44,519 nt of DNA. Source: Beroe ovata. Its lineage: Eukaryota > Ctenophora > Nuda > Beroida > Beroidae. The notes under the pieces were generated by a model. That model saw only the letters and a program-made list of their open reading frames with translations, searched no databases and was not told where the DNA came from. The stretch covers positions 99,167-143,685 of the forward strand of contig CAMPET010000188.1 of NCBI GenBank assembly GCA_946803715.1, given 5' to 3'. Position 1 is the first letter of the stretch. Every line of letters begins with the position of its first letter. The position numbers and the translations under genes are program-made. Positions 1 through 44,519 of the stretch are shown piece after piece.

Positions 1-1170
1 CCTATGTATTTTTGGACGCTGAGTCGATTCCCGATCGAATTTTGACGCTATCTTGCTTCCCTGAGGAGCTGTCTGTCACGTGACGTCGAAACTCACATAC
101 GAAGAGAAAATGTGATTTTCACCGGTTTCCCGATGAGTAAGCCCAAAAATTCTTCCAGATTCGGATTCTACGTCAAAAAATAAGGCGGAAACACTTATTC
201 CCACTATATTTCCAGGTAAAAAATTTTTTGATGTCGGTGTGTCTCAGTGATTTTCGTGTTTTTGCACCTTTTGCTTCCCACAGGTTTGAAATCGTGATTT
301 GGGCGTGGCTTTACAGCAAGTATGAACCATTCATGATCTAAAAAACGGTTGATACTTGCAGTACGAGAGTAGGAGAGATGGTTTGGTGAAAAATCAGTGT
401 CCTAAGTGCCAGTTAAGTCTTCATTAAAGACCACCAAAAATGAAGTATAAAAGTGTGAGATCACTCGCTTTACTTTCTACAGATACCTAGATCAGAAATT
501 CGATGCTAGTACCATTGATCCCTATGTATTTTTGGACGCTGAGTCGATTCCCGATCGAATTTTGACGCTATCTTGCTTCCCTGAGGAGCTGTCCGTCACG
601 TGACTTCGAAACTCACAAACGAGGAGAAAATGTGATTTAAACCGATTTCCCGATGAGTTAGCCCAAAAATTCTTCCAGATTCGGATTCTACGTCGAAAAT
701 TAAGCCGGAAACACTTGTTTTCGCAAAGTCTACGGGTGAAATAATTTTTGATGATTTTCCATCCCGGTGTGTCCCATTGATTTTCGTGCTTGTCAGCTAC
801 TGCTTCCCACGGGTTTAAAATCGTGATTTGGGCGTGGTATTGCGGCAAGTTTGGAATCAGCATGGCCATGAAAAGAGTGGTTACTTGTAGTATAAGAGTA
901 GGAGAGATGAATTGGCGAAAAATTGGTGTCCCCAGTGCCCGTTTAGTCCCCATAGGAAACCTTCAAAAATGGAGTACAGAAGTGTGAGCATCATTGATTA
1001 CACTTTCCTCCTGAGATCAGAAATTCGACGAAAAATTTTTTTGCCCAATTTCGATGCTAGTACCATTGATTCCTATGTATTTTTGGACGCTGAATCGATT
1101 CCCGATCGAATTTAGGCGATATCTCGCTCCCCTGAGGAGCTGTCAGTCACGTGACTTCGAGACTAACAAA
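1..1170. repeat. Satellite-like repeat, left cluster (about 2.2 monomers)
   Basis: A long monomer recurs with starts near 14, 534 and 1086, so its period is about 520-552 bp. Each copy begins with the core ggacgctgagtcgattc (ggacgctgaatcgattc in the third copy) and continues through a conserved GTGATTTGGGCGTGG block and a GTATAAAAGTGTG block. Copies differ by scattered substitutions and small indels. Reading frames in it are short and not shared between copies, so it looks non-coding. The same family returns at 35505-36665, 42119-43907 and 44393-44519. Confidence 0.85.
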
Positions 1171-2187
1171 AGTTGTAGTATTGTACTCACATGGCGGGTC
1201 CTTGTCGCTCGAATTTGCTGATAAACGTGACTGCCAACTGAAAATAGAAACATGAGTGTTAAATTGTTGAGGGGTAAATATTCCCTAATCGTACTCTTTT
1301 CATAAAATAGAAACATGAATGTATTGTTGAGAGGTAGATCGATGATAGATATTCCCTAATTGTACCATGTTCATAAAACATAGTTTTCAATGTATGGTAT
1401 ACATTTGGACTATCTTTAATCCTCGCCAGAGTAGACTGAAGGAGACACAGAAAACCTTCACACCGTGAATATTCTTTCACAGACACAACTAAATTTCCCA
1501 CGTGACGAAAGATTCAATTTTCACATTTCAAACTCGAATGAATTTCGAATGATCAAACTCTAAGTTTTGTAGAGTACGGAATTCTTCTATTCTACCTTTT
1601 TGTTGGAAAATGAGGATACTTATTATTCAAAGAACCCTTGCTTTCATTGGAAACGAAACCTTTCACCCGTGGGAAAATAATCTCACCGTTATAAAACAAA
1701 TTTTCAGATTAACTCCATTTTCGGAGAAACATAGGAGACGCAGAGACTCCTCGTTATTGATATATGTGTTTCAAGAGAGGGGGGAAATGCGTACCATTAT
1801 ATTACAGCAGAGATTTCATGCGAACATGTTATCGAACAGTAATATTATTCCAAGTCTTGCTTGGATTTTCAATTTGAAGAAAATGGAAAGAGAGTTTTCA
1901 CTGCACGAAGACATGACAGGTATGCATTAGGACTACATGTAGGTGAACTATAATAAGAGGAGAGCTATAAAGCATGAAAACCATCACCTCCTTACTCGCT
2001 CAAATCCTCTTTACACCATTATACCCTCATTGGACATTTCCCACGCTTTCCACAGAATTTCTGTGACGAGTCAGCGAATCTGGCACGAGCTGCATGATTT
2101 GTTACACGCACGAATCATTCTGCTGTTGGAACTAGCAAACATCTTCTTAGTTCTTAGTTCCAGACGCATAGACGTCAGACAAAGATA
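1171..2187. other. No gene recognised
   Basis: AT-rich unique sequence. Two short segments containing gaaacatgaatgt and atattccctaat are locally repeated around 1245-1370. Reading frames of up to about 106 codons lack splice context or any family resemblance. I see no RNA gene. Confidence 0.5.
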
Positions 2188-2217
2188 CACACACACATTC
2201 ACTCAGACACCCACACC

Positions 2218-2251
<34 letters not shown>

Positions 2252-2312
2252 NCACACACACACACACACACACACACTTACACACTCACACACACACACT
2301 CACACACACTGG
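2188..2312. repeat. (AC)n microsatellite with single-N join
   Basis: Nearly pure CA dinucleotide repeat. A single N at 2252 marks an assembly join or an unresolved base inside the repeat. True length is unknown. Confidence 0.9.
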
Positions 2313-3226
2313 TTGAGTGATAGGTCGACACTGTTAAACTCTCTCACGCGAACAATCACATTACCTAATGCCGTACGATGTGTCGACTTCCTTATAAGGA
2401 ATAACTGACCTGTTAGTAGCGGCGGCAGCATATTTATAGCTTGAGGGAAAGTGTTAAGTGTGGAATCGTACATGTGTGAAGATTGGACAAAAATTATGTT
2501 TCCCCCAAGGCCCAACGGTGATATGTGCTATGAACACCTTGTGAAAACGGAGAAAATCAATTTCCCCAATTTGTCTGACCTTGTTTTATTATGATAATTT
2601 TAATCTTTCACACAGGTTTTGTCACACATTGAATTGACAAGTTTCATGACTTACGTAATGCCACAAGAATAGTTGCAAGTAGCGTAATGGCCACTATAAC
2701 ATTGCACCACTTTGAACACAGACACAGAGAAATGGCATGGACATGTCATATACAGACAACTTTTTTCAAAGAAACATTCACAGACTTGGTCTAACTTTCA
2801 CGCGGGAACAAAACACACAATCTATAATCTACAAGGACAGTCGGACAGACAAGTCACACAATCACGCAAATGCTTCAAACAATCACACAAACACACGTCA
2901 CAGTGTGTTGGGAAGTTCACAAAAAGACACTCACACACTTGATAGACACACTTGATAAAAAACGGACGCTTAACACCCTAATGCTCACGCACACACACTC
3001 CAAACTGTAAACGCACATTCATACATTCATTACCACACTCACACACATACTCACAGTCTGCTCACACATTTAACACACCCTTCACGATAACAGTCTCTCA
3101 CAGCTTTTTCACGCGAAGATTCGTGCACTTCAACACATTCGATAATTAAAAACACGCTGCTTCTCTCTTTGTATGATGAGATGGGGAAATGTGCGTGTAT
3201 AAAGCACACGTAGCATGTGTGTGTAC

Positions 3227-3257
<31 letters not shown>

Positions 3258-4878
3258 ATGCCCGTGTGCTTAATTTGTTTTTTCCCAAAATGATTTGTAA
3301 TAGGAGGAAACACGAAACGTGATTAGAACTGGATATTTAACTTTCCAATAATAGAAATGACGCATTCCCCTGATAGGATTTAATGAGATCATTAGGCGTT
3401 GTTTTCTAGGAATTCACTCAATACTTTTCCACATCCTCCCCGAAGAGATGAAGTGCACAACGTACCAACCCCGCCTTCCTTAAGTATGATTTAAATCAAG
3501 ATATCAATTGGATGATTTTATGACTTATAATTCCAGACCCCTATGTCATTTCTCAACGCCATGAAAATGAACCCGTTCTAAAAACACTCGATTACGTTCC
3601 ATACGGGTGTGTGTAAGAGTCTCGAATTTCGGGTCACTCTCGAATTTCAGGAAATTACACAGTGCAAATTCCATCGCGGTCGAGAAATGGAGGGTCCCGT
3701 TAATTTTACCACGGCTTTTTATTCGGCTCCTTCATCAAAATTCTTGAGAATGATCCAAATATGGAATGTGTAATTTCAGGGAAGGTCACAGGTGCTGGTT
3801 CAATTTGTTATTGAATTTTGCTACCAACCACACACACATGGATAAAGACATTTCATAGATAGAAATTCTTTTGATGTTGGAAAGGTCATTGGTCTTGTGA
3901 AAGTTGGCAGAAGATTTGCCACATGATCTACGCCACTGAATAGACCCCGCCCTTCAAAGTCAATACAGCAAAGAATGATATCATGAGAGAGATGAAAAAT
4001 ATACGTCGGCGATTTTTGCACATGCTTGTAGGTTCTAAACCATTCGGATATATCCAGCTGCCACAAAACATGGCTCCAATGTGTCTCAGGAATATATTCC
4101 CAGTTCCGTATTTAGCATCGTGTATGTCTGCATGTTTGTAGGTATTATAGCTCTCCGCCTGCATCATATTTGCTAATTTGGATCTTATTCGTAGGTTCAT
4201 GATTTAGGAAATGCAAGTCTAGCTCTAGTCTAAACTAATTGTGAGTACAACGTATACTTCAAGCCGAGGAGTAGTGAGTGCATTACATGAAGTACACTTC
4301 AGCATATTTTCTCCATATTTCAGTACCTATTCTCTGAAACCGGCATGTGTTGGTATTGACCTTCTCTCCCCAATTGGAGAACATAAGCAAAGAACATAAT
4401 TGCTCAATAAAGGCGAAACATAATTGTCGTGTAGTACACAGTACATGATATACAAGCTATTGCATAGTGTATTATATATAAACTTGACCGTTAAATGTAC
4501 AAGCAGTTAACAGCTTACAGAACATATTAGTCCATGTATCATGACATATGATGTACTTCAGCAAAGAGAAATGACTGATAAAGCAAGAAATCTATTCGAA
4601 GACCAATCATCACTCCATTTCGATACAAACGTAAGATGAATCGATGACACTTTGGTCAAACACGCCCGATAGCTAGATTACAGTGCCAACCAGAGTCACT
4701 TTCACACTTATGATGCAGCGAGTTCATTATCACCGGAACTAGGATGGAAGTTGGACTAACTGTTACTAACTATCACGCTACTTCATAAAGCTAAATTTGG
4801 GATGTGATGATGTCTTAGAACGGCGGGATTGGTTGTAAAATCAAATCTCTGTGAGGTAGAGATTTATGATCAACTAAC
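2313..4878. other. No gene recognised; probably includes the next intron of the EHBP1-like gene
   Basis: AT-rich, with CA-rich stretches at 2860-3070 and a (GT)n run at about 3221-3257. The EHBP1-like gene on the minus strand ends in this window at a good donor just left of 4879. The stretch immediately left of that is therefore probably its intron. I searched for the expected next EHBP1 segment (the conserved end of the NT-C2 domain) and did not find it. Confidence 0.45.
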
Positions 4879-5919
4879 CTCTGTAAGATGAACTTTAGAA
4901 GCAACGGGTTTCATCCGATACTTCTGCTTTGACTCATGGGGAAGAAGGGTGTGGTCAGCAAACTGGCCCATGTTGATCCGTTTAGTGGCAAGAGCCTTAT
5001 GACGACCATCAGGGCCAACCTGGGTAAACAGTGAACTTCAATCATTACATAACATTGTGTTCATTCTAAATTGATATTGTCCCAAACACAAGGGCTCACA
5101 TAAACAATGTGACTCCTTTGTTTAGTGGTATTATTATCATAATTTACAACCACTGGCAATATAGACTTATAAAACCTACACTCGGTGTACAAACACACTC
5201 AGAAAACGTGCAGTTAGTCTGCCTGGTGTGGGTTAATAGAATAACATCCATCACAAGCCGTTATCCCGTAACTGCCATATACAAGAGTTATTTGATTTAG
5301 AGCTTTAAGACCCTTGAATCAAATTAATGCCTGCCTATGCTTGATTTCTGCAACAATGAACTTACATTCTCAACCACTAGAGTCCAAAACTTCTCATCAA
5401 ACTTTTGCTTAGATGAGTTGGTATCCTGTAAATAGGAAGTTAAGTCAACAATAATGAATCATTATAGTTGATATGTATATGGTTCAATAGTCATGGTCAT
5501 CCTACCATGTATAAAGTCATAGTAGCTTCCAAGGCCTGCCAATGGACAACTCCTTGGGTGTCTTTTCCCGGCATTGTAGTCCATGATGTAACCTGAATTG
5601 AAGAAAAGTGTTAATTTGATACAATAAGGAGCATGGACATTGGTGTTTCATAGTTTTCTATATCAGGAATTATCAAAATTTATATACCTCAGTCCTTACT
5701 TTCCTTCCTCTTCTCACCCATAGAATGGACACTTGATTTGGAGTCCTGCAATAATTCATCTTACAGAATAGACCAAAGAATGAGACATTAATCAAGGAAA
5801 TGGCAGTCCACTTACCATCCTGATACACATTCTAGTGTGACAGTGTGTACTTTGATGGTAAAATCAAATTTATATGCAGTCTTCCCAACACGCTGCAACC
5901 TTCTCCATACTTTACTCAT
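4879..5919 (-). CDS. EHBP1: EHBP1-like protein, N-terminal NT-C2 domain (partial, five exons)
   Basis: EH-domain-binding protein 1 family proteins link membranes and Rab GTPases to actin during endocytic recycling. The N-terminal C2-type (NT-C2) domain is thought to bind phospholipid. Exons on the minus strand are 5919-5816, 5745-5700, 5592-5506, 5425-5366 and 5019-4879. All junctions are GT-AG and phases agree, giving 146 codons. The start MSKVWRRLQRVGK matches the family opening VWKRLQRVGK. Later landmarks are WTPNQVSILWVRRGRK, a Trp-Thr segment followed by GVVHW, and GRHKALATKRINMGQFAD, which matches the family GRRKALATSSINMKQY. The gene continues left past 4879, but the calponin-homology and C-terminal bMERB parts are not in the window. 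Its upstream region is the duplicated block that starts at 5936. Confidence 0.85.
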
Positions 5920-6815
5920 CTTACATCCTGGAGGTGATGAAGTTCGGTTGAGTAAAAAACTTCTTGCTCCTCTCAATCATTGATCAGATTCTGATCATCA
6001 GAAATCATAATTTAAATTCATTATCTGTTCTTCAACACAACAAAAGATCAATTGAAGATAAATTTTCATAACAATGTGAATTCCGCAAGACAAAGTTAAT
6101 CTCCAAAAGGTATTATCCTACTCATTTTTCCTCCAAATCTTTCTTAATGTGGTGATAAAAATTCAGTAAAAGGTAAAATAACTGTGTATCAATCATATGT
6201 ATCAATCCAATATAACTCATGTATAATTACTCGTGAATAGCACAGAAATCCTTTTTACAAAATTGATCTTGTATCCATGTAATGTACTATTTTCTACGTG
6301 CGCATTGTAGATGGATGAATCTAATTTCGCGCGCGCGGCGCAAACTTATTCTCAGCTAAACAGAACTTTGCATCATTAACGCCTGACAAATGAAGTACAT
6401 TCCACAAGAGCGCGTGCCACTGCACACTGTTCTCACGCTACGCGTGCGCCCCAAAATACTCCGCAAGTACTGCGCGGCTTGTCGATCGATAATAGTGAAT
6501 AGTCCCTGTCGAGAATTTCGTTTCGCGCGCGCGGCGCAAACTTATTCTCGCGGCTTGCATCAGCGGCGCGGTCTGGCATCGCCCGACAATGCGCGGCTCT
6601 GTGCACATGTTGCGCGCCCCTGTTCTACTCAGTGAACTGAAAAGTCGTAGAAAGGAGACGCGCAGCGCGCGCGGAGTATTTGGGTCACGTAGCGCGGGAA
6701 CACGCGGCTCCTTTTCAGATCACATAGTAAATAAGGGCCGCGCGCAATCAGCAATGGCCTTTGCATACGTCCTTGTCTGGCGACGCAATGCTAAACCGCT
6801 GATGCAGATGCAAGC

Positions 6816-6943
6816 TTGTCAGATGTTACCTGACCTGTTTCTCGCGCGGGCGCGCCTTCATCGAAGGCCGAAACAGGCCTGCGATGAAGGCGCGCGCGCC
6901 GCGCGCGAGAATGGAGAAACTGAGGTCAGATAAAATCTGACAA
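6816..6943. mobile_element. 128-bp hAT-like MITE with 8-bp target-site duplication
   Basis: The element begins TTGTCAGATGTTACCTGACC and ends with the matching inverted sequence GGTCAGATAAAATCTGACAA. The inverted repeat continues inward through a CG-rich arm (GCGCGCCTTCATCG against CGATGAAGGCGCGC), so nearly the whole element could fold into one hairpin. It is flanked by identical 8-bp direct repeats, ATGCAAGC, at 6808-6815 and 6944-6951. An 8-bp duplication is typical of hAT-superfamily transposition. There is no coding capacity, so it is non-autonomous. Confidence 0.8.
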
Positions 6944-7269
6944 ATGCAAGCCGTGTCTGAGAGTAAGTTTGAGCCGCGCGCAAGAAACAGTGGACAGATT
7001 GAGATAACATCCGGCAAGCGCAAGAAACAGTGGACAGATAACATCCGGCAAGCGCGCACAATTCACAAACGAAATTCTCGACATGACAGGGTCAGCTATC
7101 ATCGTCTCATCGATCGACAACATACGTACGTGCACCGCGCATAATAATAATTATTTGCAATATTTATGTTGTAGCACTAATCATATAAGATCAACACGCA
7201 CCCGTACCCACTGCAATGCACCCCTTTTCCCCTTCTCCTGCGCGCGCGCTCAATTTGCAGATCTTATCT

Positions 7270-7375
7270 GACCTCTGTTTCTCGCACGCGCGCGCCTTCA
7301 TCATCGGCCTTCGATGATCATGAACTTCATCATGAAGTCGCACGCTTGTCAGATATGATTTTATCTGACCTCTGA
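7270..7375. mobile_element. Degenerate relative of the CG-rich inverted-repeat element
   Basis: It contains TTATCTGACCTCTGTTTCTC followed by GCGCGCGCCTTCATCATC, a short ATGATCATGAACTTCATCATGA core and TTATCTGACCTCTGACA. These are the same building blocks as the element at 6816-6943, with decayed ends. I could not define a target-site duplication. Confidence 0.45.
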
Positions 7376-7860
7376 CATTGACAAGTAAACACTATATCAA
7401 ATTTGATATAAACATCATTGGCGGTAGGCCATCGCAGGACGACTACGTTGCTGTTATAGCAGTAGACAATTTTTCTCAGCAACGTTGTGAAAATAAATCG
7501 GCCAGTACCGGGCAATTAATCCAGTTTGCAAGATGCAAACGCTTTAAGATTATCTGTTCTATAAACAATTAACTTCCATTCTAGATTCAATTGATCGCCA
7601 TCAAATAATTAGTATTACTATTAATATTATCCACCGCTATTGACTATTGGGGAGTTTAAGTTGGGGGAAGGAAGTGGAAAGAAATAATTTGAAAAAAAAT
7701 CTGGGCATGTACATGTAAAGGTCCTATCTCATGGACAATGGAATGAATTAGCTGAATGTCAATGATGATTTCTTCTCGGACATAATTTTTGGATGACAGA
7801 CTTTCAAGATCTTTCATCCGTTGCCCTCACCCATCACCAAAAACAATATCCTCTTCTTCA

Positions 7861-7998
7861 CGCTATCCTGCGTTACAACTCACGCAATCCTGCGTTACAA
7901 CTCACGCAATCCTGCGTTACAACTCACGCAATCCTGCCCAGCACACGCAATCCTGCGTTACAACTCACGCAATCCTGCGTGACAACTCACGCAATCCA
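7861..7998. repeat. 22-bp minisatellite, copy 1
   Basis: About six units of aatcctgcgttacaactcac plus gc, with two shortened or substituted units. The same array lies at 9863-10000 in the duplicated block. Confidence 0.9.
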
Positions 7999-8048
7999 GC
8001 ACACGCGATCATCATAAAGCGTTACGTCTCACGCGCGGTGGCGTGACG

Positions 8049-8107
8049 TCACACGTTTGTTCCCTGCTCCTCGTCAGGAGAACTGATGTCCCGGTCCTCA
8101 GAGATAT
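8049..8107 (-). pseudogene. Truncated duplicate of a terminal exon (assembly copy)
   Basis: This is identical to the 3' part of the terminal exon at 10051-10130, including the stop. It is cut off by the single N at 8108. It is most likely the end of an overlapping contig rather than a biological pseudogene. Confidence 0.6.
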
Positions 8108-8904
8108 NGATGAAGTTCGGTTGAGTAAAAAACTTCTTGCTTCTCTCAATCATTGATCAGATTCTGATCATCAGAAACCATAATTTAAATTCATTATCTG
8201 TTCTTCAACGCAACAAAAGATTAATTGAAGATAAATTTACATAACAATGTGAATTCCGCAAGACAAAGTAAATCTCCAAAAGGTATTATCCTACTCATTT
8301 TTTCTCCAAACCTTTCTTAATGCGGTGATAAAAGTACAGTAAAAGGTAAAATAACTGTGGCATTGGACACAAATCAACTCATATGTATCAATCCAATAAC
8401 TCATGAATAATTACTCGTGAATAGCACAGAAATCCTTTTTACAAAATTAATTATGTATTAATGTAATCAAATATTTTCTACGTGCGCATTGTAGATGGAT
8501 GAATCTAATTTCGCGCGCGCGGCGAAAACTTATTCTCAGACAGAGCTTCGCCTGACAAATGAAATACATTCCACAAGAGCGCTTGCCACTGTGCAGTGCG
8601 CACTTTTCTTACGTTGCGTGCACCCCAAAATACCCCGCAAGCGCTGCGCGGCTTCTTTTCAGATCACAAAGTAAATCAGGGCCGCGCCGCGCAGTGGCAT
8701 TTGCTTGGCTGTCGGTGATAGCCCCTGTCGAGAATTTCATTGCGCGCGCGCCGCAAATCATTCTCAGACAGGGCCTAGCACCGCCAGGCAAGCATTTGCC
8801 TACGCCCTACGCACGTGCACCGCTCGTAATTATATCAGATCAACGTGCACCAACTGCAGCCGTTGTCCCCTTCTCCCGCGCGCGCTAAATTTGCACTTGC
8901 AGAT

Positions 8905-9000
8905 TTTAACTGACCTCTGTTTCTCGCGCGCGCCTTCATGCTTCATCATTGGCCTTCGCACTTCGATGATGGACGAAGGCGCGCGCAAGAAAAATTGAGC
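8905..9000. mobile_element. CG-rich inverted-repeat element, MITE-like relative
   Basis: The arms TTTCTCGCGCGCGCCTTCAT and GACGAAGGCGCGCGCAAGAA face each other around a short centre that is itself partly palindromic. This is the arm sequence of the 6816-6943 element. The outer TTGTCAGAT ends are not clearly kept, so no target-site duplication can be assigned. Confidence 0.5.
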
Positions 9001-9862
9001 ATTCAACATACGTGATACGATGATATGCGTCGATGTACATGACATGTACGATACCGATAAGCATGACAATGACGCATGATACTGATAGAAGATCAAGAGC
9101 GCCACGCTAACTAAACAGCGGACACTGGACATTATGCATTACATTTACAACAAGATCATTTTGAACGACAATTTATGAACATAATATATTGTCGAAGAAC
9201 TAGAAGATGGAACATTGGAAAGTGTAAACACATGTCATTGTCAAATTTTATCAGACCAGTTTCTCGCACACGGCGCGTCTTCATAGAATTAGAAATTAGA
9301 ACTAGAAGGCCGACGCGAAATAGCGTGTGTGCGCGCGCGAGAGACAGTCACAGAGGGCAGAAACAATGTGACAAGTAAACACTATATCAAATTTGATATA
9401 AACATCATTGGCGGTAGGCCATCGCAGGACGCGACGACTCGGACTACGTTGCTGTTATAGCAGTAGACAATTTTTCTCAGCAACTGTGTGAAAATAAATC
9501 GGCCAGTACCGGGCAATTAATCCAGTTTGCAAGATGCAAACGCTTTAACTTTAAGATTATCTGTTCTATAAACAATTAACTTCCATTCTCGATGCAATTG
9601 ATCGCCATCAAATAATTAGTATTACTATTATCCGCCGCTATTGACTATTGGGGAGTTAAAGTTGGGGGAAGGAAGTGGAACGAAATAATTTGAAAAAAAA
9701 TCTGGGCATGTACATGTAAAGGTCCTATCTCATGAGGCAATGGAATGAATTAGCTGAATGTCAATGATGATTTCTTCTCGGACATAATTTTTGGATGACA
9801 GACTTTCAAGATCTTTCATCCGTTGCCCTCACCCATCACCAAAAACAATATCCTCTTCTTCA

Positions 9863-10000
9863 CGCTATCCTGCGTTACAACTCACGCAATCCTGCGTTAC
9901 AACTCACGCAATCCTGCGTTACAACTCACGCAATCCTGCCCAGCACACGCAATCCTGCGTTACAACTCACGCAATCCTGCGTGACAACTCACGCAATCCA
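9863..10000. repeat. 22-bp minisatellite, copy 2
   Basis: Same unit and order of variant units as the array at 7861-7998. This supports the two blocks being alleles. Confidence 0.9.
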
Positions 10001-10050
10001 GCACACGCGATCATCATAAAGCGTTACGTCTCACGCGCGGTGGCGTGACG

Positions 10051-10709
10051 TCACACGTTTGTTCCCTGCTCCTCGTCAGGAGAACTGATGTCCCGGTCCT
10101 CAGAGATATCCTCCGCAAGAAGCGCATCATCTGAGTGAAAAAGCCGTTTAATACATAGTCATCAAGAGAGCTCCAGCTCCTTCATAAGGAAGAAGGGACA
10201 ATCTAGTCAAAAAGTTGAATTATTTTACTCCGCCATTTTTCAGAAGACAGATCACACCTATGTGTAATACACTGTGTATACACAGTGTATACTGTACACT
10301 GTACAGTGTATACACTGTGTATACTGTACAGTGTATACATAGTGTATACTGTACAGAGTACTGCATACTGGTACACATCGTTGTGAAGTTAGGGTAATTT
10401 ACCGTGAGCACCGGTTCTTAGTGACAGTCACCCAGCGAGTGCTGATGATGAAATTGGAAATGGTCTGATTCCATTTAATTTCCTAATCATCACTCCACCA
10501 CACGATTCTTATGACTCGGGGAGGATGAAATTTGTCGGATATAAATATATGATGAGCAGCGATGTCATAATGATATGGTTGTCAGCGATGATTGTCAATG
10601 TCAGTGTCATGGTGTGGGGTACAGTGTCTGTGTATCATAGTGGGGTACTGGGGTAAACTCACCAGAGGATTTGGGGGTTGAACCTCCGCTCTGGTTCTGG
10701 TTTAGCATC
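10051..10709 (-). CDS. Last two exons of an unrecognised gene; Ser-rich, acidic C-terminus
   Basis: Two minus-strand exons, 10709-10663 and 10130-10051, are joined by a canonical donor (gtgagt) and an acceptor preceded by a pyrimidine tract (tttttcactcag). Phases agree. The joined frame reads a polar tail including SGGSTPKSSDDALLAEDI and SSPDEEQGTNV, then TGA. The composition is typical of a disordered acidic C-terminal tail. The upstream exons, which would lie to the right between 10.7 and about 14 kb, were not found, so the protein family is unknown. The 3' end of this gene faces the EHBP1-like start. Confidence 0.5.
10258..10372. repeat. Array of GTATAC/TGTACA palindromes
   Basis: The stretch is built from overlapping palindromes. 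One is a perfect 24-bp palindrome at 10267-10290 centred on TATA within TGTGTATACACA. It is followed by repeated GTATACTGTACAGTGTATAC units. It could extrude as a cruciform or be a collapsed microsatellite derivative. It has no coding sense. Confidence 0.8.
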
Positions 10710-11063
10710 CTCAGTGAACAACCCCAGCATCCATCATCTGAGAGAGGGATTCGTGAACTTAGAGGAGGGGGTTATATTTCTGGGTAGCAAATTCAAGTGG
10801 TAGGTAGGGGCAGAGAGTTGTTATTGGGGCTTTGGGGGAAGGTCAGAGAGGAGGGTTATAATCGGGGGTTTTGTACCTGGTCGTACAGACGTCACACAAT
10901 GAACAACCCATGAAATGATTTCATCAGTCAACTATTTATCAGTCAAATGATTCATCTGTCTCCCGACACACATAAATTGTTCATATTTAAAGATTGAATT
11001 AGCAAAAATAAACCAGACAGTCTCTGGTCTCGCTAGTCACTATGAAGCACTTCGTCAGACACG

Positions 11064-11095
<32 letters not shown>

Positions 11096-11727
11096 NNNNN
11101 NNNNNNNNNNNNNNNNNNNNNNNNNNNNNNNNNNNNNNNNNNNNNNNNNNNNNNNNNGGGGGGAGAGAAAGCCTGAAATGTTTGGGGTGTAAACAAATTA
11201 TGTTTGAGTGTGAAAGGGGGGGTTTGTGCTTTGAAGATGGGGAAAGATAAATTGAATATATGTTGAAAAATGTAAGACGAGAATCTAGATTCTAAATAAG
11301 ATATTTGTTTTTGTATTAGATCCACATTTACTCGGTTAAAAGCTTGCCGGAAACAAATGGACGAATAATTTGAATGGAAAAGTCGCGACAAATAATTGTC
11401 ATTGTTTCAACATACACACCCAGAATCAATCCGAACTAAAACCTTGTCTTGAGCATGGGAAATTCTAATAATGTGACTAAAAAACGAGCACATGGATCAA
11501 CCAGTAAACGCTGCCAACCGTGGTTCTACATAAATCGACAGTATCGCTATCATTGAGAACCCAATACCGTTAACTATACTGATTTTCATGCTCCATGGAA
11601 ATCACAATTTCAATCATTGTTAACTAAACCCAAATATCAAATTCAATAGCTAAGCTCCACTTCGCACATTCGACGCAAACACACAAGCTGAATATGATTT
11701 AGTTGAGCAGCTGTTTCAAACTAACAT
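10710..11727. other. Non-coding stretch with (CT)n tract and 62-N gap
   Basis: A (CT)n run at about 11066-11095 leads into a gap of Ns at 11096-11157. Sequence on both sides is AT-rich or G-rich and simple. I see no exon with good splice signals here. Confidence 0.5.
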
Positions 11728-12149
11728 TGTTTTGGTGATATTAAATCAAATAGAATCATCTGTTCATTTTCATTCATTTTGACTGTCTTTTGTTTCTCAT
11801 CACAAAGTTTTTACATAACACACCATCGTCCGTACACACAGGTTCTTCTTCTTCCATCAACGCTCCCTCACAGCAGCGTGTTGTCATAGCAACACGCACA
11901 TATCTTTACCAATTCTAACGCGTGACAAGTCACNTGTTTTGGTGATATTAAATCAAATAGAATCATCAGTTCATTTTCATTCTTTTTGCTAAAAAGGATC
12001 GACTGTCTTTTGTTTCTCATCACAAAGTTTTTACATAACACACCATCGTCTTCTTCTTCCATAAACGCTTCCTCACGCTGTTATCACAGCAACGCGTTGT
12101 CATAGCAACACGAACATATCTTTACCAATTCTAACGCGTGACAAGTCAC
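11728..12149. repeat. About 205-bp direct duplication across a single N
   Basis: 11728-11933 and 11935-12149 are near-identical, both running from tgttttggtgatattaaatc to gacaagtcac. They differ by small indels and are separated by exactly one N at 11934. This is the same signature as the join at 8108, so unmerged contig ends are likely. Confidence 0.85.
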
Positions 12150-12156
12150 GCGTGAT

Positions 12157-12234
12157 CAGAGCAGCGTGGTATCCAAAGAGTCGCAGGGTGACGCGGGCTC
12201 TGCTGCGTTCTCCAGACTGCTGTACGAGGATGCG
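12157..12234. other. Exon-like GC-rich block, strand undecided
   Basis: This block is clearly GC-richer than its surroundings and open in more than one frame. On the plus strand it reads SSVVSKESQGDAGSAAF, then SRLLYEDAVH, and ends at a good donor (CAC|gtgagg) after an AG. On the minus strand an AG-preceded reading ends in a stop, LENAAEPASPCDSLDTTLL. No family is recognised for either. It may be an exon of a gene whose other exons are unresolved. Confidence 0.3.
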
Positions 12235-12599
12235 GTCCACGTGAGGGTAAAGTTTTTACACCCCCAACTGTAGCACGAGCCCGAGCCTAGAGAACAATGA
12301 TGGGTGTCAGCCGGGCAGGGAAATATGAGTGGGATTTTCTGTGAATTTATAAAGGGGAAAGAGACTGTTGATTGTTCAGGATAACAGTATATTGTGCTTT
12401 CGGGCAGAGGGAAGGAATTTTCATAACTCAGGGCCGACGATAACTTTTGATGCTTTTCGGACTCAGACTCAAAGCGATTTACTGAGGGGAAAGGTGTGAA
12501 AAACTTTTTCAAAAAGGAGAGAAAAGGGACCGGATTAATCGAGTTGATCAGATGTACCAGGGGCAAAAAAACGAAATCTGAGAAGATTGAACGAAAATT

Positions 12600-14188
12600 T
12601 TCAGCTGTCTCAAGATCTAGAATTTCAATGAGTTTTCATGAAAAAGAATGTAACTAACCTGCTAGTGCAATGATTGAGATCTCATAGCTTTCATTCCAGC
12701 AGTCACATAGATTTCAAATGGAACATTCCAAACTTATGACAAATCCTATGACTCTCCACTCCATTCACAATCACAATGCTCATTTCAGAATTGAAGTCTT
12801 TGTTGTTATAGATCATTTGATCGCTATTCGAGGTAAGAAGACCTTCATGCCAACATCCGCCCCTTTGTTCCTCTAATTTCACTCATGAAGTCCTCTCATC
12901 ATTAAAAAAGAGAGACTCTGTCAGTCTGTCACGGTGCTCCGTGTCATAGAGCTCACGATTGCGACAGTTGAGGAGTGTCACACGTCATGAAAATTGACAC
13001 TCTTGACAGGAGCCTACCCACGTCTGGTCACACATCCCATGACGATGACACATCTCAGTAATGGAGACTGGACAGGTCTATTGTAATTAGCCCTTATATG
13101 GGCATCAAGTCACCTTCATATATGAAAAACACATGGTATTGTATGAGGTTCATTAACCTGGTCCCTCAGAATGAACATCTTGTATTTGACAGTCATACAG
13201 ATTGAATTGCGACAGCGCTATATGACCAACACAGAATCAGGTTTGGCCAGTTCTATGAAATACTTCGTGGTAGCAGGTTAAGTGGTTGTCACTGTCCAGT
13301 GACTATGTTATAAGAGCAGAGCAGGGGTTGCCAAGGGATTGTCAAGTTGATGGGAGCAGTTATGGAGTTCTCACGAGAACGGGAATCGCCAGAAGCTGAG
13401 ATCCCGATATGAACCTTGTCTCATTCTTGTCAGAACAATTGGGAATCCTATGATACACCTTGACATACACCCCGAGCATAGCTGGCACCAACTGATCTTT
13501 GAAGCATCCCAGCGTCGATTTCAATGAGTGATAAATGAAACAAAAAACACAAGGAAATATTTCATGAGTACATTAAATAGATTTTACACATTTCAATACT
13601 TCAACACTCAATAGGAATAAATTAACGTTCACCAATAATATTGTAGAAAACACTGAAGCAACACTTTTATTTAGCTTTTTTCGTAGATCAATTCAACTTC
13701 ACTGTTTTCTACGACATCACTTCATTATATTTTATTTTAAGATATCACCACAATTAACTCCTCCCAAAGATTCTATGAATCGAAGCAAACGAATAAAGCA
13801 AGTGGCTAAGATGATATCTTTTAATGAATTTTGTTGTTCTTCAATGAGGAAAAGCAAATTCAAGCAACCATCGATAAAAGCAAATTGTGAGACTCAATTT
13901 ATAGTGAGCTACTTTTTTGTTTTGAAATTCTGGGCAAAAATTTTGAGATTCGTCTTTGCCACGAATGAAACAAATCGCATTGGGTTCGGATAAATTCTAA
14001 CATAAACAAGACGTGAGTGTGGGATGTGTGGAGAGTGTTAGGAGTACATATCATTTGGATCGACAGCATTCATTGAAAATAAATCAGTTGCGACAGACAA
14101 ACCATAACGTGACAGACAAACCATAACGTGATAGACAAACCATAACGTGACAGACGAAATTAGGAGTTTCGACAACCGCTTGATACCT
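12600..14188. other. No gene recognised; 3' side of the FN3-TIR gene
   Basis: AT-rich sequence. One possible tiny exon at 12789-12832 has AG/GT borders but no resemblance to anything. A 22-bp unit containing cataacgtgacagacaaac is repeated three times at about 14100-14155, just beyond the TIR gene stop. Confidence 0.45.
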
Positions 14189-17100
14189 TCAGGTACCTGT
14201 CAAGAAACAAACAAACACGGCAAACAACAGTTAACGTCCTAACATAAGACAGAAAATATCACAAATTGGTCATAGGCTTGATAGACAATCTTGACAGACA
14301 GCACTTACTTCGGAGTTTCTTCTTGAGTTGCACTGCCATCTGATCAACTGACATATCCTCTTCCTTGAGAGCATGGATCCCGACAAGTGTCATGTCAAAA
14401 TCACCAACTTCAACCTCTGTCACGTCCTCTAGAAACAGAAAATGGGCGTTTTCATTATTTTCATCATGTTCTGACATGCCATTAGATCAATTTTTATCCT
14501 GACTTGTGTGAGGTGCGATAAACTGACTCTTTCGTACAAAAACGACCGCTAAGGATGAAGATCGCAGATGGCACAACTTGGAAATACAATATTTCCCCAC
14601 TCACTTTTCCAGATAGGCAGGATACAATCCTGTGAGGTGATTTTGCTCTTGGAGTGGAGGGATGAGAGTTCGGCACTTGTCCACTTACTGCACTTGTCTA
14701 CAAAGTGTTTGCTTAGCACAACAAGACCGTATTTGCTGAATCGTAAACCGTCCTGAGGGCGGGAGGAGGAGAGTTTATACACTCTGCTACTGGATTTTAG
14801 GTGGGAACGGTGCATCAAAAGAAAACCATATCATCCGATTTCAAGGATTTTCATTAGAACTCTCAAGCAAAGAATGAATGTCTTGCACCCCGCCCCTTTC
14901 CCCGTCGGAGCTCACATTTATAACTCGGTGTAGCTCACAGCCCCAGCTCAGCTCGTCTTTCGCGAAGAACACCTCTATCTTCTCACGTACGAAGGCTTCC
15001 TTCAACTTGACCACGTATTCAAGGTCTTCGCTCACGTGACAGATGAATACGTCCCAACGTTTGGGATCTGAAAATAGTTCACTGTGTTTCGATTTCTCCA
15101 ACAATAAATCGAGCATTACACTAAAAACATCGACTTTTCAAAAAAGGAGTTCTGTGTTTTAAGAGGACAATCAAGATGAATGTTTTCAATTTGGATAAAT
15201 GCCTTCAATGCAAAATTGCAGTGTTCGTAGAGGTCATGAGCAAAACACATACAATTCACGTGATCAGTTACTTCGCACGTTCTTACCCTTGTTCTGGAGG
15301 CAATGCTGGCACGGACTAAACGTGTCCGGTCCTATCAACTTGGGAATTTCCTCGTAGGGGGTCTTTTTGTACGGTCTTAGCCTAGCAGGGGGATTTCGTT
15401 ATCATATCACACACCTACAAACGCACGAACACACATACACACACACACACATACTCGACACACGTCACACAAACATACACACACACACAAACACACACAC
15501 ATCATTTACCTGAAGAAGTATACGAAGACTAGGAGTAGAATAACACAGACACTGAAAACACATGCCACTGGAACTATATACTGAACTAAGTCTTTCCCCA
15601 TTTTGGGGGGCGCAACTGAAAATAGGGGGTCACGATAAGGGGTCACTGGTAATAGGTTATAGGGGGTAAAGATAAGGGGTCACTAGAAGTAGGGGGTTAT
15701 TCTTGATTTCTTAACAGTCAAGTCACATCCTTCAATCGTAGAAAAACTTTAAACAAGAGTAATTGATAGTAACATAAATCGCTAAAATGCTTGACATTAA
15801 ATCGAACAAGCGTTCACCTTTTTTGGACAGAACTCCAGTTTGTAAGTTAAGTAATCACAAAGTAAGTACCCCGTATTAATATTATCGATTTTAATTACTT
15901 TCGAGCAGTATCTTAACTGACGTTTATTCAACATTCACTTCCGCTTAAATGCTTACTACTGCTGATCGTGAAGTGTGGGGGAAGCAACGGCAAAAAGCAA
16001 CAAGGTCGCGTTATTTCAGTGCTTACCTTTGATTAAGAAAATACACTTCCTCACAACAACTTTATTATCACTGGAGGTAGACACGGTTACGAGAGAAAGT
16101 GACACGCAAGGAAATATTTTGAAGCAACACCCAAGCAAAACACCCAGGAAGATCCGATTAAGGCTTCAAGGTTGATTATCCGACACCAATAATTTGAACA
16201 TTATTTTCGTAAACTAACATCCTGCAGATGATGGGCAATACTTAAGAACTTTATAACAGAACTTTACAAGAACTTTACGTAACGGAACTTTAATTCAGGG
16301 ATTGAATGAGGAAACTTTCGGAAACAAAAACGAAATCGAGAATCGTGCTCAAACGAAGCAAAAAAACCGAAGCTGTATACAATAAAACATGTTTTCGTGC
16401 GATAATGAGCCTGGATGTATGCGTTTTGGCATGTTATCACGCACACAAAATAAAGTTACATCCAATAACCAATATTTCAATGAAGGGTAGCTCTATTGTA
16501 ATACATCTGTCAAATCTATACACCCTTCCTATCTCAATATATAGCATTGCACGGCATGGGCAGAGAGAGGGGGGGGGGGCGAAATAACGTGACAAATACA
16601 AAATTGAATTTTGTTATATGGGAGTACCGCGCGGGACAGTGATGGTATCAGTATAGTAATATAATGAGGTTCAGAAGCTTGATATTCGGTAAATCGGTTG
16701 TTTTTTCTGACAGACATCTGACAGGCATCGGTTGTTGTTTCTGACAGGCATGGTTGCATTGTTGAAAAGTGTGTGTGTGCTTGTGTGTGTGTGTGTGTGA
16801 CAGCAGTTGAGATGTTGTCAGATTTGTTTGTATGACAGTTGTTTGTATGTGTAGTTGCATGACTTACTGTCACTTCTGAGGCGTTCACAAAGGAATTGTG
16901 ACAGGGTGCCAACTGCCAAAGGCGAAGTTGATTCGCTAGGAATCTGTCACTCGGAAAATCGCATTATTATTGACGTCGGTAATGATTTAAAACCCGACAT
17001 TTTCTCGAGACATATTGAGTGAGAATCACTGACGAAAAGGAAAAGTTGCAAATATTAGTTGAATTTGTCACCAAATATAAAACTTAGCGATACTTAACAT

Positions 17101-20100
17101 GACAAAATGATGCTCGAATTAAACTTTTGGGACAACCAGCGACAAAATTGACAAATTTTGATAAGATAGAATTAGAAGGATGAGTAGAGTTGTAATTTAT
17201 CAGTCGAAGCTCAGACATCATATGCTTATCTTTACGCACAAACAGACACACTCAAACACTACACACACACACACACACACCCCCAACACCAATAAGCTGA
17301 ATGCCTGGATGGGTGTACCACATCAAACCTGTTTAAATTTCATTTCGTAACTACTCAAAAGAAAAGTTGCCTGGATAAGTGCTCCTTTAAATAACCGCAT
17401 ATTTGAAGTCTGAATACTGTAATTGGATTGGGTCGGTGCAACATCTCAAGGAGCTAATCCTAAAACACGTGGCACATGGAATGTGAGACAAACGTCACTG
17501 ATGACAGTTGTCAACAACCATTTTGCGGTAACAAGTTACAGTAGTCACCGGTGTTTCCGTCCATAACACAGGAACTAAAACAATCATGGATGAACGTCAA
17601 ACGATCGCTCCATAGCGAAATCGAACCAACGATTATGTCGTCTATTTCGATAAATGACCGAATGAATCACGAATGATCGACTCAATCGATAGTGCTTGAC
17701 GTGCGTGATACCCTAATTCAGTAGGAGTACCACTGTGACTTTTAAATAGGTGCTTAATGAATAGGAACGGTCGTCACCACTTGAAGAAATGCGTTCGTCT
17801 CAAATAAAGATCTTTGGGAACTGTATACAATGAGCGGGCATAACGGCGATTGAAGAAGGATAATCGTATTTTATTGCACGGCGCACGCGCAATAACACAC
17901 GTCCTACATAAGCATACAGTATATGCATTGTGCGAAATCCTCTTACAGTACACGTGCAATACCCACATTTATTTCACCCCGCAATATGAAAACCCCCAAA
18001 TTACACGTGCAGCTGTACCTACCTACAATGCATGCATGATAACACCCCTATTCTGCATGTGCATTGTGCAATAACCCCTCAAGTTTTGCACGTGCACGAA
18101 CCCCTCATACTCTGCACGTGCAAGAACTCCTCATAATCTGCACGTGCAATAACCCACCATATTCTGCACGTGCAGCAACCCACCTATAGTGCAGTTGTAG
18201 TTATCTCGACTCCAGGGACCGAGACCGACTTGGTTAGCCACGGCGAGTTTCGCCATCACAGCCTCGGTATTTGTGTACTTGAGCGAGAGGCTTGTGTTCG
18301 ATACCTGAAGTGAATACAAGGAATTTCTTTAGTGCGTTTCTTTCTTAAGGTTGGGAGTTCAACTCAAGCTTCTTTATGAACGGTCCACCGAAAGTCCTCC
18401 ATGATTTTATGAAATAGTACTAGAATTTCTCATAGAATATTCCTTGCTTGCCGCAAGCTATGAGTATGAAGCTATCCTACTCACAGCGAGCATTGACTTA
18501 GCATAAGTGGAATTGTTCTAATAAGTCCTACTATAAGCAGACTTACAATTGGTGCAAAACCTGCTCAGTGCTCAACCGAAGCGAAGCCATTACGTTTCTG
18601 GTAGACCCCCAGTTACTTCATGCATAGATTCATGGATGAATGGGCACGCAATTTCACTTATTGATAAGTCTGCGCGTCCGAATAAGTGTGTGTGTGTGTT
18701 TGTGCGTTTGTGTGTGTGTGTGTGNCAGACCAGTTCCTAGCAGTGTAGTTCACATTAGAGACAATCCGGCTTTTAGCGTCACTGAGAAATCGAGATAAAT
18801 CAATGGAGACCGGCATTGATTGCTGAGCAAAACTCGTTAATTATTCCTCTGCAAGTTCAGTGAAGAAAAATTTTTTAGTAAAAGAAATGTGTCGTGTTGA
18901 TGAAAAATGCCTATAAGATTTCTCGACTAAAATCTTCCACTCCCTACCCTCCCTACTACTCCAACTTTTCGTTACCTGTAATCGTAGTGTACAAGATTGA
19001 GGGTGTAATATTCTATATCCCCATTAACAAGGTCCTGGTCAATACTGATCCACGTTACCGCCACACTGGGATAGTGAGAAGGGTGTGAGAGGGCAAACTT
19101 GTGATCGAGAAGCGCTCTCAAAAACACAGTGACAGGGTTTGCAGACAGGAGTGACAGACAGGAGTGACAGACAGGAGTGACAGATTATTCCCTCTGTTCT
19201 GGGGACCCGATTATTCTCCATTGTCCACTGTGGAATCCACTGTGGACAACTGAACACACAGAGACTCACATGTGACCCATCGGTTGAAATGTGGCAATAC
19301 TCATATGACATGTGTGATGTGACCCATCGTGACCAGTGGTGGAAATGTGACAATACTCACATAACGTGTGACCCGTTGGTGGAAATGTGACAGGAAGACA
19401 GCTGGGGGGCTGACTCAGGATATGATGGCAGAGTGCTGACTTCCACCACAGCTGCCTTACCGACGTCTCCGTTGCTGTTCACTGCTCGGACCTATAACAG
19501 AGGGAGGATAATTTGGACAATGAATGAAAACTTTGGAGTTGTTCACAAGGTTGGTTTTTTGTCTCTGATTGTATGGGAAGTCGCCCATGTTTGCTGTTAT
19601 TTCAATGCAACCATCTCGATTTATTATTTCTAATAGAACTTCGCCTTCCATTTAATTCTCTCTATCACTGGTCAATAGCAACTGTCAATAGGGAAGCACT
19701 TCAATTTCAATCACCCTTCAAAATTAATACCTATCAGAATCAAATCTTGAAGTTTGAACCCTGTCAACTCACGTTGAAGGTATACTGGAAATCTTGGTTG
19801 AGATTAGGGATAGTGATAGTCTGAGTTTGGCCTCCTTCCAACTTTCTGGATAGTGTTTGCATCTCCACTGAAAAGGAATGGACATGATAATTGAGAAACG
19901 ATGAATAACTGATTTCCGATACTGCGAACACTTTTTCCTGACTAAAATTTGAAGATGTAGATTTGTGACTTCACTCCACCTTTGACTCACCAGATTCAAT
20001 GTAAGAGATGTTGTAGTAAGTGAGAACCCCATTTGGAGGATTAGGCCTTGTCACGATCAGATCTATACTGTTCGATGTAGTGTTACCGATGGTTATGCTA

Positions 20101-23041
20101 GGGGGTCCAGCGCCTAGGAACAGAATATAAGTGGTTATTCCATTTATGGGATAATCGTTTGAATGCATTGATCTTAATAAATTCATCGATTTGTGTCACG
20201 AATATTGAATGAAGGTAGTCATACGACGAATTACAAAAGAAATTTTACTGCCGATAGAATAATACGAATCAATGAATAATCCAACTCTCAGAAATCAATC
20301 TTCCTCTTGACTCTGCCACTTTCAAAAACATCCCTATTCCTGGAAGAACAAGTCCTGTTCACAGAACTTGAAGATTCCTCTCGCCCTTCCCCCTTCTCTA
20401 CTCGTTCACTTGGTGTTCTACCATGAATCGCTCTAGAAAACTTCGCCGATCCCCCAGGGGATGCCCCTCTTGTTGCCCCTGAGGTCCCTGACCCTCTGAG
20501 CGATCTCCTAGCGGCACTTATCTCGGCCTGCACACGGACGGACGTTGCAGAGGTCGGGTTGTCCAAGATGGAGGGCGGAGCGGTGGGACGGCGCCGCGCA
20601 CTGCATGATCGGACAAACGTGTTCTCCTTTCCACCAATCAGTGGGCCGAGGGGCAGAGGGGAATGTGGTGCGGGGGTTTTCACGAGATTAATCGAGTGGG
20701 ATGAGGCTGATTTTGAGAGGGATTTCGGTAGCTTTTGTCGCGTTGGGGTCTGCAAAACGGGGATGAAGGAAGTTCTGCGGCGTTTTGGAGTCGGACAGCC
20801 TTCGGTATCTTCTGTTTCTCTAACGTCCGGGTGGATGTTCGTGACGTCACCGGAGCTTGATTTAGTGACGTCATCGATGGTCTTCCTATCAACGTCTTCA
20901 TCACATGTTTCCACTTTGGAGACTTCTGGTTTTGAAACAGTCTCCGAAGATGAGGGCTGCGCAGTCTCTCGGGAAGTCATCTCAGACAGTAGGAGGTCGT
21001 GTTATTTCGGAAGATGATTCAAACGAAAGATAAGACGAGAATAGATGAAATGAGAGGGTGGACTAGGGTTTTATTAGATTTCAAATCCCTTCCTCATCAC
21101 GTACAACGGGATACACGACACCGTGATACCTGATTCTTGACTATTGGGTGATAAAACACAATGATAATGACTAATTATCATTGGGCTTCATCACCCAATT
21201 GATTGATTATTTTACCTAACGTGCAATCATATGTTCATGCTGACAAGTAATTGTTACGGCAATAATGAGGGCGTAATGAAGTCAAGTATACGTAAGATTC
21301 CTATCAAGTGAGAAATTTGGCGGAGTGACGAATATGAAATTGAAGAGACGTCAACTGAAACAGGGTATCGAACAACATGATTCAAACGAAACAGAAAATA
21401 ACTTGTGTCGACCCAAACTCTCACACCCCCCCCTCTTTTTCCAACCCTCTTCCCCATTACCTCAACCCAACACTCACCAGTTGGCGCTGTCTCTGTACAG
21501 TTTTTAATCTCGCTTTCGGGGCCGAGCCCCTCCTTGTTAGCTACAGACACCGCCACGCAGTACATTGTGGCTGGATTGAGCCGTCCGACAGTCCACATTC
21601 CGGAGACGGACGATGTCGGAATTTTCACCTCCGTGAATAACGTTCTGAGTGAAAAGAGTGTATCAGATCTTCCGCCCTACTTGAACCCCAGTCCGCACCT
21701 AAAATGCACCACCCCACGATTTTCTTACCCGTCATCGGTGCGAACTCTCAGCATGTAGAACACAGGATCGGTCCTCCACATGCGGTCCATGTCAGCCACC
21801 TTGAACGATACTGTGATCTCTGTCGGTGTTACGCTCGACAAACTCTTCACTTCCACTGTCGATCCAGGGCTAGCAGGCAGCGTACGGAAGGAGTCGACAA
21901 TACTGTGCAGTTCGTTTGGGTTGCTGTATTTGAACTTCCGTTCAATCTGAGGGACAAGAGGAGTTTGTATGAAGTTGTTTCAGTGGGGCTCAATATAGGG
22001 TACATGGGGTCCGGCTTGGTGGGGATAATTGACCGTGAAATTTGTAAATATCGGAGGCCATGCTGAAATGTGCGCGGCGCATGCGCGGCGCGACGCGCGC
22101 AGCAATTCATGTTTGCTACAGCAGTAGAAGTATAGGGTCAATTTGCTAGTAATAAGCAATACGCAAAATCCACATGCATATCTTAACCGCAATCATCATC
22201 GTTCGAGTGTAGCACTCGTTAAAACGGGTACTGTTCAATGAATTTGGAGCACATAGATGATTCCTGGAACTTAACTTAGTCCTTGAATTTTAGTTACGAG
22301 TCTTATTAAAACTATAGACTACAGCGGCTTAAATGTGCCATCTGCAGTACACGACATCAATCGATAAAACTTGAAGAAGATAAGGTAGCAGGATTACTCC
22401 AGGAATCACGTACAGGAAATGGGTTTCAATCATTGAAATGCCATGCAAATTTGGGCTCCTCGATCAAATCGGATACTCAAATCGTATGCTCATAATTATT
22501 CTGTCAACTCTTACTTGACAGACCAGTGTCACAGAAGTTGATCGCATAATAACATTGAAATTGAATTTCTGCGGAGAGCGACCATCCGAATTTTAACGAT
22601 AACGTCGTGCATGAATAATGTGGCATCATGACATATACTGAATCTCATACATATTACATTCTCGCATATATGTCTGATTAATTGCATACCCCATATGATT
22701 TTAAACGGCAAAAACTGTGTTTTGCCGAAAAAAGTAGGTTTAATTTGTTAACTGTTGGGGATGGATGGGTTAAGGTTTCAGCCTTTTAGGCTCCGGGTTA
22801 TTTGATTGACACACTGAGGGATCCAAAACCTCGTTTTTCGAGGTTTTACCATCGACAACCTCGAGAAATACGTTAGCAAACATAATAATCCATCTTGGAA
22901 TTGAGAGGCAGTTTGCTGTAGAGTTTGCCAACGAACGTTGCAGTGTGAACTGTGAGTTAATACCATACATTCCCTTATTTGGGCATAAAACATATCTCGT
23001 TTTTGGCACGAAATAACATTTCACACAATCTAAGTATCAAT

Positions 23042-23090
<49 letters not shown>

Positions 23091-26000
23091 TTCTATCTCA
23101 CAGGAAGTTTGATTTCTGAGAACCACGATGTTGCTATGGTGACAACCATGACGTGTCACACGTGACAGACATGGAAACACGTGTTTCAATACTCACATTG
23201 ACAGAATACTCCTTGTTTGGGATCAGATTGTAGGCGAATGCTTCATACGTGAACTGAAACACGTATCATTAGGCATAGTTACTTGTACCTCAACTTTGAT
23301 GTAAGAAACAAAAATGATGTCAGAGTATAGAGTGGTGTCAGAGTACAGAGTGGTGTCAGAGCACAGAGTGGTGTCAGAGAGCAGAGTGGTGTCAGAGCAC
23401 AGAGTGGTGTCAGAGCACACAGTGGTGTCAGAGTACAGAGTGGTGTCAGAGTACAGANNNNNNNNNNNNNNNNNNNNNNNNNNNNNNNNNNNNNNNNNNN
23501 NNNNNNNNNNNNNNNNNNNNNNNNNNNNNNNNNNNNNNNNNNNNNNNNNNNNNNNNNNNNNNNNNNNNNNNNNNNNNNNNNNNNNNNNNNNNNNNNNNNN
23601 NNNNNNNNNNNNNNNNNNNNNNNNNNNNNNNNNNNNNNNNNNNNNNNNNNNNNNNNNNNNNNNNNNNNNNNNNNNNNNNNNNNNNNNNNNNNNNNNNNNN
23701 NNNNNNNNNNNNNNNNNNNNNNNNNNNNNNNNNNNNNNNNNNNNNNNNNNNNNNNNNNNNNNNNNNNNNNNNNNNNNNNNNNNNNNNNNNNNNNNNNNNN
23801 NNNNNNNNNNNNNNNNNNNNNNNNNNNNNNNNNNNNNNNNNNNNNNNNNNNNNNNNNNNNNNNNNNNNNNNNNNNNNNNNNNNNNNNNNNNNNNNNNNNN
23901 NNNNNNNNNNNNNNNNNNNNNNNNNNNNNNNNNNNNNNNNNNNNNNNNNNNTGTCAGAGTACAGAGTGGTGTCAGAGTACAGATCGGTTTCAGCACACAG
24001 AATGGTGTCAGAGTACAGAGTAGTGTCAGAGTACAGAGTGATGTCAGAGTACAGAGTAGTGTCAGCGAACAGAGTGGTGTCAGAGTACAGAGTGGTGTCA
24101 GCGCACAGAGTGGTGTCAGAGCACAGAGTGGTGTCAAGAAGATACTCACATTATGTTGTGTGGTTTGAAGGTCCGTCGCATCGTAGATATCCGACGTCAT
24201 GGTAATCAATTTTGCCGGCTGGAACTCCAGTAATGGAGAATTGCAGGGTCGGATCTTGAACCAGATATGGGCTGATGTCGCAGTGATGTTGTCGATATGA
24301 ACCACAGCTGAGGGTGATCAAGAAATATAGGGTCGATATTAGGCATAAGCGTGATAACGGTGAAACATATGCGTGATTAAACTTTACGCTGTTCCAAAAT
24401 AATTGCGTGATATAAGCGTGATATTCATCATGAATTATTCTAAAATTACCATTCGTGTAGAACTTCTTCTCGGATGATGCTCGTCCCAGTAAAAACGTTG
24501 AGGTAACCGTCATGATTTTGAACGCGTAGCAGTATTGAGGGGAGAGGGGTTTCACTTTGAACTGGTGAAGTGGGGTTGATCCCAGGTACAGTGCCTCTTC
24601 CTGAAAAGTGGGGTTCAGGAACCGAGGGGTCAGAATACAGAGTGGTGTCAGAGTGCGGAATGGTGTCAGCGCACATACTGATTACTGGTGTAAGTGCATA
24701 GGGTGGTGTCAGACAACAGAGTGGTGTTAGAGAGCGGAATAGTGTCAGCGCACATGCTGGTGTTAGTGCATAGAGTGGTGTCATAGTACAAAGTGGTGCA
24801 CAGGGTGGAGCTTGGTGGGGTGATTATACACATGGATTTGGTCCTGGAGAAGGGGTTCAGAGATTTGTACCATATTTCGGGGCAGCACATCCCCGACCTA
24901 ATCCGTACAATATTACAATTCCGGATTCTAAATGCTAAGATGCTGCAGAGGAATCTTTAATTAGATTAAAATGCAATGACGAAATACAGTAATGAATCTG
25001 TCCGAATTGACTCGATTTGGACAAATTTGAGCACCAGACCATGTATTTCTGTAGCTACGGTAATGAAACTGGTACACACGGAATTGAGATTAGGAACATT
25101 TAACGAAAAATCTTTTGAATTGGATATCATAACGGATTCGGATAACTCATGAATATCTCATACCGCATCGATATCTTCTAAATCCATGTTGGGTCGAGTT
25201 ATGTTGATGAGGAACACTAGGAAGACAATCGACCGAGGTTCCGGGAACTGCTGCATTTCATTCCAGTAAATCTGAAATTGGGATGTGAAACCTTCGAATT
25301 GCAACAAGTTATAACACGAATACTACCTAGTAGATACACGATGAGCTCACAAACAAACAAACAAGGCAACAAACAAACAAACAAAAGGAGGAAAAAATTA
25401 ACAAAGAAACGGCGAACGACAAGCAATCAAACAAAAAATAATTAACAAACCAACAATGAAAGTAACTTACAACTATACTATCATTCTCCCGTCTATTAAT
25501 AATCTCGTAGATATCTGGAGGGTAGGGGTAGGAGAGATTGTTTGCGTAGTCAACCTCATTTATCTCAACTCTGGACTGTTTCTCGTGGTATCGGCACCCT
25601 TGCTGGCATGCTTCCTTCCCTCCGCAGCGAGCAAAACAGTGTCGGAGTGTGTGGAAATCGTGCGAACACGCTGAGTGATGAGGTTATCTAGCGGAGGAAT
25701 TGTAAGAATGATGATAATTTTTACGAAGGAGTTATTTGTCATTTGTCAAGTCGCATATATGCATATTTTGCACATATTTTGTAATTGATCATTTGATACG
25801 GTCAACATTTGACCACATCATTGATCATAACATACCGACGTTGCAATCTCGGCAAGCCTGATCGTCTTCATCACAGAGGAACACCTCGACCTCATCTTCT
25901 CCGTTATTCTTGATATCGATTTTCTTCAAAGTTCCAAACCTGAACCATGTTCATATGTTCATGGAGAGGCGGATTGAGGTGTTACTTGACTAGGAAGTTG

Positions 26001-26433
26001 CTTGTGAATTCCCCTGACATCTCAACAGAAAGTTTGGAGATGCATGTTCTCCATTGGTCGAAATATGACTGTATAACTCATTGATTCTAGTTACCACAAT
26101 TGATTAATTTCAACGAGCCATAGATTTTTCTAGACATCAGTACAGAGCTTATTTTAGGTGTCGACTTACTCTTGGTTACACCATGCTGAGCATTCGCCTT
26201 GTAACCTTTCGTACCTATACTTTTCAGCAGCTGTACAATCCAAAAACCTGAAAGAATACGAATCAACGTCAATACGAATTAACTGTCATTAATACTGTCA
26301 TTAGTCATTATCTCTGAACAGTGAACAGTATTTCAAAATAACGTGACGAAAGTCTTTCCATTTTGCATTCAGATTCTGAGTCTTCTAAAAATAGAAAATG
26401 TACTTACAGGAGGGAAAGGAGTGCAATTATCAT
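14189..26433 (-). CDS. Single-pass receptor: Cys-rich region, about 5 FN3 domains, TM, cytoplasmic TIR
   Basis: About 21 exons encode about 800 residues. Minus-strand exons: 26433-26408, 26247-26170, 25939-25836, 25670-25471, 25271-25164, 24600-24450, 24307-24150, 23253-23197, 21946-21729, 21644-21478, 20113-19991, 19867-19773, 19491-19461, about 19114-18976, 18304-18184, 15615-15510, 15381-15287, 15067-14916, 14752-14605, 14428-14309 and 14196-14189. All other junctions are in phase with GT-AG; 18976/18304 is unresolved (phase 2 against 0), and a join at 18725 lies between. Residues 1-16 are a signal peptide (MIIALLSLLFLDCTAA). Residues 17-115 hold ten cysteines, spaced somewhat like the anosmin-1 Cys-box as I recall it. 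FN3 domains fill about 115-593, with typical strands such as YCVAVSVANKEGLGPES and VRAVNSNGDV. The TM segment is about 601-624 (YIVPVACVFSVCVILLLVFV), followed by RLRPYKK, so type I. The TIR spans about 662-797: WDVFICHVSED, KDELSWGCELHRVI, YGLVVLSKHF, KWTSAEL, ILPIW. It starts 413 bp head-to-head from the NPC2-like gene. Confidence 0.85.
14309..15067 (-). other. TIR domain exons of the receptor
   Basis: Three exons encode the whole TIR fold. The first holds strand A (DVFICHVSED) and the BB-loop region (FFAKDELSWGCELHRVI). The second holds strand C (YGLVVLSKHF), the W-x3-E segment KWTSAEL and strand D (CILPIW). The third holds the C-terminal helix region (SVDQMAVQLKKKL). The Toll-type RDxxPG BB-loop motif is absent; D-x-L-x2-G-x2-L is found instead, a pattern I associate with SARM-like, plant and bacterial TIRs. 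A two-codon exon (14196-14189) adds the stop. Confidence 0.85.
15412..15502. repeat. (AC)n microsatellite in a receptor intron
   Basis: CA-rich simple repeat between the transmembrane and juxtamembrane exons, ending about 8 bp before the donor of the transmembrane exon. Confidence 0.85.
18040..18183. repeat. 26-bp tandem repeat carrying CACGTG palindromes
   Basis: The perfect palindrome TGCACGTGCA occurs at 18087-18096, 18113-18122, 18139-18148 and 18165-18174, exactly 26 bp apart. A variant TGCATGTGCA lies at 18054-18063, and single CACGTGCA half-sites lie near 17950 and 18004. The array abuts the donor of the last FN3 exon (18184) inside the intron leading to the transmembrane exon. CACGTG is the canonical E-box bound by bHLH factors, so a regulatory role is possible but unproven. 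Confidence 0.8.
18688..18730. repeat. (TG)n microsatellite with single-N join
   Basis: GT-rich run ending at the N at 18725. The join lies in the intron between the two exons of the last FN3 domain, where my gene model has its only unresolved junction. Confidence 0.8.
19136..19390. repeat. Short tandem repeats in a receptor intron
   Basis: A 14-bp unit (acaggagtgacag plus one base) is repeated about four times at 19143-19182. A longer degenerate unit containing tgacccatcggt and ggaaatgtgacaatactcac recurs at 19273-19390. Confidence 0.7.
20288..20980 (-). CDS. Intron-nested 230-codon ORF; basic, S/T-rich, KEN box
   Basis: An uninterrupted ATG-to-stop frame of 230 codons lies within the receptor intron 20114-21477, on the same strand. 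No family is recognised. Low-complexity Ser/Thr/Arg/Pro sequence dominates, suggesting disorder. Visible motifs are a nuclear-localisation-like PTPKRRRT at about 64-70, a KEN box (GGKENTF) at about 118-120, an RxxL at RRSL (about 158-161), several SP/TP sites (TPKR, TPTR, KTPAP, HSPLP, GRTPSE) and a basic end RVKRKIDF. These are common in CDK- and APC/C-regulated cell-cycle proteins, but each is short and can occur by chance. The GC content is higher than the surrounding intron, which supports a real exon. It could be a nested single-exon gene or an unspliced retrocopy. The opposite strand is also open for 152 codons. Confidence 0.5.
   Translation of the reverse strand: MTSRETAQPSSSETVSKPEVSKVETCDEDVDRKTIDDVTKSSSGDVTNIHPDVRETEDTEGCPTPKRRRTSFIPVLQTPTRQKLPKSLSKSASSHSINLVKTPAPHSPLPLGPLIGGKENTFVRSCSARRRPTAPPSILDNPTSATSVRVQAEISAARRSLRGSGTSGATRGASPGGSAKFSRAIHGRTPSERVEKGEGREESSSSVNRTCSSRNRDVFESGRVKRKIDF
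23041..23088. repeat. (AC)n microsatellite
   Basis: Pure CA repeat of about 46 bp in the receptor intron downstream of the 23197-23253 exon. Confidence 0.9.
23314..24137. repeat. 18-bp VNTR with 494-N gap
   Basis: An 18-bp unit, gtgtcagagtacagagtg, is repeated with point variants on both sides of the gap at 23458-23951. Since 18 is a multiple of three, long frames stay open on both strands, for example SEYRVV or LYSDTT repeats, but these are a property of the repeat. The array lies in a receptor intron and its right end comes within about 13 bp of the exon at 24150. Confidence 0.9.
24627..24800. repeat. Degenerate outlier of the 18-bp VNTR
   Basis: Units such as gtgtcagagtgcggaatg and gtgtcagcgcacatactg recur in the neighbouring receptor intron, next to the exon ending at 24600. 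The same family has spread to two adjacent introns. Confidence 0.7.
25360..25455. repeat. (CAAA)n-rich microsatellite
   Basis: Interrupted aaac/aaca repeats in the receptor intron between 25271 and 25471. Confidence 0.8.
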
Positions 26434-26846
26434 CACATGACATACGTTAGTGAACCCTCAACTCCATTGTGACATGACCTTTGTAAAAGAATAGTCCATG
26501 AATAAAGTATGGCAATAATATGAGTTGCAGTCTGGGAAAATGACTACAAAAATTTCACTTTTCAGTAGAATCTTCTAGATCACTAAACAAGTGAGGACTG
26601 TATGCTGTAATTGATGCAGAGCTTTTTAAAGATAACAAAACCGGTTTTCAACGTCAGGCCACCTCCTTATCATTTCTTGAGAATGGTATGGCCTAGCTAA
26701 AGTCATAATATAATCAATACCTTATTTGATTTCTATCATTTCCAATTTTTGCTTACTTGTAATTTGCTACTCCATTACTCATACTGCAACTAATACTGCA
26801 ACCATTGAATAATAAGATGCAATTTAACATTAATCATTCATCCAAG
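26434..26846. promoter_or_regulatory. Shared divergent upstream region (receptor and NPC2-like)
   Basis: 413 bp separate the receptor start codon (26433, minus) from the NPC2-like start (26847, plus). No other exon is visible in it, so both promoters must lie here or overlap. The sequence is AT-rich, and I cannot point to a convincing core promoter motif. Confidence 0.55.
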
Positions 26847-27641
26847 ATGAAGAAATTCCTTGTTATTTGTGTACTATTCACTGTGGCTGCTGCTGTGGAT
26901 CTAGTATACAAAGACTGTGGAAGCACTGCTGAAATCACAAAGGTGTTCAGTCCTGACTGCAAGGATCCAGTCTGCAAAACAAAGAAAGGTAATACATATC
27001 TTCCTGCAGGCTTATGTTTGGAGGAATATAAACCAATACACAAATTGAATTATGAAACAAATCCTTTATTAATAATGTGTTGTTAGCATTGTGCTGAGGA
27101 AAACAGGTTATGAATAGTTGACAAATCTGTTATCAGGCAAAACCTACAGCATGCAACTATCATTTAAACCAACTACTGAAGAATCTCAACTGACAGTGGA
27201 GCTATATGGTGTCATTGCTGGAATACCTGTCCCATTTCCTCTTGCAGACAAGTGAGTAACCAACACAATTTCATGTTACAATATTGCAAGAAATACAAAT
27301 GGAGATAGCTTGTGATCTAAGAAAACTGTGTCTAGAGATGGTTGCAAAGCTTGTGGAGGTGTATGTCCTATTGAGCCTGGAACTGAAGCAACACTTGTTG
27401 AGGTTTGTCCCACATGCATAGATACTAAAGCATTATTGTTAATTCAACACTGCTAACTTCCACCTAATAGGAGAATGAACACAGTTCATGACCAAGATGT
27501 AATGCATACTCATGCACTTTTCAGGCACTCAAAGTGGAACCCCAATACCCAGCTATGAAAGTGACTGCAAGATGGAAACTTAAAGATGCTAATGACAAAG
27601 AAGTTCTTTGTGTGGAAATACCAGTTGTGATCATCAGCTAA
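26847..27641 (+). CDS. NPC2: NPC2-like ML-domain secreted lipid/sterol-binding protein (four exons)
   Basis: NPC2 proteins bind cholesterol and related lipids in the lysosome lumen or outside the cell. The ML fold is shared with MD-2. Exons are 26847-26988, 27137-27251, 27336-27402 and 27525-27641. All junctions are GT-AG with matching phases, giving 146 residues, close to the usual NPC2 length. The chosen start gives a clean signal peptide (MKKFLVICVLFTVAAA); an ATG 14 codons upstream would hide it. Family landmarks are DCGSTAEITKV near the mature N-terminus, KTYSMQLSFKP, GVIAGIPVPFPL, the DGCKACGGVCPIEPG segment, YPAMKVTARWKL and a C-terminal VLCVEIPVVI. The cysteines fit the three conserved disulfides. 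It is divergently paired with the TIR receptor. Confidence 0.93.
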
Positions 27642-27950
27642 GATGCTCGAGCAACCAATTTACATGACTGCATATATTAGTGGCATATATATGTAACCTT
27701 GTTCTAGATCAATATTTTTCCATGTATCATGACTGTTTAACAACACATTGGTCTTTCATTTCTCAAATACTTAGCCAACTATATGTTTAGCCAACTATAT
27801 GCTTGACCTATGACATGCTCAACCAATGCTCACATACTTCAACCTTCCACAGTGTAGAGCAAGGGGCACACAAAGCATGCAACTATTACAATGAATTTAC
27901 AGAACAACCACAGCATTAAACACAAAAGCTGTAGAATGAAATAGATAATA

Positions 27951-27956
27951 AATAAA
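27951..27956 (+). terminator. Candidate poly(A) signal for the NPC2-like gene
   Basis: AATAAA about 310 bp after the stop. Other AATAAA-like words surround it, so the site used is uncertain. Confidence 0.3.
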
Positions 27957-27989
27957 ATATCACAAATAAAATATCACAGGCGATGTCAG

Positions 27990-28310
27990 ACCGCTCATGG
28001 TAGCCGCAAACTTATTCTCTGCCTGAGAATAATTTGCGCCGCGCGCGCGCGAAACGAAATTCTCGACAGGGTCTATCATCGATCGACAAGAAGCAGGCCT
28101 GTGATAGCTTTTGATGACGGTGCGCGCCGTGGCCTGGCGCGCAAAAAACAGGTCAACCGGTACTATGCATCTGATAATGTATAATTCAACGTACGTTCAT
28201 CAAACATATCTTTCGCGCGCGCTTCACTTGCTTGCTGCATAACTCCTGTCCGCGATATTTCCAATTGGAATAAATCGCGCGCCGCGCGGCGCGAGCGTAG
28301 TACAAAAATA
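27990..28310. mobile_element. CG-rich dispersed element with hairpin (copy in NPC2-zinc finger spacer)
   Basis: It contains GCAAACTTATTCTC (28006-28019) facing GAGAATAATTTGC (28025-28037), followed by GCGCGCGCGCGAAACGAAAT and TCTCGACAGGGTCTATCATC. The same blocks occur in the other orientation at about 6329-6360, 6507-6555, 8506-8545 and 8727-8770. Its CG density contrasts with the AT-rich spacer. It is a repeat family rather than a gene; transposon origin is inferred from dispersal and inverted structure. Confidence 0.6.
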
Positions 28311-28677
28311 AAGATTAAATGCAACAAATGAGATAAAATTTTGTTCTATGCACACAATGCGGCCGCACGCATAGCCTTCAAGATAAAAAATCGTCATGTT
28401 CATTCCTTTATTTTCCACTTGAGTAAATTTGTTCTTATGTCTGTTCTATCTTCAGTTTGCACTATTCCCTTCTAATTCCACCATACAGCTTTATTTAAAA
28501 TTGACAGGATGTAAATTTTGTATGCAGCAAAATAAACACACAAAAAGTTGTGCAACAATTGTAACAGCCCTTCATAGTTTATCTTGATATCTCAGCTCTT
28601 CCTTCAAACTTCTTTCCTGACCAGGATTGATTTGTGCGATAAATCAAATTCACTGATTATGTGAGCATATAAACAGT

Positions 28678-29358
28678 ATGGAAAGTGCCATTAATAGTAC
28701 TGGTGGAGTACCTTTAGATCTCTATTCAATATTCAACACATCTGGTTCCCTCAAAGCTTCATCTAATGATGGCTATCAATCAACTGATGGAGTGTCAACT
28801 AGTCATGCACACTTGAATTTGCCTGTTGATCACTGCAAGATTTGTTTAGAAAAGTATGAAACAAACTATGGGAGTTGGGATCATTCTAGAGAACATGCAT
28901 GGGTTTGCACTGAATGTGATTTTACTGTTGACAAGAAGGAATCACTTGCCGTCCATAAGCAAGAAAAGGGGCACTTGGGTAATAAACTTCCTGATGGCTT
29001 CAATATTTTCTACTGTATGCTTTGTCATAAATGCTTTACCATATCTGCTAATGACGGAGATGCATACCTAAACTTAAGGAAGCACCAGGAATCAGCTCAT
29101 TATGATCTCTATCCTTGCTATAGTTGCAACCTATGTGATTTTGTTACATTCAAAAGTTCCTCTCATAGCCTCATTGAACATGAAAGATTGAAGCATCCTA
29201 CAGACAATCGCTATACTGATGATCAAAGTTTGAAACATTATGAGTGTGGTACTTGTAAAAGGTTGATACTCTCAAGATCCAGATACAACCTTCATGTCAA
29301 ATCACATGCAAAGAAAGTAATAGAGAGGAACAGAGTTGCAAGTGCATTAAAGGTATAG
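28678..29358 (+). CDS. Intronless C2H2-like zinc-finger protein, 226 aa
   Basis: The single exon has an ATG start and TAG stop. The first 50 residues are polar and low in charge. From about residue 54, paired Cys and His residues are spaced like C2H2 or similar fingers: CKICLEKY, WVCTECDF...HKQEKGH, FYCMLCHKCF...RKHQESAH, YSCNLCDF...EHERLKH and YECGTCKRL...LHVKSH. The final unit is the most canonical. A nucleic-acid-binding role is likely, but I do not recognise an orthologue. A poly(A) signal follows within 30 bp. It shares the orientation of the next three genes. Confidence 0.75.
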   Translation: MESAINSTGGVPLDLYSIFNTSGSLKASSNDGYQSTDGVSTSHAHLNLPVDHCKICLEKYETNYGSWDHSREHAWVCTECDFTVDKKESLAVHKQEKGHLGNKLPDGFNIFYCMLCHKCFTISANDGDAYLNLRKHQESAHYDLYPCYSCNLCDFVTFKSSSHSLIEHERLKHPTDNRYTDDQSLKHYECGTCKRLILSRSRYNLHVKSHAKKVIERNRVASALKV

Positions 29359-29383
29359 TTAATAGCCTGCAACTGTCTGATCA

Positions 29384-29389
29384 AATAAA
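29384..29389 (+). terminator. Candidate poly(A) signal of the zinc-finger gene
   Basis: AATAAA 26 bp after the stop codon, within a short AT-rich 3' UTR. Confidence 0.5.
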
Positions 29390-29541
29390 AGATACAGGTT
29401 ACTGTTTTTAATTCTTATCTATTCTGAATTATATGATCAAAATGTGTCTGATTATATTTGTTGATCAGATAGCTCCATTATTCTGATCATCCTGTTAGTA
29501 TAACTTTGCTTGTTGTTGCTAACATTCTTCCTTCAGTAGTT

Positions 29542-30381
29542 ATGGCAGGTGAAGGACAAACAATCGCACTGCCTGTTCACAAGGTCCTCATTCATCCAGT
29601 TGTTTTATTCAACATTGTTGATAATTTTGAAAGAAGGAATGACAACAACAAGCGTGTAATTGGTACATTGATGGGCAGGTATGACAAGGGTACTGTTATT
29701 GTAACAGAATCATTTGCTGTGCCTCATCAGGAGACTGATGAAGAAGTTTCCATGGACATGGAATATGCAATGAGAATAGGAGAGCTCCAAAAGAAAGTGA
29801 ACACAAACATGTATACTGTTGGCTGGTATAGTAGTGGCATTGTCATCAATGAGTACAGCAGTTTGATCCATGCATTTTACAAATGCCAATGCCCTACACC
29901 AGTGCACCTGACTCTTGATACTCAGTTGAAGGAGCTGAAAATGAGAATTAACACACACATTGCTCTTCCTATCGGAGTGAAGAATGGAACTGAGGGCTGC
30001 CTGTTCTCACCTGTTCCATACAACATCCTTGGATTTGATATTGATAAAGTAAGCCTCAAGTTTTTCCAAGGTCTGAGAGGATCAAAGAAAGTCCCAACTT
30101 TTAATGAGCCTGAGCAGATCATATCTTCGTGTGATGAGATGCTCTCTCAAATAAACCATGTTCACGAATATGTCAAGAAGGTCCTGTCGGGTAAAGCTCC
30201 ACAGGATAAAGAACTGGGTAGACAGTTGATGGAAGTTGTTCAAGCTATTCCAAACCTAGACAATGACACGATTATCAATATGTTGAATTCTCATATGCAA
30301 GATCTATTGGCTGTTGAGTATTTAACACACCTTACAAGACAACAGTTGGCTATCACAGCAAGGATAAACCAAATACTTTGA
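29542..30381 (+). CDS. EIF3F: Translation initiation factor eIF3 subunit f (MPN domain), intronless
   Basis: eIF3f is an MPN-domain subunit of eIF3, which binds the 40S ribosome and recruits the initiation complex. The 279-residue frame starts at ATGGCAGG; the in-frame TTG upstream is not used. The MPN core covers about residues 10-150: VHKVLIHPVVLFNIVDNFERR, then RVIGTLMGRYDKGTVIV, SFAVPHQE, VGWYSSG and CPTPVHLTLD. The JAMM metalloprotease ligands (ExnHxHx7Sx2D) are not complete: SSLIHAFYKCQCPTPVHLT replaces them. This is expected because eIF3f is largely non-catalytic. The C-terminal half has the MPN-associated helices (VEYLTHLTRQQLAITARIN). It is intronless while its downstream neighbours are multi-exon, and it ends only about 170 bp before SMG9. 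Confidence 0.94.
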   Translation: MAGEGQTIALPVHKVLIHPVVLFNIVDNFERRNDNNKRVIGTLMGRYDKGTVIVTESFAVPHQETDEEVSMDMEYAMRIGELQKKVNTNMYTVGWYSSGIVINEYSSLIHAFYKCQCPTPVHLTLDTQLKELKMRINTHIALPIGVKNGTEGCLFSPVPYNILGFDIDKVSLKFFQGLRGSKKVPTFNEPEQIISSCDEMLSQINHVHEYVKKVLSGKAPQDKELGRQLMEVVQAIPNLDNDTIINMLNSHMQDLLAVEYLTHLTRQQLAITARINQIL

Positions 30382-30553
30382 AGCAGATTCTCAACGACTT
30401 ATCTGGAATTTGTGTTAATGAATTTGTTTTATCCTAAAAAATGAATTTCAATGTGTCATAATGCCTCTATGCAATACCGTGACCTCTTAATTGGAATGAA
30501 ACGTTTTGTGATTTTCCCATTTGTTAAGATTTGATGTAAGGTTCTCCACTAGA

Positions 30554-32446
30554 ATGGTGGAAGGTGACAGAATGAAGCCAAAAAACTTACCAAGTTTCAA
30601 AGAGAATGATTCTCCAATACATACAATCTTGACAAAAGAGTCTCGACAGAAGGTAATAGACCCACCCTTGATATCCCCTCAATAAGCGACTTGAATTATC
30701 AACAATTTATTGACGGTTGATCTTATTAGGACAGCCCAGAACCAGCTAAGCCAGCCAGCGCACCAACCCCATCCGGTTCCCGATCCCGGAAGAAAGCATC
30801 AATTCACCAGACCTTGTTGAATAAATTGAGTGCAGCAAATGAAATGTCACATGCGGTGCCGATACTTGACTATCAGTTGCAGTGGGTAGACAAGGGCATC
30901 GAGGTATCTATTATTCTCATTTTCAAACGCATTCATTTTTGCTCTGAATTCTTTACTCCCCCAAATCTAATTTTTCATTCTACAAGTCCCGACGGATGTT
31001 TCAGTATCTGACTGATAACAAAGATTTCTGTGTAGTTGGTGTGATAGGGGGTCAGGGGGTGGGTAAGAGTACCATCGCCAGCATGTTGGCTGGTGCCCGA
31101 CCCACCGGAGCCAGGAGAAGCTACATGTTCTGGCCCCAGTCCAGGGACGTCAGAGAGAACGGAGTTAACCAGACTTATGGAGTTTACATGGCTGTCAGCA
31201 CTGAGAGGTAGGAGGAGTGTCAAATCTTTGCAAATTTTGTCGTGAATTGCCGTATTTTGAGACCAATAAGTTCCTACTTAGATGTGTTTGACTTGGAATT
31301 GATCCAACGTTTGAAACAATTGTCTGAATCTCTGCTAGGTTCATATTCCTGGACACGCAGCCTATCCTGTCTCACTCACTCCTCGATAACATCATGTATG
31401 GAGACAGAAGTTTTATGAGTGAACATCTCAGTCCAGATACTCAGATTGAGATTCAATCACTTCAGGTACTGACTACTGTCGTGCAATTGAATTAATTAGC
31501 CCGTTCGTTCATACTATTCACTGAGGAATTAGCTCCTCTCAGTTTTTAGCAAATCTTAATAACCTCGTATTTCTAACACTTCCCCATTTACACAGATGTT
31601 GACGTTTCTGATGTCTGTTTGTCACGTGCTGGTCGTTATCAGTGACTTCTCTGTCGATCCGATGCCGGTTTCCCTGCTCAAGACTGCGGAAATGTTGAAA
31701 CCCCCACCCCTAGACAACTCAACGAGAGATGAGCATCTACCGCATGTGGTCTTTGTCTATAATTTCAGGTTAGCGTCAAAATTGTATCATCCTACATCCA
31801 TATTTCTTCCTACCTTACCCCTCGGCCCTCAAATTAGTAACCTCATGACAATTGCTCAAATGCAGTGATAGGAGCGACTTCTCACAACGCGAACAGCACA
31901 AACAATCCCTACAAAAGCTCACCAAACACAGTAAACTAGTTGAACAGAAGGGGTTGATGGCTTATTGGTTACCAGACAACAAATTACCCGTGAGAGGTTG
32001 GTTTAACTTAGTACCTAACCATTGGCACGCCTCCTCCACTCACCCCTCACCCCTCAATCTCTCGCTCTCAGGTGCGACGCCGCCTCCTCCTCAGTACCTC
32101 CAGTACCAGGGTCACGCCAGTTTCCAGCACTGTTTCGAACAGCTCCGTAACAAGGTCTTCTCTCTGCCTCGGGGTAGCATGTCCTCCCATCCACTGACTG
32201 AGAAAACGTGGTTCCACATGGCAGCCAGGTGCGTGGAAAATGGGGGGGGGATTTCCCAATTATCAATCTATATAACAGGGGGGAAGAGAATCGGAGTGGT
32301 AATTCAAAATATTTATAGCCTATAGGAATACATAACCCTGCTCTTATTCCTTACGATATGATAAATGTTTACTCATTTTCAGAGTGTGGGATTCACTACA
32401 GAAGTCACAACAACTCATTGAGTATGGACGACTTCTTCAATCTTGA
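30554..32446 (+). CDS. SMG9: SMG9, nonsense-mediated decay factor (eight exons)
   Basis: SMG9 is a GTPase-like protein that pairs with SMG8 to control the SMG1 kinase, which phosphorylates UPF1 during nonsense-mediated mRNA decay. Exons: 30554-30652, 30730-30903, 30987-31207, 31339-31465, 31596-31768, 31866-31996, 32072-32228 and 32383-32446. All are GT-AG, phases agree, total 381 residues. A disordered Ser/Pro/Ala N-terminus is followed by a P-loop-like GVIGGQGVGKST, RFIFLDTQPILSHSLLD, MLTFLMSVCHVLVVISDF and, near the end, HPLTEKTWFHMAARVWDSLQ. It is shorter than vertebrate SMG9 mainly in the N-terminal disordered part. The start is inferred; an additional upstream exon cannot be excluded. 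It lies 350 bp before PSMD5 on the same strand. Confidence 0.92.
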
Positions 32447-32796
32447 GAACAAGTGTACGAAAACTAGGATGAAATTGGTTCATGATTCAAGCGCGAGGAG
32501 ACGTCTGTTTGTGTCGAGGGTTGAGGCAGAGTGAACAATGTAGACTCTACGTAAAGGAGTGTGACATCACAAACGAAAGAACTAGGATGTGTTATTACTC
32601 AGATGTGCAGATGTGTTTGATTTAATTGACTTGTCAGTTTTCAGAATTGTTAATTATTGCCGCTTGATTTGCATATAGCATTGCATAGGTATAAATCAAT
32701 TGAAACTTCGTGTTACATACATCAGCTAAGTATTCAATTCATGAACAAATCGTTTTCAAATTGAACCCCATAACCCACTGTTCATAGCTCGTTATT

Positions 32797-35700
32797 ATGG
32801 TAAACCCTGAGTTGTACAATGTAATACAAAGGAACATCAACAATGGACAGTTTAGTGATGCTGTGGACAGTATCAATATCGTCCTTTCCAACTCGGGTGA
32901 GTTGTAGAGGTTACTCTCCGTACCGAAATAGCGACCTCGAACATAATGTGACGAGTGCATGTCACTATGTGACGGCGAGTAACTCCGCCATGACTTTCAA
33001 ACGTGCTCACTAACCTTAACCCAAACCGAAACCCGAGCTGTCACCTCAATTCTCAACTGTAACCCTGTCCTCGATCCTATCCCCAACTCTGACTCTTACT
33101 TCAGCTGGAAGTCTGCCAGATACCCTGGTATCCCAACTATTTCCCAGTCTCATGAACTCTGATGAGTTGTATGTGGAGAAGTGTTGTAAAGCACTGGAGA
33201 GGTTACTCGAGGGTACACCAGTGGATGTTGTCATTGGACAGGTGAGGGGTGTGGCGGTGGCGTGGGGTGGAGGGGTTTAGAGGCTGAGGGGTGTGACGGG
33301 GGAGATGTGGGGTGGAGGGGTTTAGAGGCTGAGAGGTTAGGGGTTGTGGTATGAGGACTGGGGGATGAAGTATGAGGTCAGTGAAGTGAGGGTGCTGGGT
33401 TGGGAGAAGGAGGGTGACCGGAGGGTAGAGAGACTAAGAGAGTGTGATACTGGTCTTAAATGTTTACTCAATTAACCAGTTGGAGATTCAAAATGCTAAT
33501 CTTGCCCCGGATTGTTCATTTGATGGTTCCCTAACACGGTCCTCCTCAGATGGAAGTCCAGCTGAAGCAAGGGTTTGAACATCACTCCCCTGTGGTTAAG
33601 TGTCTGTGTCTCAGACAGCTACAACGAGCAGTCCGGGATAGGAGGTGGGATAAAAACATCAGATATTTCATAACAATACCCTATCTGGAAATTTCTTCCT
33701 CAATAAGTCGAAATGAGGAAGTTTGATAACTTTATCATCAAGCGTCTATAGTGATTTTCACGAAGTACCTATCACACAGTAATTGTCACATTTTGACACT
33801 CACATCTCCCCCTCCCCCGTTTAGGAATCTGAAATTGGTGGGTGAGGTGGGAATCATGAAGCACGCCATACTCCTCCTAGCTGACGAGGATTCGGGCGTG
33901 GTCAAGGAGTGTAACAAGACTCTGGTATCTCTAGCTGGTTACGACGAGGGTGTCATTATCCTGTTCAGGTGTCAATTGCCTGATTCCACCAAATTTGTTT
34001 CTTAGAATAAGCAGTACCACTCTCTATTGACACCACCACCAATCACCATGTACCAATTATTTGACACCACTGACTGTTAGACACTGACACCTAGTGATCA
34101 AGGAGTGAAACTACTGAAGGAGGTAATGGAGCGATCGGACACCATCCGATACCGTGTATTCGATGTGATCATTGACTCCAGTCTGGTGTCAGGACAAGCG
34201 CTAGAGTGTGCACAGACTACGGGGTTTATCACCAAGATTCTTGAGGTGAGGACTGCTAGGGAATTAGGGGAGGTGAGGACTGCTAGTGAAGAACGGGGGT
34301 GAGGACTACTGGGAATAACGGGGGTGTGGGTGATGGTTTGGGTGAGACCTTCGGGTGATTAGAGGAGAACAGCGGGGGCCTCGATGGTGTCAGAGTGTGG
34401 GGTTCATAATTGTAACTTGGTCTTCTTCGATAGAGGGTTGAGGATATGCTTCGCTATACAATTACCACTCAATTACCACTCAATTATCTCCTCCGCAGGA
34501 TCTGGAATCGACTGACGTGCTCCTCCAGCTGACAGCCCTGGAGAATGTGTCCCGTCTGTCGGACAGTCCCACTGCGTACACCGCGCTCCGTAATCTGGGC
34601 ATATTCAAGGGGATAGGGGCGTGGTTGGGAGTCAGTCACAGAGGTGGAAATGCTTCCTTTACCGGTGAGTTTATGTGACGCCTTGAAAGCTGATCATAAT
34701 ACATCATCTATCGTGAAATGTGGTACTGGTGATTGGTGAAGTTATGACGCTCTTCAAATGTTAATTTAATAAAATACTGATACAAGTTCTTGTTGATTCG
34801 AACTTGTAACTATGTCGTATCTACCGCTTAATATTCCAATGCACCGAGCGAGTTATGTTCTTGTTTCAAGTACAGAGTTCCCCTTCAGGCTTTAGATGTA
34901 GATATCTGATAATGTTACATTTGAAATGAAAATTATGCATAGAGCAGCTGCATATTTCGTTTTTATTGGAATTCATTTCCGTAGCTAATCTCAGTACAAC
35001 AGAATTCCTGTTGCATAAAACTTTTATTAAGGGGAAATTGAAATAAACAGTAATTAAATCAAACGCACCTTTCAGCAGATTGCCAAGCATCGTTTAATAG
35101 TTAGCCGTCAAAATAGCTACAAATAAATGGGAAAATAATTGAGTTATGAGAAACAACATTCGAATTGTAATTAAATGAAATAGCTAGGTATCAATGGAAC
35201 AGAATTCTTAAATATTTGCGGTCATTTTCAGTATTGGACCATGTTTTCATTAAAAAGCTAAACTTTTCCCAGTTCCCAGTGTGATCAAGCTGTTTGCAAA
35301 GCTGACACAGAAACACAACGTAGATATCACACAGTTGTGTGAAGAATGTACTGAGTTTATACCTGCTGTATGCACTCTTCTTGACACCAACGAGCTCAGC
35401 GTCAAATGTGAGTATGCTGACACCATGATATGTGGGATTGTTGACACCACTTTCTGTATATTGACACCAATGACGGGCTGTTGACACCACTTATTTACGG
35501 TGATACCGTACCTTATTTCATAAATCAGGACTACTAGGATATAAATTCCGTTTTCGACCACTTTCCCGATGGGATAGCTCAGAAACTCCTTCAATTTCGT
35601 GATCTATGGCCAAAATTAGGCCAGAAAAACCTCTCCATATGTGTGTCTTCTTGATAGCAAATTTCCACTCTGCCTGTGTTGATGTTGATGATGATACCTT

Positions 35701-38340
35701 TGATTTTCGAACAACTAAACACCGTTTCCGAGGTATTTTAGGACGCTGAATCGATTCCCGATCGAATTTCAGCCCTATCTCGCTTGCCTGAGGAGCTGTT
35801 CGTCGCGTGACTTCGAACCAAACATTTGAGATGAAATGCGAATTTTCTCCATTTTCCGGATGAGCTAGCTCAGAAATTCCTCTAGATTCGAATTCTACGT
35901 CAAAAAATAGGCTAGAAACACCTATTTCTATTATGAAGCCCGATAATTAGTTTTTTGGTGTCGGTGTGTCCCATTGATTTTTGCGTTTTTGCAGTGTTTG
36001 CTTCCCAAGGGTTTGAAATGGTGATTCGGGCGTGGTTTCACGGCGAGTTTGAACTCGGCATGTTCGTAAAAACGGTTTACAATTGTAGTGTGAAAGTAGG
36101 AGAGATGATTTGATGGAAAATGATTGTCGTCAGTACCATTGAAGTCCCAATTAGAGGTCCCCGAAAACAGAGTATAAAAGTGTGGACATCATCGACTACA
36201 TTTTTACCGATACTCTGATCTAAAATTGAAGGAAAATTATTTTGAGTGATTTTGATACAAATATCATCTATTCCTAGGTATTTTTGGACGCTGAATCGAT
36301 TGCAATCGGTATTTAAGCTCTTAATTGCTTCCCTGATGCGTTATGAGATACTCCATTTAGTAAATCAGGACTACTAGGATGTAACTGAAACAAATTCCGT
36401 TTTCGACCACTTTCCCGATGGGATAGCTCAGAAACTCCTTCAATATCGTGATCTATGGCCAAAATTAGGCCAGAAACACCTCTCCATATGTGTATCTTCT
36501 TGATAGCAAATTTTCGACTCTGCCTGTGTTGAAATTGAGGATGATACTTCTCGATATGGGAGTTACAGAGTGATTCCACTCGCTTTCTCCTTTGATTTTC
36601 GAACAAGTAACCATCGTTTCCGAGGTATTTTTGGACGCTGAATCGATTGCAATCGGATTGCATCGAATGAAGAATAAAACAAAAAGTTATTTGAACTGAA
36701 TTATTTCATTATAGACCAGTCACCATGGTCAGTCATGTTTTAATAAAGTTTTGTTCGCGATTTTCCTCAAACCACGTACCTACTATCGTGGCATTCATCC
36801 AAAACTCCTAGAGTGAGCCTTCCAACTGAGCAACTGCCACACACACACGCACACACACACGCAAACACACACATAATATATTACGTAATGAAAATCATAT
36901 AAAAATATCAATGTTGAGTAACAAAATCTGGCGAGTTGCCAGCACTTGTAAGTTTTCTATTTTGTTAAAATCACTCGCAAGTAACCCAGGATGGAAAACA
37001 TGAGTCATATCACACAACCGGTGTAAGGCTTTGTTACTTATCGTAACACTCTGCTCATCCGGTTGTTAATATAGGGATTACGTAATGTATGGCTGAAGCT
37101 ATATTATGTACCGTGGAATCGGCAACTCTAGTAGTTACTCTAGAAGTAACTAGGAATTGAATAATAAGGTAGATGGTGGATAGTCGAATAATTCTAGTTG
37201 TACTGCAAAACAAATCTCGCCCTATCGGGGTCGGACGAATCTGTGAATCACACAACACACACACAGAGCAATCAATAATTATTGAACCCTTACTACCTAT
37301 CTGAATAACACGACAGAGCAATATAAGTTGAAATTAAAGTTAAAATTATCGCACTCCCCCCCCTTACAGTGGCGTGTGTGGACGTGTTGACTCTTCTCAA
37401 CGGACGGGTGGACGGAAAGTGCGTCTTCCTCAACTCCCCGTCATCCAACTCAGCTGTCCAGGAGCTCAGTTACCAGGCAACTAGGGGGACGGAGGACGTG
37501 AAGGACAGAGCTCTTGTTGCCCTTGCTCATATCTTTAGGTGAACCACACGTGTTTTGATTGGCATATCAAATTCTCAAGTTCTTACAAGATTAACTCCGA
37601 TATTTCCGATATTTCCGATATTTCCTCTATCTTCACTTCCCCGCCCCTGTATCTACCTTCACTTTCTTTTCGCTTTCTTATCGCCCGGATCTATCCGTCA
37701 CCCCTCCTTTTCAAAGTGCTCCCCTGGACTTATTCTCCCCCACCACCACCACCCCACGCTCACATCCCGCACAGCACTCCCGAAGTATACATCCCGGAGT
37801 TTGCTGCCCGCACGGAGGAATGGTACAGAAGGTGCTGTGCGGGACTTGTCAAGGATACACTCCACTATCTCTCGCATCCAGCCCCGGGCCGACAGTGTGC
37901 CGCTGCTTCACTCCTCACCAACATCGTGGTGCACAGGTAGAAACCCGCACACAACTTTTACAGCAAACCTTGTACACAACTTGTACACAACTTGTACAGC
38001 CAACCTTTCCTTTTTTATGTCACATCTCTAGAGTCTAGAGTAGAACTAGCATAACTTTTTAGTTCATTACTGTGCATAAACGATAAATCAGGACCAAAAT
38101 GAATATCGTTCACGTTGGTCCTGATAGTTCATGCGATTCATGCTTAACTCCCTGCTCCTTCATCATAAACACAGGTGTTGCTCCTTCACAAAACACACGT
38201 GCAGGTACGGAATGGAGGGAATCACCTCAGTACCAGGGTGGTCTGAGCGGATGTTAGATAGAAGATACTCAGTGGACAGGGACTCACAGTCACTCAGATA
38301 TGCTCTCATTATGGCTATAAAGAGATCTCCGGTTATAGAG
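32797..38340 (+). CDS. PSMD5: PSMD5 (S5b), 26S proteasome base assembly chaperone; last exon missing
   Basis: PSMD5 is an ARM/HEAT-repeat chaperone that holds Rpt ATPase subunits during assembly of the proteasome regulatory particle. Ten exons: 32797-32896, 33105-33241, 33550-33644, 33825-33968, 34095-34245, 34499-34664, 35273-35407, 37370-37538, 37775-37936 and 38205-38340. All junctions are in phase, giving 465 codons. Family landmarks are LMNSDELYVEKCCKALERL, VECNKTLVSLAGYDEG-type ARM repeats, SDTIRYRVFDVIIDSSLVSG and ENVSRLSDSPTAYTALRNLG. The conserved C-terminal stretch of about 40 residues is absent: exon 10 ends at a donor, and a single-N join at 38418 follows. Intron 7 contains satellite DNA. 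A second copy of exons 3-6 is found at 40868-42117. Confidence 0.92.
33242..33440. repeat. G-rich tandem repeat in PSMD5 intron 2
   Basis: Repeats of ggtggaggggtttagaggctg and related G-rich words on the sense strand. Similar g-t-g-a-g-g-g repeats flank the join at 38418. Confidence 0.6.
35505..36665. repeat. Satellite-like repeat inside PSMD5 intron 7
   Basis: Copies of the core ggacgctgaatcgatt start near 35740, 36287 and 36632, giving one spacing of about 547 bp and one of about 345 bp. Two related monomer types alternate: a long one with GGGCGTGGTTTCACGGCGAG and a short one with GGACTACTAGGAT and TCGTGATCTATGGCCAAAAT. This is the same family as at 1-1170 and 42119-43907. Confidence 0.85.
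36835..36872. repeat. (AC)n microsatellite in PSMD5 intron 7
   Basis: Interrupted CA repeat with occasional CG. Confidence 0.85.
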
Positions 38341-38576
38341 GTGAGTGAGGAGAAGTTGTTGCAGCGCTCCTTATCAAAATATCACCGATTTGCTCAATGT
38401 TATTTCACCATTACTTTNGTGAGGGCTGAGAGGTGAGGGGTGAGGGCTGAGAGGTGAGGGGTGAGGGGTGAGGTAAGGGGTTAGAGATTGAGACTAGAGG
38501 GGTTAGGAAATAGATCAATGTTTCAGTGGGTGATGACTGAGGTGTCAAGAAAGAGGCGGATAGTTTATAGAGAGGA

Positions 38577-38643
38577 CGAGAAAATTAGATAACAAATTAG
38601 ATAACAAATTAGATAACAAATTAGATAACAAATTAGATAACAA
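38577..38643. repeat. 12-bp tandem repeat between PSMD5 and TRPM ends
   Basis: Five units of aaattagataac. They lie between the last visible PSMD5 exon and the last visible TRPM exon, close to the join at 38418, so the missing ends of both converging genes belong here. Confidence 0.9.
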
Positions 38644-38675
38644 ACTTCGATTGAATGAACGGAATGAACACTCAC

Positions 38676-41600
38676 TCATTTTCTGCAGATCCTTCTCGTA
38701 GTTTATCTTCTTGATGTACCGGCGGTATAGGAACTTGGAAACATGGTAGAAGAAGTAGAGGAGAGACACGGGGTTGGGGAGGGGTGGTCTTTCTCGATAT
38801 TCTAGTATCATCTCCGCCCTCTGAGTCTTGTAGATTATTCCTGAGAAGTTTTGTGTGAACCTGGCGTTTATAGTTTAATGACAGTTGAACGTCAGCAATT
38901 CTTAATAAATTTCAAAATAATTCTGACGCCCCCGATGCGCAAACTTTTAAAGATTCCAAACTGATCGATCAAATAGGGGTTTGAAAAATACCTGATTGCT
39001 GTTCTACATTCTCATATGTGTTGGAGAATATGGCAATTAGTAGGTTGATGAGCATGACATTGACAAACAGGAGGTAAAGACAGAGGAGGAAAAATGCCAC
39101 GTAATAGTTGATTCTTCCAACCTGGGAATTTGGGGAAAGGGGTAAAGAAAGAGGGGTTCTATGAGGTAATGGCGTGTTAGACAAGGGGTTATCAACAGTA
39201 ATCTGTAACTTGATCACGATGACTCGAAGAATCACGTATAGAAATAACCTTTGTATGATCAAGAAGGGTTTTCTGGCTACATTCCGAGTTGACATCTAGG
39301 CTTACATCTCGGGAGAAGTTAGTGTTTTCCCACGCTAGACAGTGACCTGCAGACAAGGAGGATTTAGGATTTTTGAAATAAAGGGTTTGCACAGTTTGAG
39401 TTCAAAAGAATGGCTGTCAACGAACCGATTTCTCACGAACACTCTCATTTACCCTTACCTTTCACAAGATGATCATCAAAGTCACTGATCCCAATCTCAC
39501 CAAACACATTGAGATATGATCTGCCGACTAAACTGATGACTGTATCTGCCGTGTTGCTCTCACGAAAGGGGTAGAGGAGGGATTGGGATGCTACTCCATA
39601 TGTGAAGGTAAAAACCTGGGGGAGAGATATATACTAGTTTTCGAGATCAATTAGTTCAGAGACACCTGCTCAGAAACTGTACTCTGGCTTTTGAGCCAAA
39701 TTCCTTTTAAATGTCGCAGAATTTCGAGAATGTCGGAAATCTTACTGCAAGAAGGAAGAGGAAGAAGAAAAGATCGATAGACAACTTCTTCAGCATGAAG
39801 ACTTTGGGACCGATCTTGTCGTTTATTTCAAACAACTGAACAAATCTGAAGCTCCAGAAAGAGAAGCATATGGCTGAGAGGAGTCGATAGCAGTGATACG
39901 TCCTGAGAAAATGAGAGAAGTTAAAGATGGAGAATTACTCATGACGAATATATCTTATGCAATGAAAAAGAGATCAGTTAATGTTCAACCAAAAAGCCCC
40001 ATCAATAAAATATTGTATGACCAATGAGGGATCTCGGACCACATACCCGAAATGGTTGAGATTCATGACATCACCCTGGTCACACGTCTGGTTATCCATA
40101 GTGTGAGTGCACGCGTAGGGGGTGTTAGCCTTCAAGCCGAATGCCGTGAGAAACATGGCCACTGCCATGAAATCCAGCAGGTTGTACGTATCCATGAAGT
40201 GGTTCGTCACCTTCTTCCACTTACTCTTCGTCCTTCCGCTACGGATCTGGGATAGGATCGATAAGGTCATTTTCTAGATTTGGGGTTTCTCGTGCGCTGT
40301 TGATTCTGATATGTGTTTCGGGTTTGGATATGCACTATTCGAAGTCATTGCTTTTCTTATTCAGCCTAGTTAACAATTAATATACGATGATTTCAGCAGA
40401 GAATATTTCTGAAGAATTTTTCCCACCTGGTTAATTTCAACGGGAACTGTTGACAGCACGAATACCAGGTTATATAAGTCCTGCCATTCTAACCGGGAAC
40501 CCTTCTTCGTAATGATCAAGCTGTCGTTACTGATAAGCAAGCCATATCTGGGGAAGGAGACATGCGTAGATTCATTACGGAAAGTTGTATTTGGAACCGG
40601 TCCAAGATTCGCCATGATCGGGTTATCAGAGTAGAAAAGAGTAGAAAAGAGTAAAATCTCAAGTTTTTCTCTCAAAACACTCTCGCGATTTTCCGTCAAG
40701 CTCTCGGGTACTCACGCGAAAAGGAAGATGAATACGAGATAAGTGAGGGAGTTGAGGTAGAATTTGATAACAGGGGATGTGTAGAAGTAGTAGAGTTTCT
40801 CCTTCAGACTCGGTGTTCGGACGGAATCTCCGTCGTCTTTCTCGTTGTTCGATTGTAAGTTCGGCGNGAGTGTGATACTGGTCTTAAATGTTTACTCAAT
40901 TTACCAGTTAAAGATTCAAAATGCTAATCTTGCCCCGGATGTTTCATTTGATGGTTCCATAACACAGTCCTCCTCAGATGGAAGTCCAGCTGAAGCAAGG
41001 GTTTGAGCATCACTCTCCTGTGGTAAAGTGTCTGTGTCTCAGACAGCTACAACGGGCAGTCAGGGATAGGAGGTGGGATAAAACATAAGATATTTCATAA
41101 CAATACCCTATCTGGAAATTTCTTCCTCAATAAGTTGAAATGAGGAAGTTTGATAACTTTATCATCAAGCGTCTATAGTGATCTTCACGAAGTATCACAC
41201 AGTAATTGTCATAATTTGACGCTCACATCTCCCCNCCCCGTTTAGGAATCTGAAATTGGTGGGTGAGGTGGGAATTATGAAGCACGCCATACTCCTCCTA
41301 GCTGACGAGGATTCGGGTGTGGTCAAGGAGTGTAACAAGACGCTGGTATCTCTAGCTGGTTATGACGAGGGTGTCATTATCCTGTTCAGGTGGGGTGTCA
41401 TAGAGGGCGTCAATTGTCTGATTCCACCAAATTTGTTTCTTAGAATAAGCAGTACCACTCTCTATTGACACCACCACCAATGATTTGACACCACTGACTG
41501 TAAGACACTGACACCTAGTGATCAAGGAGTAAAACTACTGAAGGAGGTGATGGAGCGATCGGACACCATCCGATACCGTGTATTCGATGTGATCATTGAC

Positions 41601-44248
41601 TCCAGCCTGGTGTCGGGACAAGCACTGGAGTGTGCACAGACCACAGGGTTTATCACCAAGATTCTTGAGGTGAGGACTGCTAGGGAAGAACGGGGGTTGA
41701 GGACTGCTAGGGAAGAACGGGGGTGAGCACTACAGGGAAGAACGGGGGGTGTGGGTGATGGTTTGGGTGAGACCTTCGGGTGAATAGAGGAGAACAGTGG
41801 AAGCCTCGATGGTGTCAGAGTGTGGGGTTCATAATTGTAACTTGGTCTTCTTCGATAGAGGTTGAGGATATGCTTCGCTATACAATTACCACTCAATTAC
41901 CACTCAATTACCACTCAATTATCTCCTCCGCAGGATCTGGAATCGACTGACGTGCTCCTCCAGCTGACTGCCCTGGAGAATGTGTCCCGTCTGTCGGACA
42001 GTCCCACTGCGTACACCGCGCTCCGTAATCTGGGCATATTCAAGGGGATAGGGGCGTGGTTGGGAGTCAGTCATAGAGGTGGAAATGCTTCCTTTACCGG
42101 TGAGTTTATGTGACGCCNCAATTTCCCGATGAACTAGCTCAGAAATTCCTCCAGATTCGAATTCCACGTCAAAAAATAGGCCAGAAACACCTATTTCTAG
42201 TATGAGTCCCGTTGATTAGTTTTTTGGTGTCGGTGTGTCCCATTGATTTTCGCGATTTTGCAGTGTTTGCTTCCCAGGGATTTAAAATCGTGATTTGGGC
42301 GTGGTTTCACGGCGAGTTTGAACTCGGCATGATCGTAAAAATGGTTTACTTTTGTAGTCTGAAAGTAGGAGAGATGATTTGATGGAAAATAATTGTCGTC
42401 AGTGCCATTGAAGTCCCCACTAGAGGCCTCCGAAAACAAAGTATAAAAGTGTGGACATCATCGACTACATTTTTACCGATACTCTGATCTGATATTTGAG
42501 GAAAATTTTTTTGAATGATTTTCATACAAATATCATCTATTCCTAGGTATTTTTGGACGCTGAATCGATTGCAATCGGTATTTAAGCTCTAAATTGCTTC
42601 CCTGATGCGTTATCAGGTACTCCATTCCTGAATCCGGACTACTAGGATACAAATGAAACAAATTCCGTTTTCGACCACTTTCCCGATGGGATAGCTTAGA
42701 AACTCCTTCAATTTCGTGATCTATGGCCAAAATTAGGCTGGGTACACCTATCCTGGGTACACCTATATTATATGTATACACCTATATTATATGGGTACAC
42801 CTATATTATATGTGTTTTCTCGATAGCAAATTTTCGACTCTGCCTGTGTTGAAGTTGAGGATGATACTTCTAGAGATGGGGATTACAAAGTGATTCCACT
42901 CGCTTTCTCCTTTTATTTTTGGGAAGGTAACCATCGTTTCCGAGGTGTTATTGGACGCTGAATCGATTCCCGATCGAATTTCGGCCCTCTCTCGCTTGCC
43001 TGAGGAGCTGTTTGTCGCGTGACTTCGAACCAAACATTTGAGAAGAAATGAGAATTTTCTCCAATTTCCGGATGAGTTAGCTCAGAAATTCCTCCAGATT
43101 CGAATTCTACGTCAAAAAATAGGCCAGAAACACCTATTTCTATTATGAGGCCCGTTAATAAGTTTTTTGGTGTCGGTGTGTCCCATTGATATTCGCGTTT
43201 TTGCAGTGTTTGCTTCCCAGGGGTTTGAAATCGTGATTTGGGCGTGGTTTCACGGCGAGTTTGAACTCGGCATGTTCGTAAAAACGGTTTACATTTGTAG
43301 TGTGAAAGTAGGAGAGATGATTTGATAGAAAATGATTGTCGTCAGTGCCATTGAAGTCCTAATTAGAGGCCCCCGAAAACAGAGTATAAAAGTGTGGACA
43401 TCATCGACTACATTTTTACCGATACTCTGATCTGAAATTTAAGGAAAATCATTTTGAGTGATTTTGATACAAATATCATCTATTCCTAAGTATTTTTGGA
43501 CGCTGAATCGATTACAATCAGTATTTAAGCTCCAAATTGCTTCCCTGATGCGTTATGAGATACTCCCTTCCATAAATCAGGACTACTAGGATGTAACTGA
43601 AACAAATTCCGTTTTCGACCACTTTCCCGATGAGATAGCTCATAAAATCCTTCAATATCGTGACCTATGGCCAAAATTAGGCCAGAAACACCTGTCCATA
43701 TATGTGTCTACTTGGTAGCAAATTTTACACTCTGTCTGTTTGAAGTTGAGGATGATACTTCTAGAGATGGAAGTTACAGAGTGATTCCACTCGCTTTCTC
43801 CTTCGATTTTTGGGAAGGTAACCATCTTTTTCTAGGTATTTTTGGACGCTGAATCGAGTGCAATCGGAATTCCAGCTCTAGATTGCTCCCTAGATACCTA
43901 TGATATGNTACAGATATTGGAGTCAGTAGCAGAATACTTTCCAATCACTCAATTAATGGTCCCGGAGAGAGGATCGAGAAAATATTTCAATTCGCTACAT
44001 CGAAAGAAAGAAAAGACAACTCTACATAGAATAGAAGGACTCATCTATTCAGAATTTGGATGGCTATTTACCCTGAACTTATAGTCCTGTTTCTCGAATA
44101 TCAGCTCCTTCGCCACCTTCTCATGACCCCACGTGATGGCGAGCTTGAGCTGGCGCATTCGGGCGGCACTCTCGCCAATACTCTTCATCAGGGAGGAGAG
44201 AATGGCGAAATCGAGCGGCTCCGGTCCATCTATCTTATACACTGTGAT
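38676..44248 (-). CDS. TRPM (melastatin-type) cation channel, partial, nine exons
   Basis: TRPM proteins are tetrameric cation channels of the plasma membrane. Minus-strand exons: 44248-44072, then (after joins) 40866-40716, 40547-40427, 40246-40047, 39902-39746, 39615-39459, 39346-39306, 39121-38992 and 38840-38676; phases agree from 40866 down. The first encodes the end of the melastatin homology region (RQLKLAITWGHEKVAKELIF). Next come S1 (FYTSPVIKFYLNSLTYLVFI), S2-S4, then the S4-S5 linker INDKIGPKVFMLKK and S5 LSIDLFFFLFLLA. The pore has YLNVFGEIG, where TRPM1/3/6/7 also have a GE pair and TRPM2/8 have FGQ. S6 is LLFVNVMLINLLIAIF, and the TRP-helix segment MILEYRERPPLPNP follows. Both termini are missing, so I cannot tell whether a Nudix, kinase or simple coiled-coil tail follows. 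The 44072-40866 gap is interrupted by foreign contigs, so its exons are unseen. Confidence 0.9.
40868..42117 (+). pseudogene. PSMD5: Second copy of PSMD5 exons 3-6, probably a misplaced allelic contig
   Basis: This matches 33440-34682 along its length. The four exons (40978-41072, 41246-41389, 41519-41669, 41934-42099) have exactly the same lengths, 95, 144, 151 and 166 bp, as the originals. The differences I saw in the exons look synonymous, and splice sites are intact. Introns differ by small indels. The block is bounded by single Ns at 40867 and 42118, with another at 41235, and sits between two TRPM exons on the opposite strand. There are no disabling mutations, so it is an assembly haplotig rather than a decayed pseudogene. 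A real recent segmental duplication is the alternative. Confidence 0.85.
42119..43907. repeat. Satellite-like repeat cluster with alternating monomers
   Basis: Core ggacgctgaatcgatt (or close variants) starts near 42553, 42953, 43497 and 43844. The spacings are about 400, 544 and 347 bp, alternating short and long. The 400-bp unit carries an extra local tandem of a gggtacacctatattatat-type word at 42745-42812. The cluster is bounded by single Ns at 42118 and 43908. It may belong with the PSMD5 haplotig, because the primary PSMD5 intron 7 has the same repeats. Confidence 0.85.
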
Positions 44249-44519
44249 CTGAGGAGACATAGTGAGACTATAAAGTATAATGTGGCGTTGTTTGAAAAGA
44301 AATGTGGTCGCTTTTTACTTTTAAACAATACTGCCCCATATTATAGTGTTGTCTTATACACTGTTATCCGAGTGAAATATACTTATCCATGAACCAGAAC
44401 CTAGATAGAAATGAATTCAGTTTTTCAACTTTTTCCCGATGAGATAGCTCAAAAACTCCTCCAAATTCGTGATCTACGGTCAAAACTAGGCAGGAAAAAC
44501 CTCTCCTTATGTTTCTTCG
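44249..44519. repeat. TRPM intron with satellite start at the right edge
   Basis: 44249-44392 is AT-rich presumed intron upstream of the TRPM exon. From about 44393 the short satellite monomer resumes, with tttcccgatgagatagctca and tcgtgatctacggtcaaaac, and runs off the window. Confidence 0.6.

Follow-up and report, generated by a model that had tools for sequence, protein, structure and literature searches.

A ctenophore gene predicted to encode an FN3 receptor with a prokaryotic-type TIR domain altered at its NAD site

The window, the whole 44,519-nucleotide stretch of Beroe ovata DNA analysed here, raises the question of whether a Cys-rich N-terminus, FN3 repeats, a transmembrane (TM) helix and a TIR domain are encoded by one gene and, if so, how such a receptor would signal. 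The original prediction of a single minus-strand chain of about 21 exons, running from a signal peptide through a Cys cluster, FN3 domains and a TM helix to a TIR domain, was reproduced independently, as a GT-AG chain from 26433 on the minus strand gives 21 exons and 813 amino acids with no stop inside and with consistent phases. Comparison with relatives adds the exon 18822-18754, which is extra to this chain, and alternative ends, with which the gene spans approximately 26433-10051 (minus strand). A splice chain of 22 or 23 exons, together with end-to-end matches in ctenophore proteins, predicts a single gene at the locus. The last exon proposed originally, 14196-14189, reading ‘ST-stop’, is wrong, as the relatives read on to either of two ends. 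The features upstream of these ends, with a signal peptide called by eye, are as follows.

26433-26408 and 26247-26170, minus strand: exons 1-2, encoding signal peptide MIIALLSLLFLDCTA and the first part of the Cys box (GT-AG chain, aligned relatives)
26247-26170, 25939-25836 and 25670-25471, minus strand: exons 2-4, Cys-rich N-terminal box (chain, relatives)
18184..25670, minus strand: about five FN3-like domains (Pfam fn3, AF2 model of P0006, Foldseek)
25670-25471, 25271-25164, 24600-24450, 24307-24150, 23253-23197, 21946-21729 and 21644-21478, minus strand: FN3 exons, first part
20113-19991, 19867-19773, 19491-19361, 19065-18976, 18822-18754 and 18304-18184, minus strand: FN3 exons, second part
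15510..15615, minus strand: TM exon, VQYIVPVACVFSVCVILLLVFVYFF (hydropathy peak, aligned relatives)
15287..15381, minus strand: juxtamembrane exon, RLRPYKKTPYEEI...FSPCQHC, containing CxxC
15067-14916, 14752-14605 and 14428-14309, minus strand: complete TIR domain, three exons (Pfam TIR_2 2e-10, PDB matches, phases)

The integrity of this chain is best judged from the relatives. Over residues 420-813, six ctenophore-type proteins are 51–53% identical (E 6e-142 to 7e-135), with P0002, P0003 and P0006 aligning end to end and P0004 and P0005 lacking the N-terminus. P0003-P0006 are proteins of 745–899 amino acids encoded on contigs of 2.8–3.9 kb, where the present gene needs more than 14 kb, and in these four relatives the parts are therefore joined in one spliced transcript. 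The Mnemiopsis gene ACHWQZ_G019122 (P0001, P0002) likewise encodes a single protein carrying both FN3 and TIR; it is 84% identical over residues 640-812, ends in the tail described below as a and has the same full architecture. Large introns, a stretch of 494 consecutive N (23458-23951) and the join 18976/18822, where the best donor of exon 19065-18976 is phase 2 as against phase 0, would suit two adjacent genes or a wrongly joined model, but this is highly improbable, being contradicted by the end-to-end relatives on cDNA-sized contigs and by the one Mnemiopsis gene. The N run is intronic, and the alignment of the relatives gives no sign of a lost exon there.

The nearest kin of the whole protein are ctenophore sequences, in a protein search that finds only sequences sharing exact words with the query and may thus miss non-ctenophore relatives. 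A Cys box, FN3 domains, a TM helix and a prokaryotic-type TIR in one gene form an architecture shared with these ctenophore relatives. No second gene of the same kind was found among the best candidates scored in a protein search of the Beroe genome itself. Profile searches of that genome with PF01582 and PF13676 do not list the present TIR, probably because it is split across three exons. A nested ORF matches no Pfam family at E ≤ 1.

The architecture is not entirely without precedent. The available text of the 2025 Mnemiopsis leidyi genome paper (PMC11797021) describes one TIR2 gene with FN3 repeats, ‘gene 3’, in a mention confined there to one discussion sentence and a figure legend; the gene is up after Vibrio re-exposure, and Mnemiopsis is reported to be without canonical TLRs. 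By inference, ‘gene 3’ is probably ACHWQZ_G019122. The original prediction held that the combination belongs to no named family, which stands to the extent that four fused names for such a receptor occur in no paper found, but the combination itself is already in print in the part of that paper available. The main text there does not mention NADase activity, and neither the NAD-site change nor the alternative tails appear in the portion available. The ctenophore conservation, the TIR kinship, the Asp-to-Ala change and the alternative tails are new here.

Ten Cys lie between residues 28 and 95, downstream of the signal peptide, and nine of them are invariant among the four aligned sequences (the window, P0002, P0003 and P0006). 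A likeness of this box to that of anosmin-1 had been proposed, and finds no support: none of the four members matches any Pfam family at E ≤ 1, and a Cys-box profile retrieves no PDB sequence at E ≤ 1. Anosmin-1 (KAL1) carries a Cys box plus a WAP domain ahead of its FN3 domains, and membership of that family was rejected on these searches. A domain search of the joined protein, suggested along with the original prediction, does find FN3 (fn3 7.2e-17, two stretches) and TIR (TIR_2 2e-10, TIR 2.1e-6), all above the Pfam cut-offs. An AlphaFold model of the relative P0006 (32-sequence alignment, pLDDT 59, pTM 0.36), usable for the FN3 and TIR blocks only, contains about five FN3-like sandwiches by our own reading of the strands; an alignment-free model (pLDDT 37) was discarded. 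Hydropathy exceeds 1.6 solely in 19-residue windows that begin at residues 640-654, which marks the TM segment.

Among the best 50 Foldseek rows obtained with the model, the top matches come from the FN3-bearing ectodomains of proteins such as LAR, RPTPs, gp130 and contactins, which would fit a developmental or adhesion receptor with a contactin-, LAR- or anosmin-like input and a TIR in a non-immune role. Such a role is nevertheless distinctly unlikely, as the matches, at 10–20% identity and a TM score by query of 0.14–0.23, reflect the FN3 fold only, the Cys box gives no match in Pfam or PDB, and the Mnemiopsis relative is reported to be immune-induced in the available part of PMC11797021. 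No TIR structure is listed among the same 50 rows, and the TIR call comes from sequence. Conservation along the protein is uneven: the TIR is 84–87% identical to five relatives, as against 33–36% for the FN3 part, and the juxtamembrane exon is 73–76% identical to five relatives.

The sequence of the TIR domain places it with the prokaryotic NADase (anti-phage) type, unlike the Toll/IL-1R kind. A PDB search returns 14 sequences at E ≤ 1, of which the best seven (E ≤ 1.1e-12) are TIRs of bacterial origin, and the best Toll-related match reaches only 0.085. AbTIR is 38% identical to the present domain. In defence libraries the best matches are the PADLOC models PDC-S66 (2e-35) and Thoeris ThsB (4e-17), and the NCBIfam retron-TIR model scores 1.6e-19, though far under its bit cut-off. 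Trees were built with 41 rows and repeated with 40, both taking 26 of 80 fetched loci; the search for relatives kept 80 of at least 471 confirmed, and a further search lists 120 of 4652. In the 40-row tree the ctenophore TIRs form one clade (100/100) that sits in a 34-row set with prokaryotic-type rows (98/98), a clustering that partly reflects selection, because prokaryotic rows entered the tree through their similarity to this TIR. Forcing the ctenophore TIRs together with TLR/MyD88 gives a borderline AU p of 0.046, in a tree that leaves out other eukaryotic TIRs and in which SARM1, MyD88 and two rows from the Beroe genome are very long branches. The domain was probably captured from prokaryotic TIRs, or both derive from an old common stock.

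This kinship, with AbTIR, other NADase TIRs and ThsB-type models nearest, suggests an enzymatic receptor in which a ligand would cluster the TIRs and make them cleave NAD+, or carry out base exchange, at the membrane in a SARM1- or Thoeris-like manner, with cell death or a cADPR-type messenger as the outcome. The Trp and Glu of WxxxE are kept in 9/9 ctenophore sequences, but the motif is found in human TLR2 too. The position of the NAD-site Asp (AbTir D167), in contrast, holds Ala in 9/9 ctenophore sequences and Asp in 192/192 other relatives, without a gap; residues were counted first over 193 relatives and then over 192, less one Legionella-named match and the TcpB row, with identical rows merged. 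With a pair of compensating gaps, each of two residues, a different alignment would bring the Asp of AKDEL onto D167. The position of AbTir R151 is Arg in none of the eight ctenophore sequences with a residue there. In the available text of PMC11374754, NADase activity is inhibited by D167A in AbTir and by mutation of the corresponding D203 in TcpC, and both proteins need the D167- and R151-equivalent residues. Moreover, SARM1 is given as the sole metazoan TIR with known NADase activity in the part of PMC7075850 available.

The simple idea of a TIR NADase receptor was lowered once the published AbTir mutants had been mapped, and an enzymatic receptor now appears doubtful. Signalling by assembly is favoured over NAD+ cleavage on the residues concerned, because Ala stands in 9/9 sequences against Asp in 192/192 and the published D167A is inactive. 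Activity of Dictyostelium TirC E162A is regained under crowding, according to the available part of a preprint (PMC13142454), and single-residue arguments are therefore weak. The strict keeping of WxxxE and of the NAD-site Val in the ctenophore TIRs is compatible with a working enzyme also.

Beyond the TIR domain the relatives point to two alternative 3′ ends.

12156..12286, minus strand: alternative last exon a, SSGSCYSWGC...DSLDTTLL-stop (P0002 tblastn E 2e-4, phase 1 acceptor)
10663..10737, minus strand: alternative exon b1, NDGCWGCSLRMLNQNQSGGSTPKSS (tblastn with P0003, E 5e-8)
10051..10130, minus strand: alternative last exon b2, DDALLAEDISEDRDISSPDEEQGTNV-stop (phase, stop)

Exon b2 is the top phase 1 candidate downstream, with a BLOSUM score of 34 versus 24 for the runner-up. 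Tail a is of a type also found in P0002, P0009 and P0010, and tail b is that of P0003-P0006. Each thus has a counterpart among other ctenophores; the tails carry a Cys motif, and both end as class I PDZ-type.

The reading judged narrowly probable is that of a one-gene, single-pass FN3 receptor, whose prokaryotic-type TIR, with Ala for Asp, would signal by TIR–TIR assembly and not by NAD+ cleavage. An outside ligand or microbial surface would cluster the fast-diverging FN3/Cys ectodomain, bringing the strongly conserved TIRs together as a filament-like seed, and the alternative tails, through their Cys motif and PDZ-type ends, may choose scaffolds or membrane microdomains; these ligand, filament and PDZ roles are ones that we infer. 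Such signalling would lead to an innate immune response. Phase 1 introns lie on both sides of the TIR domain, which phase 1 exon shuffling probably brought together with the exons for the FN3 and TM parts. A broader and more tentative proposal, falling short of probable, is that ctenophores made a second invention of Toll-like signalling, separate from the Toll/IL-1R TIR lineage: a captured anti-phage TIR would have been disarmed at its invariant Asp, placed by exon shuffling beneath an ectodomain of FN3/Cys type and provided with two PDZ-ended tails.

If assembly signalling holds, a bacterial defence enzyme would have become an animal receptor signalling domain by a route made visible here. 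It raises the question of whether an enzyme turns into a scaffold by losing a single NAD-site residue, the position being non-Asp (His) in TLR1 and TLR2 too. The choice between enzyme and scaffold can be addressed directly with one purified domain. If there was a second invention, an animal pattern receptor would exist in a phylum reported to be without canonical TLRs.

The original view that the protein is neither Toll (LRR) nor IL-1R/Ig-TIR is borne out. Toll-like receptors are similarly single-pass, with a cytoplasmic TIR and no NAD-site Asp, but have an LRR ectodomain and a TIR of another lineage, and no LRR is found in the ctenophore receptor in Pfam at E ≤ 1. The sponge Ig-TIR proteins and the IL-1R family are single-pass with a TIR alike, but their ectodomain is Ig and not FN3; no Ig family is found in Pfam at E ≤ 1. 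A SEFIR/IL-17R reading was ruled out, as Pfam gives no SEFIR at E ≤ 1 and TIR_2 instead. SARM1 has an ARM-SAM-TIR architecture and is not known to be a receptor. No ARM or SAM is found here in Pfam at E ≤ 1, and the FN3-TM-TIR order differs; SARM1 also retains the NAD-site Asp that is Ala in ctenophores, and is not among the 14 PDB matches at E ≤ 1. Bacterial NADase TIRs such as AbTIR, and anti-phage TIRs such as Thoeris ThsB, PDC-S66 and retron-TIR, are not known to have a receptor ectodomain. They share the TIR and WxxxE with the ctenophore protein but hold Asp at D167, where the ctenophore TIRs hold Ala. SARM1 is also an animal TIR placed inside a bacterial lineage, in the available text of the preprint PMC13142454. 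The same text describes Dictyostelium TirC as a eukaryotic TIR taken from prokaryotic defence and combined, as here, with a hydrophobic helix, but in TirC the helix is N-terminal only and the NADase is active.

The receptor gene, which joins FN3, TM and TIR parts, was first drawn manually as a GT-AG chain of 21 exons with consistent phases and no internal stop, encoding 813 residues, and was afterwards amended by comparison with relatives. The source assembly comprises 77.8 Mb in 534 contigs. The original prediction closed the gene at 14189, an end that had to be abandoned, as the relatives end elsewhere and tblastn with them recovered two additional 3' exons, the final piece of the second end coming from a phase 1 scan. 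A common phase 1 donor at 14309 feeds both tails, which are listed here with their counterparts among the relative proteins found by search (P0001-P0011).

26433-14189, minus strand: receptor gene as first drawn
12286-12156, minus strand: tail a, ending DSLDTTLL; counterpart in P0002, P0009 and P0010, which end DSLHTTLL
10737-10663 and 10130-10051, minus strand: tail b (exons b1 and b2), ending EEQGTNV; counterparts in P0003-P0005 (ending GTSV) and P0006 (ending SIV)

As both tails lie in one locus, they are predicted to be alternative ends of a single gene. P0009, which carries tail a, and P0006, which carries tail b, are identical at 134 of 136 TIR residues. The motif CWGC occurs in tail b of the window and of P0003-P0006, and tail a contains CYSWGC in the window and CWGC in its relatives. 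Both C-terminal ends form what we take to be class I PDZ-type sequences, and a corresponding role may be envisaged for the two tails. Close by, a repeat of 96% identity (7379-8107 against 9369-10109) includes 59 identical bases of exon b2 (8107-8049) with the acceptor absent; because a single N directly follows this copy at 8108, the repeat may stem from the joining of assembly pieces and not from genuine duplication.

The TIR exon block is flanked on both sides by phase 1 introns. A phase 1 start is shared by the TM exon and by exons 7 and 11, which open two of the FN3 domains. Phase 1 borders are the pattern expected from exon shuffling, which the intron phases of the receptor gene would match. 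The introns inside the TIR argue against recent contamination.

The window holds several further features. An intronless ORF of 230 aa lies within a receptor intron on the same strand; it contains the sequence GGKEN, which resembles a KEN box, and stretches rich in TP, matches no Pfam family at E<=1 and is possibly a cell-cycle gene. The gene immediately upstream of the receptor is divergent and may encode an NPC2/ML-domain protein.

20980-20291, minus strand: nested ORF, starting MTSRETAQPSSSE
26847 onwards, plus strand: divergent gene, starting MKKFLVICVLFTVAAAVDLVYKDCGS
23313-24798: tandem repeats, with a unit judged by eye at about 18 bases, either side of an N run in a receptor intron
33440-36657, 40868-43868 and 1-1170: repeats at most 1.3 kb long and 72-92% identical, some bordered by single Ns

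The closest full-length matches of the receptor are ctenophore proteins, P0001 and P0002 being Mnemiopsis leidyi ACHWQZ_G019122 and P0003-P0006 being JGI and Logan entries. P0003, P0004, P0005 and P0006, of 899, 745, 785 and 884 aa, are found on contigs of 3866, 3759, 2971 and 2842 bases, whereas the equivalent coding stretch in the window exceeds 14 kb, so these contigs must derive from spliced RNA. The single transcript for FN3 and TIR parts on which the original prediction depended is thereby borne out for the family and predicted for B. ovata. The receptor gene is real and conserved among ctenophores. Identity to five relatives is 84-87% in the TIR, 73-76% in the juxtamembrane part and 33-36% in the FN3 part, and the Cys box is 35-41% identical to the three relatives covering that region; the cytoplasmic side stays constant and the ectodomain drifts. 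A fast ectodomain would be compatible with, though no proof of, a receptor facing changing ligands. A profile search added more distant pieces, such as P0010 (50% identity over the cytoplasmic part) and P0011 (68%), which share juxtamembrane or tail motifs with the receptor.

On the joined protein, Pfam reports fn3 (7.2e-17), TIR_2 (2e-10), TIR (2.1e-6) and Interfer-bind (5.7e-7), all above cut-off. An AlphaFold model of P0006, built on an alignment of 32 sequences (mean pLDDT 59, pTM 0.36, FN3 and TIR blocks mostly 60-90), contains about five FN3-like sandwiches within residues 144-641, their strands read by eye, a TM helix at 655-672 and a TIR with alternating strands and helices at 709-845. 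Among the Foldseek matches listed, the top ones come from ectodomains with FN3 domains, those of LAR, RPTPs, gp130, contactins and ROS1, and identify nothing beyond an array of FN3 domains. The signal peptide is followed by an N-terminal box with ten Cys, nine of them invariant among four aligned sequences. The proposed likeness of this box to anosmin fails, as none of four members matched any Pfam family and the PDB returned no match.

Plain Pfam names are of little help for TIR kinship; the TIR_2 model hits nearly every TIR clade, according to section 5 of PMC13142454. PF01582, above cut-off here, is reported as undetected in three ctenophores (PMC11797021). A PDB search with the TIR alone gave 14 sequences at E<=1, the top seven coming from bacterial TIRs (E 8.8e-16 to 1.1e-12) and the strongest Toll-related match standing at 0.085. 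PADLOC matched PDC-S66 (2e-35) and ThsB (4e-17), and a prokaryotic genome scan confirmed at least 471 TIR relatives, with 33-45% identity in the best 80 of 471. A profile of the cytoplasmic part found 4652 proteins, and three ctenophore-like pieces lead the 120 listed; six of those that follow carry an organism name, all prokaryotic, and eukaryotes are possible among the rest.

A TIR tree of 40 rows combined six ctenophore and 28 prokaryotic-type rows with TLR1, TLR2, MyD88, SARM1 and two additional TIR_2 proteins from the same genome. The ctenophore rows form a single clade (100/100), in which the window TIR is sister to P0006 (99/93). This clade is nested with the 28 prokaryotic-type rows in a set of 34 (98/98), and in a smaller set of 30 (97/99), finer placement having no support; the prokaryotic rows were picked for similarity to the receptor TIR, a selection that favours such grouping. 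The remaining six rows fall outside. Forcing the ctenophore TIR together with TLR/MyD88 gives a borderline AU p of 0.046 in a tree with long branches. Within its own genome, 19 of 20 listed matches at E<=1 fall in the receptor locus, the other being weak and confined to the FN3 part (E 0.077). The other TIR_2 genes L003 and L004 have long uninterrupted reading frames, and L003 shows weak PDB kinship to a CRISPR Cat1-type TIR (2e-4); the genome thus has TIRs of more than one kind.

Whether such a TIR would cleave NAD+ or serve as a scaffold was judged on residues of the bacterial NADase AbTir, in which mutations at S140, R151, D167, V193, W204, E208, R215 and Y238 are reported to inhibit activity (PMC11374754). 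Nine non-identical ctenophore TIRs were compared with 192 other relatives, of which 115 are proteins and 77 are loci. V193 and the catalytic WxxxE residues W204 and E208 are retained in all nine; R215 is Lys in 9/9 and Y238 Phe in 8/9, both common among the other relatives. S140 is Cys in all eight with a residue at the site (31/192 others), and R151 is Ile, Val, Phe or Thr in 8/8 (Arg in 148/192 others). D167 is Ala in 9/9 and Asp in 192/192 others, in a column aligned without a gap, an alternative with two compensating gaps being possible; the equivalent residue is Asp in SARM1, His in TLR2 and TLR1 and Ser in MyD88. Activity is reported lost in AbTir D167A and in the TcpC mutant that corresponds to it (PMC11374754). 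WxxxE by itself is a weak sign of NADase activity because TLR2 also carries it; its Glu is kept in more than 70% of all TIRs, and among metazoan TIRs NADase activity is described as known for SARM1 alone (PMC7075850). Given the residue pattern, the published mutants and the weakness of WxxxE, NAD+ cleavage by the ctenophore TIR seems rather unlikely, and a scaffold function is somewhat favoured.

None of four names tried for a fused FN3-TIR was found in the literature searched, which lay mostly outside subscription journals, and the parts available of sponge and cnidarian surveys describe Ig-TIR, TLR and TLR-like proteins without naming FN3-TIR (PMC6208332, PMC8260672). For M. leidyi, 15 TIR2 genes and no canonical TLR are reported, ctenophore TIR2s being grouped with non-metazoan and early metazoan TIRs; four TIR2 genes rise after Vibrio re-exposure, one of which, 'gene 3', has FN3 extracellular repeats (PMC11797021). 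The FN3 and TIR combination had already been glimpsed in Mnemiopsis. What surprises is that the TIR is of prokaryotic type, that it has invariably lost the Asp of the NAD site, and that the alternative tails come as a pair.
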